Part shown: positions 1 to 64,000 of the stretch, piece by piece
How positions within the stretch are numbered: the stretch's first letter is position 1
Layout of the letters: every line of letters begins with the position of its first letter
NCBI GenBank assembly: GCA_021776115.1
Contig: JAJFGN010000004.1
Coordinates: forward strand, 1-64,000
DNA length: 64,000 nucleotides
Direction: 5' to 3'
DNA from: Kiloniellaceae bacterium
GTDB lineage: Bacteria > Pseudomonadota > Alphaproteobacteria > Kiloniellales > J153
Made by a program: the position numbers and the translations under genes
The notes under the pieces: generated by a model
Seen by the model: only the letters and a program-made list of their open reading frames with translations
What the model was told of the DNA's origin: nothing
The model's database searches: none

Positions 1-140
1 TCAATGCCAATCCCAGGCCCTTCCGATGGACCAAGTCCGCTCACGATATCCTGGCCAGCATCAAGCGCTTCTGCCTCAGAACAATCGAAGCCGCCGAAAA
101 CCAAACCCAAATCATTCAAACTTCCGAATCAGGACACTAG
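1..140 (+). mobile_element. IS630-family transposase, C-terminal remnant (runs off left edge)
   Basis: An open frame entering from the left edge (codons from base 3) encodes 45 residues and stops with TAG at 138-140. The peptide begins NANPRPFRWTKSAHDILAS and ends TSESGH. The pattern NPxPFxWTKSAxDILASIxRFC is the characteristic C-terminus of IS630-family transposases. In such elements the terminal inverted repeat often overlaps the last codons and stop, so the stretch around 121-140 is probably also the element's right end. The rest of the transposase lies outside the window, so whether the copy is intact cannot be judged. It has no start codon in view, and an overlapping ATG-started reading of this stretch is less convincing. 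Confidence 0.75.
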
Positions 141-244
141 GGGTGGCCTCACCATATCGGCGCAACTGGCTCTAGCCGCCGCCGCGCTTGGGGAATAGGC
201 TCCGCCCGTAAGCCGCTCGGGGCGCGGATGGGAAGGCTGCCGGC

Positions 245-2692
245 ATGTCCAAGGATCTACCGAAGAAAACTCGGGTCGCCATCGTTGGCGGGGGCATCGT
301 CGGCTGCTCACTTGCGTACCACCTGACCAAGTTGGGCTGGCGCGACGTGGTCGTGCTCGAGCGCAAGAAGTTGACCAGCGGCACCACCTGGCACGCCGCG
401 GGTCTGGTGCGGGAGGTCCTGGGCAGCGTCACCCTGACCCGCCTGGCGCAGTATTCCCTACAGCTATTCCAGACCTTGGAGGCAGAGACCGGGCAAGCAA
501 CCGGCCTAAAGCAAAACGGCAGCATCGGCATCGCGACCAACGAAGGCCGTTGGGAGGAACATCGGCGCAGTGCCGGCCTGGCGAAATACCTGTGTGTCGA
601 GGTTCACCTCCTGGGTCCGACCGAAATCCTGGAACTTTATCCCTTGTTGAACGTTCAAGACGTGATCGGCGGGATCTACTTCCCCAAGGACGGCCAAACC
701 AACCCCGCCGATACCACCATGGCCCTGGCAAAAGGCGCCCGCATGGGCGGCGCGCAGATCTTCGAGGATACCAAAGTCACCGGCGTTTTAACGGCCAAGG
801 GGCGAGCAACCGGCGTGCGCACCGAACAGGGCGATATCGAGGCGGAGGTCGTGGTCAATTGCGCCGGTATGTGGGGCCGTGAGGTTGGACGCATGGCCGG
901 GGTCAACGTCCCGCTGCATGCCTGCGAGCATTTCTACGTGGTGACCGAGCCGATGACGGAAATGCGCCCGAACCTGCCGGTCCTGCGCGACATGGATGGC
1001 AGCGCCTATTTCAAGGAAGACGCCGGAAAGCTTTTGATCGGAGCCTTCGAGCCCAATGCCAAGCCTTGGGGTATGGAGGGCATCCCCGAGGATTTCTGCT
1101 TCGATGAATTGCCCGAGGATATGGATCATTTCATGCCCATTCTGGAAGGCGCCATCCACCGCATTCCAGCGCTCGAGAGCGCGGGCATTCGCACCTTCTT
1201 CAACGGGCCGGAGAGTTTCACACCGGATGATCGCTATTTGCTGGGAGAGGCGCCCGAGTTGCGCAACTTCTACGTCGGGGCCGGGTTCAACTCGGTCGGC
1301 ATCCAATCCTCAGGCGGCGCCGGCAAAGCGCTGGCCGAGTGGATCGTCGAAGGCGCGCCAACGCTCGATCTCTCCGAGGTCGACATCCGGCGCATGGAAC
1401 CTTTCCAGGGCAACGGGAAATACCTGGAAGTACGTGCGGCCGAGGCCCTGGGTGTTCTTTATGCCATGCACTGGCCGTACCGCCAGTTCGAGAGCGGACG
1501 TAGCATACGCGTCTCGCCCCTGCACGAACGTCTGAAAGCGCACGGCGCCTGCTTCGGCGAAGTTGCGGGCTGGGAGCGCCCGAACTGGTTCGCGCCCGAG
1601 GGGGTCGAGCCAAAGTACGAATACAGCTATGAGCGCCAAAACTGGTTTCCTTACGCGGCCGCCGAGCACAAGGCCGTGCGCGAGGCGGTCGGCCTCTTCG
1701 ACCAGAGTTCCTTCGCCAAGTTCATGGTCCAAGGCCGCGACGCAGAGAGCGTCCTGCAGCGAATCTGCGCCAATGACGTGGCGGTCGAGTCAGGCCGGAT
1801 CGTCTACACCCAGTGGCTCAACGCGCGCGGCGGCATCGAGGCCGACCTGACCGTGACCCGCTTGGCCGAGGACCAATATTTCGTGGTAACGGGCGCCGCC
1901 GTGGGGCCGCGCAACCTGAATTGGCTAAACCGCAATACGCCCGAGGACGCCCGCGTCACCGTGACCGACGTCACCGGCGGCTATGCCGTCATGGGGATCA
2001 TGGGACCGAATAGCCGGGCGCTTTTGTCCGAGCTTACGGACGCCGATCTGGCCAACGAGCGGTTTCCATTTGGCACTTGCCAGGAAATAGAGATCGGCCA
2101 CGCCTTGGCGCGGGCGTTGCGCGTCACCTATGTTGGGGAGCTCGGTTGGGAGATCTACGTGCCGAGCGAGTTCGCCGCGGGCGTATTCGACGCCGTCCAG
2201 GCTAAGGGCGCCGCCCACGGTTTGAAATTGGCCGGAATGCATGTGCTGGATTCCTGCCGGATCGAGAAAGCATATCGTCACTGGGGCCACGACATCAGCG
2301 ACGAGGATACGCCGATCGAAGCCGGACTTGGCTTCGCCTGCCGCCTGGACAAGAACGTGCCCTTCATCGGCCGCGACGCCGTGCTGCGGCAGAAGGAGCG
2401 CGGCGTCGCCAAGCGCTTGGTTCAGTTCGCGCTCGACGACCCGGCGCCCATGCTCTACCACAACGAGCCGATCTACCGCGACGGGGTCATCGTGGGATAT
2501 CTAAGCTCCGGAAATTACGGTCATGTCTTGGGCCGCGCGATTGGCCTGGGTTATGTGCGCAACGCCGACGGTGTCGACGCCGATTTCGTGAAGACGGGCC
2601 GTTACGAGATCGAGGTCGCCGGCACGCGCTTCGCCGCGACCGCGAGCTTGCGCCCGATGTACGATCCGAAGTCGGAACGGGTGCGCGCATAA
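245..2692 (+). CDS. FAD-dependent dimethylglycine/sarcosine dehydrogenase-like protein with GcvT domain
   Basis: 815 aa. The N-terminal DAO-type FAD domain has the dinucleotide motif VGGGIVGCSLAYHL at residues 14-27. The SGTTWHAAGL motif follows, whose His50 matches the covalent flavin attachment site of the DMGDH/SarDH family. An aminomethyltransferase-like folate domain (GCV_T plus its C-terminal barrel) occupies roughly residues 430-810. Members oxidatively N-demethylate small methylated amines and pass the C1 unit to tetrahydrofolate. GGAAGG lies 8 bases before the ATG. The next genes on the same strand are alanine dehydrogenase, an Fe-ADH and an omega-aminotransferase. By family the substrate would be dimethylglycine or sarcosine; the neighbourhood makes an N-methylated omega-amino acid such as N-methyltaurine possible (inference). 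Confidence 0.93.
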   Translation: MSKDLPKKTRVAIVGGGIVGCSLAYHLTKLGWRDVVVLERKKLTSGTTWHAAGLVREVLGSVTLTRLAQYSLQLFQTLEAETGQATGLKQNGSIGIATNEGRWEEHRRSAGLAKYLCVEVHLLGPTEILELYPLLNVQDVIGGIYFPKDGQTNPADTTMALAKGARMGGAQIFEDTKVTGVLTAKGRATGVRTEQGDIEAEVVVNCAGMWGREVGRMAGVNVPLHACEHFYVVTEPMTEMRPNLPVLRDMDGSAYFKEDAGKLLIGAFEPNAKPWGMEGIPEDFCFDELPEDMDHFMPILEGAIHRIPALESAGIRTFFNGPESFTPDDRYLLGEAPELRNFYVGAGFNSVGIQSSGGAGKALAEWIVEGAPTLDLSEVDIRRMEPFQGNGKYLEVRAAEALGVLYAMHWPYRQFESGRSIRVSPLHERLKAHGACFGEVAGWERPNWFAPEGVEPKYEYSYERQNWFPYAAAEHKAVREAVGLFDQSSFAKFMVQGRDAESVLQRICANDVAVESGRIVYTQWLNARGGIEADLTVTRLAEDQYFVVTGAAVGPRNLNWLNRNTPEDARVTVTDVTGGYAVMGIMGPNSRALLSELTDADLANERFPFGTCQEIEIGHALARALRVTYVGELGWEIYVPSEFAAGVFDAVQAKGAAHGLKLAGMHVLDSCRIEKAYRHWGHDISDEDTPIEAGLGFACRLDKNVPFIGRDAVLRQKERGVAKRLVQFALDDPAPMLYHNEPIYRDGVIVGYLSSGNYGHVLGRAIGLGYVRNADGVDADFVKTGRYEIEVAGTRFAATASLRPMYDPKSERVRA

Positions 2693-2757
2693 TCCGGCCG
2701 AACCGGCGTCAGGGGTAACCAAACAACCATCACTCTTCAGTCGTCAGGAGCACGAAT

Positions 2758-3876
2758 ATGCTGGTAGGCGTTCCAAAGGAAATCAAAGTCCATGAGTACC
2801 GCGTTGGCCTGGTGCCGGCGTCGGTCCGGGAGCTAATTCATCACGGGCACAAGGTCATCGTCCAAAAGAATGCCGGATCGGGTATCGGCTTTGAGGATGG
2901 CGACTACGAGGCCGCCGGCGCCCAGGTTGCCGGGACGGCGGACGACGTTTTCGCCGTTGCCGACATGATCGTGAAGGTCAAGGAGCCGCAGGTGAGCGAG
3001 TACGGTAAGCTGCGCGAGGGGCAGGTGCTTTTTACCTACCTGCACCTGGCTCCCGACCTGCCGCAGACGAAAGGCCTGATGGAGTCCGGATGTATCGCCA
3101 TCGCCTATGAGACGGTCACCAACGCGCACGGCGGTCTACCGCTCTTGGCGCCCATGAGCGAGGTCGCGGGGCGCATGTCGGTTCAAGTCGGCGCGCACTG
3201 CCTGGAGAAGGAGCAGGGCGGGTCGGGCATGTTGTTGGGTGGCGTCCCCGGTGTGGCCGCCGCCAAGGTCGTGATCATTGGCGGCGGTGTCTCCGGCACC
3301 AACGCGGCGCGCATGGCCATGGGCATGGAGGCGCACGTCACGGTCATCGACCGCAGTATCGAGCGGCTCTATGCCCTCGACCTTCAGTTCGGGCCGATGT
3401 TGAACACGATCTACTCGACCGTGGATGCGATCGAAACCTTCGTAATCGGCGCGGACCTCGTGATCGGCGCGGTGCTGGTCCCAGGCGCGGCGGCGCCAAA
3501 ACTGGTCACGCGAGACATGATGCGGCGTATGCGCCCCGGTTCGGTCTTCGTCGATATCGCCATCGACCAGGGCGGTTGCGCCGAGACCTCACGCGGGACC
3601 ACGCATACCGATCCAACCTACGTCGAGGAAGGTGTGGTGCATTACTGCGTCACCAATATGCCCGGCGCGGTCGCGCGGACCTCGACCTTCGCGTTGAACA
3701 ACGCGACCTTGCCCTTCACCCTCGCCCTGGCCGACAAGGGCCATAAGAAGGCTTTGGCGGACAACCCACATCTCATGAACGGCCTGAATGTCGCTGGCGG
3801 TAAGGTGACCTACGAGGCGGTCGCCGAGGCCCACGGCCTGGATTATGTCCCCGCCAAGCAGGCCTTGGACTTGTAA
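2758..3876 (+). CDS. ald: Alanine dehydrogenase
   Basis: 372 aa, the full family length. It catalyses the reversible NAD-dependent deamination of L-alanine to pyruvate and ammonium. Lys75 (VKVKEP) and His96 (TYLHLA) fall exactly at the family's substrate-binding lysine and catalytic histidine. The Rossmann motif IIGGGVSGTNAARMAMGM starts near residue 173. AGGAG lies 8 bases upstream of the ATG. It follows the DMGDH-like gene by 65 bases and precedes an Fe-ADH and an alanine-forming omega-aminotransferase. Pairing Ald with a pyruvate-dependent aminotransferase is the usual arrangement for recycling the amino acceptor in taurine and beta-alanine catabolism. Confidence 0.96.
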   Translation: MLVGVPKEIKVHEYRVGLVPASVRELIHHGHKVIVQKNAGSGIGFEDGDYEAAGAQVAGTADDVFAVADMIVKVKEPQVSEYGKLREGQVLFTYLHLAPDLPQTKGLMESGCIAIAYETVTNAHGGLPLLAPMSEVAGRMSVQVGAHCLEKEQGGSGMLLGGVPGVAAAKVVIIGGGVSGTNAARMAMGMEAHVTVIDRSIERLYALDLQFGPMLNTIYSTVDAIETFVIGADLVIGAVLVPGAAAPKLVTRDMMRRMRPGSVFVDIAIDQGGCAETSRGTTHTDPTYVEEGVVHYCVTNMPGAVARTSTFALNNATLPFTLALADKGHKKALADNPHLMNGLNVAGGKVTYEAVAEAHGLDYVPAKQALDL

Positions 3877-3903
3877 GCAGCGAAGCGCGGGGTAAGATCA
3901 GTT

Positions 3904-5211
3904 ATGGCTTGTTGTCACTATTTCGCACCCAGCGAGGGCGGGGACGAGGCGTTCTCGATCGATGCTTCGACGATTACTTTCGGCCCGGGCGTCTTGCGCG
4001 AAGCGGGCGATCACGCGGCCTCCATGGGGATCAAGCGCGCGGCCCTGATGACCGACAAGGTCATGGCCGGTCTGGAACACCTTGCCGTGGTCAAGGCCGC
4101 GCTCGAAGGCGCCGGGATCGACGTCGTCGTCTATGACGAGGTCCGGGTCGAGCCGACCGACGAGTCCTTCATGGCCGCTACCCGCTTCGCCCAGGAGGGC
4201 AAGTTCGACGGTTTTATCTCGGTCGGCGGCGGTTCGGTGATGGACACCACCAAGGCGGCCAATCTCTATTCGACTTACCCGGCGGAATTTTTAACCTATG
4301 TCAACCCACCGATCGGTGGTGGACAGCCGGTTCCCGGCCCTCTCAAGCCGCATATCGCTTGCCCCTCGACCTGCGGGACGGGCAGCGAGTGTACCGGCAT
4401 CGCCGTCTTCGATCTTCTCGCCATGCGGGCCAAAACCGGGATCGTCTCGCGCCGCTTGCGGCCCAGTATGGCCCTGGTCGATCCGGTCTGTACCCATACT
4501 TTGCCCAAGAATGTGGTCGCGGCTAGTGCCTTCGACGTACTGAGCCATGCCTTGGAATCCTACACCGCCGTTGCTTACACGCGGCGCAAGGCCCCGGCAC
4601 GGCCCAGCCTGCGTCCCATGAGCCAGGGCGCCAACCCTTGGAGCGACCTGGGCTGCCGTGAGGCGCTGCGGGTATTGGGCGAGAATCTGGTGCGCGGGGT
4701 GAACGATCCGGTGGATACGGAGGCCAAGGGCCAGCTCATTTGGGCCGCGACCCTGGCCGGGATCGCCTTCGGCAATGCCGGCTGCCACGCACCCCACGGC
4801 ATGTCCTATTCGGTCTCCGGCATGGTCCGCGACTTCCAGCCCGACGGCTACCCCAAGGCGGAGGCCATCGTGCCACACGGCATGTCGGTGATCGTGAATT
4901 CGCCGGCCGTGTTCCGCTTCACCGCCGAAGCCTGTCCGGAGCGGCATTTGGAGGCGGCCAGGTGGTTGGGCGCCGATATCCGGGGCGCGACGGCGCGTGA
5001 TGCCGGCGAGGTTCTCGCGGGCCACTTGATCCAATTCATGAAAAGCACGGACATGCCGAACGGTATTGGCGGCGTCGGGTACAACCGGGACGATATTCCC
5101 GGACTCACGGAAGGCTCTTTTCCCCAGCGGCGGCTACTCGACAATGCGCCGCGCAGCATCGGAAAAGAGGAGCTCACGAAGCTGTATCAAGACGCGCTGG
5201 CGTACTGGTAG
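3904..5211 (+). CDS. Iron-containing alcohol dehydrogenase, hydroxyacid-oxoacid transhydrogenase (ADHFE1/HOT) type
   Basis: 435 aa. The N-terminus MACCHYF followed by [18 protein letters not shown] is the hallmark of the HOT branch of group III metal-dependent alcohol dehydrogenases. The nucleotide motif [14 protein letters not shown], the [12 protein letters not shown] loop and the metal-ligand region HALESY...[13 protein letters not shown]...PHGMS are all present. Characterised homologues oxidise 4-hydroxybutyrate using 2-oxoglutarate as hydride acceptor through tightly bound NAD. The gene lies 27 bases after ald and before an omega-aminotransferase. An alternative role suggested by context is interconversion of isethionate and sulfoacetaldehyde; in sulfonate metabolism the latter reaction is known for other Fe-ADHs. 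The true substrate cannot be read from the sequence. Confidence 0.9.
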
Positions 5212-5276
5212 GGCCGCCGGCCCGAAAAAACCCTGAGTTTCCGTCGTTTTCATCGGAGACTGGCCTCACGTAATCC

Positions 5277-5288
5277 GGCCAATTGGGT
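5277..5288. promoter_or_regulatory. Candidate operator GGCCAATTGGGT upstream of the aminotransferase
   Basis: GGCCAATTGGGT lies about 70 bases before the aminotransferase ATG. Its core CAATTGGG recurs in the long gene-free region before the minus-strand PotABCD operon (11873) and before the MocR-type regulator (16707), where it is a perfect 16-bp palindrome. A shared regulator is inferred. The 10-mer GGCCAATTGG also occurs inside coding sequence at 9238 and 57510, so chance is not excluded. Confidence 0.4.
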
Positions 5289-5356
5289 CTAGTCCGCCGG
5301 TCCCTGGCGGGATTAATCTGAAGCCTGGCGTAAACCTCACTGGATGGGCATCTGTC

Positions 5357-6676
5357 ATGTCGACCTTAAAGAAGATACCGAATTCGCTCGAGCAGCACTG
5401 GATGCCGTTCACGGCAAACCGGCACTTCAAGGCTAATCCGCGCCTGATTGTCGGCGCCAAGGGCATGTATTACACGACCCATAAGGGCGACACGGTCTTG
5501 GACGGTTCGTCCGGCCTGTTTTGCGTGGCCGCCGGACATGGCCGGCGCGAAATCGCGGACGCCGTCTACGAAGCCCTGACGGAGCTCGACTACGCGCCGC
5601 CGTTCCAGTTCGGCCATCCGGTCACCTTCGAATTGTCGCGCCGGATTGCGGCTTTGACGCCGGGCGACCTCAATTATGTCTTCTACACCAACTCCGGCTC
5701 TGAATCGGTCGACACTGCTCTAAAGATCGCGCTCGCCTATCAACGGGTGCGGGGCGAGGGGCAGCGCACTCGCTTGGTCGGGCGTGAGCGGTCCTACCAC
5801 GGCGTGAATTTCGGCGGTATGTCGGTGGCCGGCATGGTCAACAACAAGAAGGCTTTTGGCCTGGGCCTGCCGGGTGTCGTACACATGCGCCACACCATGC
5901 TGCCGGAGCACAAGTTCACCCTGGGTCAGCCCGAGACGGGGGCCGAACTTGCCGACGACTTGCAGCGCATGGTCGATTTGCATGGCGCCGATTCGATCGC
6001 GGCCTGCATCGTCGAGCCGATTGCGGGCTCGACCGGCGTGCTGGTGCCGCCGAAGGGCTATCTGGAGCGCCTGCGCAAGATCTGCGACCAGCACCATATT
6101 CTCCTGATCTTCGATGAGGTCATCACCGCCTTCGGCCGGACCGGCAAGCAGTTCGCCTCCGACAGCTTCGGCGTGGTGCCCGATATGATCACCATGGCCA
6201 AGGCCCTGACCAACGGTGTGGTGCCGATGGGCGCAGTCGCGGTCAGCGATAACATTTACAACACTATAACCAACGCGGCGCCGGAAACCGCGGTCGAGTT
6301 GTTCCACGGCTACACCTACTCGGGTTGCCCGGTGGCCGCCGTTGCTGCGCTGGCAACGCGCGACATCTTCGAGAAGGAACAATTGGTCGAGCGGGCGGCC
6401 AAGATGGCGCCCAAGTTCCTCGAGGGGCTGAGTTCATTCAAGGACTTGGCAATTGTGACCGATATACGCGGCTATGGCTTGCTAGGTGGGATTGACTTGG
6501 CGCCGATGGAGGCGCCGGGCCTGCGTGGCCTGGCGGTTATGCAGCAACTCTACGATGCCGGCCTGATGGTCAAGTTGACGGGCGATAGCGTCCTTATCTC
6601 GCCGCCCTTGGTCAGCGAGGAGCAGCATCTCGACGAGATATTCACCAAGCTGCGCGATGTGCTGAAGACCCATTGA
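5357..6676 (+). CDS. Omega-amino acid:pyruvate aminotransferase (class III), beta-alanine/taurine type
   Basis: 439 aa class III PLP aminotransferase, full length. The N-terminal [17 protein letters not shown] and the segment [19 protein letters not shown] are typical of the beta-alanine:pyruvate transaminase branch. [13 protein letters not shown] contains the PLP-contacting Asp, and the Schiff-base Lys is in TMAKALTNG. The enzyme moves a terminal amino group (beta-alanine, taurine, homotaurine or similar) to pyruvate, giving alanine and an aldehyde. With ald just upstream and xsc 14 kb away, taurine:pyruvate aminotransferase activity is plausible, but beta-alanine cannot be excluded. A CAATTGGG palindrome lies upstream and a strong hairpin follows the stop. 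Confidence 0.93.
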
Positions 6677-6690
6677 GCTACGCGATGCGA

Positions 6691-6721
6691 CCGTCCGCCC
6701 GGACAGGCTCCGGGCGGACGG
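6691..6721 (+). terminator. 13-bp GC-rich hairpin after the aminotransferase
   Basis: CCGTCCGCCCGGA and its exact reverse complement are separated by the loop CAGGC. No T-tract follows, and the next gene starts 24 bases later with its own strong SD. It could be an attenuator or an mRNA-stabilising hairpin instead of a full terminator. Confidence 0.55.
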
Positions 6722-6745
6722 CGGGCACTGAGACGAGGAGGGACC

Positions 6746-7129
6746 ATGTCCGTCACGATTCATCGAATCACGCGTTACACGGTTCAGGTCTTGACCAAGA
6801 AAACGGGTGAGGACGGCCATTCCTTCGTCACGGTCCGCCTTTACGACGACGACAATGTCAGCCGCGCGGTCGCGGTGTTCGAGAACTACGCATCCGGCGC
6901 CGAACCGACGAAGCCGACCGGCGATCATGAGTCTCAAACCGCGACGGCACACTTAGATATTGCCCACCTCAAGGGCTATATGGACGTTCTGCGCGAGGAA
7001 AAGACCGTCTATCTCAAGCTGGGATGGAGCCAGCAGGGTCGGATCATGACCTTGTCGCACCTCTCGATCGACACCAAGAAGGAAGTGATCGGCGAATACT
7101 TTCAGCCGCACGGAAAAGCCGGCGGCTAG
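6746..7129 (+). CDS. Conserved-looking small protein of unknown function
   Basis: 127 aa. It has no signal peptide or membrane segment and appears beta-rich, mixed-charge and soluble. No family was recognised. It is preceded by GACGAGGAGGGACC directly before the ATG, one of the strongest ribosome-binding sites in the window, so it is very likely translated. It sits 69 bases behind the omega-aminotransferase on the same strand, separated by a perfect 13-bp hairpin, and is convergent with the PotABCD-type operon downstream. Position suggests an accessory to the amine/sulfonate pathway or to the aminotransferase, but this is context only. Confidence 0.75.
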   Translation: MSVTIHRITRYTVQVLTKKTGEDGHSFVTVRLYDDDNVSRAVAVFENYASGAEPTKPTGDHESQTATAHLDIAHLKGYMDVLREEKTVYLKLGWSQQGRIMTLSHLSIDTKKEVIGEYFQPHGKAGG

Positions 7130-7216
7130 CCGAAAAATGTCGAGCCCACGGGCGACAAAGTAGACGAACTGCCGGTCTGAAAACCTTGGAACTCGGCACC
7201 GGCTACTTGAAGGACC

Positions 7217-8122
7217 CTAGGCGCTTGCTGCGAGCGGCTTGGCGGTAATCGTTTTGTCGATCTGCTGATCGGCGCGCATGGCTTCCTCGCGCGCGGCTTC
7301 TTCTCTGGCCATCTCGCGCCGCCGCACGATCTCGTACGTCACCGCGCCGATTAGGGTAATCGTGATGATGATGACGGCCAGGGCGCTGAGATCCGGTTGG
7401 GTCCCCATGCGCACCTTGCCGGCCAGGACGGTCGTGAGTGTGCTTTCCGCCTGGATCGTGAAGACTGTTGTATTGTAGTTCTCGAACGACGTCAGGAACG
7501 CCAGAACCGCGGCTGAGAAAATGGCTGGGCGCAAAAACGGGACCAGGATCTTCCAGAACACCTGAACATGCGTCGCGCCCAGGTCCAGCGCGGCTTCCTC
7601 CTGGGTCCGGTCGAAGCGCTGTAGCCTGGCCATGAAGACCAGCATGCAATAGGCGGAAATGAAGGTCGACTGGCCGACGATGGTCAGGAACATACCATCG
7701 TAGAATATCGATTCGTATTCCGCCTCGGCCAAGACACCCAGGCGGTCCCAGAACACGAGGGTCGAAATACCCAAAATAACGCCCGGCGTCAGGACCGGCG
7801 ATACCACGATGACGTAGTAGTAGGGGCGTACGCGCTCGTAAATCTGTCCGATCATGATCGCAGCGGCCAAGCTGATCGGCACCGACAGGGACACGACGCC
7901 GACACCGATGACGAGGCTGTTGGTGATGCCTTCAATCATCTGTTCGTCTTGGGCAAGCTGGCCGAACCACTTCATGGTGAAGCCTTCCCAGGGGCTGACT
8001 TGAGGGAAGGGGCTCTCGTTGAAGGCGGCGGCGCCCATCATGATCAAGGGACCGAAGAGGTAGCCGAAGAACAGCACGATGTAGAAGCCCACCATGAGGC
8101 GCATCACGTTTTTGGAGTTCAT
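7217..8122 (-). CDS. ABC transporter permease, spermidine/putrescine (PotC) type
   Basis: 301 aa. The start is the ATG overlapping the stop of the preceding permease gene (ATGA at 8119-8122). The frame stays open further upstream, but those residues merely shadow that gene. Residues from about 10 form the first of six membrane helices. The EAA loop (EEAALDLGATHVQVFWKILVPFLRPAI) is the ATPase-contact motif of binding-protein-dependent inner-membrane permeases. The tail is basic and charged. It is the last gene of a four-gene operon (SBP-ATPase-permease-permease) on the minus strand that converges on the aminotransferase genes. Confidence 0.93.
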   Translation of the reverse strand: MNSKNVMRLMVGFYIVLFFGYLFGPLIMMGAAAFNESPFPQVSPWEGFTMKWFGQLAQDEQMIEGITNSLVIGVGVVSLSVPISLAAAIMIGQIYERVRPYYYVIVVSPVLTPGVILGISTLVFWDRLGVLAEAEYESIFYDGMFLTIVGQSTFISAYCMLVFMARLQRFDRTQEEAALDLGATHVQVFWKILVPFLRPAIFSAAVLAFLTSFENYNTTVFTIQAESTLTTVLAGKVRMGTQPDLSALAVIIITITLIGAVTYEIVRRREMAREEAAREEAMRADQQIDKTITAKPLAASA

Positions 8123-9129
8123 TTCGCGATCTCCCCAAAACGGACGTTGAAGATCCGCATGATCGTCATGACGAATACAATACAAGTCGCCAGGAGGACG
8201 AAGGCATAAGCGGAACCCTGCGGCCAGTTCAGCCCGGTGAAGAACCAGTCGTAGATGATTTGGGTGAACCACAGACTACTGGGCCCGCCCAGGATTTGCG
8301 GCGCGGCGAGGGCGCCGGCAGTCAGCATGAACACCATGGTGGAACCCGAGGCGATGCCCGGCTTGGCGTGCGGCACGACTACCCGAAGGTGGATGCGCCA
8401 CCAGGGGCTGCCTAGGTCGCGGGCGGCTTCGACCTGATTATGGTCCAAGCTTTCGATCGCGTTATACAGCGGGAAGATCATCAGAAGGATATAGGCGTAG
8501 CTCAGGCCGGCGTAGAGACCGACATCGGCGCGCAGAAAATCGATGCCTTCGTCGATGACGCCGGTGCCGATCAAGACCGAGTTAATCACGCCGCTGGTGC
8601 CGAAAAGGATTCGGAACGCAAAGGCGCGCAGAATTTCGTTGACCCAGAACGGTATAAGCAAACACAGGAACATTAAACGTGCCTTCCCGCCCACGGCGAC
8701 CTGCCCCATGTAGTAGGCAATCGGATAGCAGATCGCCAAGTCGAACAGGGTTACCAGGGCGCTGACCAGGATCGTCTTGAAGAAGACCTTGAGGTGAAGC
8801 CAGTTCATCGCCTCCGTATCGCCTTCGCGACCGAAGAGGAGGTACTGATAGTTGTCCAATGTCCAGGTATCGCCCGGTCCACCGACCTCGTTGAACGGCA
8901 GGTTATGCCGGAACGAGAAATCGACCATATAGAGCTGCGGCAGGATGATCATGAAGATCGCCCAGGCCAAGACCGAGAAAATGAGATACGCAGACAGCAC
9001 CACCCCGTTGCGTTGCACGAAGTGGATGCTGGAAATGCCCGACCAAATCGCTTGGGCGTGCTTTTCCGCGAAGGGTTTGATGAGCAGCGCCAGCAGCACC
9101 GCGAGGAACAGGACGATGAAATCACTCAT
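8119..9129 (-). CDS. ABC transporter permease, spermidine/putrescine (PotB) type
   Basis: 336 aa inner-membrane permease. An extra N-terminal helix (FIVLFLAVLLALLIKPF) precedes the usual six, making it longer than typical PotB (about 280-300 aa). The EAA motif EAARDLGSPWWRIHLRVVVPHAKPGI is clear, and WFTQIIYDWF near the end is typical of PotB-like subunits. Its start overlaps the ATPase gene by 8 bases and its stop overlaps the next permease by 4 bases, so translation is likely coupled. The substrate is unknown: the family covers polyamines, but neighbouring enzymes point to small amines or sulfonates. Confidence 0.93.
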   Translation of the reverse strand: MSDFIVLFLAVLLALLIKPFAEKHAQAIWSGISSIHFVQRNGVVLSAYLIFSVLAWAIFMIILPQLYMVDFSFRHNLPFNEVGGPGDTWTLDNYQYLLFGREGDTEAMNWLHLKVFFKTILVSALVTLFDLAICYPIAYYMGQVAVGGKARLMFLCLLIPFWVNEILRAFAFRILFGTSGVINSVLIGTGVIDEGIDFLRADVGLYAGLSYAYILLMIFPLYNAIESLDHNQVEAARDLGSPWWRIHLRVVVPHAKPGIASGSTMVFMLTAGALAAPQILGGPSSLWFTQIIYDWFFTGLNWPQGSAYAFVLLATCIVFVMTIMRIFNVRFGEIAK

Positions 9130-10213
9130 CGGCTAACTCGCCTACCGGCAGCATGGTGGCCCGCTCCGGGTCGAAGCCGACACGGACCGTTTCGCCGACC
9201 TCGGGCAGGGAAGCCGAGCCATCATTGGTCATCGACAGGCCAATTGGTTTTGGCCCCTCGCCGGCCAAGTAGACTTTGACGAATTGACCCTCGAACTCCT
9301 GGTTCACAACCACGCTTTCGATCGTGTTGCCATCGGCCGCCGCACCGTTGGCCAGTGACAGGGCCTCGGGCCGGACAAAGAGAATCGCCTTGTCGCCGGC
9401 GCTCAGCCCCTGGTGATTCCGCCCTTGCAAGCGGCCAAACTTGGTATCTATGACCGCTCGCTGATCATCGGCATCCGTGACATGCCCGTGGAATGGGTTG
9501 TTCTCGCCAACGAAGGAGGCGACGAAAGCGGTCGCCGGATCGTTATAAATGGCCGATCCGTCGCCGACCTGTTGGATGATGCCCTGGCTCATCACCGCGA
9601 TCCGGTCGGACATGGTCAGGGCCTCGCCCTGGTCGTGGGTGATGTAGATGAAGGTGATGCCGACGCGCCGCTGAATCGCGCGCAGTTCCGTGCGCATATG
9701 CTGGCGCAGCTTCAGGTCCAGGGCGGACAGGGGTTCGTCGAGCAACAGCACTTCCGGCTCAACCGCCAGCGCCCGGGCGATCGCCACACGCTGACGTTGG
9801 CCGCCGGACAACGCGGTGACCAGCTTCTCGGCCTGCTCGGGCAAGGCGATAAGGTTGAGTAGCTCATCGGCGCGCTTGCGCCGCTCGAACTTGCTGATCC
9901 CGCGTACTTCCAGGCCGAAGGCGATATTGTCCGCCACCGACATCAAGGGAAACAGCGCCAAGTTCTGGAATATCAGCGCCGTCGGGCGCTTATTCGGGCC
10001 GATGCCTCGCATGTTGCGCCCGCCGATACGCACCTCGCCTTCGGTCGGATCGAGAAAACCGGAAACGGCGCGCAAGATCGTCGTCTTGCCGCAACCCGAG
10101 GGACCAAGGAAACTAAAGAATTCGCCTTCTTCGATGCGCAGGTTGGCATCGTCGACGGCGGTGAAGTCGCCAAATCTTATCGTGACGTGGTCAAGTTCGA
10201 CGTCGGCACTCAT
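9122..10213 (-). CDS. ABC transporter ATP-binding protein, PotA type
   Basis: 363 aa. Walker A GPSGCGKTT lies near residues 38-46. The Q-loop, signature LSGGQRQRVAIARAL, Walker B LLLDEPLSALD and switch His in YITHDQGEALTMSDRI follow in order. The C-terminal part (about 240-360) is a TOBE-type regulatory domain, as in PotA/UgpC/MalK-like ATPases. It energises the two permeases encoded next in the operon. The gap from the binding-protein gene (156 bases) carries a hairpin. Confidence 0.95.
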   Translation of the reverse strand: MSADVELDHVTIRFGDFTAVDDANLRIEEGEFFSFLGPSGCGKTTILRAVSGFLDPTEGEVRIGGRNMRGIGPNKRPTALIFQNLALFPLMSVADNIAFGLEVRGISKFERRKRADELLNLIALPEQAEKLVTALSGGQRQRVAIARALAVEPEVLLLDEPLSALDLKLRQHMRTELRAIQRRVGITFIYITHDQGEALTMSDRIAVMSQGIIQQVGDGSAIYNDPATAFVASFVGENNPFHGHVTDADDQRAVIDTKFGRLQGRNHQGLSAGDKAILFVRPEALSLANGAAADGNTIESVVVNQEFEGQFVKVYLAGEGPKPIGLSMTNDGSASLPEVGETVRVGFDPERATMLPVGELADE

Positions 10214-10322
10214 GGATTCTTCGCCCCCTGTCAGCCCGCGGCCCGCCTTCTATGGACTTACCGCTCTTGGCCTAGCCGCCCTCGTCCCCGGCCGCTTGGT
10301 TCCGCGGTTTCCGGGTGGGTTG

Positions 10323-10351
10323 CCGCCCCACTCCTGGATAGAGCAGGGCGG
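10323..10351 (-). promoter_or_regulatory. Intra-operon hairpin between binding protein and ATPase genes
   Basis: On the + strand CCGCCCC-A-CTC pairs with GAG-CA-GGGCGG around a 7-base loop, which is an interrupted stem. It lies just after the stop of the solute-binding-protein gene, the position where an mRNA-stabilising or partially terminating hairpin raises binding-protein output over permease output. Confidence 0.4.
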
Positions 10352-10369
10352 TACCCCAAGGTCGTTTGC

Positions 10370-11542
10370 TTAGGCCGCGACGAACTTGTCGCGGTATTCG
10401 GCCCGGATCTCCGCGTACCAGGACGGCGTTGGCGGCCAGGGCCACAGCCGGTCCAGGGCGTCGCCGGGATAGGCTTCTTGGAAGTTCTTCTTGGACGCCG
10501 CGCTCAGGTACTGGTCGGCGCCCTTGACGGTGGCGTTGTAGCCGGTCTCGTTGGCGAGCATGCCCGCGTTCTCCGAATCGTACGCGAACTTGATGAACTC
10601 GTAGACCGCATCGATATTCTTGACGCCAATCGGAATGGCCAAACCGTCCAGCCAGGTGAAGGCGCCCTCTTGCGGAGCCATGAAGGTGACCGGCTTGTTG
10701 TCGGCTTTCAGCTTTAACGGCGGGCCGTCCCAAGTTTGGCCGAGGACGACGTCGTTCTGCATAAAGCCGTTTATTTGGCCGTCGGCGTCATTCCAGAACT
10801 GCTTCAACCAAGGCTTGTGTTCGACCGCGAACTTGGTGATCTCGCCCCAGATGCGCCGCATGCTGTCTTCGTCCTTATAGGCATCGAGCATGCGGTTCGA
10901 CGGCACCTTGCCGATCCGGTCCAGGTAAAGGCCAATGCCGGCCATCATGGAATGCGGCCGCCCCATGACCTTGCCGTTCATGTCGTCCGCCCACAGATCG
11001 CCGTAGGACAGATCGGCATAGTCGCGCGACCACTTATCGGTTCGCCAGGCCAGGGCCTCGGTGCCCCAGAGGTAAGGCAGATGGCGCGGCTTTCCATCCC
11101 AGGAGAAACCGCCGGAGATTTTTAGCATAGAGTCGATAACATTACCGGTGGGCACCCGGTTCATGTCGATGGTTTGAAGCAGGTTGAGGTCCTGCCACTG
11201 CCCGGTGCGATCGTTGGTCGGGCTGATCAGGTCGAAGCCGCGACCGCGGGTCGCCTTGATCTTGTTGATCAGTTCCTCATTGGAGCCGTAAGGCGTGTGC
11301 TTGATCTTGACGCCGGTTTGCTTCGTGAATTTTTCTTTGAAGGACTTGGGCAGATAATCCGACCACATCATGATGTTGATGGTATCGGAAGCCGCCCGTG
11401 CTTCTGAGCCGATAACAAAGGGTCCGGCCGCGGCGACCGCACCGGCGGCAGCCGCGCCCCGTAGCACGGTGCGGCGGGTAAACGCCTTGGCCGCGCGCTG
11501 GATCAGTACGCTTTCACTTGGGGATTTTGTTTTCTTAGTCAC
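10370..11542 (-). CDS. Extracellular solute-binding protein, PotD type, Tat-exported
   Basis: 390 aa. The N-terminus has a twin-arginine motif (TRRTVLRGAAAAGAV, residues 22-36) ending in an AxA-type cleavage region (GSEARA), so it is probably exported folded by the Tat system. The mature part (SDTINIMMWSDYLPKSFKEKF, NEELINKIKATRGRGFDLISPTND) matches the PotD/PotF family. It is first in the minus-strand SBP-ATPase-permease-permease operon. A second, Sec-exported PotD-like protein is encoded divergently at 12625. The ligand could be a polyamine, betaine-like amine or amino-sulfonate. Confidence 0.94.
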   Translation of the reverse strand: MTKKTKSPSESVLIQRAAKAFTRRTVLRGAAAAGAVAAAGPFVIGSEARAASDTINIMMWSDYLPKSFKEKFTKQTGVKIKHTPYGSNEELINKIKATRGRGFDLISPTNDRTGQWQDLNLLQTIDMNRVPTGNVIDSMLKISGGFSWDGKPRHLPYLWGTEALAWRTDKWSRDYADLSYGDLWADDMNGKVMGRPHSMMAGIGLYLDRIGKVPSNRMLDAYKDEDSMRRIWGEITKFAVEHKPWLKQFWNDADGQINGFMQNDVVLGQTWDGPPLKLKADNKPVTFMAPQEGAFTWLDGLAIPIGVKNIDAVYEFIKFAYDSENAGMLANETGYNATVKGADQYLSAASKKNFQEAYPGDALDRLWPWPPTPSWYAEIRAEYRDKFVAA

Positions 11543-12018
11543 GATGTGCCTCTCCGTTTTGATGATTGAGAGCTAGGGAACATTTGCCGGCCGGGCGAGC
11601 GGGTCCGCACGCCGTTGACGAAGGGTCGACAGGTCCCAGAAATAGCGGAAGACGGTTACAACCGATCGTTCGTGTCTGGAGTGTTGCCGCACGTGCATCT
11701 CGCAGGCCTCCGGCACCCTGTATATTTTTGCGCTCTTGCGGCGCCTTGTGGCGGCGGTCCGATCTATGCCATTCGTAACGCCGCCATATCGTATACTATG
11801 CGCGCCGCTGCCGAATTGAAACGGAACTTCATGCCATGAATCGAGGTTAAAGAGCCAAGAAAAGGCGGGTAAGGGCCAATTGGGCGAATATCGTGGGGCC
11901 AAGGATGCCGAAGCTTTTCGGACAAATTGTGGCCAGCGAATCTTTTTCGGTGCCGAGAGATGCCAGCTTTCAGTAGATTGACCACGCACGGACCCAAATT
12001 CGGGGCGATCACATAGTT
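11543..12018. other. Gene-free region upstream of the minus-strand PotABCD operon
   Basis: 476 bases without a convincing gene; open frames here (for example a 202-codon minus frame) have atypical composition and no family resemblance. It holds the 13-base near-palindrome GGGCCAATTGGGC at 11873-11885 and should contain the promoter of the minus-strand transporter operon, but no clear -35/-10 pair could be assigned. Confidence 0.5.
11873..11885. promoter_or_regulatory. Candidate operator GGGCCAATTGGGC
   Basis: Near-palindrome around AATT that shares CAATTGGG with sites before the aminotransferase (5277) and before the MocR-like regulator gene (16707). It is about 330 bases upstream of the minus-strand binding-protein start and 134 bases upstream of the plus-strand small secreted protein, so it could serve either. 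It is a motif match only. Confidence 0.4.
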
Positions 12019-12363
12019 GTGACCAAGCCAGCCATTCCAGCCATGCTCGCGATCTTATTGGCGATGCCTGCGCACGCAGCAGAGCGGCGGATTCAGGATG
12101 CGGTCTACGATTATGCAGTGACAAGTTACTGTGGAACTTTAACGCCCGAGGTTGAAGCGGGATTTCGCAAGGAACTCGCACGTTTGACCGAAACCAATGG
12201 CCTCAGCCCGCAGGAAACCAAGGCGCAGCGGATCGCCGGGTGGGTCGCGGCCGACAGGGAATGGTCTAATCGTGGCCTGGGCGGCTACCGCGCATGGTGC
12301 CAGAGCGAGGGGGTGGACGCCGCACGCTATTTTTTGTCGGTCTCACAGGACAGCTCACCTTAG
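12019..12363 (+). CDS. Small putative secreted protein, unknown function
   Basis: 114 aa from a GTG (an ATG at 12043 is an alternative). Residues 1-20 form a signal peptide with an AHA-A cleavage region, giving a mature protein of about 94 aa. It has two cysteines (SYCGTL and RAWCQS) that could form a disulfide. No family was recognised and no good SD is seen before either start. It lies alone between the two divergently oriented PotABCD-type operons, so any link to them is positional. Composition is slightly less GC-rich than its neighbours. Confidence 0.55.
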   Translation: MTKPAIPAMLAILLAMPAHAAERRIQDAVYDYAVTSYCGTLTPEVEAGFRKELARLTETNGLSPQETKAQRIAGWVAADREWSNRGLGGYRAWCQSEGVDAARYFLSVSQDSSP

Positions 12364-12473
12364 AGCCATGTCTTCTCATTCTAGCCTCATGCATTCTTAA
12401 CCTAATTCTATGCGCTTTGTTTCTAAGTTCATGCACTTTCGTTCTAGGTCTAATAAAACACCGGAAGCTATTG

Positions 12474-12501
12474 TGGACATTATCAATGTCCCGTCTATAT
12501 A
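12474..12501 (+). promoter_or_regulatory. Promoter with embedded 7-3-7 palindrome, upstream of second PotABCD operon
   Basis: TGGACA (12474-12479) and TATATA (12496-12501) are spaced 16 bases, a good sigma-70-type match. A perfect inverted repeat GGACATT-ATC-AATGTCC (12475-12491) covers the -35 element and spacer, the position of a repressor site. The start codon of the binding-protein gene is about 115 bases downstream. Seen directly; the regulator is unknown. Confidence 0.5.
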
Positions 12502-12624
12502 GTCTTGGCGCTGATCGACCAGAGGGTCTGAACAACAACCGGGAAATAGCCGGAAACTGACCACTCGACGATCTATGGCCAATACCACACATCCGATAAC
12601 GGACAAAAAACAAGGGAGACAGGT

Positions 12625-13704
12625 ATGATCGCCAAGGCGATTAAGTATACGGCTGCAGTCCTCGCGCTTAGCGTTGGTTTTGGTGGCGCTCAAGCTGCCG
12701 AGAAGTTGCGGCTTCTTACATGGGGCGGCTATGCCCCCGACGGTGTGATCGCAGAGTTCGAAAAGGCGACCGGCATCGACGTCGAAGTCACGCTTTCCAA
12801 CAACGAGGAGATGATCTCCAAGCTGCGCGCCACGGGAGGCTCTGGGTTTGACTTGGCTCAGCCGAGCCAGGACCGTATCGCCGGCCCGCAAACGGAATAC
12901 GGCATTTACAAAGCGCTCGACCTTGGCAAGCTCGATGCGAGCCTGTTCATTTCTTCCATGCTCGAGGCGACCAAGAAAAATACGACGGTCGACGGCAAAG
13001 TCTATGGCGTTCCGCATGTCTGGGGCACCAGCGGCCTGGTGGTTAACACCAAGGCGGCCGGCTGGGTCAAGGATTACACCGATCTGTGTAACGCCAAGCT
13101 TAAGGGCCGCGTGAGCTACCGGACCGCGCGTCCGACTCTCATCGCCTTCGCCTTCGCAATGGGAAAGGATCCCTTCGCGGCTTACGGAGACGCCAAAGCC
13201 TATGAAGCCTTGATGAACGAAGTCGGTAAGGCGCTGATTGCTTGCAAGTCGAACGTGAAGTTCTACTGGGACGGCGGCAAGGACAAGCTCCTGGCGGGTT
13301 TGCGGTCGGGCGAAGTGAACGCGGCGATGGCCTGGGACACCGGTGGCTGGAGTTTGAACAACGAGAACCCGGACGTAACCTTCGTTGCACCGAAGACCGG
13401 GGCGTTGGGTTGGATCGACACCTTCGCCATCCCGGCCAAGGGCCGGAACGACGATGCCGCTTACAAGTGGATTAACTTCGTCAATCGGCCGGACATTTCC
13501 GCCAAGATCATTGAGTCGGCCGGCAACTTCACCTCGTCCAAGGGGGCCGATCAGCTCATCAAGGGCAAGCTGAAGGAGCAGTTCGCGGTTAGCTTCCCGC
13601 AGGCGGCAATCGACAACATCAAATGGTATCCGCCGATTCCGGCGGGACTTGAGAGCATCGAGGGTAAAGTCCTCGATCGCGTCAAGGCGGCCAAGTCCGA
13701 GTAA
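12625..13704 (+). CDS. Extracellular solute-binding protein, PotD type, Sec-exported
   Basis: 359 aa. The N-terminus has a Sec signal peptide (hydrophobic AAVLALSVGFGGAQAAE, cleavage after AQA near residue 24). The mature start KLRLLTWGGYAPDGVIAEFEKATGIDVEV and the repeat of the sensor pattern NNEEMISKLRATGGSGFDLAQPS are PotD-like. SD AAGGGAGA lies 6 bases before the ATG. It leads a plus-strand operon SBP-ATPase-permease-permease parallel in content to the divergent minus-strand operon. Its identity to the other binding protein is low by eye, so the two systems probably differ in ligand and are not a recent duplication. Confidence 0.95.
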   Translation: MIAKAIKYTAAVLALSVGFGGAQAAEKLRLLTWGGYAPDGVIAEFEKATGIDVEVTLSNNEEMISKLRATGGSGFDLAQPSQDRIAGPQTEYGIYKALDLGKLDASLFISSMLEATKKNTTVDGKVYGVPHVWGTSGLVVNTKAAGWVKDYTDLCNAKLKGRVSYRTARPTLIAFAFAMGKDPFAAYGDAKAYEALMNEVGKALIACKSNVKFYWDGGKDKLLAGLRSGEVNAAMAWDTGGWSLNNENPDVTFVAPKTGALGWIDTFAIPAKGRNDDAAYKWINFVNRPDISAKIIESAGNFTSSKGADQLIKGKLKEQFAVSFPQAAIDNIKWYPPIPAGLESIEGKVLDRVKAAKSE

Positions 13705-13716
13705 CGTCGTCTCTTA

Positions 13717-13747
13717 GCTGTCCCGCCGGTCTTCCCGGCGGGACAGC
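13717..13747 (+). promoter_or_regulatory. Perfect 13-bp hairpin between binding protein and ATPase genes
   Basis: GCTGTCCCGCCGG and its exact complement flank the loop TCTTC. It lies 12 bases after the binding-protein stop and 28 before the ATPase start. There is no T-run, so partial termination or mRNA stabilisation of the upstream gene is more likely than full termination. Confidence 0.6.
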
Positions 13748-13775
13748 GCTCATTTCCTCAGGCTGACATTCAGGC

Positions 13776-14891
13776 ATGACCGATCTTCCCGATTTAGAAG
13801 TTCGGAACGTCACGAAGCGTTTCGGGCCCTATACCGCCGTTGATCGGATCTCGTTCTCTATACCGAGGGGCTCGTTCTTCTCGATTCTGGGTCCCTCTGG
13901 CTGTGGCAAGACGACCCTGATGCGGATGATCGCCGGTTTCACGGAGCCGGACGAAGGCGAGATCGTGATCCGGGGTAAGTCAATGAACGGTGTGCCGCCC
14001 AACAAGCGGCCGGCAAGCATGGTATTCCAGCACCTTGCCCTATTTCCGATGATGTCTGTCGCCGAAAACGTGGGCTACGGACTGCGGCGGCAAGGGATCG
14101 CGAAGCCGCAAATCGCCGAGCGGGTCGCGGGCATACTCGAGAGAGTGGGGCTGCCGGACGCGGGCGGCAAGAGCATCGACCAGTTATCCGGCGGCCAGAA
14201 GCAACGGGTGGCAATCGCACGCTGCCTGGTCCTGGATCCCGACCTACTGCTCCTGGACGAGCCTTTGGGCGCGCTCGATTTGAAGCTGCGCGAGCACATG
14301 AAGATCGAACTAAAGCAGCTTCAGGCCGAGATTGGCACGACCTTTGTCTACATCACACACGATCAGTCCGAAGCGCTGGTCATGTCAGACCGCATCGCGG
14401 TTATGAACCAAGGCCAGTTCGAGCAGATCGGCGCCGGCCAAGAGCTGTACTACAACCCCGATACTCGATTTGTCGCCGGCTTCGTCGGCAACTCCAACCG
14501 CTGGCCCGGCCGGGTGGAAGCCGTCGACAACGGCACCTTGCGGGTTCTTACCGACGATGGGCTGAATTGTCAGGTGTCCGTGACCGGCCAAGCTTCCGCC
14601 GGCGCGGCGGTCGAAGTCTTCCTGCGGCCGGAAGTGGTCGCGATCAGCCGTGAGGCCGAAGGCGTTTCGGACATGGCCAATCGCTTGCGCGGCAGCGTGC
14701 GGAATCTATTGTTCGATGGGGCAAACAGTACAGCCTACGTCGCCGACCAGGGATCGAAGGCCGTGTTCGCCGTGGCCTTGCCTCAGACCGGGCGTCTGGC
14801 CGATCTGAAACCCGGGCAGGAGGTCCATCTCGGCTGGGATGCCGCGCAAGCGAATTGTTTTCTGGCGCCGCAACCAGGGGCAAACGGATGA
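13776..14891 (+). CDS. ABC transporter ATP-binding protein, PotA type
   Basis: 371 aa. Walker A GPSGCGKTT is at residues 39-47, followed by the signature LSGGQKQRVAIARCL, Walker B LLLDEPLGALD, switch THDQSEALVMSDRI and a C-terminal TOBE domain (about 250-365). It couples ATP hydrolysis to the two following permeases. The stop overlaps the next gene by 4 bases (ATGA at 14888-14891). Confidence 0.95.
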   Translation: MTDLPDLEVRNVTKRFGPYTAVDRISFSIPRGSFFSILGPSGCGKTTLMRMIAGFTEPDEGEIVIRGKSMNGVPPNKRPASMVFQHLALFPMMSVAENVGYGLRRQGIAKPQIAERVAGILERVGLPDAGGKSIDQLSGGQKQRVAIARCLVLDPDLLLLDEPLGALDLKLREHMKIELKQLQAEIGTTFVYITHDQSEALVMSDRIAVMNQGQFEQIGAGQELYYNPDTRFVAGFVGNSNRWPGRVEAVDNGTLRVLTDDGLNCQVSVTGQASAGAAVEVFLRPEVVAISREAEGVSDMANRLRGSVRNLLFDGANSTAYVADQGSKAVFAVALPQTGRLADLKPGQEVHLGWDAAQANCFLAPQPGANG

Positions 14892-15751
14892 ACCAGCGCA
14901 GTGGCTTTCGCGTGGGGCTGTTTCTTCTGCTCGCCCCAGGGGTGCTGTGGCTGGGCCTGCTGATCGTTCTTCCGCATGCTGAATTGTTTCTCGTCTCCTT
15001 GAGGGAGCGGGTCGCGCCCAGAGTGTACGAGAGCGGGCTGACCAATTATCTCGAGTTCTTTATCGAGCCTCTATACTGGAACACTTTTCTGCGCACCGCG
15101 ACCTATTCCGTCATGGCGACGGCGCTCACTCTCCTGATCGCATTCCCAGTCGCTTACTACATCGCCAAGATGCTTCGCGGCAGGCCCAAAAATATTCTGT
15201 TCTTGCTATGCCTCTTGCCTTTCTGGGTTAGCGAGCTGGTGCGCGCGCTTGGTTGGATCATCTTGCTGCGCGAGACGGGTGTGGTTTCGACGTTTTTGCA
15301 GACTCTGGGGCTGGTCGATGCGCCGGTCGAATTCCTCTACAACGATGCGGCGATGCTGGTTGGCCTGATTTATACCTCGATGCTTTTCATGGTCATACCG
15401 CTGGTTGGCGCGCTCGACACCCTGGACGACAGCCTGATCGAAGCTGGCTACAACCTGGGAGGCAACGGGTTCGTCGTGCTTCGGGAGATCGTGATCCCGC
15501 ATGCGATGCCAGGGATCGTATCTGGGTGCATCGTGGTATTCATGCTGACGCTCGGCAACTATGTCACGCCGACCTTACTGGGCGGCAAAGACAGCCTTTG
15601 GTTTACCGAGCAGATCTACAACCAATTCATCTTGCGGTTCAACTGGGAGCAGGGCTCGGCGTTTGGGTTTCTGCTGCTCGCGCTGTCTTCTTTCATAGTC
15701 TGGGCCGGCCTCAAGTTAAGCCGTCAGAGCCTGGGCAAGGTCATGACATGA
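14888..15751 (+). CDS. ABC transporter permease, PotB type
   Basis: 287 aa starting at the ATG that overlaps the ATPase stop; an upstream in-frame ATG at 14855 lies inside the ATPase gene and is unlikely. It has six predicted membrane helices. The EAA loop is EAGYNLGGNGFVVLREIVIPHAMPGI, and WFTEQIYNQFILRFNWEQG near the end matches PotB proteins. It is cotranscribed with the second permease 13 bases downstream. Confidence 0.94.
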   Translation: MNQRSGFRVGLFLLLAPGVLWLGLLIVLPHAELFLVSLRERVAPRVYESGLTNYLEFFIEPLYWNTFLRTATYSVMATALTLLIAFPVAYYIAKMLRGRPKNILFLLCLLPFWVSELVRALGWIILLRETGVVSTFLQTLGLVDAPVEFLYNDAAMLVGLIYTSMLFMVIPLVGALDTLDDSLIEAGYNLGGNGFVVLREIVIPHAMPGIVSGCIVVFMLTLGNYVTPTLLGGKDSLWFTEQIYNQFILRFNWEQGSAFGFLLLALSSFIVWAGLKLSRQSLGKVMT

Positions 15752-15764
15752 GGGGAATGCGCTG

Positions 15765-16628
15765 ATGCTGCCAACACTTCCCCAAGGTAAGGCCGCAAGG
15801 GCGATCTACGGTGCCTATATCGTCGGCTTCCTGGTTTACCTGTTTGCGCCGCTGGTGGTCGTCGTCGCCTTCGCCTTCAATGACAGTAACTTTTCCTCGC
15901 CGCCGTGGAACGGCTTCACGTTTGGCTGGTTCGTGGATTCCGGTCCGGATAGGGTCGGCCTCCTGCACAACGATCCGCTAACCCGCAGTCTCGCCGTTAG
16001 CCTTCAGGTCGCCCTGGGGGTCGCGGTGCTGTCGGTGGCGGTTGGCACCTGCAACGCCTTCCTGTTCGAGCGGCACAAGTTCCCGCTGCGCGGCCTGCTC
16101 TACATGATGATGCTCTGGCCGCTGGTGATCCCGGGTGTCATCCTCGGTATCTCGATCCTGGCGTTTTCAAGCACCGTCGCCAACAGCTTGGAAGAGCTGC
16201 TGAACATGGATATCGATTTCCTCCGGCCCGGCCTGCCGCTCGTCATACTTGGGCAGTTTGCCTTTATTACGACTATCACGACCCTGGTCATCTCAGCGCG
16301 GCTTAGAAAGTTCGATCCGACACTTGAGGAAGCGGCCCTCAATCTTGGCGCCAGCAAGATGATGGCGATTGCGACCGTGACCCTGCCTTACCTCCTGCCG
16401 GCGATCATTGGTGCGTCGGTCATCGCCTTCCTGATGTCTTTCGAGAACTTCAACACCACGCTGATGCTGGTTGGATCGGATGCGCCCTTGACGATCCAAC
16501 TCTATTCTATGATGCGGGAAGGTTCGACGCCGGTCGTCAACGCGGTAAGCGTCGCCTTGATCGGCGGCTCGGCGCTTCTGGTGTTGGCTTTGATCTTCAC
16601 CGACCGGGGCGAGAAGAAGGCCCGATAG
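15765..16628 (+). CDS. ABC transporter permease, PotC type
   Basis: 287 aa, six helices. The N-terminus GFLVYLFAPLVVVVAFAFNDSNFSSPPWNGFTF (split across the first helix and periplasmic loop) is typical of PotC. The EAA loop EEAALNLGASKMMAIATVTLPYLLPAI is intact. It is the last gene of the operon and is followed at once by a hairpin terminator. Confidence 0.94.
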   Translation: MLPTLPQGKAARAIYGAYIVGFLVYLFAPLVVVVAFAFNDSNFSSPPWNGFTFGWFVDSGPDRVGLLHNDPLTRSLAVSLQVALGVAVLSVAVGTCNAFLFERHKFPLRGLLYMMMLWPLVIPGVILGISILAFSSTVANSLEELLNMDIDFLRPGLPLVILGQFAFITTITTLVISARLRKFDPTLEEAALNLGASKMMAIATVTLPYLLPAIIGASVIAFLMSFENFNTTLMLVGSDAPLTIQLYSMMREGSTPVVNAVSVALIGGSALLVLALIFTDRGEKKAR

Positions 16629-16635
16629 GCGCGCC

Positions 16636-16668
16636 GGACGGTCTGCCGCCGTGCGGCGGCTTTCGTCC
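16636..16668 (+). terminator. Hairpin terminator after the second PotABCD operon
   Basis: GCCGCC-GTGC-GGCGGC (16645-16660) followed by TTT, nested in an outer GGACG/CGTCC pairing (16636-16668). It starts 8 bases after the permease stop. Confidence 0.6.
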
Positions 16669-16700
16669 CAGCGAACACGCGCGATAACACGAAGTCTTGC

Positions 16701-16735
16701 GGCCAGTGGCCCAATTGGGCCAGGATAGGCCAGGG
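16701..16735. promoter_or_regulatory. Candidate operator upstream of MocR-like regulator: 16-bp palindrome plus GGCCAG repeats
   Basis: TGGCCCAATTGGGCCA (16707-16722) is a perfect 16-bp palindrome. GGCCAG occurs three times in direct orientation, at 16701, 16718 and 16728. The region is 47-81 bases before the preferred start of the regulator gene and suggests autoregulation. The CAATTGGG core is shared with 5277 and 11873, and GGGCCAGG with the xsc upstream region. Confidence 0.5.
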
Positions 16736-16781
16736 ATTAGAGCCAGTTATGGTGGCTCTGGACCGGAACGCAGGACAGAGT

Positions 16782-18254
16782 ATGCGCGAGCTAATCTTTC
16801 CAGTTCGGCACGATGGCGAAGTCGGCCTTCAGGCACAGATCAGGCGGCATCTGGTCGACGCCATTCTTGACGGGCGTCTGCAAGCGGATAACCCCTTGCC
16901 CTCCTGCCGGCGTATGGCGCACGCCCTTGGCGTATCGCGCAACACGGTCGTTCTGGCCTATCAAGCCTTGGCCGACGAGGGGTTTCTGCAGTCGCGTGAG
17001 CGGGTCGGGTATTTCGTCAATACGGAGATGCTCGACGAGCCGGTTAAACTCAATGTCCAACCCCTGGCGCCGCCGGAACCCGGCAGTTTAACCGATTGGC
17101 GCCAACGGCTGCTCCTTCGTCCCTCGGACCAGCCGCAACTCAGCAAACCCAAGAACTGGCGCCAATATCCCTATCCCTTCATCTATGGCCAGGCGGACCC
17201 AAGCCTGTTTCCGGTGGCCGCTTGGCGATTGTGCTCGCGCCAGGCCATGGGCGTGGAAGCCATCAACCGTTGGACCGAGGATCGTTTCGACGAGGATGAC
17301 CCTTTGTTGATCGAGGAGGTGCGCACGCGAGTTCTACCGCGCCGGGGCGTTCGAGCCGCTTCCGACGAAATTCTCATCACCATGGGGGCGCAGAACGCCC
17401 TGTATTTGATCGCACGTTTGCTTGCCGGCTCCGGCACAACGATCGGAGTCGAAGATCCCGGATACGTCGATGCCCGCAACATATTCGGGTTGACGGGCGC
17501 GCGGGTGCGCCCAATTCCGATCGACCACGCGGGCATGGTGGTGGACAAATCCCTGCACCGCTGCAATTGCGTCTATGTGACGCCCAGCCATCAATCGCCC
17601 ACCACGGTGACGATGCCTATGGAGCGCCGGGTGGAGCTGCTGGAGACGGCCGCCCGGCATAACATCGCGGTGATCGAGGACGACTACGAAGCCGAGGCCA
17701 ATTTCATCAGTTCGCCGACCTCGGCACTGAAGTCCATGGACCAGGATCGGACCGTTGTCTACGTCGGCTCGTTCTCCAAGAGCCTCGCGCCCGGCCTGCG
17801 GATCGGATACATGGTCGCTTCCGCGTCCTTTATCCAGGAAGCACGGATGCTGCGCCGCATGATCCTGCGCCACCCACCTTCGAACAACCAGCGAACAGTC
17901 GCGCTGTTCGTTTCCGGCGGGTACTACGACGCCCTGATCAGCCGGCTGCAGCGGGTCTACCGCAGCCGTTGGGAGGCCATGGGCGAGGCGCTCAACACCT
18001 ATCTTCCGGATAGCGCGCGTACGCCGTCCTTCGGCGGCACGAGTTATTGGGTGCGTGGGCCGGACTCCATGGACGCCGGAGAGCTAGCGGCGAATGCCTT
18101 GCCGCAAGGTATTGTGTTGGAGCCCGGGTCGCTATTTTTTCACGGCGCTAAAGCGCCCAAGAACTATTTCCGTCTGGGGTTCTCGTCCATTCGATCCGAG
18201 AAGATTCCGCAAGGTATCAAATTGCTGTCGGAAATCATCAAGGCAGGCGCGTAG
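16782..18254 (+). CDS. MocR-family PLP-dependent transcriptional regulator (TauR-like)
   Basis: 490 aa. The N-terminal GntR-type winged helix (about 5-75) contains LPSCRRMAHALGVSRNTVVLAYQALADEG. It is fused to a class I aminotransferase-like domain (about 110-485) with a PLP lysine region GSFSKSLAPGLRIGYM. MocR regulators sense amino compounds through PLP chemistry; TauR controls taurine genes in Rhodobacter, and the nearby xsc makes that role likely (inference). The ATG at 16782 has AGGA 8 bases upstream and gives the family-typical MRELIFPVR start. An in-frame ATG at 16749 lacks an SD. Confidence 0.9.
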   Translation: MRELIFPVRHDGEVGLQAQIRRHLVDAILDGRLQADNPLPSCRRMAHALGVSRNTVVLAYQALADEGFLQSRERVGYFVNTEMLDEPVKLNVQPLAPPEPGSLTDWRQRLLLRPSDQPQLSKPKNWRQYPYPFIYGQADPSLFPVAAWRLCSRQAMGVEAINRWTEDRFDEDDPLLIEEVRTRVLPRRGVRAASDEILITMGAQNALYLIARLLAGSGTTIGVEDPGYVDARNIFGLTGARVRPIPIDHAGMVVDKSLHRCNCVYVTPSHQSPTTVTMPMERRVELLETAARHNIAVIEDDYEAEANFISSPTSALKSMDQDRTVVYVGSFSKSLAPGLRIGYMVASASFIQEARMLRRMILRHPPSNNQRTVALFVSGGYYDALISRLQRVYRSRWEAMGEALNTYLPDSARTPSFGGTSYWVRGPDSMDAGELAANALPQGIVLEPGSLFFHGAKAPKNYFRLGFSSIRSEKIPQGIKLLSEIIKAGA

Positions 18255-18297
18255 TTCTCTGGATCTGTCTCACACCCGAGCGCGCGTCGCACGGTGT

Positions 18298-19506
18298 CTA
18301 AGAACCGACCAGGGCAAGCGTATGGCGGGCAATGACCAACTCCTCGTCGGTCGGAATGACCCAAGCCGTCACTGGACTCCCGGGGTCGGTAAGGCAAGGG
18401 CCGTGACGGGCGTTCGCAGAGTCGTCAAGATCGACGCCAAGCCAGCGCGTACCCGCACAGACCATGGCGCGTATCGGCGCGGCGTTCTCGCCCACGCCGC
18501 CAGTGAACACCAAGGCATCCAGCCCGCCCAATGCCGCGGCAAGAGATCCGATCTCCCGTACGATTCGGTAGCAATAGAGCTCGATCGCTTCGGCGGCCTC
18601 GGGTCGCCCGGACGAAAGCAGGGTCCGCATGTCGCTGCTGATGCCAGATACGCCAAGCAGGCCAGAACGGTCGTAGAGAAGCTCACCCAAGGCCGCCGCG
18701 TCGAGGCCTTCGCTGCGGAGCAGGTATAGCAGCACACCGGGGTCGAGCGCGCCGCAGCGGGTGCCCATCATCAGGCCGTCCAGGGTCGAGAAACCCATGG
18801 TGGTCGCGATGCTCCGGCCGTCCTGAATCGCGCACATGCTAGCCCCATTGCCGAGGTGGGCGACAATCAATCTACGCGGCAGGACATTGCCGGCGATTCT
18901 CTGGGCAAGGGCGCCGGTAACATATTCATAGGACAGACCGTGGAAACCGTAGCGGCGCAAGCCCGCCTCATCATAAGCGCGCGGTAGGGCCAGGCGAGTC
19001 GCGGCCGGTGGCTGCTTGGCGTGAAAGGCGGTGTCGAAGCATGCGACCTGAGGCAATCCAGGACGCCGCTCCGAGACGGCCCGTATGGCGGTTAGATTGT
19101 GCGGCAGGTGATGCGGCGCAAGAGGGGCGATCGCGGTTAGTTTTTCCATCACTTGCGCCGTGACTGGCTGGGGTACGCTGAAATACGTGCCGCCATGGAC
19201 GACGCGGTGTCCTGCGGCCACGATCCGCAGGTCCGCGGCGTCTTTTTCGAACCAGTCGAGCAGCAATTCTAGCGCCGCGGCATGGTCCTTCACCTGCCTT
19301 ACTTGTGACTCGTTAGGCGGGTTATCAAAGCCCCTGCCGGATCGGCCGTGAAGCCGCAACTCAGGCGCCTCGCCAATACGTTCAACTTGACCGCGAAGAA
19401 TAGGGAATGGATCGTGTTCGGATTGACCCTGATCTGCTTGCGGAAGAAAGAGTGCAAACTTCAAAGACGAGGAACCGGCGTTTAGGACAACCACGACGTC
19501 GCGCAC
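18298..19506 (-). CDS. ackA: Acetate kinase
   Basis: 402 aa starting at GTG. It converts acetyl phosphate plus ADP to acetate plus ATP. Family motifs appear in order: NAGSSSLKFAL (residues 9-19), HRVVHGG, CFDTAFH, RRYGFHGLSYEYV, HLGNGASMCAI, TMGFSTLDGLMMGTRCG and FTGGVGENA. It is last in the minus-strand run xsc-tauE-ackA, 19 bases behind the TauE-like gene. Xsc produces acetyl phosphate, so AckA here can recover ATP directly. Most described xsc clusters instead carry pta, which is not seen in this window. Confidence 0.95.
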   Translation of the reverse strand: MRDVVVVLNAGSSSLKFALFLPQADQGQSEHDPFPILRGQVERIGEAPELRLHGRSGRGFDNPPNESQVRQVKDHAAALELLLDWFEKDAADLRIVAAGHRVVHGGTYFSVPQPVTAQVMEKLTAIAPLAPHHLPHNLTAIRAVSERRPGLPQVACFDTAFHAKQPPAATRLALPRAYDEAGLRRYGFHGLSYEYVTGALAQRIAGNVLPRRLIVAHLGNGASMCAIQDGRSIATTMGFSTLDGLMMGTRCGALDPGVLLYLLRSEGLDAAALGELLYDRSGLLGVSGISSDMRTLLSSGRPEAAEAIELYCYRIVREIGSLAAALGGLDALVFTGGVGENAAPIRAMVCAGTRWLGVDLDDSANARHGPCLTDPGSPVTAWVIPTDEELVIARHTLALVGS

Positions 19507-19525
19507 GAGGGGCCTCTAACTTTCT

Positions 19526-20266
19526 TCAGGTCAGCAAAGCGCGGGCCAGCACCGCCAAAGAGAGTAGGGCGAGCAGGACCACGACGAAACGCCGGAACGT
19601 TTCCGGCGGCGTGTGGATGAAGCGGCGGTTTCCCAAGGCGATGCCGATGAAGACCGGGCCGGCGAGGATCGCGGCAAGAACGAACACGTCCGTCGTAACC
19701 AGACCGTTCGCGCCGGCCAAACCTAGTCCGAGGACATCCAACACAAACAAGAAGGCGATCAGAGAGGCACGCGACACCGCCACGGGCGCCGGGCCGGAAA
19801 AATAAAACAGAATGACCGGCGGGCCGCCGATCCCGGTCCAGCCATTGAACAGACCCGAAGCGACCCCGGTACAGGCGGCGGGCAGGGGGCCTGGTATGGA
19901 TTTGAGCGAGAAGCCGCGCGAGAGCAGGAAGGTCGCAGCGAGGACCACCAGCGCGATGGCGACGCGTACAGGGGCCGGCGGCAGGCTGGCCAACAGATAA
20001 AGCCCCAGCGGCAGACCGAGCACGACCCCGAGGAATAGCCAGCGCAGGGAACGCCAGTCGGCTTGCCGCCAGACACCGGGCAGCAGACCGATACTTGCGA
20101 CGAGTTCCAGCATGTAGACCGCCGGCACGACCAGGATCGGTGGAAAGACAACGGACATGCCGCTAACCCAGATGAGCGAGGACCCAAAACCGCTATAGCC
20201 ACGCACAAAGGCACCGATCGACACGGCGATTACGGAGACCGTCACGGCCAGAGGATCAAAATTCAC
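19526..20266 (-). CDS. TauE/SafE-family membrane protein, probable sulfite/sulfonate exporter
   Basis: 246 aa from a GTG that places the first helix at the N-terminus. A further GTG at 20332 would add 22 hydrophilic residues. About eight helices are visible, with the two glycine-rich repeats of the family: AFVRGYSGFGSSLIW near the start and GLFNGWTGIGGPPVILFYF in the middle. TauE/SafE proteins export sulfite, sulfoacetate or related anions during sulfonate breakdown. Its position between xsc and ackA supports sulfite export after Xsc cleavage. The ligand is inferred from context. Confidence 0.88.
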   Translation of the reverse strand: MNFDPLAVTVSVIAVSIGAFVRGYSGFGSSLIWVSGMSVVFPPILVVPAVYMLELVASIGLLPGVWRQADWRSLRWLFLGVVLGLPLGLYLLASLPPAPVRVAIALVVLAATFLLSRGFSLKSIPGPLPAACTGVASGLFNGWTGIGGPPVILFYFSGPAPVAVSRASLIAFLFVLDVLGLGLAGANGLVTTDVFVLAAILAGPVFIGIALGNRRFIHTPPETFRRFVVVLLALLSLAVLARALLT

Positions 20267-20382
20267 AGCCGCGCGGTCCCGCTCTCCCAGTTCCGAATAC
20301 GGGCGCCGAGATAAGGGAGAGTATGTCGGCACCCGAAATGACGGTGTTTAGTTTAGCAGGGAGCCCGTGTCGAAGCGAAGAG

Positions 20383-22137
20383 TTACGCTGTAACGTATTC
20401 CTTGTACTTGTCGAGCAGGCGAACTGGCTTACTCAAGGCATCGCGGCGGAAGGGGTCGCCCAATTCGCGCGTGCACATAACTTCCAGGATTGTAGTTTTG
20501 CCCCGCTTCTGCGCGTCGCAAGCTTTCTCCAGGGCCTCGCCCACATCGCCCAGGTTGCTCACGGTCACGCCCTCCGCTCCCATAGAGCGGGCAATTTCGG
20601 CGAAACTCGGGTTCTTCAGATCGACGCCCAGAAAGCGGGTGCCGTAAAAGTCGACCTGGTTCTTCTTTTCCGCACCCCACTGCTTATTGTGGAAGACGAC
20701 CGCGGTAACCGGGATGTCCTCGCGCACGCAGGTCAGAATTTCCCCAAAGCTCATACCCCAGGCGCCGTCGCCCACATAGGCCACGGCCGGACGGTCCGGT
20801 GCCGCGACCTTGGCGCCGATGATGGTTGGGAAGGCATAACCGCAGTTGCCGAAACTCATGGCCGCGAAGAAGCTGTTCGGCTTGTTGAAGCGCAGATAGC
20901 TGTTCGACACCGAGCAGATGTTGCCGATGTCGGTCGAGACCATGGCGTCCCCGGGCAAGGCTTTCTCCAGCTCGCGCAGCATCTGACGCGGATGCATCAG
21001 ATCCCGGTCCTCGGCGGAGACTTCCCGACTCCAGGCGTCGTTTTCCTGCGACCAGGCGTCGAGTTCGCTTTCCCACGCCGCCTTTTGGGTCTTGATTTCG
21101 TCCAGGCGCCGGGGGGCGTTTTCACGGCACGCCATTTCCCGGTTCTGTAAGCGCTGGAGAAGCGACTTGGCCGAAGCCTTGGCGTCGCCGCAAACACCAA
21201 CGCCGATCTTCTTGACCAGGCCAAGCATACGATGGTCGGTGTCGACCTGTATGATCTTGGCGTCCTTGGGCCAATAGTCCAGGCCGTGTTGAGGCAGGGT
21301 GCCGAAGGGGCCGAGGCGGGTGCCCAGCGCCAGCACCACGTCGGCCTGGGCGATCAGTTTCATACCCGCCTTTGAGCCTTGATAACCTAACGACCCGCAC
21401 CACAGGGGGTGCTTGGCCGGAAATGAATCGTTGTGCAGGTAGGAGTTAACGACCGGCGCATTGAGATGCTCCGCCAGGGCGACGCATTCGTCGACACCGC
21501 CGGAGAAGACCACGCCGCCGCCCGAGACGATGACCGGGAACTTGGCCTCGGCCAACAGCGCCGCTGCGTCGTCCAGGCTCTTCTCGCCGCCAGGACCCCG
21601 CTCAACCGATCTAGCACCCGTGATATCGACGTCCACCTCGCCATAGAAATGGTCGCGCGGGATGTTGAGCTGGGTCGGGCCCCTCTCCGCCATGGCCATA
21701 TCGAAGCAGCGCCCGGTGATTTCCGCCATGCGCTTGGGGCTCGTCACATGGCCCTGATATTTGGTGATCTTGGAGAAGATCGGCAGTTGCTCGGTCTCCT
21801 GAAAGCCACCCAAGCCCATGGTCTGCGAACCGGTCTCGGGCGTAATCGCCACGACCGGGGAGTGTGCCCAGTAGGCAGCCGCGATGGCGGTCACGAAATT
21901 AGTGATCCCTGGCCCGTTTTGGCCGATGCATACGCCGTGGCGCCCGCTAACCCGCGAATATCCGTCGGCCATATGCGCGGAGCCCTGCTCGTGCACCGTG
22001 GGGATAAAGCGGATACCGGCGGCCGGAAAGATATCGAGCGCGTCCATATAGGCCGAACCCACGATCCCGAAGACATCGGTGACCCCCTGGGCCACTAGCG
22101 TCTCGACAAATGCCTCGCTGGACGTCATGCGGGTCAT
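20383..22137 (-). CDS. xsc: Sulfoacetaldehyde acetyltransferase
   Basis: 584 aa. It is a ThDP-dependent enzyme that converts sulfoacetaldehyde and phosphate to acetyl phosphate and sulfite. The N-terminal Pyr domain has the catalytic Glu context PTVHEQGSAHMADGYSR, then QNGPGITNFVTAIAAAYWAHSP, which is diagnostic for Xsc against other acetolactate synthase relatives. The C-terminal PP domain carries GDGAWGMSFGEI...FHNKQWGAEKKNQ, the GDG...N Mg-ThDP motif. The ATG at 22137 has SD AAGGGAGA; the frame is open 24 codons further upstream without support. It heads xsc-tauE-ackA. Confidence 0.95.
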   Translation of the reverse strand: MTRMTSSEAFVETLVAQGVTDVFGIVGSAYMDALDIFPAAGIRFIPTVHEQGSAHMADGYSRVSGRHGVCIGQNGPGITNFVTAIAAAYWAHSPVVAITPETGSQTMGLGGFQETEQLPIFSKITKYQGHVTSPKRMAEITGRCFDMAMAERGPTQLNIPRDHFYGEVDVDITGARSVERGPGGEKSLDDAAALLAEAKFPVIVSGGGVVFSGGVDECVALAEHLNAPVVNSYLHNDSFPAKHPLWCGSLGYQGSKAGMKLIAQADVVLALGTRLGPFGTLPQHGLDYWPKDAKIIQVDTDHRMLGLVKKIGVGVCGDAKASAKSLLQRLQNREMACRENAPRRLDEIKTQKAAWESELDAWSQENDAWSREVSAEDRDLMHPRQMLRELEKALPGDAMVSTDIGNICSVSNSYLRFNKPNSFFAAMSFGNCGYAFPTIIGAKVAAPDRPAVAYVGDGAWGMSFGEILTCVREDIPVTAVVFHNKQWGAEKKNQVDFYGTRFLGVDLKNPSFAEIARSMGAEGVTVSNLGDVGEALEKACDAQKRGKTTILEVMCTRELGDPFRRDALSKPVRLLDKYKEYVTA

Positions 22138-22218
22138 GGCTACTTCTCCCTTCCAGGTGTTGTGAGTGCCGCACGCCCGGATCAAGGCCCAGGGGCACGT
22201 TTGGCGCATGTTACCGTT

Positions 22219-22268
22219 TGGGCCAGGGCTGAACAGAGCCAGATGGAAATCGCTTGTGGGGCCAGGGC
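22219..22268. promoter_or_regulatory. Direct repeats GGGCCAGGGC upstream of xsc
   Basis: The 10-mer GGGCCAGGGC occurs at 22220-22229 and again at 22259-22268, 39 bases apart, about 80-130 bases before the xsc start. MocR-type regulators commonly bind widely spaced direct repeats. GGGCCAGG also lies in the operator-like region before the MocR-like gene (16717). Binding is inferred. Confidence 0.4.
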
Positions 22269-22434
22269 GCGGCGTCGGCGGACGGCCTCCTTGACGCGGG
22301 CGGCCCCGGTGCGGGATGTTAACGGCTACGTCCCTCGGGTTCAGGCGCCGCCTCTTGTCGGCTGAGAATCTGGCTCGGGGGAACTTCCGTTGAACAGCAA
22401 TTTCATATAGTCACGAGGGGCGGGTAAGAAAGCC

Positions 22435-23304
22435 ATGACCAAAGTCGCGTTTATAGGTCTCGGTGTCATGGGATATCCCATGGCGGGTCATCTCCAGAAT
22501 AAGGGGCACCAGGTAACCGTTTACAACCGCACCGCCGCCAAGGCGGAAAAATGGGTCGCGGAATACGGTGGAAGCATGGCTAAAACGCCGCGCGCCGCGG
22601 CCGAGGGCGCGGACATTGCCTTTATCATGGTCGGTAACGACGATGACATACGCGCCGTGGTCCTGGGAGAAGAAGGGGCTTTCGCCGGACTTGGCCAAGG
22701 CAAGGTTCTGGTCGATCACACCACCGCCTCCGCCGACGTCGCGCGTGAAATTTACGCTGTCGGCAAAGATAAAGGGATCGCAACCCTCGACGGCCCGGTG
22801 TCGGGCGGCGAGGCTGGCGCCGTGAACGGCGTCTTGACGGTTATGTGCGGCGGCGACCAGGCGCCCTTCGATCAGGTCAAGCCGGTCATCGATTGTTACG
22901 CCCGGGCCTGTACCCTGTTAGGCGGGGCAGGCGCCGGTCAGTTGACCAAGATGGTCAACCAGATTTGCATCGCCGGGCTGGTCCAAGGCTTGTCCGAGGG
23001 CATGAACTTCGGGGCGCGGGCCGGTCTGGACATGGCGACGGTGATTGAGGTGATCGCCAAGGGCGCGGCCGGATCTTGGCAGATGGAAAACCGGGCGCCG
23101 ACCATGTGCGAGGGTAAATACGACTTCGGCTTCGCGGTCGATTGGATGCGCAAGGATCTTGGCAACTGCCTTGCCGAGGCCAAGCGTAACGGCGCGCGCT
23201 TGCCGGTGGCGGCCCTGGTCGATCAGTTCTATGCCCAGGTTCAGGCCCGTGGCGGCAATCGCTGGGATACCTCCAGCCTGATGCACCTGCTGGTCAACGA
23301 TTGA
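22435..23304 (+). CDS. Beta-hydroxyacid dehydrogenase family NAD(P)-dependent oxidoreductase
   Basis: 289 aa. The Rossmann motif FIGLGVMGYPMAGHL is at residues 6-20. The substrate motif DGPVSGGEAGAVNGVLTVMCGG follows near residue 120, and the catalytic-lysine helix GAGQLTKMVNQI near 175, all diagnostic of the beta-HAD family. Family members act on 3-hydroxyisobutyrate, tartronate semialdehyde, sulfolactaldehyde and similar compounds. The gene is divergent from xsc, which hints at a role in C2-C3 acid or sulfonate metabolism, but the substrate cannot be assigned. Confidence 0.92.
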   Translation: MTKVAFIGLGVMGYPMAGHLQNKGHQVTVYNRTAAKAEKWVAEYGGSMAKTPRAAAEGADIAFIMVGNDDDIRAVVLGEEGAFAGLGQGKVLVDHTTASADVAREIYAVGKDKGIATLDGPVSGGEAGAVNGVLTVMCGGDQAPFDQVKPVIDCYARACTLLGGAGAGQLTKMVNQICIAGLVQGLSEGMNFGARAGLDMATVIEVIAKGAAGSWQMENRAPTMCEGKYDFGFAVDWMRKDLGNCLAEAKRNGARLPVAALVDQFYAQVQARGGNRWDTSSLMHLLVND

Positions 23305-23319
23305 TTGGTCTGAAAAGCA

Positions 23320-23366
23320 GAGACCCGTCCTCACCCTTTGACTAGGTCAAGGTGCGGACGGGTCTC
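23320..23366. terminator. Long bidirectional hairpin between convergent genes
   Basis: Two 16-base arms, 23320-23335 (GAGACCCGTCCTCACC) and 23351-23366, pair with one mismatch. The loop itself contains a TTGAC/GTCAA pair. The element lies between the beta-HAD gene and coxM, which converge, so it probably terminates both. No T-tract is present. Confidence 0.65.
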
Positions 23367-23425
23367 GATCTGCATACACCACCGCCCCCTCGTCCAACCG
23401 GAGGATGACGGGGGCGGGGTTGTAA

Positions 23426-24223
23426 TTATCCCGCCGCGTCGACGGCCCGCTTGGCCATAACGCCAACTAGGTGCGCGCGGTACTCGGCCGAGGCATGGAG
23501 GTCGGCATTGAGATCGTCTGCAGGGACGCTGACTCCGGTCAAAGCCTCGGCACTGAAGTGCCCGGCCAGCGCGGTTTCCATTGCCGAAACCCGGAACACG
23601 CCACCTTGGCCCGCGCCCGTGACTGCCACCCGGACTCCCGCAGGACCCTTGGAGGCCATGACCCCGACTATGGCATAGCGTGAGGCGGGGTTGGGGAATT
23701 TGGCGTACCCGGCCTTCTCGGGAACCGGAAACGATACCGCCGTGACGATCTCGTCGTCGGCCAAGGCGGTCTCGAACATACCGGTAAAGAAGTCGTCAGC
23801 CGCAACCTCACGCATATTGGTCTTTACGGTCGCGCCCAGTCCGACGAGCGCCGCCGGATAATCGGCCGCAGGGTCGTTGTTGGCGATCGAGCCGCCAATC
23901 GTACCCCGGTTGCGCACCTGAGGATCGCCGATCCCCTCCGCCAAGGCGGCGAGGGCCGGGATCTTGGATTGGACCGAGGCATTGCCCGCAACCTCGGCGT
24001 GGCATGTCCCCGCGCCAATGACGATCGCGCCGCCTTGCTCTGTGATACCGCTCAGTTCCGAGATAGCGCTCAAATCCACCACATCGGAGGGACTCGCCAA
24101 ACGCTGTTTCAAGGTCGGCAGCAAAGTCTGGCCCCCGCCCATCAGCTTACCGTCCGAGGCGCTGGACAGCGCGCTCAGCGCTTCGTCGATGGACTTCGGC
24201 CGGTGATAGTTGAAATCGTACAT
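23426..24223 (-). CDS. coxM: CODH-type hydroxylase FAD subunit (CoxM/CutM)
   Basis: 265 aa. Its FAD-binding motifs are GGGQTLLPTLKQR near residues 32-44 and TIGGSIANNDPAADYPAALVGL near 112-133. It carries electrons from the iron-sulfur subunit to the acceptor in xanthine dehydrogenase-family enzymes. It is 12 bases behind coxL and the last gene of a minus-strand series that also encodes a Liv-type transporter. Length is slightly below the CoxM norm (about 285 aa). Confidence 0.93.
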   Translation of the reverse strand: MYDFNYHRPKSIDEALSALSSASDGKLMGGGQTLLPTLKQRLASPSDVVDLSAISELSGITEQGGAIVIGAGTCHAEVAGNASVQSKIPALAALAEGIGDPQVRNRGTIGGSIANNDPAADYPAALVGLGATVKTNMREVAADDFFTGMFETALADDEIVTAVSFPVPEKAGYAKFPNPASRYAIVGVMASKGPAGVRVAVTGAGQGGVFRVSAMETALAGHFSAEALTGVSVPADDLNADLHASAEYRAHLVGVMAKRAVDAAG

Positions 24224-24235
24224 GATGTCGTTCTC

Positions 24236-26599
24236 CTACTCGGCGGCTTGTGCGCGCGACTGCAGGGCGCGCCAGACCTTTTCCGGCGTGGCCGGCATGT
24301 CGATGTCGACGCCGATGGCGTCGACCACGGCGTTCAGCATGGCCGCGGGCGAGCCGATCGCGCCGGCCTCGCCACAGCCCTTCACGCCCAAAGGATTGTG
24401 CGGGCAAGGCTGGTTGGTTTCCTCGGTCTTGAACGAGGGCAGGTTGTCGGCCCGTGGCATGCAGTAATCCATCAGGGAGCCGGTGAGCAGTTGTCCGTCG
24501 TCGTCATAGACGCATTGCTCGTAGAGTGCCTGACCGATGCCTTGGGCAAAGCCGCCATGGAGCTGGCCGGTGACGATCATGGGGTTCATGACCGTCCCCA
24601 CATCGTCGATCCCAACCATATCCAGGATCGTCACCTGGCCGGTGTCGGGATCAACCTCGACCTCGGCGAAATAGGCGCCGGACGGGAACGTGAAGTTCAT
24701 CGGGTCGAAGAACGACGTCTCGTCCAAGCCCGGCTCCAACTCATCCAGGGGATAGTTGTGCGGCACGTAGGCGGCGAAAGCGATTTCCGCCATGGTTTTG
24801 GTCTTGTCGGTTCCGGCCACCGAGTAGGTGCCGTTGGCGTACTCCACATCCTCGACCGAGGCTTCGAACAGGTGGGCCGCGATCTTGCGGCCTTTCTCGA
24901 CGATCTTCTGTGCCGCCTTGTATACCGCGCCGCCGCCGACCGGCCCCGAGCGCGAGCCGTAGGTGCCCATGCCGAAGGGTACGACGGCGGTGTCGCCGTG
25001 AACCACCTCGACACTTTCGACCGGGATCCCCAGATGCTCGGAGACGATCTGGGCAAAGACCGTCTCATGGCCCTGGCCATGGGAATGACTGCCGGTGAAG
25101 ACGGTCACGCTGCCGGTCGGGTTGAATTTGATGTTGGCCGATTCCCACTGGCCGACGCCACCGCCCAGGGCGCCGACGACCGCCGAAGGCGCAAGGCCGC
25201 AGGCCTCGACCCAGCATGACAGGCCGAGGCCCCTGAGCTTGCCGCGCGACGCGGAGGCCTGCCTGCGCGCCGGGAACCCGGCGTAGTCGATAACCTCCAT
25301 GCCCCGGTTGAGCAGAAGCGGGAAGTCGCCCGAATCGTACTGCACCAGGCACGGCGTCTGGTAGGGGAACTGCTCCGGTTGGATGAAATTGCGGCGGCGC
25401 AGCTCGGTCCTGTCGATACCCATTTCCCGGGCCGTCTTTTCCACCAGGCGCTCAACCACGAAGGTCGCCTCCGGCCGCCCGGCGCCGCGATAGGCATCGA
25501 CCGGCGCGGTGTTGGTGAATACGGTCTTGACCTCGCCGTAGACCGCCGGGGTCTTGTATTGACCGGCCAACAAGCAACCGTAGAGGTAGCTGGGCGTCGC
25601 GGTCGAGAAGATCTGGTTGTGCGCGCCCACGTTGGCCAGGGTCGAAACCCTCAACCCAAGGAAGTTGCCGTCCTTGTCGACAGCGAGTTCGGCGTGGGTA
25701 TCGTGATCGCGGCCGTGGGCGTCGTTCAGGAACGAAGCCGAGCGCTCCGCCGTCCACTTCACCGGACGGCCGAGTTTCTTCGCCGCCCAAAGGGTGACGA
25801 TCTCGTCCCGGTAGACATAGATCTTAGACCCGAAACCGCCGCCGACATCGGGCGCCACGACCCGCAACTTGTTCTCCGGCCCCAAGCCCATGAAGGCGGC
25901 CAGCACCAGCCGGGCGACATGGGGATTTTGGCTGGTGGTGTAGAGCGTCGAGCTGTCTGTGCCGCTGTCGTATTCGCCGATCGCCGCGCGCGGCTCGAGC
26001 GCGTTCGGGATCAAACGGTTATTGAGGATATCGATCTTCGTGACATGATGAGCCTTGGCAAAGGCCGCGTCGGCGGCGGCCTTGTCGCCGATCTCCCAAT
26101 CGAAGCACAGATTGCCCGGAACGTCGTCGTGGAGCTGCGGCGCGCCCTTGGCCAGGGAGGCCTTCATCTTGGTGACCGCCTGCTGGGGCTCGTAATCGAC
26201 CTCGATCAATTCGGCCGCGTCCTTGGCCTGGGTCAGAGTCTCCGCGACCACGACCGCAACTTGCTCGCCGACGTAGTTGACGCGGTCGGAGGCCAGCGCG
26301 CTGACCGCGGGTGACTTGTGCGGTTCGCCGTTTTTCTGGGTCACAACCCAGCCGCAGATCGGTCCGCCGACGCCGTCGGCGGCAAGGTCGGCTGCGGTGA
26401 AAACGCCGAGCACGCCGGGTGCCTGTTTCGCCGCGCCGGTATCGATGCCGTTGATCTTGGCCCGCGCGTGCGGCGAAAGCAGGAAATAGGCATAGGCTTG
26501 ACCCAGCCGGTTGATATCGTCCGTGTAACGCCCCTTGCCGGTCAAGAAGCGGTTATCTTCCTTACGGCGAACGCTGGCGCCGATTCCTGTTTCGGCCAT
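24236..26599 (-). CDS. coxL: CODH-type hydroxylase molybdopterin subunit (CoxL), form II
   Basis: 787 aa molybdopterin-binding subunit, full length. VGGGFGSK lies near residue 255. DAYRGAGR near residue 368 is the form II active-site signature; form I CO dehydrogenases have AYxCSFR with the Cys that binds copper, which is absent here. The Glu of GCGEAGAIG near residue 742 is the catalytic glutamate of the family. Form II enzymes are not established CO oxidisers and probably hydroxylate an organic substrate. It lies 4 bases after coxS and 12 before coxM. Confidence 0.94.
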
Positions 26600-26603
26600 G
26601 GCT

Positions 26604-27071
26604 CTATCCTCTCATCGCTTGCGCCGCAGCCTGGATGGCCTTGACGATGTTCTGATAGCCGGTGCAGCGGCAAATATTTCCTTCCAACCATTCCCGAACT
26701 TCAGGCTCGCTGGGATTGCTATTGCGCTGCAAGAGATCGGCCGCGCTCATCACCATGCCCGGCGTGCAAAAGCCGCACTGAAGCCCGTGATGCTCCTTGA
26801 ACGCGGCTTGGATTGGGTGCAGGTCGCCGTTCGTGGCCATGCCCTCGATCGTGATGATCTCGGCACCCTCGGCCTGAACCGCCAGTGTGGTGCAGGCCTT
26901 GATGGATTTACCGTTGACGTGAACGACGCAGGCGCCGCATTGGCTGGTATCGCAGCCGACGTGGGTGCCGGTCAGGTTCAAGTTCTGGCGCAGGAATTCG
27001 ACGAGCAGCGTGCGCCCCTCGACTTCGCCCGTGACGGCCTTGCCGTTTACGGTCATGGAAACGCTAGGCAT
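26604..27071 (-). CDS. coxS: CODH-type hydroxylase [2Fe-2S] subunit (CoxS)
   Basis: 155 aa. Two [2Fe-2S] clusters are visible: the plant-ferredoxin type ([22 protein letters not shown], reported here as Cys in GCxTSxCGAC plus a later Cys) and the C-terminal type ([17 protein letters not shown]). The ATG at 27071 has a clear AAGGGAGAC upstream; the longer open frame upstream has none. It is the first of the contiguous S-L-M trio, 198 bases behind coxG. Confidence 0.95.
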
Positions 27072-27269
27072 CGGATATGTCTCCCTTGCAACGGTCCGGC
27101 TCAAACCGAACCTGACTTCTTTTTTGGCGGGCCAAGCCGAAATTCGCGTATTGGGGCTAGGTGGCCAGCAACCTCTTGTCGTTAAGTTTGTTGCCACGCC
27201 CTGGTTAGGTCAAGTGAATCAAACGGGCAGCCCATGGGTGGGAGGAAAACGGCTGAGAAGCAGCCCCGG

Positions 27270-27836
27270 TCACACAGCGAATATCATCAACAAAACCGCA
27301 ACTATCGCGATGAGACCCACTATCCAGACCATTGGGCTTAGCCCGCGGACCTCCGGCGCCTCAGTTATCGCTTCCGGCACGGCTTCCGCTTCTTCCGGTG
27401 CGCCAACGGCCGCCGAAAACTTTCCGAAGAAGTCCTCAGCCATCTTTTTTGCCGTGCTGTCGACCAGGCGCGAGCCGATTTGCGCCAATTTACCGCCGAC
27501 CTGTGCTTGTACTTCGTATCGCAGGATCGTTGCCCCGCCGTCCTCGTCAAGGTGGACCTTGGCACCGCCCTTGGCGAAACCGGCCGCGCCGCCCTTACCT
27601 TCGCCGGAGATGGTGTAGCCGTTTGGCGGGTCCAGATCGGAAAGGCTCACGGCACCGGCGAACTTTGCCGATACCGGCCCGATCTTCAATTTCACCTTGG
27701 CGGTAAATGCGGTGTCGGAGGTTTTCTCGATCTCCTCGCACCCCGGAATCGCCAGCTTAAGAATTTCGGGGTCGTTGAGGGCTTCCCAGACAGTTTGGCG
27801 GGGAGCCAGGATGCGGTGCTGGCCGGACATTTCCAT
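27270..27836 (-). CDS. coxG: CoxG-family SRPBCC protein with C-terminal membrane anchor
   Basis: 188 aa. Residues 1-145 form a START/SRPBCC fold typical of CoxG (MSGQHRILAPRQTVWEALND, IPGCEEIEK). An acidic Pro/Glu linker and a single membrane helix (MVWIVGLIAIVAVLLMIFAV) follow. CoxG is thought to recruit the hydroxylase to the membrane or deliver a quinone-linked electron path. It lies between livF and coxS on the same strand, which makes the transporter and hydroxylase genes one series. Confidence 0.92.
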   Translation of the reverse strand: MEMSGQHRILAPRQTVWEALNDPEILKLAIPGCEEIEKTSDTAFTAKVKLKIGPVSAKFAGAVSLSDLDPPNGYTISGEGKGGAAGFAKGGAKVHLDEDGGATILRYEVQAQVGGKLAQIGSRLVDSTAKKMAEDFFGKFSAAVGAPEEAEAVPEAITEAPEVRGLSPMVWIVGLIAIVAVLLMIFAV

Positions 27837-27934
27837 GATACGACGCTTTCTGACACAGATAATTCGGGCGGCGGATAACCTTAGTCACGCGGCTTGGGCG
27901 CGGCAAGAAAGCGCACGGCGGCGGGAACGCGGGT

Positions 27935-28816
27935 TCAACCGCCCAGGAACAAGCGGCCGACCTGAGGATCCTTGAGCAGATCGTCGCCCGGTCCGGCCAT
28001 GGCGACCTGACCTGAGACAAGCACGTACCCGATATCGGCGAACTCCAGGCCCTTTTTCGCGTTTTGCTCAACCATGATGATGGTCTTGCCTTCGGTCATC
28101 TGCAGGTCGCGTAGGATTTCGAACACCATGTCGATGAAGCGCGGTTCCAAGCCAATGGAGGGCTCGTCGACGAGCAGGATCTCGGGTTCCATGACCAGGG
28201 CGCGGCTGATTTCAAGCAAGCGTCTCTCGCCACCGGAAAGGACCCGAGCCGGTTTGTTGCGTCGCTCCGCGAGGCGGGAATACTTCTCGAATACCCGCTC
28301 GGCAGCTTGCTTGGCCTGGTCCGTCCCGGCTTTTAGAAAGCCTCCCATCCAAAGGTTTTCCTCGACCGTCATGTCCGGAAAGACGGAATTGTCCTGCAAG
28401 ATATAGGCGATCCCGGCCCGGCGCAGTTTGTCCTTAGGCGACAGGCGCGTGACGTCCTCGCCACCGACCGAGATCGTGCCGCCGAAGATATTGGTGAAGC
28501 CGAAGATTGAGTGCAGGATCGTTGATTTTCCGGCGCCATTCGGGCCTATCAGGCACAATGATTGGCGCTTTGCGACTTGCAGATCGAGATTGTGCAGAAT
28601 CTCCATCTGACCGTAGCCGGCATTCAAAGACTCGATCGATAGAAATGCCTCGTCGTGCGCGAGCCGAGCGAGCCGCTCGCGCGGGGGACCTTCTTCCGAG
28701 ATACGTTCCGCTTCACGCGCGACATCTTCCACCGAGATTACGGTCTCGACGTTCCCCGCGTGGTAACCGCGAATGGCCTTCGCGATATCGACCTTTTTCT
28801 TGGGACCGCCCGACAT
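27935..28816 (-). CDS. livF: Branched-chain-type ABC transporter ATPase LivF with N-terminal extension
   Basis: 293 aa from the ATG two bases after livG. Walker A GPNGAGKST, signature LSGGERRLLEISRAL, Walker B LLVDEPSIGLEP and switch VEQNAKKGLEF are all LivF-type. About 55 residues (MSGGPKKKVDIAKAIRGYH to LARLAHDEAF) precede the point where LivF proteins normally start (FLSIESLNAGYG). This charged, helical extension is unusual and has no recognised fold. An open frame upstream of the ATG overlaps livG and is not used. Confidence 0.92.
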   Translation of the reverse strand: MSGGPKKKVDIAKAIRGYHAGNVETVISVEDVAREAERISEEGPPRERLARLAHDEAFLSIESLNAGYGQMEILHNLDLQVAKRQSLCLIGPNGAGKSTILHSIFGFTNIFGGTISVGGEDVTRLSPKDKLRRAGIAYILQDNSVFPDMTVEENLWMGGFLKAGTDQAKQAAERVFEKYSRLAERRNKPARVLSGGERRLLEISRALVMEPEILLVDEPSIGLEPRFIDMVFEILRDLQMTEGKTIIMVEQNAKKGLEFADIGYVLVSGQVAMAGPGDDLLKDPQVGRLFLGG

Positions 28817-28818
28817 AA

Positions 28819-29562
28819 TCAGTGGGCTCCCAGATAGGCGTCGACGACACGTTGATCGTCTTGTATTTCGTCCGGACTGCCGTGCGCCAACATTTCGCCG
28901 TGGGCGAGACAATATATATTGTCCGCCAGGTTCATAATCACCCTCATGTTGTGTTCGATCACAAAGAGCGTGATGCCGAAATCCTGGTTGGCATGGCGCA
29001 GGCGGTCGATCAGTCCGTTGATCAGGGTCGGGTTGATTCCGGCGGTTGGCTCGTCGAGCAGGAGGACCTTGGGTTCGTTGATCAGAGCCATCGCGAATTC
29101 GAGCAGCTTTTGCTGACCGAAGGACAGGCTGCCGGCCGGGAGGAGTCGCTTCTGATAGAGGCCCACGAACTCCAGGATCGCTTCGGCACGCTCGATCACC
29201 TCCCGGGGAAACTTGGAGAACATGCGCGCCAACGGCATTTGCCGCTGCGGTACCGAGATCATCATGTTATCCATGCAGTTCATCTTGCCGTAGATGCGCG
29301 TTTGCTGGAACGTACGCAGCATCCCGAGACGGGCAATCTGTTGTACCCGTAGATTGGAGATTTCCCGGCCCTCGAAGGTGATCGATCCTTCATCGATGGG
29401 ATGATATCCGACAACTGAGTTGAATAGCGTGGTCTTACCAGACCCATTGGGGCCGATCAGACCTGTAATGCTGCCCTCGGGTACCTTTAGGCTGATTTGG
29501 CTGTTGGCGACAACGCCGCCGAAACGCTTCGAGACGCCTGAAACTTCAATCAGGTTTGTCAT
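28819..29562 (-). CDS. livG: Branched-chain-type ABC transporter ATPase LivG
   Basis: 247 aa. Walker A GPNGSGKTT, signature LSFGQQKLLEFAMAL, Walker B LLLDEPTAGINP and switch VIEHNMRVIMNLAD match LivG. Its start overlaps the livM stop by 4 bases. It partners LivF on the cytoplasmic side of the LivHM permease. Confidence 0.95.
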   Translation of the reverse strand: MTNLIEVSGVSKRFGGVVANSQISLKVPEGSITGLIGPNGSGKTTLFNSVVGYHPIDEGSITFEGREISNLRVQQIARLGMLRTFQQTRIYGKMNCMDNMMISVPQRQMPLARMFSKFPREVIERAEAILEFVGLYQKRLLPAGSLSFGQQKLLEFAMALINEPKVLLLDEPTAGINPTLINGLIDRLRHANQDFGITLFVIEHNMRVIMNLADNIYCLAHGEMLAHGSPDEIQDDQRVVDAYLGAH

Positions 29563-30641
29563 TCCGCAGCCTCGCTCGCGACGGCGCCTTTGGCGCTCAG
29601 TTTGTCATCGACCACGATACCAAAGAATGCCGGCCACTTCTCTTGCGCCCAGCCAAGGATCCCCTGCTGAAAGAAGACAACATTGACGATGATGAGCGTA
29701 CCCAGCGCGACCCATTGCCAACCCAACAAGTAAGTCCAAGAGACCTCCTTGATGATATGGAATAACGTAGCGCCGAGAACCGGACCCCAAAGCGTTCCCT
29801 TGCCGCCCAGGAGCGACATGACGACCATGAAGATACCGAAAGTAATGGTCGGGAAGGCGACCTCCAAAGGTTCGATGAAGCCCGCCATGTTGCCGAAGAT
29901 TGCGCCCGAAATGCCGAGAAAAAAGGCGGCGATGCCCCAGGCGACGATCTTGTAACGCACCGTGTGGATGCCCATCGCCTCGGCTTTTTCCTCATCGTCG
30001 CGTATCGCGTTGATGGTGGTCTTGAAGCGGCCAGAATATGCCCACTTCAGGAACACGAAGGTCGAAATTGCCGAGACGAAACAGAGCGTATAGAAAAATA
30101 GACTGCGGGCTTCCGGTTCTCCTGGATATACCGGCATGGAAATTCCGCTGCCGCCGCCCACGTAATCCCAACCTCCGACCAGCTCGCCCGCGGCAAGGGC
30201 GACTCCCAAGGTACCGATCGCGAAGTAGGGACCGCGTAGCCCGAAAACCATTGAACCGAAAATCACCGCAAAGACCGTACAAGCTAAGGCCGCGGCCACG
30301 ATACCGAGTCCAATCCCGGTGAAATACTGGGCCGTGGTGAAGTCGACCTTCACGGCGCCGAAGGCCGAGGTATATGCGGCGACGTCATAGACCAGGCTGA
30401 TCTGCACAACGGCCGAAATATACATCCCGGCCCCGAAGAAAAGGATATTGCCGAGGGAATTATATCCCATCTGGCCGCCCAAGATGTCCCAGGTTAGGGC
30501 GAAGAGAATCATGATCCAGAGCATGGCGATCTGGAAAGTATAACTCGGGAACACGAAGGGCGCGGCTAGTCCGAAAACGAGAATCGCTGCATGGCCAATG
30601 ATGCTTGCGGGGCTAGCTCTCTTTCTTCCTGCAGCAGTCAT
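29559..30641 (-). CDS. livM: Branched-chain-type ABC transporter permease LivM
   Basis: 360 aa with about nine to ten helices. The segment GLRGPYFAIGTLGVALAAGELVGG and the loop TTINAIRDDEEKAEAMGIHTVRYKIVAW are diagnostic of LivM. It overlaps livG and livH by 4 bases on either side, indicating translational coupling. Confidence 0.94.
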   Translation of the reverse strand: MTAAGRKRASPASIIGHAAILVFGLAAPFVFPSYTFQIAMLWIMILFALTWDILGGQMGYNSLGNILFFGAGMYISAVVQISLVYDVAAYTSAFGAVKVDFTTAQYFTGIGLGIVAAALACTVFAVIFGSMVFGLRGPYFAIGTLGVALAAGELVGGWDYVGGGSGISMPVYPGEPEARSLFFYTLCFVSAISTFVFLKWAYSGRFKTTINAIRDDEEKAEAMGIHTVRYKIVAWGIAAFFLGISGAIFGNMAGFIEPLEVAFPTITFGIFMVVMSLLGGKGTLWGPVLGATLFHIIKEVSWTYLLGWQWVALGTLIIVNVVFFQQGILGWAQEKWPAFFGIVVDDKLSAKGAVASEAAE

Positions 30642-31540
30642 GCGACGACCCTGCGGTGCCTACGCATCTGAAGTTGACGGAATATCAACACGGCAACGAG
30701 CAGGCCGACCACGGTTGCCTGTTGAAATTCGGCGCCGATTACGAAACCGGAGAATTGTTCGGCGGCGCCCAGGCCCAAGCCGGCGATGATAACACCGGGT
30801 AGATTGCCCAGTCCGGCCGCGGTCACGATAACGAAGGAGCGGATCGAATAACTGGTGCCAAAGAACGGTTGGATGACCCAAATCATCGAAATCAGCACAC
30901 CCGCCGCACCGCAGATCGCCGAATTCATGGCGAAGGTGAAGGCATAGACCTGGTCGGTGTCGATACCCATGATCTTAGCCGCGCGCGGATTTTGCGCCGT
31001 GGCGCGGATCGCCTGGCCCATGCGCGACGTCTTCATAAAGATGACGATTGCCGTTGCAAGCAGGCCCGCAAGTATGAGGGACACTAACTTAATTTCGGCC
31101 AAGGTCACCTGACCGCCGAAGAGAAAGAGGATATCGAAGCCGGACTCCGCAATTTTCACGTCCGGGCCGAAAATCAGGTTAAGAAGTTGTTGGATCACCA
31201 AGGCGAGCCCGAAGGTAGCCAGCAATGAGGTAAAGAGATCGCGGTCGATCACGTGCGAAATGATCAAGCGATAAATAAGCCAGCCGAAGCCGAACATCAA
31301 AACGAAAGCGACCGGTAACGCCAAAATCGGGTGGATGCCCAAGGTGGTAAAGACATAGGCAACGTAACCGCCCATGATAACGAGGTCGCCCTGCGCCAAA
31401 TTCTTGACGTTGGTGACGCCCCAGACCAGGGCCAGCCCATAGGCGGCGAGCGCGAATATGGCGCCGATCAAAACGCCGTCCAGCAGAAGCTGAATATTGA
31501 GGAGCGGCGCTATGATGAGCAGAGAAATGTTATCCCACAT
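30638..31540 (-). CDS. livH: Branched-chain-type ABC transporter permease LivH
   Basis: 300 aa polytopic permease. LLDGVLIGAIFALAAYGLALVWGVTNVKNLAQGDLVMMGGY-like N-terminal helices (here NLAQGDLVIMGGYVAYVF) and RATAQNPRAAKIMGIDTDQVYAFTF are LivH hallmarks. A 145-base gap containing a hairpin separates it from livK upstream. Confidence 0.94.
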   Translation of the reverse strand: MWDNISLLIIAPLLNIQLLLDGVLIGAIFALAAYGLALVWGVTNVKNLAQGDLVIMGGYVAYVFTTLGIHPILALPVAFVLMFGFGWLIYRLIISHVIDRDLFTSLLATFGLALVIQQLLNLIFGPDVKIAESGFDILFLFGGQVTLAEIKLVSLILAGLLATAIVIFMKTSRMGQAIRATAQNPRAAKIMGIDTDQVYAFTFAMNSAICGAAGVLISMIWVIQPFFGTSYSIRSFVIVTAAGLGNLPGVIIAGLGLGAAEQFSGFVIGAEFQQATVVGLLVAVLIFRQLQMRRHRRVVA

Positions 31541-31622
31541 ACATCACCCCGGAGGACATTGAGCTAGGAAACATTGAGACGGGGGCCACAGAGACCAAGG
31601 GGGCCACGGAGAAATGTGAATC

Positions 31623-31654
31623 CGCCGCCTCCACCGGTTAGGGCGAAGGCGGCG
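31623..31654 (-). promoter_or_regulatory. Hairpin between livK and livH
   Basis: CGCCGCCT (31623-31630) pairs with AGGCGGCG (31647-31654). It lies downstream of livK and before livH, at the same relative position as hairpins after other binding-protein genes in this window. Confidence 0.45.
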
Positions 31655-31685
31655 TATTCAATCCTAAGCTTGTGCTAGGTTCGGC

Positions 31686-32927
31686 TTAGTATTTCGGGTT
31701 ACGTGGAAAAACAACCTCTTCAGAGGCCCACTCGGCCGGCGCGACAACACGATATTTGCCGCCCTGAATTTGCCGCAACACCATCGGCTTGGCGATATTG
31801 TTGCCTGCCGCGGAGAACTTGATGTTGCCGTAGAAGGTTTCCATCTCGGTTGCCGCGAGGGCATCGCGGACCTTTGCGGTATCGAATGAATTGGCCCGCT
31901 CCAGAGCGTCCTTCCAGACTAGAACCGCCGCCGATGCTTGCGCCGCCTGATACGGCACCGACTTATAGCCCTCGTAAGTCTGCTTGAAGAGCTTGTCGTA
32001 ATCCGCCGCCGAACCAAAGTATTGGCCCCTGTAGCTCAGGCTCTCGGCCCATTGGGTCGGGCACAAAAGACCCTCCGAAGCGCCTTCAAACTTGGCTGTC
32101 ACCTGTGCCGCCTCGCAGTGAGTCATGGCGACGATAGGGGTGTCGATCCTCATTTCCTTGAGTTGGCGTGTGGCTGTCGCGGCCCCCTTGGAATGACCGG
32201 AAACGACCAAAAGATCGGGCTTAACCGCCTTGACCTTCGTCAGAGTCGCTGACATGTCGCTCAAATCGCGCGGCAACTTGTCGTCGATGACGATTTTCAT
32301 GCCAAGCTTCTTGGCGTCGTCCATCACGCCGGCCCGAACGTCTTGAGAAAAAGGATCGTTTTCGAACGCCATGGCGATCGTCACGTCCGACGCCTTCCTG
32401 CCATTCTTTTCCGCGATCTGTCCCGCCAGGCTGATCGAGCTCGCCAGATACTGCTCGGAGGTCGAGAGAACGGCGAAAAGGTACTTGTAGCCTTGCGTGA
32501 ACAGTGAGCGCGACGCGCCCTCGGCCTCGACCATCGGGATTTTATACTTCTCGGTGACCGGCGCGATTGCTTTGGTCAGACCGGAAGAATACGGGCCAAG
32601 CATAAATTTGACGCCGTCTTGTTGAATCAGGCGCTCCGCCAACTGGGCGCCGCGCGCCGGTGTCGACTCGTCATCGTAGTAGACGACCTTCAGTTTGTAG
32701 GTCTTGCCACCGACCTTGACGCCACCGGTCTCGTTAATCCGCTTTACCGAAAGTTCGTAGCCGTTTTGGGCATGGATGCCGTTGGTGGAGTACTTGCCGG
32801 TCAGCGAGATAGCGGATCCAAGTATAATCGTATCGCCTTCGACCTTCGCGGCAGCCTCACCGGCCAGGCCGAGACCAAGCGATAGGGCAATGGCACTGGT
32901 CATGCAGATTGACTTCACATGAAGCAT
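31686..32927 (-). CDS. livK: Branched-chain-type ABC transporter substrate-binding protein LivK
   Basis: 413 aa. The ATG at 32927 is preceded by GGGAGG 7 bases upstream and begins a signal peptide (SAIALSLGLGLAGEAAA). The much longer open frame upstream is only a GC-frame artefact. The mature part begins EGDTIILGSAISLTGKYS and continues GYELSVKRINETGGVKVGGK, the type I periplasmic fold of Leu/Ile/Val-type proteins. Many such proteins bind aromatic acids, amides or urea, so the ligand is open. It leads livK-H-M-G-F-coxG-S-L-M. Confidence 0.94.
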   Translation of the reverse strand: MLHVKSICMTSAIALSLGLGLAGEAAAKVEGDTIILGSAISLTGKYSTNGIHAQNGYELSVKRINETGGVKVGGKTYKLKVVYYDDESTPARGAQLAERLIQQDGVKFMLGPYSSGLTKAIAPVTEKYKIPMVEAEGASRSLFTQGYKYLFAVLSTSEQYLASSISLAGQIAEKNGRKASDVTIAMAFENDPFSQDVRAGVMDDAKKLGMKIVIDDKLPRDLSDMSATLTKVKAVKPDLLVVSGHSKGAATATRQLKEMRIDTPIVAMTHCEAAQVTAKFEGASEGLLCPTQWAESLSYRGQYFGSAADYDKLFKQTYEGYKSVPYQAAQASAAVLVWKDALERANSFDTAKVRDALAATEMETFYGNIKFSAAGNNIAKPMVLRQIQGGKYRVVAPAEWASEEVVFPRNPKY

Positions 32928-33160
32928 GTCAATAAACCTCCCGTTTTCGAGTCCTGTTTTTATGCCTGCCAGGTTCTGTTGGTGCCCGGCATTCGGCTCG
33001 CATGCGATCATATAGCGGATGTCCCGGGGCGCAAGCCCCGCCGGCCAGGAACCTATGGTAAATGGCCCAGTATCGGCGCCGCGGCGGAGCAGCTTTTTGG
33101 GAACTCGAAGCCGTTCCCGCATAGTGCACTGCAACATTCCGGGTCCCGGATTTTGACGGC

Positions 33161-33916
33161 TTAATTTCGCACCCTTCCGTCCTCGGCCTGCCAGGGCAGC
33201 GCCCGGCGAAGGGCCGCGTCGACCGCGCTGTAGAGCCCAACCGCGAACAGGGCCAGAACGAATAAGGCCGCGAACATGAGATCGACCTGCATCCGGGCGT
33301 TGGCCTGGAGCATCAGGTAGCCAAGCCCGGCGCTGGAGCCGACCCACTCGCCGACGATGGCGCCGATCGGCGCCACCGCCGTGGCGACCCTGAGGCCCGA
33401 ACTCAAGGCCGGGAGCGCCGCCGGGATGCGGATCCGCCACAGGGTTCTCAGCGTAGTGCCGTTCATGGTCCGGGCCAGATCGAGCCAACCGGGCTCGGTC
33501 CGGCGCAGGCCGTCGAAAAACGCCGCGGTGACCGGGAAATAGATGATCAGCGTCGCCATCGCGACCTTGGAGGCCAAGCCGTAGCCCAGCCAGAGCACCA
33601 GGACAGGGGCCAAGGCGAAGACGGGGATTGCCTGGCTGACTACCAGAACCGGCAGAAGCCAGCGCCGAGCCGGCCGAGCGCTAGCGACAACCAGGGCTGT
33701 CGTGCAGCCTAGAATGGCCCCGAGGATAAGCCCCAGCAGGATCTCGGTCGCCGTCACCGCCGCATGGCCGATCAAGGCGGACCAGTGCGCCGCTAAAGCG
33801 GCGGCCACGCGGGCGGGGGCGGGCAGGATATAGTGCGGCGCGCCGGTGGCCGTCACAACGATCTGCCAAGCCAAGATTAGGCCCAGAAAGACAATCAGGG
33901 GTCGAAGCAACCTCAT
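33161..33916 (-). CDS. ABC transporter permease, NitT/TauT (SsuC/ThiX) family
   Basis: 251 aa with about six helices. The conserved stretch VPIGAIVGEWVGSSAGLGYLML (here VAPIGAIVGEWVGS) and the loop TMNGTTLRTLWRIRIPAALPAL mark the SsuC/TauC/ThiX permeases, which take up sulfonates, nitrate or thiamine precursors. Its start overlaps the ATPase gene stop (ATGA at 33913-33916). No binding-protein gene lies in the immediate cluster, so the partner must be encoded elsewhere or be missing. Confidence 0.92.
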   Translation of the reverse strand: MRLLRPLIVFLGLILAWQIVVTATGAPHYILPAPARVAAALAAHWSALIGHAAVTATEILLGLILGAILGCTTALVVASARPARRWLLPVLVVSQAIPVFALAPVLVLWLGYGLASKVAMATLIIYFPVTAAFFDGLRRTEPGWLDLARTMNGTTLRTLWRIRIPAALPALSSGLRVATAVAPIGAIVGEWVGSSAGLGYLMLQANARMQVDLMFAALFVLALFAVGLYSAVDAALRRALPWQAEDGRVRN

Positions 33917-34695
33917 GACAAGGCGAGTCCTGTACGGGCCGCCTGAGCCAGGCTCAAACGGCGCAGGAGCTCAGCCTGCAACTGCAATATCTCGGGATCG
34001 CCGGGATCGCGCGGCGGTACTCCCGGTGGTAAGAGCGGATCGTCGAGGCGGGCGGGGGCTCCAGCCATGATCCGGACACCATGACCTAGCCGTAACGCCT
34101 CCAGCGGGTCGTGGGTGACCAGCAACACGGTCCGGCCGCGCAGAAGCTCGGCGGCCAAATCCTGGAGCTGATAGCGGGTGATGGCGTCGAGCGCGGAGAA
34201 CGGCTCGTCCATCAGGACAACCGGCCGCGCCTCCATCAAGGTGCGTGCCAGCGCCACCCGCTGGCGCATACCGCCGGACAATCGGCCCGGCCGATCGGCT
34301 TCGTGCCCGGCCAAGTCGACCTGAGCAATGAGGCCGCGGGCCCTATCTTCCAACGCCCCGGTAACGGGCTCGCCCCGCAGGCGAGGGCCAAGGAGGACGT
34401 TGTTCAAAACACTAGACCAGGGCAAAAGCAGGTCTTGCTGGGCCAAGTAAGCAATCCGGCCGTCCAGCGCTTTCCCGGTTTCGTCTTCGGCTTGGCCTTC
34501 CGCCCCGTGAGCAAGGCCGGCGATCAGGCGCAGCAGGCTCGTTTTGCCCACGCCCGAAGGCCCAAGCAGGCACGTCGTACGGCCCGCCGGCAAGGTGAGA
34601 TCCAGGGCCTCGAAGATCGTGGTGCTGCCGTAACGAAGGTCTGCCGCGTGCAGGTGGACCCCGGGAGCGATCCCGGGCGCCATGTTAGTCCCCAT
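33913..34695 (-). CDS. ABC transporter ATP-binding protein, NitT/TauT (SsuB/ThiZ) family
   Basis: 260 aa. Walker A GPSGVGKTSLLRLIAG, signature LSGGMRQRVALARTL, Walker B VLMDEPFSALD and switch VTHDPLEALRLG are intact. The lineage (SsuB/TauB/ThiZ) matches the permease that overlaps its end by 4 bases. The pair resembles thiamine-precursor (HMP) transporters, in which ThiY would be the missing periplasmic partner. A sulfonate or taurine role cannot be excluded. Confidence 0.92.
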   Translation of the reverse strand: MGTNMAPGIAPGVHLHAADLRYGSTTIFEALDLTLPAGRTTCLLGPSGVGKTSLLRLIAGLAHGAEGQAEDETGKALDGRIAYLAQQDLLLPWSSVLNNVLLGPRLRGEPVTGALEDRARGLIAQVDLAGHEADRPGRLSGGMRQRVALARTLMEARPVVLMDEPFSALDAITRYQLQDLAAELLRGRTVLLVTHDPLEALRLGHGVRIMAGAPARLDDPLLPPGVPPRDPGDPEILQLQAELLRRLSLAQAARTGLALS

Positions 34696-34723
34696 GGACC
34701 CTGTCCCCCCGGGGTTGGTCCGC

Positions 34724-35167
34724 TTAGTTGGTAAGGCCGATGCGGTCCCGGCTGGAAACCCGCAAGGCCGTCAGGCAGTCAATATCCTGGCCTGTATCCG
34801 CCGAGCGGCAAGAGGGGATATCGTTAATCAATACACGCCCGATGGTCGCGCAAGGTTGGCTCAGGAGGGGAAAGCGCACCACAGTCGTCTTATCGTTGCG
34901 CAGGGGGGCCAAATCCAGAACCAGCTGCCGCGCGATAATACCTTCGGAATCGAACACGTACAGATCGAGGCTGAAGCGGTCGAGCGAGGCAGCCAAGTCG
35001 TTGCGCAGGACGAAAGCGGCAATGCAGCTATTCTGGTCGGTATCTTCGACCTTGTTCAGCTCGATCGAGAGCGTGGGCCCGGCCATGCCGACCGATACAG
35101 GTTGACCCGCCAGGGCAATCAAGACGGTGAGAGCCATGGCCCGGCCCCAATGCGTTCTCTTGTCCAT
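34724..35167 (-). CDS. Putative periplasmic protein of unknown function
   Basis: 147 aa. An N-terminal signal peptide (ALTVLIALAGQPVSVGMAG) precedes a beta-rich domain with three spaced cysteines (NSCIAAFVL, SQPCATIG, IPSCRS...DCL), which suggests disulfides in the periplasm. No family could be named. It is 28 bases upstream of the ABC ATPase on the same strand and could be cotranscribed with it. It is too different from ThiY or SsuA to be a binding protein. Confidence 0.75.
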   Translation of the reverse strand: MDKRTHWGRAMALTVLIALAGQPVSVGMAGPTLSIELNKVEDTDQNSCIAAFVLRNDLAASLDRFSLDLYVFDSEGIIARQLVLDLAPLRNDKTTVVRFPLLSQPCATIGRVLINDIPSCRSADTGQDIDCLTALRVSSRDRIGLTN

Positions 35168-35195
35168 GCCTTAGGTTTCTCTCTTAAACGAGTGA

Positions 35196-35210
35196 TATAA
35201 TTGAATTATA
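35196..35210. promoter_or_regulatory. Perfect palindrome TATAATTGAATTATA between divergent genes
   Basis: TATAATT-G-AATTATA is a perfect 7-1-7 inverted repeat. On either strand it contains TATAAT, so it may overlap a -10 element. It lies about 29 bases upstream of the minus-strand putative periplasmic protein and 180 bases before the AcuC-like gene. Confidence 0.4.
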
Positions 35211-35390
35211 GCCACTTTATGCTCCGGCGGGCCAGGGCATAACGCTAATCCTACCGGCCCACTGGGCAGGATGTCGAGCGACCCGCCACAGATCCGGCCG
35301 CTCGGAATTCAGGAATTGCCGGAATTGCCGACCGTGGGAGATCGCGGTATCTAGCGGGAGCGACCCTTCTCGAGCATCGCGAGAGTCGAC

Positions 35391-36539
35391 ATGGCCGGTC
35401 AAGCCGGATCTCAAAGACCCCGTTTTATCGGTAGCGAGATTTACCGGCGCTCGACCTACGGCTCTCGTCACCCCCTCGCGATACCTCGGGTCTCAACCGT
35501 CATGGACCTTTGCAGGGCCTTGGGTTGGCTGTCGGACGATGTGTATCTGGATAGCCCACTTGCGACGGCCGAGGGCCTGGCCCGTTTTCACGATCCGGCC
35601 TATATCGCGGCGGTGCAGGAAGTCGAGCGGCTTCAAAAGGCAACGCAGGAGGTGCGCGAGCGCTTCAATCTCGGCCGCAATGGCAACCCTGTGTTCCCTG
35701 AGATCTTCCGCCGCCCGGCAACCGCCGCCGGCGGCTCGATCTTGGCCGGGACCCTACTAGTGGAACCGGGTATGATCTACCATCCAGCGGGGGGCACTCA
35801 CCATGGCCGGCGCGGTCGGGCGAGCGGCTTCTGCTTCTTCAACGATCCGGTTTTGGCGATCCTGGCCCTGCTCGACAATGGCGTTGGGCGAGTCTTGTAT
35901 CTGGATGTCGACGCGCACCACGGCGACGGCGTTCAAGACGCCTTTGACGACGACCGGCGAGTCTTGACCGTGTCGGTGCATGAAGCCGGGCGTTGGCCCA
36001 TGACGGGCGACTCCTACACTGGTCAAGCGCCGGGCGCACTGGGCGACCGCGGCGGGGGCGGTGCGCGCAATCTGCCCGTGCCGGCCGGCTTCAACGATTG
36101 TGAGATGGATTATGTATTGGAGATGGGTTTTTTACCCCTAGCAGAGGCCTTCGCGCCGGAAGCCGTGGTCCTGCAATGCGGCGCCGATGCCTTGGAGGAC
36201 GATCCCCAAAGCCGCTTGTCGCTCTCCAACCATGCCCTGTGGCGTGTAGTCGAAGCCGCGCGGCATATGGCGCCCCGGGTTCTGGTGCTGGGCGGGGGCG
36301 GGTACAATCCTTGGTCCGTCGGCCGATGCTGGACCGGAGTTTGGGCGACCCTCAATGGCTTAGCCATTCCGGACTATCTGCCTCCCGGGGCCGAAGCCAT
36401 TTTGCGCCGCCTCGAATGGCGTCACAGCCGGGGCCGGAACCCGCCGGACACCTGGTTCACGACCTTGGCCGATGCACCCCGAGTGGGGCCGGTCCGCGCC
36501 GAAGTTCGCGCGGCCGTAACTGCGGTTGTGGCCCCTTGA
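35391..36539 (+). CDS. Histone deacetylase / acetoin utilisation (AcuC)-like deacetylase
   Basis: 382 aa zinc-dependent deacetylase of the arginase/HDAC fold. Visible are HPAGGTHHGRRGRASGFCFFND with the paired catalytic histidines, YLDVDAHHGDGVQDAF with the Asp and His zinc ligands, and LVLGGGGYN with the active-site Tyr. Bacterial members deacetylate acetyl-CoA synthetase, polyamines or unknown amides. The neighbouring genes do not fix the substrate; a role in acetyl-lysine removal is the default inference. Confidence 0.92.
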   Translation: MAGQAGSQRPRFIGSEIYRRSTYGSRHPLAIPRVSTVMDLCRALGWLSDDVYLDSPLATAEGLARFHDPAYIAAVQEVERLQKATQEVRERFNLGRNGNPVFPEIFRRPATAAGGSILAGTLLVEPGMIYHPAGGTHHGRRGRASGFCFFNDPVLAILALLDNGVGRVLYLDVDAHHGDGVQDAFDDDRRVLTVSVHEAGRWPMTGDSYTGQAPGALGDRGGGGARNLPVPAGFNDCEMDYVLEMGFLPLAEAFAPEAVVLQCGADALEDDPQSRLSLSNHALWRVVEAARHMAPRVLVLGGGGYNPWSVGRCWTGVWATLNGLAIPDYLPPGAEAILRRLEWRHSRGRNPPDTWFTTLADAPRVGPVRAEVRAAVTAVVAP

Positions 36540-36580
36540 GAGTTCTTGCGACAAGGCGGGCGGCGCCCTATGTCTTGGCG

Positions 36581-37063
36581 ATGCCCCTGCCTTCCCTGCT
36601 CCGACTATGGTTCGCACTCGGTCTATTCCTGACCGCGGCTTTGCCGGCCCAAGCACAAACGAAACTCGAAACCTTCGAACGCGACCGCTTGGTCATCGAA
36701 ACTTCCGCGAGTGAGAAGTATTCGTTCGAGGTTGAAATGGCGCTGACGTCAAAGCAGCGGGCCCAAGGCCTGATGTATCGCCGCAACCTGGATGGGGACG
36801 CGGGTATGCTGTTTATCTACGAGCGCGATACGCCGATCAGCATGTGGATGAAGAATACGCTGATCCCGCTCGACATGCTTTTTCTCGCGCGCGACGGACG
36901 AATTCTGCGCATCGCGGAGCGGGCGGTGCCCATGTCCCTGCAAACGATTTCCTCTGGCGAGGCAGTGGCGGCGGTGCTGGAGCTGAACGGCGGAACGGCG
37001 AATCGGCTGGGGATCGAGGCCGGGGACCGGGTCATTCACCCGGCACTTGGCGGTGGGTCTTAG
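36581..37063 (+). CDS. DUF192 family secreted protein
   Basis: 160 aa. A signal peptide (LLRLWFALGLFLTAALPAQAQ) is followed by the DUF192 domain: VEMALTSKQRAQGLMYRRNLDGDAGMLF, then MWMKNTLIPLDMLF and the GTANRLGIEAGDRV ending. The family has no firm function. It follows the AcuC-like gene by 41 bases. The start at 36581 fits a signal peptide directly; a longer frame from 36176 overlaps the previous gene and is rejected. Confidence 0.9.
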   Translation: MPLPSLLRLWFALGLFLTAALPAQAQTKLETFERDRLVIETSASEKYSFEVEMALTSKQRAQGLMYRRNLDGDAGMLFIYERDTPISMWMKNTLIPLDMLFLARDGRILRIAERAVPMSLQTISSGEAVAAVLELNGGTANRLGIEAGDRVIHPALGGGS

Positions 37064-37132
37064 GGCCTTAGTTGAGTGAAAGGGTGCGCAGCCGGATGCC
37101 CATCTTCCGGTAACGTTTGGCGGAGGTCCTTT

Positions 37133-37444
37133 TCAGGCCTCTGGATCGACCGCGATCTGCTCCATCTTGCGCCAGCCTTCGCCTGCGGCGACCAGGCAGC
37201 TAACGCCTTGCGGCGTTGTCACGATGATGGTCCAGGTGCCGCCCTTCGCGTCGGTCAGCACCTCAACGAGGCCGCCGTTATTAGTAACGCCGGCGGCAAC
37301 AGGCGCTTCCTTATACTTCTGCGAGAGCAGATCGAGCACTTGTTTGCGGTCGTTGCACTGGGGCCTTCCCTGCTGCGCCGTCTGAGCGGTCGCCGAATGC
37401 GCGATGAGGGCTAAGGCTGCGCTGAGCGCCAGAGTTTTCCACAT
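37133..37444 (-). CDS. Small putative periplasmic protein
   Basis: 103 aa. A clear signal peptide ends at SATAQ near residue 21. The mature domain has two cysteines (PQCNDRKQVLDLLSQKY and GVSCLVAAGEGW) and pattern GxTNNGGLVEVLTDAKGGTWTIIVT, which I associate with a widespread alphaproteobacterial hypothetical family without known function. It is transcribed alone, convergent with the DUF192 gene. Confidence 0.8.
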   Translation of the reverse strand: MWKTLALSAALALIAHSATAQTAQQGRPQCNDRKQVLDLLSQKYKEAPVAAGVTNNGGLVEVLTDAKGGTWTIIVTTPQGVSCLVAAGEGWRKMEQIAVDPEA

Positions 37445-37580
37445 ATAGAGCCTCGCGGGTCTCTAGGTCCCGGTCAAAACGGTTTCGGCCGGTCTCTGAG
37501 TCTCACAAGGTTGCGTGAAGATAGGCTTAAATAAGTCTAACGCAGTCGTTAACCATTACAGGCCGCAAAGGCCTTGGACT

Positions 37581-38243
37581 TTATCGTTTGCGGGCCAGCA
37601 TCAAGCCATCGCCTATGGGGACGAGGGAGATGTTTACGCGGGTATCTCCGTGTATTTTTTCGTTCAAAGCGCGTATTGCGCGTGTATCCTCATCATCATT
37701 CGATGGGTCGGCAACCGATCCGCTCCAGAGCACATTGTCGACAGCGATCAACCCGCCCGGCCGCAGGAGGGACAGGCAGCGCTCGTAATAATGGCCGTAG
37801 TTGGTCTTGTCCGCATCGATGAACGCGAAATCGAAACTGCTGGCCGCGCCCTCGCTCAACAGAGCGTCCAGGGTATCCACAGCCGGGCCAAGGCGCAGGT
37901 CGATCTTGCCCGTGACCCCCGCCTCGGCCCAATAACGCCGGCCAACGGACGTGAATTCTTCGCTGATATCGCAGGCGATAACCTTGCCATCGCTGGGCAG
38001 AGCGAGTGCTACGGCCAAGGCGCTATAGCCGGTGAAAGTGCCGACCTCCAGCGTTCGGCGCCCCCCGATCAGCTCGACCAAAAAGGCCATGAACTGGCCT
38101 TGCTCCGGTCCGATCTGCATACGCGCCCATTCCATAGTCGCGGTTTCGGCACGCAAGCGCGCCAAAACCGGGGCTTCGCGCAGCGAATGGTCCAGCAGGT
38201 ATTTGTAAACCCGGTCTGTAAGCTCAATCGTGCGTGAGTTCAT
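37581..38243 (-). CDS. Class I SAM-dependent O-methyltransferase (caffeoyl-CoA type)
   Basis: 220 aa. The SAM motif LEVGTFTGYSALAVALALP near residues 65-83, metal-site Asp in FIDADKTNYGHYYE and the downstream VDNVLWSGSVADP match the cation-dependent O-methyltransferase family (Pfam Methyltransf_3). Bacterial members methylate catechol-type hydroxyls. The ATG at 38243 has AGGAG 12 bases upstream; the open frame upstream overlaps the RidA-like gene and is not used. It is 35 bases behind that gene on the same strand. Confidence 0.93.
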   Translation of the reverse strand: MNSRTIELTDRVYKYLLDHSLREAPVLARLRAETATMEWARMQIGPEQGQFMAFLVELIGGRRTLEVGTFTGYSALAVALALPSDGKVIACDISEEFTSVGRRYWAEAGVTGKIDLRLGPAVDTLDALLSEGAASSFDFAFIDADKTNYGHYYERCLSLLRPGGLIAVDNVLWSGSVADPSNDDEDTRAIRALNEKIHGDTRVNISLVPIGDGLMLARKR

Positions 38244-38278
38244 GGGGAAATTTTTCTCCTGTACGCGCACCGCTCGTT

Positions 38279-38629
38279 TTATCGGGCGGCAACGACGCCC
38301 ACTTCCACAGTGTATTTCGTCATGGCCAGCTTGGCCTCCACACAAGCGCGGGCGGGGGTATGGCCCTGCACCACCCAGGCATCCCAAACCTCATTGATCG
38401 CACTGAAGTCGCGAATATCGCTTAGCCAGATCGTGGCCGACAAAATCTTGGTTTTATCGCTCCCGGCCTCGGCCAATAGCGCGTCAATACGGCCGAGGAT
38501 ATCGCTCATTTGGGCGCCGGCGGGTTGGCCCGGCGCGTCCGAGGCCACTTGGCCAGCCAGGTAAACGGTGTCGCCATGAATGACGATCTGGCTCATGCGG
38601 GGGCCGGTATGCTTGCGGTCGATGGTCAT
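38279..38629 (-). CDS. RidA/YjgF-family protein
   Basis: 116 aa single-domain RidA/YjgF fold, with VYLAGQVASDAPGQPAGAQMSDIL, an ALLAEAGSDKTKIL helix and the C-terminal RACVEAKLAMTKYTVEVGVVAA. The Arg of TPARACVE aligns with the imine-deaminating Arg of RidA. Members hydrolyse reactive enamine/imine intermediates of PLP enzymes, though many paralogues have other roles. It is upstream of the O-methyltransferase on the same strand. Confidence 0.92.
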   Translation of the reverse strand: MTIDRKHTGPRMSQIVIHGDTVYLAGQVASDAPGQPAGAQMSDILGRIDALLAEAGSDKTKILSATIWLSDIRDFSAINEVWDAWVVQGHTPARACVEAKLAMTKYTVEVGVVAAR

Positions 38630-38856
38630 AGCTTGAGTTCCCAGGTTGAATATCAGGGCGGGTAATCCGCTGTGTAAGGGCGCATGATCGCGTGCTTATC
38701 ACTTACCGGCAAGCAGCCAGTCCGGGCCGCGTGCACCTCAAAGAAAGGGGGCTTTCGCTACAGATTCGTGGCAACCCGTCTGGGCCGGCTACCACAAACT
38801 GGATCCGCTCGTCTCGGAATTCAGAATCCCGGACGAGGGCGAAAAGCGGACTGAGC

Positions 38857-39636
38857 TTAGTTATGCAAGATCTGGCTGAGGAACAGCTTGGTCCGGTCGG
38901 ATTGCGGGTTGTTGAAGAATTCTTCTGGGTTGTTCTGCTCGATGATCTCGCCGCCATCCATGAAAATGACCCGGTTGGCGACCTTGCGCGCAAAGCCCAT
39001 TTCATGGGTTACGCACAGCATGGTCATGCCGGATTCCGCCAAACCAACCATGACGTCCAAAACTTCCGAAATCATTTCGGGGTCGAGCGCCGAGGTCGGC
39101 TCGTCGAACAACATGATCTTCGGGTTCATGCAAAGCGAGCGGGCGATAGCAACGCGCTGCTGCTGACCACCGGAAAGTTGGCCGGGGAATTTGGTAGCCT
39201 GTTCCGGAATCTTGACTCGTGCCAGATAGGTCATGGCGATTTCCTCGGCCTCCACCTTGGGCGTCTTTTTCACCCAGATAGGAGCCAAGGTGCAATTCTC
39301 CAGGACCGTCAAATGCGGGAACAGATTGAAATGCTGAAATACCATTCCGACTTCGCGGCGAACCGAGTCAATCTTGCGCACGTCGTTAGTTAGCTCAACC
39401 CCGTCGACGACGATTTGACCTCGCTGATGCTCCTCGAGCCGATTGATGCAGCGAATCAGGGTCGATTTGCCCGAGCCCGAAGGCCCGCAAATCACGATAC
39501 GTTCTCCGGCATCCACACTCAGGTTAATGTCCTTCAGGACGTGAAACTCGCCATACCATTTATGAACGCCAACCATCTGGACGGCGACTTGATCCGTTTG
39601 CGATTGCGGCATGACGTGGGCTGCTGCTTCGGACAT
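38857..39636 (-). CDS. aapP: General L-amino acid ABC transporter ATPase AapP
   Basis: 259 aa. Walker [10 protein letters not shown] at about residues 51-59, signature [15 protein letters not shown], Walker [15 protein letters not shown] and switch [12 protein letters not shown] match the polar amino acid (HisP/AapP) group. It is the last gene of aapJ-Q-M-P, 12 bases after aapM. Confidence 0.95.
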
Positions 39637-39648
39637 GACGTTATCTCC

Positions 39649-40764
39649 CTATCGCTTGTGCCCAGTGTGGAGCTTGTTCTCAAGATAGATGCTGTATCGC
39701 GACATGCTAAAGCACGAGATGAAAAAGAAAATCGCGATGAAGATGTAGAGCTCTGTCGACAGTCCCTGCCACTTCGAATCGGCCAAGATCGATTGACTTA
39801 GGCCCAGGGGATCGAGCAGGCCGATAATAACCACCAGGGTCGTGTCCTTATAAAGCCCGATAAAGGTGTTAACGATGCCCGGGATCGAAATCTTCAGGGC
39901 CTGGGGCAAGACCACCAGCCCCATCATCTTCCAATAACTCAGGCCCATGGCCATGGCGGCTTCGAACTGGCCCCTGGGAATCGCTTGCAGACCGCCACGT
40001 ACGACTTCGGCGATATAAGCGGCGGAAAACAGCGTGACCATGATGAGCACACGCAGCAAGAGGTCGAAATAGGTCCCCGGCGGCAGGAAGTAATTGAGCA
40101 GGGTCGAGGCCACGAAGAGCAGTGTGATCAAGGGGACGCCGCGGATGAACTCAATAAAACAGATGCTAATGACCTTGAGCACCAAAAGCTCGGAACGCCG
40201 GCCTAGCGCCAGGACAATGCCGAGCGGCAACGACGCCACGATCCCGGTCACGCCGATTAGGACAGTCAACATAATGCCGCCGAATTTGGCGGATTCCACC
40301 GGCTCCAAACCCAAGCCGCCCCACAACAGGAAAAAAGCTATGACCGGATAGATTAGGGAAAATACAAACCAGCCTCGGCGGTACGGTGCCTTGTCGAACA
40401 ATATCGGCACTAAAGCGACGGCCAGCAGGACCGCCGAAAGGTCGACACGCCAGCGCAATTCCACAGGGTAGAATCCGTACACAAGCTGGTCGAAGCGCAC
40501 GATCACCACGGACCAGCATGCGCCGCTAGCCCGCTCCCAACATTCGGCTCGCGAGCCCGCGTCGAATACGGCATTCAGAATAAACCAATCCAGAAATGGG
40601 GGAATGGCCAGGTAGATAAGGTAAATCCCCAGAAGGGTGAGCACCGTGTTGGTCGGCGAGGAAAAAAGATTTTCCCGCATCCATTTGATCGCTCCCCGGT
40701 TGCCCAAGGGGGGCGGCAGATCTGGATGAGTGCCGGGAGCGTGGGTTTGAGTAGCGTCGGTCAT
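39649..40764 (-). CDS. aapM: General L-amino acid ABC transporter permease AapM
   Basis: 371 aa, longer than standard HisM-type permeases because of a long N-terminal region with an extra helix and periplasmic loop, as is normal for AapM. The C-terminal permease domain carries the EAA loop FEAAMAMGLSYWKMMGLVVLPQALKISIPGI. It is 6 bases after aapQ. Confidence 0.95.
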   Translation of the reverse strand: MTDATQTHAPGTHPDLPPPLGNRGAIKWMRENLFSSPTNTVLTLLGIYLIYLAIPPFLDWFILNAVFDAGSRAECWERASGACWSVVIVRFDQLVYGFYPVELRWRVDLSAVLLAVALVPILFDKAPYRRGWFVFSLIYPVIAFFLLWGGLGLEPVESAKFGGIMLTVLIGVTGIVASLPLGIVLALGRRSELLVLKVISICFIEFIRGVPLITLLFVASTLLNYFLPPGTYFDLLLRVLIMVTLFSAAYIAEVVRGGLQAIPRGQFEAAMAMGLSYWKMMGLVVLPQALKISIPGIVNTFIGLYKDTTLVVIIGLLDPLGLSQSILADSKWQGLSTELYIFIAIFFFISCFSMSRYSIYLENKLHTGHKR

Positions 40765-40770
40765 GCCGCT

Positions 40771-41961
40771 CTACCTTTCCACCAGCGCAACGCGCTTATT
40801 GTACCAGTTCATCACCATCGAAATGGAGAGCGAGAACGTCAGATAAATCGCAAGCACGATCGACATGCTTTCGAGCGCCCGGCCGGTTTGGTTGAGCGAG
40901 ATGCCCCCGATTGTAGCGACGATATCCATGTAACCGACCGCGATCGCCAGCGAAGAGTTCTTTGTCAGGTTGAGATACTGGCTGATAAGCGGTGGCAGGA
41001 TAACGCGCAGGGCCTGCGGTAGAATCACCAACCGCATGGTCCAATTGGGGCGAATTCCCAAGGCGTAGGAGGCTTCCGTCTGACCATGACTGACAGACTG
41101 AATGCCGGCGCGCACGATCTCGGAAATGAAGGAGGCCGTGTAAATTGTTAGGGCGAACCACAAGGCCAAAAACTCCGGCCTGAGGGTCAGACCGCCCTTG
41201 AAGTTGAATCCGCTCAACGCGGGCCAATTTAATGAAACGGGCTGGCCGGCGGCAAAATAAGCCAGCAGCGGCAGGACCACGATAATGCTCAGGCTAATCG
41301 AGATCACTGGGTAGATCTTGCCAGTTGTCTCTTGGATTCTCTTGGCATAGCGCCTGAAGGCGATCGCGCCCGCGACCGCAACGGCGAGCGCAATAAAGAT
41401 TATCCAGGACCCCGATCCAAATTCCGGACCGGGCAAGACCAATCCGCGGTTCGACAAGAAAATGCCTGATAAGGGCTCAAGCGCGTTCTTGGGCCGGGGC
41501 AACGAATGCACCACGAGGGCATACCACAACAAGATCTGGAGCAGCAGCGGCACGTTGCGCGTAAACTCGACGTAGCAATACATCATCCGGCTGATCAGCC
41601 AGTTTCCCGACAGGCGCAGCACGCCCACGGTGAAACCGAGCAAAGTGGCGGTGATGATTCCGCATAGCGCGATCAACCCGGTGTTCAAGATACCGACGAT
41701 CGTCGCGCGGCCATGGGTGCTGCGCGAATCGTAGTCGATCAAGGTTTGGCTGATGTCGTAGCTGGAGGGATCGTTCAGAAAACCGTAGCCGGTTTCGATA
41801 CCCAGAGTCTGGAGATTGTTGATGGTGTTGTTGACGATATAAGCGAGGAACGCGAAAAGCCCGGCTAGCGCCAAAATCTGAACAAAGATGGCACGCCATC
41901 GGCGATCGGTCCAAAGGTCCTCCAGCTTGAAACTGGGAGCCTGATATTCAATGGCTGACAT
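40771..41961 (-). CDS. aapQ: General L-amino acid ABC transporter permease AapQ
   Basis: 396 aa with the large periplasmic insertion typical of AapQ. The N-terminal ETGYGFLNDPSSYDISQTLIDYDS and the EAA loop TEASYALGIRPNWTMRLVILPQALRVILPPL identify it. It is separated from aapJ by 95 bases with a hairpin. Confidence 0.95.
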   Translation of the reverse strand: MSAIEYQAPSFKLEDLWTDRRWRAIFVQILALAGLFAFLAYIVNNTINNLQTLGIETGYGFLNDPSSYDISQTLIDYDSRSTHGRATIVGILNTGLIALCGIITATLLGFTVGVLRLSGNWLISRMMYCYVEFTRNVPLLLQILLWYALVVHSLPRPKNALEPLSGIFLSNRGLVLPGPEFGSGSWIIFIALAVAVAGAIAFRRYAKRIQETTGKIYPVISISLSIIVVLPLLAYFAAGQPVSLNWPALSGFNFKGGLTLRPEFLALWFALTIYTASFISEIVRAGIQSVSHGQTEASYALGIRPNWTMRLVILPQALRVILPPLISQYLNLTKNSSLAIAVGYMDIVATIGGISLNQTGRALESMSIVLAIYLTFSLSISMVMNWYNKRVALVER

Positions 41962-42010
41962 GACCGCGCGACACCACCTTTTATCGAGAGGAAAGGGCGG
42001 GCGGAAAGGA

Positions 42011-42040
42011 TGCCGGCCGCACCACTTGGCACGGCCGGCA
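42011..42040 (-). promoter_or_regulatory. Hairpin between aapJ and aapQ
   Basis: TGCCGGCCG (42011-42019) pairs exactly with CGGCCGGCA (42032-42040). It lies 17 bases after the aapJ stop and is likely to set the ratio of binding protein to permease. Confidence 0.5.
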
Positions 42041-42056
42041 CCTTAACATTTGGCGT

Positions 42057-43073
42057 TTAGCGGACCGGCGGTGAGTAGATCAGACCGCCATTGACCCACT
42101 GCGCGTTCAGGCCGCGTTCGAGGCCGATTGGCGTCTTAGCACCAATGAAGCGCTCGAAGATCTCGCCGTAGTTGCCACCGGCCTTAACGGCCATTAGCCC
42201 CCAGTCCTGCCGCAGACCTAGCATCGGGCCGAACTTACCCTCGGTACCAAGCATGCGCTTGATCTCGGGGTTTTTGGCGTTCTTGGCCATGTCATCGGCG
42301 TTGGCCGCCGTGACGCCGAGTTCCTCCGCCGAAATCAGCACGTTCAAGGTCCAGCGGACGATGTCGCCCCACTGATCGTCGCCGTGGCGCACGAGCGGAC
42401 CCAACGGCTCCTTGGAGATAATCTCCGGAAGCAACACGTGGTCGTTCGGGTTCTCGAAGGTCGCGCGGGTCGCGGCCAAGCCCGAGGCATCCGTCGTATA
42501 CACGTCGCACCGGCCGGCCAGATAATTCGTCCGGCCTTCCGCGTTGGTCTCGATCGCCACCGGCTCATACTTCATGTTATTGGTGCGGAAGTAATCAGCC
42601 AAATTCAGCTCGGTCGTGGTGCCGGTCTGGATGCAGACCGAGGCGCCGTCGAGTTCCTTGGCGCTCTTCACGCCTAAGGACTTCGGCACCATGAAACCCT
42701 GACCGTCGTAGTAGTTGACGCCAACAAACGTCAGCTTCAGATCGGCATCGCGGCTCAAAGTCCAAGTCGTGTTACGCGCCAGCATGTCGATTTCGCCGGA
42801 TTTCAGCGCTTCGAAGCGTGTCTTGCCGGTGGTTGGCGTGTACTTGACCTTCGACTTGTCGCCGAAGATGGCCGCGGCGACTGCCTGACACACGGCGGGA
42901 TCGAAGCCCTGCCAATTGCCCTTGTCGTCGGTAAAGGCGAAACCTGCAACGCCGGTCGAGACGCCGCACTGCAAGAAGCCCTTGGCCTTAATGTCGTCCA
43001 AAGTGCTGGCCGAAGCCGTAGCCGCAACACCGACCACAGCCGCCGCCGCGATAAACCCTGACAATACCTTCAT
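42057..43073 (-). CDS. aapJ: General L-amino acid ABC transporter binding protein AapJ
   Basis: 338 aa. The signal peptide ends near ATASA. The mature start STLDDIKAKGFLQCGVSTGVAGFAF and the motif FEALKSGEIDMLARNTTWTLSRD are diagnostic of AapJ/BztA. It is the first gene of aapJ-Q-M-P, which in rhizobia and Rhodobacter takes up a broad range of L-amino acids. It is divergent from metC across a 246-base gap. Confidence 0.96.
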   Translation of the reverse strand: MKVLSGFIAAAAVVGVAATASASTLDDIKAKGFLQCGVSTGVAGFAFTDDKGNWQGFDPAVCQAVAAAIFGDKSKVKYTPTTGKTRFEALKSGEIDMLARNTTWTLSRDADLKLTFVGVNYYDGQGFMVPKSLGVKSAKELDGASVCIQTGTTTELNLADYFRTNNMKYEPVAIETNAEGRTNYLAGRCDVYTTDASGLAATRATFENPNDHVLLPEIISKEPLGPLVRHGDDQWGDIVRWTLNVLISAEELGVTAANADDMAKNAKNPEIKRMLGTEGKFGPMLGLRQDWGLMAVKAGGNYGEIFERFIGAKTPIGLERGLNAQWVNGGLIYSPPVR

Positions 43074-43319
43074 GGAACACCTTCCCTGTTAATCTCATTC
43101 ACGACGGACCCTCCGCCCGCCAAAGCGACCCCCAGCGCCAATCTTCGCCGGCAACCGGGTCCACACTCGGGAAACATGGAACATGAGGCCTAGAAAGGCA
43201 AGCGCGCGTCGCATTCGGAAATAATATTGCGTGGGACGGCGGCTGCCTCGCGCTCGCCAGGCCCGCAATCTGGGATTATGCTGGCGCCGCAATCGGCTTG
43301 GTGGAGGCAAGATCGGCGT

Positions 43320-44534
43320 ATGGTTAAGAAGAACAGTTACAAAACAGACACCCTGTTAAGCCACCTGGGCAGGGACTCGGCGGCCAATCATGGCGTTGTG
43401 AACCCGCCCGTTTATCATGCTTCCACGCTTCTTTTCGATTCCGTCGAAACCTTACTGGAAATGCGCCGGGACCCATATATCAAGGGCCGAACCATGTACG
43501 GCCGGATGGGGACACCGACGACCTTCGCGCTGGAAGAGGCGGTCGCGCACTTGGAGGGCGGCTACGGTGCCATCGCGGTACAGAGTGGCTTAGCCGCAAT
43601 CGTCGGCGCCATCACGACGTTCGTCGGTCAAGGCGATCACATTCTCGTTAGCGACTCGGTCTACAAGCCAAACCGAAATTTCTGCGAAGATTTCTTGGCA
43701 AGAATGGGAGTTGAGGTTGAGTTCTACGACCCAACTATCGGCGCGGGTATCGCTAAGCTGATGCGGCCCGAAACCAAGCTAGTCTTCCTCGAATCTCCCG
43801 GGTCGCACTCTTTTGAAGTCCAGGACGTTCCGGCCATCGCCGCTACGGCGCGTGCTAGCGGGGCGGTATCGATCATCGACAATTCCTGGGCTACGCCCTT
43901 GTATCTCAAGCCGCTCGCGCTTGGTGTCGACATTTCCGTCCATGCCGCGACCAAGTATATCGTCGGTCATGCCGATGCCATGATGGGACTGATCATCGCG
44001 GGCGAGTCTCATTACACCCGCATACGGCATACGACCGCGTTGTTGGGATATTCGGCGGCGCCCGACGACGTTTATCTGGCGCTGCGCGGCTTGCGAACGC
44101 TCTCAGTGCGTTTGGCCCGACATGAAGAAACCGGATTGATGTTGGCCAAATGGTTTCAAGACCGCCCTGAAGTCGAGCGGGTTCTGCATCCAGCGCTTCC
44201 CAGCGATCCGGGGTACGAGATATGGCGGCGGGATTTCACCGGGGCTTCAGGGTTGTTCGGTGTGATCTTCAAGCCCTGCTCCGATGCCGCGCTCGCCGCG
44301 ATGATCGACGGTTATGATTTGTTCGGCCTTGGGGCGAGCTGGGGCGGCTATGAAAGCCTTGCTCTGCCAAGCGGGCCTTCCATGGCGCGCAGCGCCACGA
44401 CGTTGGAAACTTCCGGGCCTGTGGTTCGTTTTCACGCTGGCCTCGAGGACCCTCGGGACCTGATAGCGGACTTGGAGGCCGGTCTTATCCGCATGGCGGC
44501 AGTGAACGGCGGCGAGGAATCTAGAGGAATCTAA
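43320..44534 (+). CDS. metC: Cystathionine beta-lyase
   Basis: 404 aa Cys/Met metabolism PLP enzyme. The ATG at 43320 has GGAGG upstream; an earlier in-frame ATG gives a non-conserved arginine-rich leader. Motifs are NPPVYHASTLLFDS, TMYGRMGTPTTFALEEA, the PLP lysine in SVHAATKYIVGHADAMMG and SWGGYESLALP, which together favour MetC over gamma-synthase. It cleaves cystathionine to homocysteine, pyruvate and ammonia. Its stop directly abuts the hisI start (TAA-ATG). Confidence 0.93.
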   Translation: MVKKNSYKTDTLLSHLGRDSAANHGVVNPPVYHASTLLFDSVETLLEMRRDPYIKGRTMYGRMGTPTTFALEEAVAHLEGGYGAIAVQSGLAAIVGAITTFVGQGDHILVSDSVYKPNRNFCEDFLARMGVEVEFYDPTIGAGIAKLMRPETKLVFLESPGSHSFEVQDVPAIAATARASGAVSIIDNSWATPLYLKPLALGVDISVHAATKYIVGHADAMMGLIIAGESHYTRIRHTTALLGYSAAPDDVYLALRGLRTLSVRLARHEETGLMLAKWFQDRPEVERVLHPALPSDPGYEIWRRDFTGASGLFGVIFKPCSDAALAAMIDGYDLFGLGASWGGYESLALPSGPSMARSATTLETSGPVVRFHAGLEDPRDLIADLEAGLIRMAAVNGGEESRGI

Positions 44535-44954
44535 ATGAGTACGTCGAAAACACGAGAGACGCACCCAGCCCCCGAGGCGCTCCTAAAACTCGTAAAGTTC
44601 GATGACCGTGGGTTGGTACCCGCGATCGCGCAGGACCATCGCAACGGCGACGTCTTGATGATGGCTTGGATGAACCGGGCCGCCCTGAGCGAAACACTGC
44701 GCAGCGGCCAGGTATGCTATTGGTCGCGGTCTCGCGGCACGCTATGGCGCAAGGGCGAAACGTCCGGCCAGGTTCAACATCTGAAAGATTTGCGGATCGA
44801 TTGCGATGGAGACACGCTTCTCCTCAGGGTCGCGCAAACCGGGGTCACCTGCCACACCGGACGCCGGAGCTGCTTTTACCGGGCGTTGCGCGGTGGCGAG
44901 ATCGAGGACATCCTACCGGTCGAGCGGGACCCTCGGGACCTCTACGGCGGGTAG
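44535..44954 (+). CDS. hisI: Phosphoribosyl-AMP cyclohydrolase
   Basis: 139 aa monofunctional HisI without the HisE domain, as usual in alphaproteobacteria. DVLMMAWMNRAALSETLRSGQVCYWSRSRG, WRKGETSGQVQ and the zinc cysteines in TGVTCHTGRRSCFYR are all present, with the Asp pair in RIDCDGDTLLL binding metal. It opens the adenine ring of phosphoribosyl-AMP in histidine synthesis. It is sandwiched between metC and a molybdate regulator, an unusual location. Confidence 0.95.
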   Translation: MSTSKTRETHPAPEALLKLVKFDDRGLVPAIAQDHRNGDVLMMAWMNRAALSETLRSGQVCYWSRSRGTLWRKGETSGQVQHLKDLRIDCDGDTLLLRVAQTGVTCHTGRRSCFYRALRGGEIEDILPVERDPRDLYGG

Positions 44955-44963
44955 GCGCTAACA

Positions 44964-45323
44964 ATGGCACAAGGTGCCGAACCGCGCTTGCGGGTGCTCT
45001 TGGGATCGTCCATCGCGATGGGACCCGGCAAGGCGGACCTCCTGGATGCCATTGACCAAGAGGGTTCGATCACCCGGGCCGCCCGCCGTATGGGTATGTC
45101 GTACCGGCGTGCCTGGCTTCTGGTCGAGACGATGAACCACTGCTTCGACGCGCCTCTGGTTCAGGCTGAACGGGGCGGCCGGCGGGGCGGTGGCGCGCGC
45201 CTGACCGAAACCGGGCACGAGGCCTTGCGCCGCTACCGCGCCATGGAGGCTAAGGCCCAGAGCACGCTAGCCCGCGACATGGCGGCATTTCGCAAGTTAC
45301 TTAATCCGCACGCTGAGGATTGA
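44964..45323 (+). CDS. ModE-like winged-helix regulator, DNA-binding domain only
   Basis: 119 aa. The pattern GPGKADLLDAIDQEGSITRAARRMGMSYRRAWLLVETMN, followed by GGRRGGGARLTETGHEAL, is the N-terminal LysR-like DNA-binding domain of ModE. The C-terminal tandem Mop domains that sense molybdate in E. coli ModE are absent, so it is a single-domain member. It is 87 bases upstream of modA on the same strand and most probably represses modABC, with a palindrome before modA as its likely site. Confidence 0.9.
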   Translation: MAQGAEPRLRVLLGSSIAMGPGKADLLDAIDQEGSITRAARRMGMSYRRAWLLVETMNHCFDAPLVQAERGGRRGGGARLTETGHEALRRYRAMEAKAQSTLARDMAAFRKLLNPHAED

Positions 45324-45370
45324 TGGGACCTTCGCACGAAGGCCCTGGAGCCGTACCTTCGTACCCGATA

Positions 45371-45386
45371 TATATCATTGGATATA
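45371..45386. promoter_or_regulatory. Candidate ModE operator before modA
   Basis: TATATC-ATTG-GATATA is a perfect 6-4-6 inverted repeat, extended on the left by CCCGATA. It is rich in the TATAT half-sites typical of ModE boxes. It lies 25 bases before the preferred modA start and right after a ModE-like gene. The spacer (4) is shorter than in the E. coli site. Confidence 0.5.
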
Positions 45387-45410
45387 ACCAGTTTCTTGGA
45401 GAGCGCCATC

Positions 45411-46247
45411 GTGGATGGGCTTAAGACGAAACGAAAAGCGATTGCGTCACATTGCCTGTCCCGGCGGCGTATTCTCAAGCGTTCTCTGGGATTGGCGGCC
45501 AGCTTTTCCTTTGGCGGAATTTCCAATGCGATTGCCGCGAGCGCGCCGGTGACGATCTTTGCCGCCGCCAGCACGGCGGGCGCGATTGAGGCCGTGGCGA
45601 AGGACTTCGAGGGCGCGACAGGCGAAACCGTGCGCGCTGTATTCGCGGCATCATCGATCCTAGCCCGGCAAATCATGCAAGGCGCCCCTGCGGACATTTA
45701 CCTCGCCGCAAATGCGGCTTGGATGGATGAGCTTGAGCGCAAAGACGGGGTCCAACCGGGAAGCCGAGTTGACCTTCTGGGTAATAACTTGGTCTTGATC
45801 GCACCGTTGAACCAACCGCTCGAGATTTCGGTTGAACCTGGTTTTGCGCTTGCCAAAATCTTGGGCCAAGGCCGTTTGGCAATCGGCGATCCGAGCCACG
45901 TACCGGCCGGAATTTACGCCAAGGCCGCCTTGGAGCGCTTGGGGATTTGGGACTCTCTTGCCGCCAAGTTGGCCTTTGCAAACGACGTACGTGCCGCCTT
46001 GGTTTTGGTCGAACGAGGCGAAGCTATGGCGGGAATCGTCTATGCGAGCGATGCGATGGCCGGGGCCCGGGTGCGCATCGTCGCCGAGTTCCCTGAGGAG
46101 TTGCGCGCGCCAATCGTTTATCCCATGGCCATCGTGCGAGCGCGGGCGGCGCCGTCGGTAACAGCCTTTCACCGGCACTTGCAGAGCGCCGCGGCCGGGT
46201 CCATTTTTCGCGAGCACGGGTTTATCCATCCGGTCGCGGGTAGTTGA
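45411..46247 (+). CDS. modA: Molybdate ABC transporter binding protein ModA
   Basis: 278 aa from the GTG at 45411, which has GGAGAG 7 bases upstream; a TTG at 45378 would start inside the candidate operator. A Tat-like leader LSRRRILKRSLGLAASFSF precedes the mature part, with VTIFAAASTAGAIEAVAKDFEG and IYLAANAAWMDELER, the ModA oxyanion-binding pattern. It binds molybdate in the periplasm for ModBC, supplying the molybdenum hydroxylase encoded 20 kb upstream. Confidence 0.94.
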   Translation: MDGLKTKRKAIASHCLSRRRILKRSLGLAASFSFGGISNAIAASAPVTIFAAASTAGAIEAVAKDFEGATGETVRAVFAASSILARQIMQGAPADIYLAANAAWMDELERKDGVQPGSRVDLLGNNLVLIAPLNQPLEISVEPGFALAKILGQGRLAIGDPSHVPAGIYAKAALERLGIWDSLAAKLAFANDVRAALVLVERGEAMAGIVYASDAMAGARVRIVAEFPEELRAPIVYPMAIVRARAAPSVTAFHRHLQSAAAGSIFREHGFIHPVAGS

Positions 46248-46252
46248 CCGGC

Positions 46253-46945
46253 ATGCTTTCCGTCAGCCCTTTGGAAATGGAAGCGGTGCGCCTCAGCCTC
46301 TGGGTTGCGGTGTGGAGTGTGGCAGTGAGCTTGCCGCTTGGAGTGCTCACCGCCTGGATCCTGGCCAGGACCCGCTTTCCCGGTCATGGCCTCTTGAACG
46401 GGCTTGTCCACTTGCCGCTGGTTTTGCCGCCGGTGGTGGTCGGGTATGTGCTGCTCGTGCTTCTTGGCCGGCAAGGACCGCTGGGCCGAATTTTGTTCGA
46501 CTGGTTTGGCGTCACACTGCCCTTCACCTGGCAGGGGGCGGCCCTGGCCGCGGGGGTCATGGCCTTTCCGCTGATGGTCCGCGCCATGAGGCTGTCGCTG
46601 GAGGGCGTTGACCGCCGGCTGGAGGCCGCGGCACGGACATTGGGTGCGCGGCCTCCAGCGGTTTTTATGACCGTGACCTTGCCGCTCATGGCGCCGGGCA
46701 TCCTGGCCGGCATCATCCTGGCTTTCGCGCGCGCCTTGGGTGAGTTCGGTGCGACGATCACCTTTGCCGCCAACATTCCGGGGGAGACGCGGACCTTGCC
46801 TCTCGCGCTCTACAGCATGATCCAGACACCCGGCGGCGAGGGACCAGCCTTCCGCCTTGCCATCCTGTCCGTACTGATATCGCTCGGCGCGCTCATCGTG
46901 TCCGAGGCCTTGGCGCACCGGCTGCGCGCCCGGCTCGCGGCCTAA
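46253..46945 (+). CDS. modB: Molybdate ABC transporter permease ModB
   Basis: 230 aa (an in-frame TTG at 46244 would overlap modA). It has five to six helices, with LPLVLPPVVVGYVLLVLLGRQGPLG, the EAA loop EAAARTLGARPPAVFMTVTLPLMAPGI and ALGEFGATITFAANIPGETRTLPLALY, all characteristic of ModB. It is immediately followed by modC. Confidence 0.95.
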   Translation: MLSVSPLEMEAVRLSLWVAVWSVAVSLPLGVLTAWILARTRFPGHGLLNGLVHLPLVLPPVVVGYVLLVLLGRQGPLGRILFDWFGVTLPFTWQGAALAAGVMAFPLMVRAMRLSLEGVDRRLEAAARTLGARPPAVFMTVTLPLMAPGILAGIILAFARALGEFGATITFAANIPGETRTLPLALYSMIQTPGGEGPAFRLAILSVLISLGALIVSEALAHRLRARLAA

Positions 46946-46949
46946 AACC

Positions 46950-48086
46950 ATGCTGAAAATGGATGTTGCCGCCCGCTTCGGAGACTTCGCAATCGAAGCG
47001 AAGTTAAGCTGCGAAACCACTGGTATAATCGCCCTTTTCGGCCGATCCGGTGCAGGTAAGACCAGCCTCATCAATATGCTGGCGGGATTGACCCGGCCCC
47101 AACGCGGGCGCATCTCTGTCAACGGCAATGTCTTGTTCGATTCAGCGCGCGGTATCGATTTGCCGCCGGAATCCCGGCGCCTTGGCTATGTTTTCCAAGA
47201 AGGCCGGTTGTTTCCCCACATGAACGTGCGCAACAATCTGAGTTACGGCTATAGGCGCACGCCGACGGCGAAGCCTCGCGTGGAATTCGATCAGGTGGTT
47301 GAGCTGCTCGGCCTCGACCGATTGCTGGCGCGTCGCCCAGGCGGTCTTTCCGGGGGCGAAAAACAGCGCGTGGCCCTGGGCCGCGCTCTCCTTGCCAACC
47401 CCCGCTTACTGTTGATGGACGAGCCGCTCGCGGCACTGGACCAACCACGCAAGGAAGAGGTCCTGCCCTTTATCGAACGCCTGCGCGACACCCTGGATAT
47501 ACCCATCGTTTACGTCAGCCACTCAATGGCCGAGATCGTGCGCTTGGCGGACACACTTGTATTGATGTCCGACGGCCGGGTCGAAGCCGTCGGTGGGGTC
47601 GAGGATTTGACCAGCCGGCTCGACTTGCGGCCTCTGACCGGCCGCTATGAGGCCGGCGCCGTTGTCCGCGCCCAAGTTGAGCGGCACGACGATTCTTTTG
47701 GCTTAACTGAATTACGATTCGCTGGAGGGGTTCTGCGGGTTCCAAGGGTCGAGGCTGCGCTTGGCGCCGAGCTACGCCTTAGAATCCGTGCCCGAGATGT
47801 CTCCCTGGCCCGTGAGCGACCACAAGGATTGAGTATCCTCAATATCTTGCCCTGCCGGGTCGAGGCTATTGGGACAGAGGCCGGACCGCAGGTCGATTTG
47901 CGTCTCGACGCAAGCGGGGCGGCGCTTTGGGCTCGCATCACGAGGCGGTCGGTGGTCGATCTTGCTCTAGCGCCGGGCGCACCCGTCTTTGCCCTGATCA
48001 AAGCGGTTGCGATAGATCGAACCAGCCTCGGCCGGGACGCTGGGGCGAACCGCTTCTTGGCGCCCGCGAGTTCCAGAGAAAGCTAG
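46950..48086 (+). CDS. modC: Molybdate ABC transporter ATPase ModC
   Basis: 378 aa. Walker A GRSGAGKTSLINMLAG near residues 31-46, signature LSGGEKQRVALGRAL, Walker B LLMDEPLAALD and switch VSHSMAEIVRLAD are present. A C-terminal Mop/TOBE domain (about 295-360) can bind molybdate for trans-inhibition. It starts 4 bases after modB and is last in modABC. Confidence 0.95.
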   Translation: MLKMDVAARFGDFAIEAKLSCETTGIIALFGRSGAGKTSLINMLAGLTRPQRGRISVNGNVLFDSARGIDLPPESRRLGYVFQEGRLFPHMNVRNNLSYGYRRTPTAKPRVEFDQVVELLGLDRLLARRPGGLSGGEKQRVALGRALLANPRLLLMDEPLAALDQPRKEEVLPFIERLRDTLDIPIVYVSHSMAEIVRLADTLVLMSDGRVEAVGGVEDLTSRLDLRPLTGRYEAGAVVRAQVERHDDSFGLTELRFAGGVLRVPRVEAALGAELRLRIRARDVSLARERPQGLSILNILPCRVEAIGTEAGPQVDLRLDASGAALWARITRRSVVDLALAPGAPVFALIKAVAIDRTSLGRDAGANRFLAPASSRES

Positions 48087-48730
48087 GAGATACTGAGCGC
48101 CGGCCGGTCCGCGGACGAACCTGTTAAATATCAAGAGGGTAGGGTGTTAACTGACAGCAATGCCAACGGCGATCAGAACGGCGAAAACGGCGACCATGAT
48201 TACCCAAGTATTCTTTTTTACAAAGTCCACAGCATCGATCTCCCAAGGTTTGATGGGATCCACCGGCTATAGGCATTGGCAAAGATCTATCTGCCAGGGA
48301 TCGCCATTGGTTTACGATTCACTTTTTTACAAAAATGGCGTAACAGTCAACAAGGTTCTGAACAATTAGGATATTTTCTGGAACTAATTATCCGGTCTTC
48401 AACCGGGTTTTGTAAATTCTGTTAAGGAAGCAATTTATTTGGTCCTGAACGCTTGTTTGAAACACCGGGCACCCGATATAGCTGCGGAAATGTATGTATG
48501 CGACTGGCCTATCGCCGATTTTAGCGCGGCACCTGGACCGGTCGCTGTGGGTGGGTCCTCAGGGGCACAGAGCCCTTGATCTTGGCATAACGACCCTATT
48601 GCGATGCCCACACGGCGCTGAGGAAATCCTCGGTAAATCTATGTGTCCGGGATTCGATTGAGCTGCCGCGCACGCTCGGCATCTTGAGACGGACCGCGGC
48701 AAAGGGTTCAAATTCGGAAAGCAGGCGACT
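48087..48730. other. Intergenic stretch with reduced GC between modC and the PAS_5 gene
   Basis: About 640 bases with only one supported reading frame, a 38-codon minus-strand membrane microprotein (48147-48263). The part from about 48200 to 48450 is clearly more AT-rich than its surroundings. A plus-strand 69-codon frame at 48160 is not convincing. A weak CCGGT/ACCGG hairpin followed by GTTTT is at 48392-48411. The promoter of the PAS_5 gene is expected near 48600-48700 but could not be assigned. Confidence 0.5.
48147..48263 (-). CDS. Putative 38-aa single-pass membrane microprotein
   Basis: A GTG-initiated frame encodes 38 residues: an N-terminal part with DPIKPWEIDAVDFVKKN, then a continuous hydrophobic helix of about 21 residues (WVIMVAVFAVLIAVGIAVS) ending at TAA. 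A charged segment followed directly by one membrane helix is the layout of many real bacterial membrane microproteins. A second GTG at 48245 has GGGAG upstream and would give a shorter form. It is not linked to a neighbour and no family was recognised. Confidence 0.45.
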   Translation of the reverse strand: MDPIKPWEIDAVDFVKKNTWVIMVAVFAVLIAVGIAVS

Positions 48731-49165
48731 ATGGAGATTAGCAGCGAGGTTCTTCGTGACCTGCACGCTTATTGGGACCGTAAGCGCACTGGTCGGGACA
48801 TGCCGTCCCGAAGCGATATCGACCCCTTGGACATCCCCCGAATTTTACCCAACCTGATTCTGTTCGATATCGAGCCGGGATCGCGGCGCTTGAAGGTACG
48901 CCTTGTCGGCACCGCCATCGTTGAGCTTTACGGTGCCGACTATACAGGCCGGTACCTAGACGAAATCGACTTCGGCGATAGGCGGGAACAAATCCTCCAG
49001 GACTACGCGGTAGCCCTAGAACAGCGGTGTCCCAGCGTTTCGAACCACCTGTTCTGGAATCTACGCGGTACTCATATAGGGGTCGAGCGTCTGATCCTGC
49101 CGCTGTCCGACGATCAAAAAGACGTCAATATGCTGCTTGCGGGGATCGCCTTTAAACGGCTCTAG
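48731..49165 (+). CDS. PAS_5-domain protein
   Basis: 144 aa. Its pattern LHAYWDRKRTGRDMPSRSDIDPLDIPRILPNLILFDI...RLVGTAIVELYGADYTGRYLDEI is the alphaproteobacterial PAS_5 (Pfam PF07310) family. The single PAS fold probably senses a small ligand or redox state; no output domain is attached. It is isolated between an AT-rich region and a small membrane protein gene. Confidence 0.88.
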   Translation: MEISSEVLRDLHAYWDRKRTGRDMPSRSDIDPLDIPRILPNLILFDIEPGSRRLKVRLVGTAIVELYGADYTGRYLDEIDFGDRREQILQDYAVALEQRCPSVSNHLFWNLRGTHIGVERLILPLSDDQKDVNMLLAGIAFKRL

Positions 49166-49234
49166 CCGGATTAAAGCCCAGTCTGTCGCAAGAAGGCATT
49201 AGGCCTTTCTACCCATATGCGTAGAAGTTTTCGA

Positions 49235-49259
49235 TATTTATAGTTAATAGTTATAAATA
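49235..49259. promoter_or_regulatory. AT-rich inverted repeat TATTTATA-N9-TATAAATA
   Basis: Perfect 8-bp arms (49235-49242 and 49252-49259) around a 9-base spacer, 16 bases before a strong promoter. The position suggests a regulator-binding site or a DNA-bending element, but it may reflect simple AT-richness. Confidence 0.35.
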
Positions 49260-49274
49260 AATATGAACAAAATA

Positions 49275-49303
49275 TTGACAAAAAAGCAATAGTGACTTAA
49301 ATT
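49275..49303 (+). promoter_or_regulatory. Sigma-70-type promoter TTGACA-17-TAAATT
   Basis: A consensus -35 TTGACA (49275-49280) and -10 TAAATT (49298-49303) with the optimal 17-base spacer. It is about 60 bases upstream of the 68-aa membrane protein start and is the best promoter match seen in the window. Confidence 0.6.
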
Positions 49304-49364
49304 TATTGCAAATGGCACTCATCCGTAAAGGAGTGTCAAAAAAAGAGCAGAAGAGGCGGTCGCC

Positions 49365-49571
49365 ATGACCATTTTCCGATCTATCGTATACGGTTACATT
49401 GGCGCGATCCTCGGCGGCTTGATCGTGGCGCTGGTCGCGGTGCCGCTCAATACCTCGTTGGAGACGGCGGCTGGAGCCGCCTCGGTCACGGGCATCGTTT
49501 TAGGCCTTTTGGGCTTAATGCTACCCTGGCGTCAGGCCGCCTTTATGGCGGCGAGCCGGCGCAAGCGCTGA
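49365..49571 (+). CDS. Small two-helix membrane protein, unknown
   Basis: 68 aa: two hydrophobic segments (IVYGYIGAILGGLIVALVAV and AASVTGIVLGLLGLMLPW) separated by a short polar loop, and a basic tail (ASRRKR). No family recognised. It has a near-consensus sigma-70 promoter and an AT-rich upstream palindrome, so it is probably a real, well-expressed or regulated gene. Confidence 0.65.
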   Translation: MTIFRSIVYGYIGAILGGLIVALVAVPLNTSLETAAGAASVTGIVLGLLGLMLPWRQAAFMAASRRKR

Positions 49572-49690
49572 CCCCGAGAAAGACTACCACAGCCTGATTT
49601 CTTGGGCGTACGTACGTGATCTTGTGGCAGGACGTTCTCATGCCCGTACCGCTGAGCGTACGGTCTCTTGAGCCAAGTCACGGTGGCCGG

Positions 49691-49767
49691 TGGTGCGCCC
49701 GGCAGGATTCGAACCTGCGACCCCAAGCTTAGAAGGCTCGTGCTCTATCCAACTGAGCTACGGGCGC
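49691..49767 (-). tRNA. tRNA-Arg (UCU)
   Basis: 77-nt cloverleaf with 7-bp acceptor GCGCCCG/CGGGCGC, D-arm AGCTCAGTTGGATAGAGC, anticodon loop CTTCTAA giving anticodon UCU, T-arm GGTTCGAATCC and encoded CCA. It decodes AGA. No integrated element is seen at its 3' end. Confidence 0.95.
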
Positions 49768-49798
49768 GTGCCGGAAATTGGGCCGCTCTCGGGCCCCG

Positions 49799-50110
49799 TC
49801 AGTGCGTCCAGCGGAGTAGGCGGTCGTACTTAAAATTGTCCGCGTAAGCCTTGGGCCGGACCCGGCGCTCGCGCGGTCTCTCCAGCGTATACATAAACCC
49901 GTGCTTTTGCGCGTAGGTCACGGCCTCCGCCTCGCTATCGAATCGCAAGCGGACCTGGGTCTTGGTATCGGCCGAGCTGGTCCAGCCCATCAGCGGCTCG
50001 ACCTCGCGCCCGGATTCGGGCTCGAATTCCACCACCCAGCGGTCGGTGTTGGCCCGGCCCGATTGTGTCGCCGCCTTGGCTTGGCGGTAAATGCGCACCT
50101 GGATGGTCAT
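49799..50110 (-). CDS. NDUFS4-like NADH dehydrogenase (complex I) accessory subunit
   Basis: 103 aa with the ETC complex I 18-kDa (NDUFS4) pattern: ARIYRQAKAATQSGRANTDRW-type start, VEFEPESGREVEPLMGWTSSADTKTQVRLRF, AEAVTYAQKHG and the ending AYADNFKYDRLLRWTH. It is a supernumerary subunit of alphaproteobacterial and mitochondrial complex I and typically stands alone, as here between two tRNA genes. It acts on the cytoplasmic arm. Confidence 0.95.
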   Translation of the reverse strand: MTIQVRIYRQAKAATQSGRANTDRWVVEFEPESGREVEPLMGWTSSADTKTQVRLRFDSEAEAVTYAQKHGFMYTLERPRERRVRPKAYADNFKYDRLLRWTH

Positions 50111-50207
50111 GGATGCTCAGCCTGACGAGGGTTGGGAATGGTTCCTGGCGCTCTGATACCAGCCACAGGGCTGGAATTCAACGCAACCTTGGGATCTCAA
50201 ACGATCT

Positions 50208-50284
50208 TGGTCGGGGCGAGAGGATTCGAACCTCCGGCTTCCTGCTCCCAAAGCAGGCACTCTACCAGGCTGAGCTACGCCCCG
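50208..50284 (-). tRNA. tRNA-Pro (UGG)
   Basis: 77-nt cloverleaf with acceptor CGGGGCG/CGCCCCG, D-arm AGCTCAGCCTGGTAGAGT, anticodon stem CCTGC/GCAGG with loop TTTGGGA (anticodon UGG), T-arm GGTTCGAATCC and encoded CCA. Confidence 0.95.
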
Positions 50285-50364
50285 ATGCAGATAACCTGCG
50301 GCCGGAACCTATGGGCTTTCGCACCGGTTTTCAACCGGCGTGACGGAGGCCGAAATCGGGTGCC

Positions 50365-51273
50365 TTATTCTGCCGCGCCGCGCTTCTCGTTGGGAGCCGG
50401 CACCGCGTAGCGCTCCTCCTCGGCGTAGTAGTCTTCGAAGCCGACACGCTCGCGTAACTCAGCGAAGGTGAGCAGGCGGTCGTTGGGGTGGCGGCCGGCC
50501 TTCATGTCGTCCAGCGCCGCGATCATGGCGCGCATGGCGGCGCTCATGAGGGTGAGCGGGTAGGCGGCGAGGCGGTAACCGATCTCGCCCAGCTTTTCAG
50601 GTGGCAAAAGCGGCGTCTCTCCATCCTCGACCAGATTGGCCATGTGGATGCCCGGCGCCTCGGCACAGATGCGGCGCATCTCGGCCTCGGACTTCGGCGC
50701 CTCGACGAAAAGAATATCGGCCCCGGCCTCGGCGAAGGCGCGGGCGCGGGTCAGCGCTTCGTCCATGCCTTCTGTCGCGCGGGCGTCGGTGCGCGCCAAG
50801 ATCAGGATATCGGCGCCTTCTTCGCGGGCGTCGGCGGCGGCCCGAACCCGGGCAACGGCTTCTTCGCGCGCCACAACCTGCTTACCGCGCGTGTGACCGC
50901 AACGCTTTGGCCAAACCTGGTCCTCGATCATGACCGCCGCCAGGCCGGCCTGGGCGTAACCGCGCACGGTGCGCTTTACGTTGACTGGGTTGCCATAGCC
51001 GGTATCGCCATCGCCGATCACGGGGATGTCGACGGCGGTGCAAATGTTGCGGGCCTGATCGACGATCTCGCCGTAGGAGATGAGCCCGGTATCCGGCACC
51101 CCCAAACGCGTGGAGGAGACCGCGAAACCGCTCATGAAGGTGACCGGAAAGCCGGCTTGCTCAATCAGTTTGGCCGAAAGCGCGTCGAAGCAGCACGGCA
51201 TGACGATCGCCGCTCCTTGCTGCGAGGCGAGCAGAGCGCGCAGGCGTTGGGCGGGAGAGTTGGATTGGGTCAT
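50365..51273 (-). CDS. Isocitrate lyase/PEP mutase superfamily enzyme
   Basis: 302 aa TIM-barrel of the methylisocitrate lyase/PEP mutase superfamily. Visible are the N-terminal CFDALSAKLIEQAGFP, GDGDTGYGNPVNVKRTV with metal-site Asp, MIEDQVWPKRCGH containing the KRCGH catalytic loop (the Cys is the lyase-type general acid), and ILARTDARATEG. Possible activities include oxaloacetate decarboxylation or 2,3-dimethylmalate or methylisocitrate cleavage. It lies 107 bases behind a TRAP system on the same strand, suggesting that the transporter brings its carboxylate substrate. Confidence 0.92.
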   Translation of the reverse strand: MTQSNSPAQRLRALLASQQGAAIVMPCCFDALSAKLIEQAGFPVTFMSGFAVSSTRLGVPDTGLISYGEIVDQARNICTAVDIPVIGDGDTGYGNPVNVKRTVRGYAQAGLAAVMIEDQVWPKRCGHTRGKQVVAREEAVARVRAAADAREEGADILILARTDARATEGMDEALTRARAFAEAGADILFVEAPKSEAEMRRICAEAPGIHMANLVEDGETPLLPPEKLGEIGYRLAAYPLTLMSAAMRAMIAALDDMKAGRHPNDRLLTFAELRERVGFEDYYAEEERYAVPAPNEKRGAAE

Positions 51274-51303
51274 GGCGGTCGCTTTCCGTTTCGATTCCAG
51301 CGG

Positions 51304-51372
51304 TCATCCTTCGACAAGCTCAGGATGAGGTTTCTAATAACGTCCTCATGTTGAGCCTGTCGAAACATGAGG
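51304..51372. repeat. REP-like inverted repeat pair
   Basis: Two related units, TCATCCTTCGACAAGCTCAGG (51304 on; running to 51330) and a degraded inverted partner (51344-51372, core TGTTGAGCCTGTCGAAACA), form a long hairpin between dctM and the PEP-mutase-like gene. The CTTCGACAAGCTCAGGATGA-type sequence is a common dispersed repeat in many proteobacteria. Only this copy is in the window. Confidence 0.6.
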
Positions 51373-51380
51373 TCCATAAC

Positions 51381-52655
51381 TTAGAGCTTGAAGGGAATAT
51401 ACAACGCGATATCCGGAACGGCGTAGATCGCCGCAACACTAAGCAGCAAGATCGCCAAAAATGGCCAGACTCCGGCCGCAACCTCGGTCATGCGCGCGCG
51501 CCCGACTGCCTGGATGACGTAGAGGTTGAGCCCGACCGGCGGGGTGATCAGGGCGCACTCGACGAGAATCACGAAGAACACACCGAACCAGATCGTGTCG
51601 ATGCCCAGCGCGGCGAGCGAACCGGACAACACGGGGACCATGATCAACATCATGGAGAGCGCCTCCAGGACCAATCCCATAACCAGCAGGACCGCCGATA
51701 CCGCGAGGATAAACAGCCCGGCGGAATCGATGTTGGCCGTGATGAAGGCCGAAAGGTCTTGAGGAATCCGGTAGAGCGTGATCGCCTTGCCGAAGATCTT
51801 GGCGCCGGCGACGATCATGAGAATGGCGATGGTAGTGACCGCGGCCTCGCTCGCAGCGGCTTTCAGTTTCGGCCAGTCCAGGGTCCGCAACACTAGGCCA
51901 GTGACCCCAAGCGCTCCAAGAAAACCAACCGCCGCCGCCTCGGTCGGCGTGAAAACGCCCGAATAAAGACCGATCACGATAAGAGCGGCCAGCACGAAGG
52001 TCGGAAAGGCGCGCAGGGCGGTTGCTTTTCGCTCCGCCCAGCTTGCCCTCGGACTCGGCTCATAGTGGGCGGAGAAAAGGGCATAGATCACCGAATAGGC
52101 GATGAACATAACGATCAGGATCAGGCCGGGTCCGATCCCCGCCAGAAATAACCGGATAATGGACTCCTCAGTGATGACGCCATAGACGATCATGGGGATC
52201 GAAGGTGGAATCAGGATTCCCAGTGTGCCGCCGGCGGCGAGCAGCCCCAGGACGAAGGGGCGCGGATATCCGCGCGAGGTCATCTCGGGAATCGCCACGG
52301 TCGCGATGGTCGCGGCGGTTGCCACGGACGAACCCGAGATGGCGGCGAACAATCCGCAGGAAAGAATCGTCGCGATGGCCAAGCCGCCGGGCAAGTGTCC
52401 GACCCAGGCTTGAACCGCCGCGAAGAGATCGCGCCCGACACCGCCCTTGAGCAGGATGTTGGACATCAGCAGGAACAGGGGTACGGATATCAGGACGAAG
52501 CTGTCCAGGGTCGACAAAAGGGCGGCCGGCGCCATGAGCGGCGAAAAGCCACCCAGAATGAGGAGAAAGAAGCCCAGCCCCCCGAGCGCGAAGGCGACCG
52601 GGACGCCGGCGAATAGCAGAGCCAATAGCGATACCAGGATAAGCCCGGTGGTCAC
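51381..52655 (-). CDS. dctM: TRAP transporter large permease DctM
   Basis: 424 aa, about 12 helices. The motifs FLLMSNILLKGGVGRDLF, SGSSVATAATIATVAIPEMTSRGYPRPFVLGLLAAGGTLGILIPPSIPMIVYG and the C-terminal ITPPVGLNLYVIQAVG are diagnostic of DctM. It performs ion-driven uptake with DctQ and DctP. Its start overlaps dctQ by 4 bases. Confidence 0.95.
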   Translation of the reverse strand: MTTGLILVSLLALLFAGVPVAFALGGLGFFLLILGGFSPLMAPAALLSTLDSFVLISVPLFLLMSNILLKGGVGRDLFAAVQAWVGHLPGGLAIATILSCGLFAAISGSSVATAATIATVAIPEMTSRGYPRPFVLGLLAAGGTLGILIPPSIPMIVYGVITEESIIRLFLAGIGPGLILIVMFIAYSVIYALFSAHYEPSPRASWAERKATALRAFPTFVLAALIVIGLYSGVFTPTEAAAVGFLGALGVTGLVLRTLDWPKLKAAASEAAVTTIAILMIVAGAKIFGKAITLYRIPQDLSAFITANIDSAGLFILAVSAVLLVMGLVLEALSMMLIMVPVLSGSLAALGIDTIWFGVFFVILVECALITPPVGLNLYVIQAVGRARMTEVAAGVWPFLAILLLSVAAIYAVPDIALYIPFKL

Positions 52656-53164
52656 GGCACCCGCTCTCCTTCGGTGAAGTGCTCAGGAGCGGGCGCGCCA
52701 TGGCGGGCGCATCGTAGGGCCTCGACCAAGGATTGAAGAGCCAGCAGCGCGCCCCCGGCCGGTATCGCTATCTGGCTCCACGCCAGCGGCACGTCAAGCA
52801 TCGAGCCTGTCGTGCGGCCGCGCGTATAGGAATCCCAAGCGATATCGAAGCCATATACTGCAACGGCGGTGCCGAAGCCGGCGACGATCAGCGAACTGAA
52901 GACCTCCAGGACTGTGCGCGCAGCTTGCGGAAGCAGGTCGGTCAGAATGGTGATTCGGATGTGCTCGCGGCGATGCACCAGGGCCGCGGCGCCGGCGAGA
53001 GTGCCCCAGACGAGGAGCAGCCGCGACAACTCCTCGGCCCAAATCGTCGGCGCGGTGAAGACATAGCGGGCCACGACTTCCCAGCCGAGCATCAACCCCG
53101 TGGCGAAGAACAGCCAGGCCGAGAGGGAAGACAGCCTTCCCGAAATACGATCGACCATTGACAT
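52652..53164 (-). CDS. dctQ: TRAP transporter small permease DctQ
   Basis: 170 aa with four helices and the DctQ pattern VVARYVFTAPTIWAEELSRLLLVWGTLAGAAALVHRREHIRI. It joins the binding protein to DctM. It overlaps dctM by 4 bases and sits 118 bases after dctP with a hairpin between them. Confidence 0.94.
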   Translation of the reverse strand: MSMVDRISGRLSSLSAWLFFATGLMLGWEVVARYVFTAPTIWAEELSRLLLVWGTLAGAAALVHRREHIRITILTDLLPQAARTVLEVFSSLIVAGFGTAVAVYGFDIAWDSYTRGRTTGSMLDVPLAWSQIAIPAGGALLALQSLVEALRCARHGAPAPEHFTEGERVP

Positions 53165-53241
53165 GGTGCGCCTGTCATAGGCTTGGCACGGTCAGAGTTG
53201 CGCGCGGCATCGAAATCGCCGCGTCCGGGCGGAAGCAGAAA

Positions 53242-53265
53242 CCCGCGGCCGTTTCTGGCCGCAGG
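53242..53265 (-). promoter_or_regulatory. Hairpin between dctP and dctQ
   Basis: GCGGCC-GTTTCT-GGCCGC (53245-53262) with outer CC/GG pairs, located just after the dctP stop. It matches the position of hairpins behind the other binding-protein genes in the window. Confidence 0.45.
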
Positions 53266-53282
53266 TCGCGCGATCGCGAATA

Positions 53283-54275
53283 TTACCGCAAGGAAACGGC
53301 GGCGTCGTAGACCTGCTGAGCGAGCGGGCCCGAGGCGCCGAGCCACTTGTCGATGACCGGCTGACTGGCCGTGCGCCACTGATCGACTTCTCCGGCGGTT
53401 GGCCGGTAAACCATCATACCGTTCTTCTTGGCGATCTCGAAAGCATCGGCCTCGATATCGGCCACGGCGTCGCGTACGGCGATTTCGGCGGTCCGGGCCC
53501 CAGCCGTGATAATGGCGCGCTGCTTGTCGGTCAGGCCCTGCCAGAACTTTTCGTTGACGACCACCAGGAATTCGATGTCGGCGTTGTTGGTTGCCGAGAT
53601 CGTGTCCATGACATCCCACAGCTTGCGCGACTTGACACCCGAGACGCCGGTCATACCGATGTCGACGGTGCCGCGCTGATAGGCGATGTACTGCTCGGAA
53701 CCCGAGATGATGGTCGGCGCGCCGCCCAGGGTCTCGACCCAGGTGCCCAACGACTTACTATAAACCCGCGCCTTCTTGCCCTTTAAATCGGCTGGCGTTT
53801 TGATCGGGCTTCCTTTGGATAGCAGGATATTGGACCCGTAAGCCTGCCACCAGAGTACGCGCCCGCCGGTGCCCAGAATCGCGTCGTCGAGCGGCTGGCG
53901 TACCGGGCTGCCCGGCGCGGTCGCCTTGCGGATCAGTTCTTCGGTATTGAACAGGAACGGCATGTAGAACACGTCCACGGCCGGAATATCGCCGACATAG
54001 CGGGTCAGCGAGGCGACCCCCATCTCGATCTGGCCGGTCCCCACAGCCTGCGGGACTTCTTTGTCTTTGTAGAGCTGCGCGGAATCGTAGATTTCGACCA
54101 CCAGATCGCCCTTGCTCTCGCGCTCGACCTCTTCCTTGAAGACCAGAAGGTTTTGGCCGAGATGGCTCTTCAGCGGCAGTTGCAAGGAAATCCGCAGCTT
54201 GGTTTCGGCGTTGGCGGGCTGGGCCAAAGCGGCCAGCAACGTTGCCGCGCCCAATAGGGTCGCGAAGCGTTTCAT
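53283..54275 (-). CDS. dctP: TRAP transporter binding protein DctP
   Basis: 330 aa. The ATG at 54275 is preceded by GGGAGG and starts a signal peptide (LLGAATLLAALAQPANAE). The mature part KLRISLQLPLKSHLGQNLLVFKEEVE, then VEIYDSAQLYKDKEVPQAVGTGQIEMG, is the DctP family. The carboxylate-binding Arg is expected in KKARVYSKSLGTW. A longer upstream frame is not supported. It leads dctP-Q-M and probably the PEP-mutase-like gene. Confidence 0.94.
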   Translation of the reverse strand: MKRFATLLGAATLLAALAQPANAETKLRISLQLPLKSHLGQNLLVFKEEVERESKGDLVVEIYDSAQLYKDKEVPQAVGTGQIEMGVASLTRYVGDIPAVDVFYMPFLFNTEELIRKATAPGSPVRQPLDDAILGTGGRVLWWQAYGSNILLSKGSPIKTPADLKGKKARVYSKSLGTWVETLGGAPTIISGSEQYIAYQRGTVDIGMTGVSGVKSRKLWDVMDTISATNNADIEFLVVVNEKFWQGLTDKQRAIITAGARTAEIAVRDAVADIEADAFEIAKKNGMMVYRPTAGEVDQWRTASQPVIDKWLGASGPLAQQVYDAAVSLR

Positions 54276-54598
54276 GAATAAACCTCCCATTTGACCGTCC
54301 CTTCTTGGACGGTTTTGTCTTTCTTTTCTAGCCCCACCTCGAGGTTTGGCTTGGCCCAGAGGGTACATAATGGCCGGGGCCAAGAAAAGTGTTCTTAGCG
54401 ACCCAAGCCTGTGACCAAGCGGCCTCATTAATGCCTCGTACTTGTCCCCGGCATGGCCTGCTGAGGGCTGTAATCTGATCCTGCGTCGAAAGGCGCCTGA
54501 CATTTCACACGCCGGACGCTCTGAAATGGGGATCGGGCCGGGCGCGGTGAAGGTGATCAGTAAATGCGTATCAGAAGGAAAGGTTAGGAGTAGCAAGT
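54276..54598. other. Divergent intergenic region between dctP and the DUF1344 gene
   Basis: 323 bases that must hold two divergent promoters. I could not assign a convincing -35/-10 pair for either. No small gene with a family signature is seen. AGGAG before 54599 and GGGAGG before the dctP start are the only clear signals. Confidence 0.4.
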
Positions 54599-54853
54599 AT
54601 GAATAAGATATTGGCGACGGTAGTTGCAGGCGCGATGATCGCGTCCGCCAGTTCGGTTCTAGCAGCCGAGAGCAAGGGCAAGATCGAAGTGATCGACCCG
54701 GCCACCAATACCCTGATGCTAGATGACGGAACCGTGTATCAGCTTACCAAAAAGGTAGCCGTTCAGGGCCTGAAGCCAGGCCAGGAGGTTACGGTCTCCT
54801 ACGAAACCAAGGACGGTAAGAAAACGGCCGAAAAGGTGACGGTCGAGAAGTAG
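54599..54853 (+). CDS. DUF1344 family secreted protein
   Basis: 84 aa. Signal peptide (ILATVVAGAMIASASSVLAAE) plus a compact beta domain: GKIEVIDPATNTLMLDDGTVYQLTKKVAVQGLKPGQEVTVSY, matching DUF1344. Function is unknown; the fold suggests a small OB-like periplasmic protein. A strong SD AGGAG is 10 bases upstream. A bidirectional hairpin follows. Confidence 0.88.
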   Translation: MNKILATVVAGAMIASASSVLAAESKGKIEVIDPATNTLMLDDGTVYQLTKKVAVQGLKPGQEVTVSYETKDGKKTAEKVTVEK

Positions 54854-54884
54854 ACGAAGAAACTCTGCCCACCCAGGCGGAACC

Positions 54885-54915
54885 GAACCGGGCGCGCTAC
54901 AGGCGCGTCCGGTTC
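54885..54915. terminator. Bidirectional hairpin terminator
   Basis: GAACCGGGCGCGC (54885-54897) pairs with GCGCGTCCGGTTC (54903-54915) with one mismatch and loop TACAG. It lies between the converging DUF1344 and protease genes and touches the protease stop codon. No T-run. Confidence 0.6.
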
Positions 54916-55666
54916 ACTGTGCAGTATTCTGCGTGCAGGACGGGTTCACCGGCTGACCTAGGAAGCAGTGGATCTTGGGCACTGAGATGACCGTCGTCTC
55001 GCCCGCGACAGGCAGGGTGAGCGCGCCGGTCGCAACGCCGGGAAAAGATAGCTCGGCGCTGCGGTAACCGCGCACGAGGCCGAGTAGCGCGCCGTTTTCT
55101 TGATCGAAGATTCCACCGCCGCTCATGCCGTAGCTGACCGAGGCGTCGATGAGGCGCACCGGTCCGCCCAAAGGCGCACGGCCATCGACCGGTTGCGAGA
55201 CGCGAGCGACTTGGCTGATCACACCGCTGACCACGGTTCGCTCGCGGCCCCAGGGAAAGGCCACAACCCAGATCCGGTCGCCCAGATTGGCCGCGGACCT
55301 CATGTCGGTGGCGGCACCCGAAAGGCCCTCGACTTCAACCAGGGCAAGGTCGGTTTTCGGGTCGACGGCTCGAATCCTGGCGCTCATGCGCTCACTGCCC
55401 GGTGGCGACAAGACTGTGACAATTTGCTCGACGGGGGGCTCAAGGAGGTGGGCCGTGGTCAGAACCAACGCTTGCCCGGTCGAATCGTCGACGCTGACGA
55501 TGACGCCCGAACCGGCGCGGGTAACGCCGCCCTCACGTTCGGTAAAAAGCTGTACCGTCGAGTCCAGGGCGTGCCGGATCACCTGATCTTTCCGGCTCAG
55601 TTGCTCTCGCCCGGCGCATCCCGCAGCTAAAAGAGCGATAACGACAACGGCAGCAAAGCGCCTCAT
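54914..55666 (-). CDS. Lipoprotein trypsin-like serine protease
   Basis: 250 aa. A lipobox LLAAGC at the N-terminus predicts lipid modification of Cys17. The S1-type triad is visible in order: His in VLTTAHLL, Asp in DPKTDLALVEV and Ser in YGMSGGGIFDQ. The oxyanion region reads GMSGGG instead of the usual GNSGGP, so activity is likely but not certain. There is no PDZ domain, unlike DegP. It probably acts at the cell envelope. Confidence 0.85.
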   Translation of the reverse strand: MRRFAAVVVIALLAAGCAGREQLSRKDQVIRHALDSTVQLFTEREGGVTRAGSGVIVSVDDSTGQALVLTTAHLLEPPVEQIVTVLSPPGSERMSARIRAVDPKTDLALVEVEGLSGAATDMRSAANLGDRIWVVAFPWGRERTVVSGVISQVARVSQPVDGRAPLGGPVRLIDASVSYGMSGGGIFDQENGALLGLVRGYRSAELSFPGVATGALTLPVAGETTVISVPKIHCFLGQPVNPSCTQNTAQ

Positions 55667-55887
55667 AATTCGACCTCACTTGATGCTGCGCCGGAACGTG
55701 ACGGGGGCTTCAAGTGCCCTCGCGACTCTGACGTCAGCATTGGCGCATCCGGTTAACAAGACGTAAATTTTCCTTAATGTGCCGATCCGGAACGGCTGTC
55801 GTGGATTGCTGCCCTTGTGTTGGTGTGCGGTTTTGGCGTTAGACTGGCGATGAGCCAATGGTCTGCCACAGGGAAGGGGTGTTCACC

Positions 55888-56148
55888 ATGTCGTTGAGAA
55901 GCCGCGCCGAAGAAGTCACGAATGCCGTCGTCGAGTTGCTTGGAACCACGGTGGCGCCGGAGAAATCTCAAGCGATCGTCAAGATTGTCGAAAAGGCCAT
56001 GATCGATTCGTACCGCGACTGCACCGAGCGCAATACCCATGTGGCGGTCGCTTGTTGCCAGGAGGACACGGACAGGGCGCACAAGATCGCCGAGGAAATG
56101 CGCCGCGCCAACACGGCCCTGATCGCCAATCTGTCCAGTCTGCGTTAG
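55888..56148 (+). CDS. Small soluble protein of unknown function
   Basis: 86 aa from an ATG with GGAAGGGG upstream (an earlier in-frame ATG at 55858 lacks support). It is largely helical and includes RAEEVTNAVVELLGTTVAPEKSQAIV and a CC pair (AVACCQED). No family recognised. It is 26 bases upstream of the TMADH-like flavoprotein on the same strand and may be cotranscribed. Confidence 0.65.
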   Translation: MSLRSRAEEVTNAVVELLGTTVAPEKSQAIVKIVEKAMIDSYRDCTERNTHVAVACCQEDTDRAHKIAEEMRRANTALIANLSSLR

Positions 56149-56174
56149 TGGATTCTTTCCACTAACTCCCTGCC

Positions 56175-58160
56175 ATGTCGCGGCTATTCCCGCACCTGTT
56201 CCGGCCGCTCGATCTGCGCCACAAGACGCTGAAGAATCGGCTCAACTTCGGCGCCCACACCGCGAATATGGCGGAAGGGGGCCTGCCGGGCGCGCGCCAT
56301 CTAGGGTATTACCGGGAGCGCGCGATGGGCGGCGCGGCCATGATCGTGGTCGAGCCGGTACCGATCCATCGCACGGCCGTGCTGACCCGCGGTAACTTCC
56401 GCCATGGTGACGATTCGATCGTCCCGCATTTCCGGCGCATCACCGACGCCTGTCACGACTACAGCACGGTGATGATCCATCAGCTCTACCACGTTGGCCA
56501 GCATGGCGATCCCGATAACTCCTTCGAGGCGAACTGGTCGCCCTCCGGCCTAGGCTCCTACCACGATTCCGCCGGCAGCCACGCCATGAGCGAAGCGGAG
56601 ATCGAGGAGACCATCGAAGCCTTCGCCCAGGCCGCGCGCCGGGCCAAGGAAGCGGGCTTTGACGGGGTCGAGCTATTCGCCGCCTACCACGCTTTGATCG
56701 ACCAGTTCTGGACCCCCTGGTCGAACCGCCGCGATGACCGTTGGGGCGGAGCCTTTGAAAACCGGATGCGGTTCTCTCGCGCGATCGTGGAACGTATCCG
56801 TAAATATGTTGGCGAGGATTTCATCATCGGCTTCGCAGTCAGCATCGAGCGGCACGCCGAGGTCGCCCTGTCGCAGGAGGCCCTGCAAGAGATCGTCGCC
56901 TATCACGACGCGCGCGGCTTGCTGGACTACGTAACCTGCGGCACCGGCAGCTATTTCCATTTCTACGACCTCATGCCGACCTTTCTCTACGAAGAAAACT
57001 TGGGTGCCGATCTGGCAGCGGCGCTGAAACGGGTCGTGACCCATGCCAAGGTCCAGGCCGAGAGTCACATCCGCACGCCAGAGAACGCCAATACCGTGAT
57101 CGGCGCCGGCCAGGCCGACATGGTCAGCATTGTCCGTGGCCAAATCGCCGATCCTCACTTGGCGAATAAGGCGCAGCAAGACCGCCCGGCCGATATTCGC
57201 GGTTGTATATCCTGCAATCAGATGTGCTGGGGCCGGCGCTATCGCGACTACTGGATCTCGTGTCTGGTGAACCCCTCCGCCGGGCGCGAATTCGAGTGGG
57301 GCGGCGATCGCTTCGTTCCGGCGGCCCGACCGCGCCAGGTTTTGGTTGTCGGCGGCGGTCCGGCGGGACTGGAGGCGGCGCGGGTTGCTGCCGAAAGGGG
57401 CCATCACGTCACGCTGGCCGAAGCATCGCATCAACTGGGCGGGCGCTTCCGCCTGGCGGGGTTGCAGCCGCGCCGGGCGCAAATCCTAGATTTGATCGCT
57501 TGGTACGAAGGCCAATTGGAGCGGCTTCAAGTCTCAGTGCGCTTGAACGCCCCCATGGACGACCAAGACGTCAGAAGTTTCGGCGCCGAAGCAATCGTTC
57601 TGGCGATTGGGTCTCAGCCGGCAAATGACGGTTTCCAGCGCGCCCTGCCGCAGGTCGATAAGTTGCCGGGTTTGGAGCTTGGACAGGTCTGGTCAATCGA
57701 AGACGTGATGGGCCGCGTAGCGCGTCCCGGCAAGCGGGTCCTCGTGCTCGACGACATTGGGCATTGGCACGCTTGCGGGACGACTTGGCATCTCGCCGAA
57801 CAAGGTCACGCGGTGACCCTAGTGACGCCGCACCCCATGGCGGGATGGGAGTTGCAGCGCACGGCGGCCGACTGGCCGTTGCGCCAAAGGTTCAAGCAAT
57901 TGGGTGTGGAAGTTATTTGCGACGCCGCACTAAAAGCCTGGCACGGCGATGGCGCCACCGTGGTCGACCTGCGCGATGGGGCCGAACGGCGTCTGGAAGC
58001 CGATAGCCTCATCCTCGCCACGCTCAACCGCTCGGAGACCTGGCTGGAAGATGACCTCACTGATAGCGGGCTAGATGTGCATGCGATCGGCGATTGTGTC
58101 GCGCCACGTTTGGCAAACATGGCGATTTACGAAGGCCGTAAATTGGCACTTGAGCTGTAG
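56175..58160 (+). CDS. OYE/TMADH-type FMN-[4Fe-4S]-FAD oxidoreductase
   Basis: 661 aa. An N-terminal FMN TIM barrel (1-370) contains HQLYHVGQHGD and the WSNRRDDRWGGAFENRMRF loop. The iron-sulfur motif is CISCNQMC...C (C-x2-C-x3-C-x11-C from about residue 344), with spacing as in 2,4-dienoyl-CoA reductase and DgcA-type proteins. A C-terminal FAD/NAD domain starts at VLVVGGGPAGLEAARVAAERG near 390. Members demethylate N-methylated amino acids or oxidise amines; the substrate here is not known. Confidence 0.92.
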   Translation: MSRLFPHLFRPLDLRHKTLKNRLNFGAHTANMAEGGLPGARHLGYYRERAMGGAAMIVVEPVPIHRTAVLTRGNFRHGDDSIVPHFRRITDACHDYSTVMIHQLYHVGQHGDPDNSFEANWSPSGLGSYHDSAGSHAMSEAEIEETIEAFAQAARRAKEAGFDGVELFAAYHALIDQFWTPWSNRRDDRWGGAFENRMRFSRAIVERIRKYVGEDFIIGFAVSIERHAEVALSQEALQEIVAYHDARGLLDYVTCGTGSYFHFYDLMPTFLYEENLGADLAAALKRVVTHAKVQAESHIRTPENANTVIGAGQADMVSIVRGQIADPHLANKAQQDRPADIRGCISCNQMCWGRRYRDYWISCLVNPSAGREFEWGGDRFVPAARPRQVLVVGGGPAGLEAARVAAERGHHVTLAEASHQLGGRFRLAGLQPRRAQILDLIAWYEGQLERLQVSVRLNAPMDDQDVRSFGAEAIVLAIGSQPANDGFQRALPQVDKLPGLELGQVWSIEDVMGRVARPGKRVLVLDDIGHWHACGTTWHLAEQGHAVTLVTPHPMAGWELQRTAADWPLRQRFKQLGVEVICDAALKAWHGDGATVVDLRDGAERRLEADSLILATLNRSETWLEDDLTDSGLDVHAIGDCVAPRLANMAIYEGRKLALEL

Positions 58161-58180
58161 CGGACCGAGATAGCGGGCTG

Positions 58181-59776
58181 TTAACAGCCGGGCGCGCAGC
58201 GCCGGCGGAAGATGTCGAATCCGACGACCTCGGCAACCCAAACATAGTCCGACCAGATGCGGGCGAAACGTGGGTCCTGGCCGAAATAATCCAGGTAATC
58301 GAAGCGAACCTGCCCGAAGTATGTTTTCTCATCGCGGTCATCGACAAAAACCAAATCCGGCATATCGGATGAGAAGTCGGCGACCACGGCATCGCGCGTG
58401 AAGGCTTCCATCTCGTCGAGCAGCGCGTGGTTCTTTGCGGCGCCTTTAAACCGTTTTTGCATGGCGCCGGGCAGTAACCAGAGCGACGAAAAGCGGGAAG
58501 ACCAACCAACCTGGCTGTAGTTGACCATGGGAAAACCCGGCCAAACGTTCGCCCCTAGAACGGCAATCGAACCGTTCGCGGCATAGCGCTCCACATAAGG
58601 CGTCATGATGTCTGTGAAGCGATTTTTGTACCCGAATTTCGAGGCGTCGCTGGCTACCAGAAGGGCGGCCACCACCAGGGCGGCAACGGCAACACCCGGC
58701 GTAAGGCTGTTGTTCTTGATCTCGGCTTTGTTTTCTCGGCGCCCGGTGAGACCGTTCAGAAAGAGGGACGCGTAACCTAACATGAGGTAAACCGAAGCCG
58801 GGTAAAGATGGTAGTCCCACCCCTTCATCTGAGCCACGTAGGCCACGAAGAAGCTGGCCGAGGCGATTAAGAAAATATCGCCAGCATGCGGCGCCGTTTG
58901 GCGGCGCCGGGTAACGAGGTGAACTACGCATCCCAGTGGCAGCATGAAAGTTTCAACCCGCAGGAGGTTGATCCATAGCGGGTTGCGGTAAGCGACGTTA
59001 TAGACCTCAAGCGCGTAAGGAACGATCCGCGTTAGATAGTCTGGTGTGACCAGGTACAAAACAACCGCGTAGGCTACCAAAGCGGTGCCGAGGCCCAGAA
59101 GTTCAGCACGCAAAATCGAGGACCGGCCGCGCGTGATTGCCAGGCGATAGACTTCGAGCGCAAGCGGGACCAGAAGGTAATGCGGCTTGAGTGCAAACCC
59201 GACGCCGGCCACCAAGCCGAAGACCAGAGCCATTGGCCAAGACGTACGCGTCCCCCGCACCACGTCCCTCGCGATCATGATTATATAGGGTAAGGTGAGT
59301 ATCATCAGGAAGTGTTCGCGCTGCCCGAACTGATCAGCGGGACTCACGATCAGAATGGCCGCGGCGACGATCAGTATACCGCGACGCAAGACCGGCGGGC
59401 TTTGCCTGTCGGCTTGCTGCACCCACCACACTGTCGCTAGAGACAGTGCAATCAGGAGATATACGTACACCACGAAGACATGAACGGAGAAGAGCCCCGT
59501 GAGGCGCGCCAGGATGACGGGTGGAAGGGTCAGGAATAGGCCGAGCGGCGGATTCACCTCCACGAAGATGTCCCGGTAAAGCATACCGCCCTCGAGGTAC
59601 CGCCCGCCCGCGTGCAGATACCACGCCGTGTCGTGATTGATTGACGCCATAAGCTGCGCGATCAAGCCGATCGCTAGAAAGGCGAGAGGCACACCGTAAG
59701 CGAAGGTGTCGTTGGTCAGCAGGCGCCGCGAAACGTCGACGATGCGCCGCGGCAAGTCGATGGTCTCGCTTGACAA
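58181..59776 (-). CDS. Membrane glycosyltransferase-like protein (PMT/GT39 superfamily type)
   Basis: 531 aa, about 10-12 helices and a hydrophilic C-terminal domain. The first periplasmic loop has NHDTAWYLHAGGRYLEGGMLYRDIFVEVNPPL, the acidic-residue loop of GT-C transferases that use polyprenyl-phosphate sugars. The rest of the family match is weak, so a hypothetical membrane protein of the same fold is also possible. It is convergent with the flavoprotein gene, 20 bases apart. Confidence 0.75.
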   Translation of the reverse strand: MSSETIDLPRRIVDVSRRLLTNDTFAYGVPLAFLAIGLIAQLMASINHDTAWYLHAGGRYLEGGMLYRDIFVEVNPPLGLFLTLPPVILARLTGLFSVHVFVVYVYLLIALSLATVWWVQQADRQSPPVLRRGILIVAAAILIVSPADQFGQREHFLMILTLPYIIMIARDVVRGTRTSWPMALVFGLVAGVGFALKPHYLLVPLALEVYRLAITRGRSSILRAELLGLGTALVAYAVVLYLVTPDYLTRIVPYALEVYNVAYRNPLWINLLRVETFMLPLGCVVHLVTRRRQTAPHAGDIFLIASASFFVAYVAQMKGWDYHLYPASVYLMLGYASLFLNGLTGRRENKAEIKNNSLTPGVAVAALVVAALLVASDASKFGYKNRFTDIMTPYVERYAANGSIAVLGANVWPGFPMVNYSQVGWSSRFSSLWLLPGAMQKRFKGAAKNHALLDEMEAFTRDAVVADFSSDMPDLVFVDDRDEKTYFGQVRFDYLDYFGQDPRFARIWSDYVWVAEVVGFDIFRRRCAPGC

Positions 59777-59980
59777 GTCAACGTCAGCCGATGAGGGAGT
59801 TCTTAGAGTCGGGATAGGCCTTGCCCTCGATTACTCGGAGTCAGCGATGCAGCCGGGCCGCCAACGCCGGCCTGCAGCAATATCTAAGCTTCTCTAAGGC
59901 GTTGAGCCTAATATTCCCCTAAAGGACGCATGCCGTGGGACGTTTAGTCTCAGCGCCGGGACGACAGAAATTGGCCCACA

Positions 59981-60970
59981 TCACGGGATTAGGCCATGTA
60001 GACGTGGGTCCGGAATAACTTCGTCCTCGCGCTTATAGGGTACGAAGCCAAATCGCTGATAGAGCGGCAGGGCCTTGGGATGGTCCAGGGTATTGGTGTG
60101 GACCCAGAGGCGCTGGGGGTCGTGCGCCCAGGCAATATCGATGGCGGAGCCAAGCAGATAAGGGCCCAACCCTTGGCCGATAAACTCGGGCAGCAAGCCG
60201 AAATAGGCCAATTCAATGTCGGGCGGATGGCGGCGATCGAGTTCGGCGAAGCCGGCCGGTACACCATCGACGTAGAGAACGTAGATTTCGACCCACTCGT
60301 CATCGACGATAGCGCTTAGGGTGTCATCGTCCATGGCTCTTCGCTCATACCAAAGCCATTTTTCACCCACCCTGTCATAGAGGTAGCGATAAAAAGCCGC
60401 GCCCGGACTATGGGCCCGCATCAGGGCGATTTTCCGCTGAGATGAGACCGGCACCGGCGTGTGGCTAGGCCGCTCGGTCATCTCCAACGAAGTAATCGTA
60501 CATGATAAGGTACCAGTGGCTTGGACTGGACCGCTTGGCGGCGAGCCGTCCTCGGTCAACCACCGGCTCAAGACGAAACGCGGTGTTTCCTCGTAACCGA
60601 TCGCAAGATAGAAGGCGCGGACTTTCTCATTGGTGTCGCGGACCATGATATTCATCTTGGGCACACCGCGTTGGGTTAGCCAGGTCTCGGCGTGACGCAA
60701 GATCTGCCGGCCGTAACCCTTACCCTGCGCTTGCGGATCGACGGCGACATAATAGGGATAGCCGCGATGCCCGTCGTGGCCCACGCAAATCGCCGCGACA
60801 ATTTGGCTCGCCTCTTCCGCCACGAAAATCTCAGCGGTTGGCGTGGCGCGCAGCAAGGCGATGTCGCGGTCGGGATCGTTATAGGAAACGCGCAGGCCGC
60901 ACCGGTCCCATAGCGCGACAAGATTGTCGCGATCGGCCGGCCGGTAGGCGCGGATGGAAAGCGCGCTCAC
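59981..60970 (-). CDS. Tandem GNAT-family N-acetyltransferase
   Basis: 329 aa with two GNAT domains. The first (about 1-145) has YPYYVAVDPQAQGKGYGRQILRHAETWL with the acetyl-CoA QGKGYG loop and NIMVRDTNEKVRAFYLAIGYEE. The second (about 165-325) has LAYFGLLPEFIGQGLGPYLLGSAIDIAW with IGQGLG and NTLDHPKALPLYQRFGF. The GTG at 60970 lies 4 bases after the sseA stop; the open frame further upstream overlaps sseA. Substrate unknown. Confidence 0.85.
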   Translation of the reverse strand: MSALSIRAYRPADRDNLVALWDRCGLRVSYNDPDRDIALLRATPTAEIFVAEEASQIVAAICVGHDGHRGYPYYVAVDPQAQGKGYGRQILRHAETWLTQRGVPKMNIMVRDTNEKVRAFYLAIGYEETPRFVLSRWLTEDGSPPSGPVQATGTLSCTITSLEMTERPSHTPVPVSSQRKIALMRAHSPGAAFYRYLYDRVGEKWLWYERRAMDDDTLSAIVDDEWVEIYVLYVDGVPAGFAELDRRHPPDIELAYFGLLPEFIGQGLGPYLLGSAIDIAWAHDPQRLWVHTNTLDHPKALPLYQRFGFVPYKREDEVIPDPRLHGLIP

Positions 60971-60974
60971 GCTC

Positions 60975-61844
60975 TCAAGGACTAGCGGCGGGGCCGGTCG
61001 CGACTGGCGTTTCCCCGGCAAGGCCCCATTCGGACCAAGACCCATCGTAAACGGCGACGTCGCGGTGCCCAGTTATGTGCAGCCCGAGCGCCAGAACCGC
61101 CGCCGTTATGCCGGAGCCGCAGGTTGTGGTCACCGGCCGCCTTGGATCGACACCGGCGGCGGTAAGGAGCGCCTTGATCTCTTCCGAGGCGCGCATGGTC
61201 TGGGTCTCGGCGTCTATGAACTCGGTAAAAGGCAGGCTCACGCTGCCGGGAATATGACCGCCGCGCAGGCCCTCGCGTGGTTCCGGATCCCGGCCCTCGA
61301 AGCGGCCAAGCGACCGCGCATCCAGCACTTGCTCGCGCCCACTTTTCAGGTTGGCGAGAATCTGAGCCTTGTCGCGCACCATCATGGTGTTCATGCGCGC
61401 CGTGAAATGGCGCTCGCCGGCACGCCCGGGACCCTCTTCAACCCCTCGGCCCTCGGCCAACCATTTGGGCAGGCCGCCATCGAGCACCGCGACATCGTCG
61501 TGCCCGAACAGGCGAAAGGTCCACCACACGCGCGGCGCACTGAAAATGCCGCGTTGATCGTAGACAACGATGCGTATGCCATCGCCCAAGCCGAGCTTGC
61601 GCACCCGCGAGGAGAATTTCTCCGGCGCCGGCAACATGTGGGGCAGGGGACTACCGGTGTCCGCGATCTCGTCAATATCGAAGAAGACCGCGCCGGGAAT
61701 ATGGTGCAGTTCGAACTCGGCCCGGGGGTTCAAACCTTCGTTCGGTAGATAATAACTAGCGTCAACCACACGTACGTCGGGCGCGCGCAGGTGTTCCGCG
61801 AGCCAAGCCGTGCTGACCAAGAAGCTTGGGTCGGATGTTGGCAT
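60975..61844 (-). CDS. sseA: 3-mercaptopyruvate/thiosulfate sulfurtransferase
   Basis: 289 aa with two rhodanese domains. The catalytic loop TTCGSGITA near residues 239-247 is the CGSGVTA-type signature of 3-mercaptopyruvate sulfurtransferase. FRLFGHDDVAVLDGGLPKWL and AVYDGSWSEWG are the linker and C-terminal hallmarks. It transfers sulfane sulfur to acceptors such as cyanide or thioredoxin. It follows alaX and cysK on the same strand, giving a small sulfur amino acid cluster. Confidence 0.94.
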   Translation of the reverse strand: MPTSDPSFLVSTAWLAEHLRAPDVRVVDASYYLPNEGLNPRAEFELHHIPGAVFFDIDEIADTGSPLPHMLPAPEKFSSRVRKLGLGDGIRIVVYDQRGIFSAPRVWWTFRLFGHDDVAVLDGGLPKWLAEGRGVEEGPGRAGERHFTARMNTMMVRDKAQILANLKSGREQVLDARSLGRFEGRDPEPREGLRGGHIPGSVSLPFTEFIDAETQTMRASEEIKALLTAAGVDPRRPVTTTCGSGITAAVLALGLHITGHRDVAVYDGSWSEWGLAGETPVATGPAASP

Positions 61845-61872
61845 GGGATGTCCTATCGCTCAATGCGGGCGC

Positions 61873-62586
61873 CTAGTCGGCGAATGCGATGTTGATGCGC
61901 CGGTTTTGCCGCCCTTTGTTCTCAATCTTAGTTACCCTGACAGGTCCGATCTCGCCGGTCCGCCGCACGTGGGTTCCGCCACAAGGTTGCAGGTCGACCC
62001 CGGCAATGTCCAGTAGGCGCACCCGGCCGCTTCCTGTGGGTGGTTTGACCGACATCGTGCGCACAAGCTGCGGGTTCGATTCCAATTCCTCGTCAGCGAC
62101 CCAGCGCGGCTCTACCGGGTGATCCGCTTCGATCAGCTTGTTGAGCGCTGCCGCGATTTCGTCTTTATCGAGTTGTGTGTCCGGCAGGTTGAAATCAAGC
62201 CGGCCCTTGCCGTCACCGATCGATCCGCCGGTTACGTCGCCCTCGATCACCGCGCATAGGAGGTGCAGACAGGTATGCATGCGCATCAGACGGTGCCGGC
62301 GCGCCCAGTCGATCTCGGCGCTGACTTTCGCGCCAGGGGCGGGCAGGGCCGCGTCCGGCGCCGGAATGTGCAAGATCTCGTCGTGAAGCTCGCCTTTGCG
62401 CGTATCGGCGATCGCGATCTCGTGGCCGTCGCCCAAGCGCAGGACCCCGGTGTCGCCTGCCTGGCCACCGCCCATGGGGTAAAAGACAGTACGATCGAGC
62501 CGGATGCCGGCATCGTCCGTACTCAGCACGGTGGCGTCACACGATTTGGCATAGGCGTCGTCACGAAAAAGCGGTTCGGTACTCAT
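61873..62586 (-). CDS. alaX: Alanyl-tRNA editing protein AlaX
   Basis: 237 aa stand-alone editing domain homologous to the AlaRS editing site. The zinc ligands lie in MHTCLHLL (HxxxH) and LQPCGGTHVRRTGEIG (CxxxH). The N-terminal RTVFYPMGGGQAGDTG is typical. It deacylates mischarged Ser- or Gly-tRNA-Ala. The ATG at 62586 lies one base after the cysK stop, so translation is coupled. Confidence 0.94.
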   Translation of the reverse strand: MSTEPLFRDDAYAKSCDATVLSTDDAGIRLDRTVFYPMGGGQAGDTGVLRLGDGHEIAIADTRKGELHDEILHIPAPDAALPAPGAKVSAEIDWARRHRLMRMHTCLHLLCAVIEGDVTGGSIGDGKGRLDFNLPDTQLDKDEIAAALNKLIEADHPVEPRWVADEELESNPQLVRTMSVKPPTGSGRVRLLDIAGVDLQPCGGTHVRRTGEIGPVRVTKIENKGRQNRRINIAFAD

Positions 62587-62587
62587 G

Positions 62588-63613
62588 TCAGTGCCCCAAT
62601 CCCGAATGCTCCAGCCAGGCCGGAACGGGCAGATCCTTCTCGCGCAAGAATACCGGGTTGAACAGGCGGCTTTGGTAGCGCGTGCCGTAATCGCACAGGA
62701 TCGTAACAATGATATGGCCCGGTCCCAGTTGCTTGGCCAGACGCACCGCGCCGGCCAAGTTAATGCCGCTGGAGGCGCCCAGGCACAGGCCCTCGTGCTC
62801 CAAGACGTCGAAGACCAGGGTGACGGCTTCCGCGTCGGGAATCTGATAGGCCTCGTCGACCGGGGCCCCCTCCAAGTTGGCGGTGATCCGGCCCTGGCCG
62901 ATGCCTTCGGTAATGGAGCTGCCCTCGGCTTTCAACTCGCCGTACTTGTAATAGTTGTAGAGAGCCGCCCCCATGGGGTCGGCCAGGCCGATCACGATAT
63001 CCTCGCGGCGTTCCTTCAAGGCCATGCCGGTGCCCGCCAGGGTGCCCCCTGTCCCGACAGCGCAGATAAAGCCATCAAGCTTGCCGTCGGTCTGTTCCCA
63101 GATTTCGGGACCCGTGGTCTCGAAGTGCCCCTGCCGATTGGCCACGTTGTCGAACTGATTGGCGAAAATAGCACCGTTCGGCTCGCTCTTCGCCAAGTCT
63201 TCGCCCAGGCGGCGGGCGACGTGGACGTAGTTGTCGGGGTTCTTGAAGGGAACCGCCGGCACCTCGCGCAACTCCGCCCCGCACAGGCGCAGCATGTCTT
63301 TCTTTTCCTGCGACTGGGTTTCGGGAATCACGATCACCGTGCGGTAGCCGCGCGCCCGGGCGACCAGGGCCAAGCCGATCCCAGTGTTGCCGGCGGTCCC
63401 CTCGACGATGACGCCGCCGGGGCGGAGTTGTCCTTTTTCTTCGGCGTCCTTGACGATGGCCCAGGCCGCGCGATCTTTGACCGAGCTGCCGGGATTCAGG
63501 AACTCCGCCTTGCCTAGAATCTCGCACCCGGTCTGCTCCGACAAGCGGCGCAGGCGGATGAGCGGCGTGTTACCTATGCTGCCGACGAACCCGTCCTTGA
63601 CATTCATGTCCAA
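62588..63613 (-). CDS. cysK: Cysteine synthase (O-acetylserine sulfhydrylase)
   Basis: 341 aa PLP enzyme. The Schiff-base Lys is in NPGSSVKDRAA near residue 47, the phosphate loop is GTGGTLAGTG and the substrate loop is EGTAGNTGIG (where TSGNTG is more usual). It makes cysteine from O-acetylserine and sulfide. The longer C-terminal part (LFDPVF-like FNPVFLREKDLPVP) fits the alphaproteobacterial CysK group. It leads cysK-alaX-sseA-GNAT. Confidence 0.93.
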   Translation of the reverse strand: MDMNVKDGFVGSIGNTPLIRLRRLSEQTGCEILGKAEFLNPGSSVKDRAAWAIVKDAEEKGQLRPGGVIVEGTAGNTGIGLALVARARGYRTVIVIPETQSQEKKDMLRLCGAELREVPAVPFKNPDNYVHVARRLGEDLAKSEPNGAIFANQFDNVANRQGHFETTGPEIWEQTDGKLDGFICAVGTGGTLAGTGMALKERREDIVIGLADPMGAALYNYYKYGELKAEGSSITEGIGQGRITANLEGAPVDEAYQIPDAEAVTLVFDVLEHEGLCLGASSGINLAGAVRLAKQLGPGHIIVTILCDYGTRYQSRLFNPVFLREKDLPVPAWLEHSGLGH

Positions 63614-63712
63614 CTAATCCTGTGACTTCGGGCAGACACGCCCGCGAAGCCGGGAGACTAGCCGCCCCAGCGGGTCCGGTTCAAGCTTGCGGCTGTCTCG
63701 ATACAATGTGCT

Positions 63713-64000
63713 TCAGGCTTGCCACTTGCGGCGCAGGCGGTCCCGATTGAGCGCAAACCACTGGAGCGACATGACGATCGGTGCGTTGACATACTCGCCA
63801 TGCGCCAGGCGGGCTAGCGCCTCGTCCGCAGGCAGGACGAAGGCGCGAATGTCCTCGTGCTCCTCATCCAGGCCGTGAACCCCGCCGGCGCCGGTGCTAT
63901 CGACCCGGCCGCAGAACATGGCCAGGGTCTCGGAGCAACCGCCCGGGCTGACCAGCACCTTGCCGATGGGCTCCAAAGTGCCGATCTCGCATCCGGCCTC
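63713..64000 (-). CDS. Nudix hydrolase, ADP-ribose pyrophosphatase-like (cut by right edge)
   Basis: Minus-strand frame open to the window end; the visible 95 residues are the C-terminal part. It begins EAGCEIGTLEPIGKVLVSPGGCSE, the tail of the Nudix box followed by the ADP-ribose pyrophosphatase-type loop, then ETLAMFCGRVD and HGLDEEHEDIRAFVLPADEALAR. It is likely to hydrolyse ADP-ribose or related NDP-X compounds. The N-terminus and metal-binding Nudix helix lie outside the window. A TTG near 63976 is not the true start. Confidence 0.85.
   Translation of the reverse strand, partial: EAGCEIGTLEPIGKVLVSPGGCSETLAMFCGRVDSTGAGGVHGLDEEHEDIRAFVLPADEALARLAHGEYVNAPIVMSLQWFALNRDRLRRKWQA

Follow-up and report, generated by a model that had tools for sequence, protein, structure and literature searches.

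The window analysed here is a 64,000-nucleotide stretch of a Kiloniellaceae bacterium contig in which a pair of direct repeats lies upstream of xsc, the gene of sulfoacetaldehyde acetyltransferase. The question that the locus raises is what these repeats are, and which protein reads them. The xsc gene (20383-22137, minus strand, start MTRMTSSEAFV; TIGR03457, 956 bits, cut-off 676) shares its strand with genes for a TauE/SafE-type sulfite exporter (19526-20332; PF01925) and an acetate kinase family protein (18298-19506; TIGR00016, 352 bits, cut-off 293). A gene for a 3-hydroxyisobutyrate-dehydrogenase-type reductase, HIB (22435-23304, plus strand), diverges from xsc across the repeats. A MocR-type regulator, with a GntR winged helix-turn-helix and an aminotransferase-like domain, is encoded at 16782-18254 of the plus strand; its start is taken from orthologues (MR[DE]), the listed reading frame beginning at 16749. 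By far the most probable explanation, judged from sequence, is that the repeats are two of the three direct half-sites making up a MocR-type operator between xsc and HIB, which this regulator reads.

A predicted operator of three boxes between xsc and HIB

The divergent region measures 297 bp, from the xsc start at 22137 (minus strand) to HIB at 22435 (plus strand). The direct repeat announced by the original prediction is indeed there: GGGCCAGGGC occupies 22220-22229 and 22259-22268 of the plus strand, its start having been placed one base early, at 22219. What had been overlooked is a middle copy, AGCCAG, at 22237. The noted repeats are thus, in our reading of the sequence, the outer two boxes of a conserved predicted operator of three direct RGCCAR boxes: box 1, GGCCAG (22221-22226), inside the first GGGCCAGGGC copy; box 2, AGCCAG (22237-22242), 16 bp further; and box 3, GGCCAG (22260-22265), inside the second copy and 23 bp after box 2, all on the plus strand. 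The 39-bp distance between the repeats is therefore the sum of 16 and 23, and the core of the predicted operator is the pair of boxes 2 and 3, at 22237 and 22260, 23 bp apart. Read towards xsc, the boxes are CTGGCC or CTGGCT.

Taken alone, the repeat is weak evidence and only mildly unusual, with a chance level of about 2-4%, since 99 of 5000 shuffles of the intergenic region contain some 10-mer exactly repeated in direct orientation within 60 bp, and 28 of the 638 real stretches of 297 bp in the window hold a comparable repeat. The 10-mer itself is common DNA in the host genome, as its 76 copies indicate (38 for the reversed control), and GGGCCAGG occurs 10 times in the window against 3.55 expected, a count reached in none of 100 shuffles. 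The 76 copies and the 28 of 638 stretches are what speaks for functionless repeats, produced by an GGGCCAGG that is common in a G+C-rich genome. We regard that reading as highly improbable: the boxes are conserved across genera, keep a fixed 23-bp register and recur at several genes of one cluster. It is the register with the third copy, together with conservation, that raises the repeat above chance.

Just downstream of box 1, a TAACAT is kept in the window and in two relatives, G008 and G007; it may be the -10 element of xsc, with no good -35, core promoters having been judged by eye. An inverted YTGGCY box between boxes 2 and 3 was considered as a general part of the operator and dropped: it lies at +11 in 3 and at +6 in 1 of 24 operators, none of them at xsc.

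Conservation of the 23-bp pair in relatives

A search for xsc in 61 genomes of the order gave 36 rows at E <= 1e-150, which fall into two types: the window type, with 70-100% identity (9 rows), and another type with 45-48% (27 rows). Two window-type rows (G025 and G028), where the contig begins inside the gene, were left out. A pair of the 23-bp type stands upstream of xsc in 6 of the 7 remaining window-type loci, the window included, and is missing in L205 (genome G048); the absence of the repeats in close relatives, which the original prediction had named as decisive against it, is therefore not what we observe, and the result favours an operator. For the other type, 21 loci were tested (6 further rows were left out) and 2 had no start; the pair is present in 11 of the other 19 and absent by the same test in 8. 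Among shuffled upstream regions 46 of 5200 were positive, in a control by mononucleotide shuffling and with a box set that had been widened (TGCCAR, GACCAR, spacing 22-23) after part of the sequences had been seen. In all 17 positive upstream regions the pair is on the strand opposite xsc, with one extra pair on the xsc strand in L214.

A block of this region is preserved in G008 and G007 and, partially, in G006 and G003; what all of these share is two RGCCAR-like boxes 23 bp apart. When four upstream regions are aligned (the window, L051, L054 and L018; the longer L052 was left out), 24 of 54 columns are identical inside the operator and 31 of 243 elsewhere. Across 23 syntenic sequences, namely the window and 22 loci of relatives, 23 is the commonest of 54 spacings, with 24 pairs against a mean of 5.8 (sd 4.0); the next, 15, has 18 pairs, and 30 shuffles gave a mean of 1.7 and a maximum of 5. 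Three of the 24 pairs are one shared coding sequence (L083, L093, L095). In L082-L084, L086-L092 and L094, no pair was found at a distance of up to 160 bp from the regulator gene.

Some arrangements in relatives are worth recording. G048 carries both xsc types on one contig, about 3.5 kb apart, and either type can carry the operator. In G006 the operator is kept before HIB, where there is no xsc. Strong 23-bp pairs of the TTAGGGCCAR...GTGAGGCCAR form lie just past HIB in G008 (L051, 5211) and G007 (L052, 14002).

Recurrence at five places of the cluster

The same arrangement precedes the regulator gene, with boxes at 16701-16706, 16718-16723 and 16741-16746 of the plus strand; its layout (17 + 23) parallels that at xsc (16 + 23). 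The original prediction had listed copies in this region, and GGGCCAGG at 16717 and GGCCAG at 16701, 16718 and 16728 are all present; the copy at 16701 is in register, the one at 16728 is not. In G007 (L052, 7071-7139) the regulator operator is a 23-17-23 series of four boxes, looking like two 23-bp pairs placed next to each other.

A third site, GGCCAA-N17-GGCCAA (11874-11902, plus strand), has two boxes, at 11874 and 11897, and lies 332 bp before the start of a PotD-like transporter gene (11542, minus strand); the transporter operator of G006 is at the same 332 bp from its gene. RGCCAR-N17-RGCCAR occurs in the window at exactly these three places, transporter, regulator and xsc (0.15 expected; 3 reached in none of 100 shuffles). 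The 4.3-Mb genome holds 28 copies, and 23 for the reversed control, so that 3 of the 28 fall within 10.4 kb.

Two further sites carry one mismatch each. On the minus strand, ACCCAA-N17-GGCCAG (5260-5288, mismatch in box 2) precedes the start, at 5357, of an AptA-type omega-aminotransferase gene (5357-6676, plus strand; NF052567, 644 bits, cut-off 500), and AGCCAG-N17-GGCCAC (143-171, mismatch in box 3) precedes the first gene of the cluster, which starts at 245. Since the window contains 19 one-mismatch pairs in all, a single one means little, and it is conservation that argues for the sites at 5260 and 143. An opposite-strand pair of this kind is found upstream of the aminotransferase gene in 9 of 11 loci (absent in L052 and L055; 15 of 3300 shuffles), and the first-operon pair is also present in G008 and G007, hence in 3 of the 3 loci examined. 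The aminotransferase gene is a probable member of the regulon. The 420 bp before the window's alanine dehydrogenase, alcohol dehydrogenase and second transporter genes hold no one-mismatch pair.

The original prediction had treated the repeats as distinct from a second site, CAATTGGG. This motif has 6 copies in the window against 2.56 expected, a count reached in 5 of 100 shuffles, and is not present at xsc. In a comparison that left out the copies at 41042 and 57897, CAATTGGG overlaps box 2 of the same operator type three times, at 5280-5287 (aminotransferase), 11877 (transporter) and 16712-16719 (regulator); box 2 precedes it at the first two and follows it at the regulator. Before the aminotransferase gene the motif is kept in 3 of 10 relatives, within the operator block. 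Because of the overlap with box 2 in three operators, we do not consider CAATTGGG a separate site.

The MocR-type regulator and its promoter

The product of 16782-18254 combines an N-terminal GntR winged helix (PF00392, 49.6 bits, cut-off 27) with a fold-type-I aminotransferase-like domain (PF00155, 61.8 bits, cut-off 19.7), the architecture of the MocR subfamily. It also matches the PdxR-like NCBIfam profile NF052282 (361 bits, cut-off 320), and there is no TauR model among the 25 of 64 families listed. Its sequence includes FSKSLAPGLRIGY, whose lysine may be the PLP Schiff-base lysine, the candidate counterpart of GabR Lys312. The recognition helix reads SRNTVVLAY, versus mostly SRITVTLAY in TauR. 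In a quick tree of 34 rows, midpoint-rooted and with no bootstrap, the regulator falls outside the TauR-proper clade of Sinorhizobium and Rhodobacterales TauR-type proteins, 12 rows on a branch with SH-aLRT 100; by sequence, it belongs to a sister MocR group of TauR proper.

An upstream motif, TTGnnn-N17-TA...T, precedes the regulator gene in 20 of 22 loci and is missing in the window and in L093. In L051-L054, box 1 of the regulator operator starts three bases after the -10. The window also has a second PotD/PotABC-like transporter operon (12625-16628: SBP2, ATP2 and two permeases), located between the first transporter and the regulator; no such operon was seen at the matching position in the mapped relatives. 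It may be an insertion, and read-through from it may now drive the regulator.

A real operator could also serve some other regulator than that of 16782-18254, as the pairing of the two is drawn from sequence, and the other-type xsc has the same boxes in genomes in which a paralogue of the TauR-proper clade, such as L050 of G006, may act. We think this improbable, given that in the window's genome the next match to the protein has 31% identity over residues 196-494 and that the regulator's own gene has these boxes upstream, a usual feature of autoregulation.

Relation to TauR operators and the place of box 1

TauR is described in PMC5320631 as binding direct repeats of CTGGACYTAA, with regulons that include xsc, ackA and tauE (section 14 of that paper); the Rhodobacter capsulatus operator (Wiethaus et al. 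2008) is cited here after PMC5320631, PMC4254191 and PMC6677901. The TauR box becomes TTARGTCCAG when written for the window's strand, and the consensus here is approximately NTAGRGCCAR. None of the window's operator boxes equals TTARGTCCAG, the RGCCAR boxes differing from it by one to a few bases; both types of box occur in G027. A strict scan for the TauR operator, allowing up to 1 mismatch, found none in 385 genomes of the class.

In the species genome collection, a scan for pairs of perfect CTGGACYTAA boxes at distances of 5-35 bp returned 70 stretches. Ten of them have a tau-type match nearby (tblastn with xsc, the regulator, the aminotransferase or TauE), and here the spacing is 23 bp in 8 and 22 bp in 2; one of the eight, L131, has a distant aminotransferase match only. 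In the 7 stretches with an xsc match, the pair is on the xsc strand. The other 60 have no tau-type match, including four Rhodobacteraceae-type stretches at spacing 32 (L098, L099, L115, L160). The window operators have the same core spacing, 23 bp, and the same location at xsc and tau genes, in the xsc-HIB region and at the regulator gene.

The original prediction placed the core differently, in the 39-bp pair 22220/22259, as the site of a widely spaced dimer. Both of these copies are kept in G008 and G007, AGCCAA and GGCCAG stand before HIB in G006, an RGCCAR occurs at the offset of box 1 in all three, and a span of 39-40 bp is also found in the family's regulator operators. At xsc of G003, G030 and G027, however, the 22220 copy is absent and boxes 2 and 3 are still there; the transporter operator has no box 1; and the TauR-type pairs near tau-type genes are spaced like boxes 2 and 3, with no box at -16 or -17 (10 operators, by eye). 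We hence reject the 39-bp pair as the core site, a version to which we give little credence, and consider the 22220 copy an accessory third box, as far as sequence comparison can tell. Among 24 hand-picked operators, five have an RGCCAR at -16 and three have one at -17, each of these eight coming from the window's family; the regulator operator of G008 has a degenerate TACCAG at the third-box position.

The idea of a TauR-like site at xsc thus stands in part. The site is most likely a TauR-like MocR-type operator, common to the regulator gene; its boxes are not TTARGTCCAG and its proposed regulator lies outside the TauR clade. It resembles the R. capsulatus TauR operator in its direct repeats, in their orientation toward xsc and in its 23-bp core, the last judged from TauR-type pairs of other genomes and not from R. 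capsulatus itself. The closest boxes are one base apart (TTAGGTCCAG versus the window-type TTAGGGCCAG), and xsc, tauE and ackA are among the TauR targets given in PMC5320631. The differences are RGCCAR in place of GTCCAG, the additional direct box, at 16-17 bp, of the window's family, the proposed regulator's position outside the TauR-proper clade and a cluster with a PotD-type transporter and an HIB-type reductase.

In Sinorhizobium meliloti, a MocR regulator, TauR (SMb21525), likewise stands beside taurine genes (PMC4254191). It has 43% identity to the window's regulator and, unlike it, lies inside the TauR-proper clade. In strain GR4 (L097), TATATCCAG and TGAGTCCAG stand 22 bp apart before the regulator gene, with 3 mismatches in total to the box used; this regulator is unannotated and was taken as TauR from its neighbour genes. 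Three direct boxes form a rare class of MocR operators, with 4 regulogs and 18 regulons in Table 2 of PMC5320631; the window's three boxes in one direction resemble it, the comparison being by box direction alone. As in the OapR regulons treated in the same paper, the operator is carried by an AptA-type omega-aminotransferase gene, but the Rhodospirillales OapR motifs shown there are two inverted repeats and those of the window are direct. A GGCCAG variant was not found in the literature titles and abstracts searched, which says little, most papers being outside the reach of the search. Altogether, the sequence evidence points to a real operator of an ordinary, already known bacterial type, in a variant form: its box differs, it has one half-site more, and its proposed regulator comes from a sister group. 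It does not amount to a new type of control site.

A model of regulation

Most likely, a head-to-tail dimer of the regulator would bind the core, boxes 2 and 3, whose 23 bp are about two helical turns. Box 1, 16 bp nearer to xsc, could offer a further contact for the regulator within the xsc core promoter or adjacent to it. The effector would probably be taurine, or an omega-amino compound related to it, in PLP-bound form, and the effector-loaded regulator would activate xsc-tauE-ack, the PotD-like transporter, the omega-aminotransferase and the first operon. At these four places the boxes read gene-ward as CTGG or variants, as TauR boxes do at xsc, which is compatible with activation. The boxes at the regulator gene have the opposite orientation and, as seen in relatives, stand downstream of the promoter, from which we infer that the regulator would repress its own gene. 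Activation of sulfonate breakdown and transport, combined with autorepression of the regulator, is then the likely role of the operator. Against this explanation we count the regulator's position outside the TauR-proper clade, the xsc loci with no pair, the loci in which none was found near the regulator gene and the window's regulator gene, which is devoid of the promoter motif.

A more elaborate scheme, a three-box switch, is doubtful. Free of effector, the dimer would span boxes 1 and 3 (39-40 bp, over the core promoter, repressed); with effector-PLP, it would move to boxes 2 and 3 (23 bp, activating). If true, one fixed layout would serve both repression and activation in a MocR group sharing, or having taken over, TauR-type operators.

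Under the preferred reading, the predicted operator is approximately NTAGRGCCAR-N13-NTGRGGCCAR, with 23 bp between boxes and, optionally, a further box at 16-17 bp; it would belong to a MocR group other than TauR. With this consensus, sulfonate-use regulons should be predictable in this order. The operator and its putative regulator would also make it possible to test cleanly whether paralogous MocR regulators are told apart by spacing or by base identity.

The conserved cluster at 245-6676 encodes a sarcosine-dehydrogenase-like FAD/GCV_T protein, an alanine dehydrogenase, an iron-type alcohol dehydrogenase and the AptA-type omega-aminotransferase. In S. meliloti (L097), a gene for a 53% relative of the sarcosine-dehydrogenase-like protein also lies close to xsc, a hint of N-methyl-taurine-like substrates.
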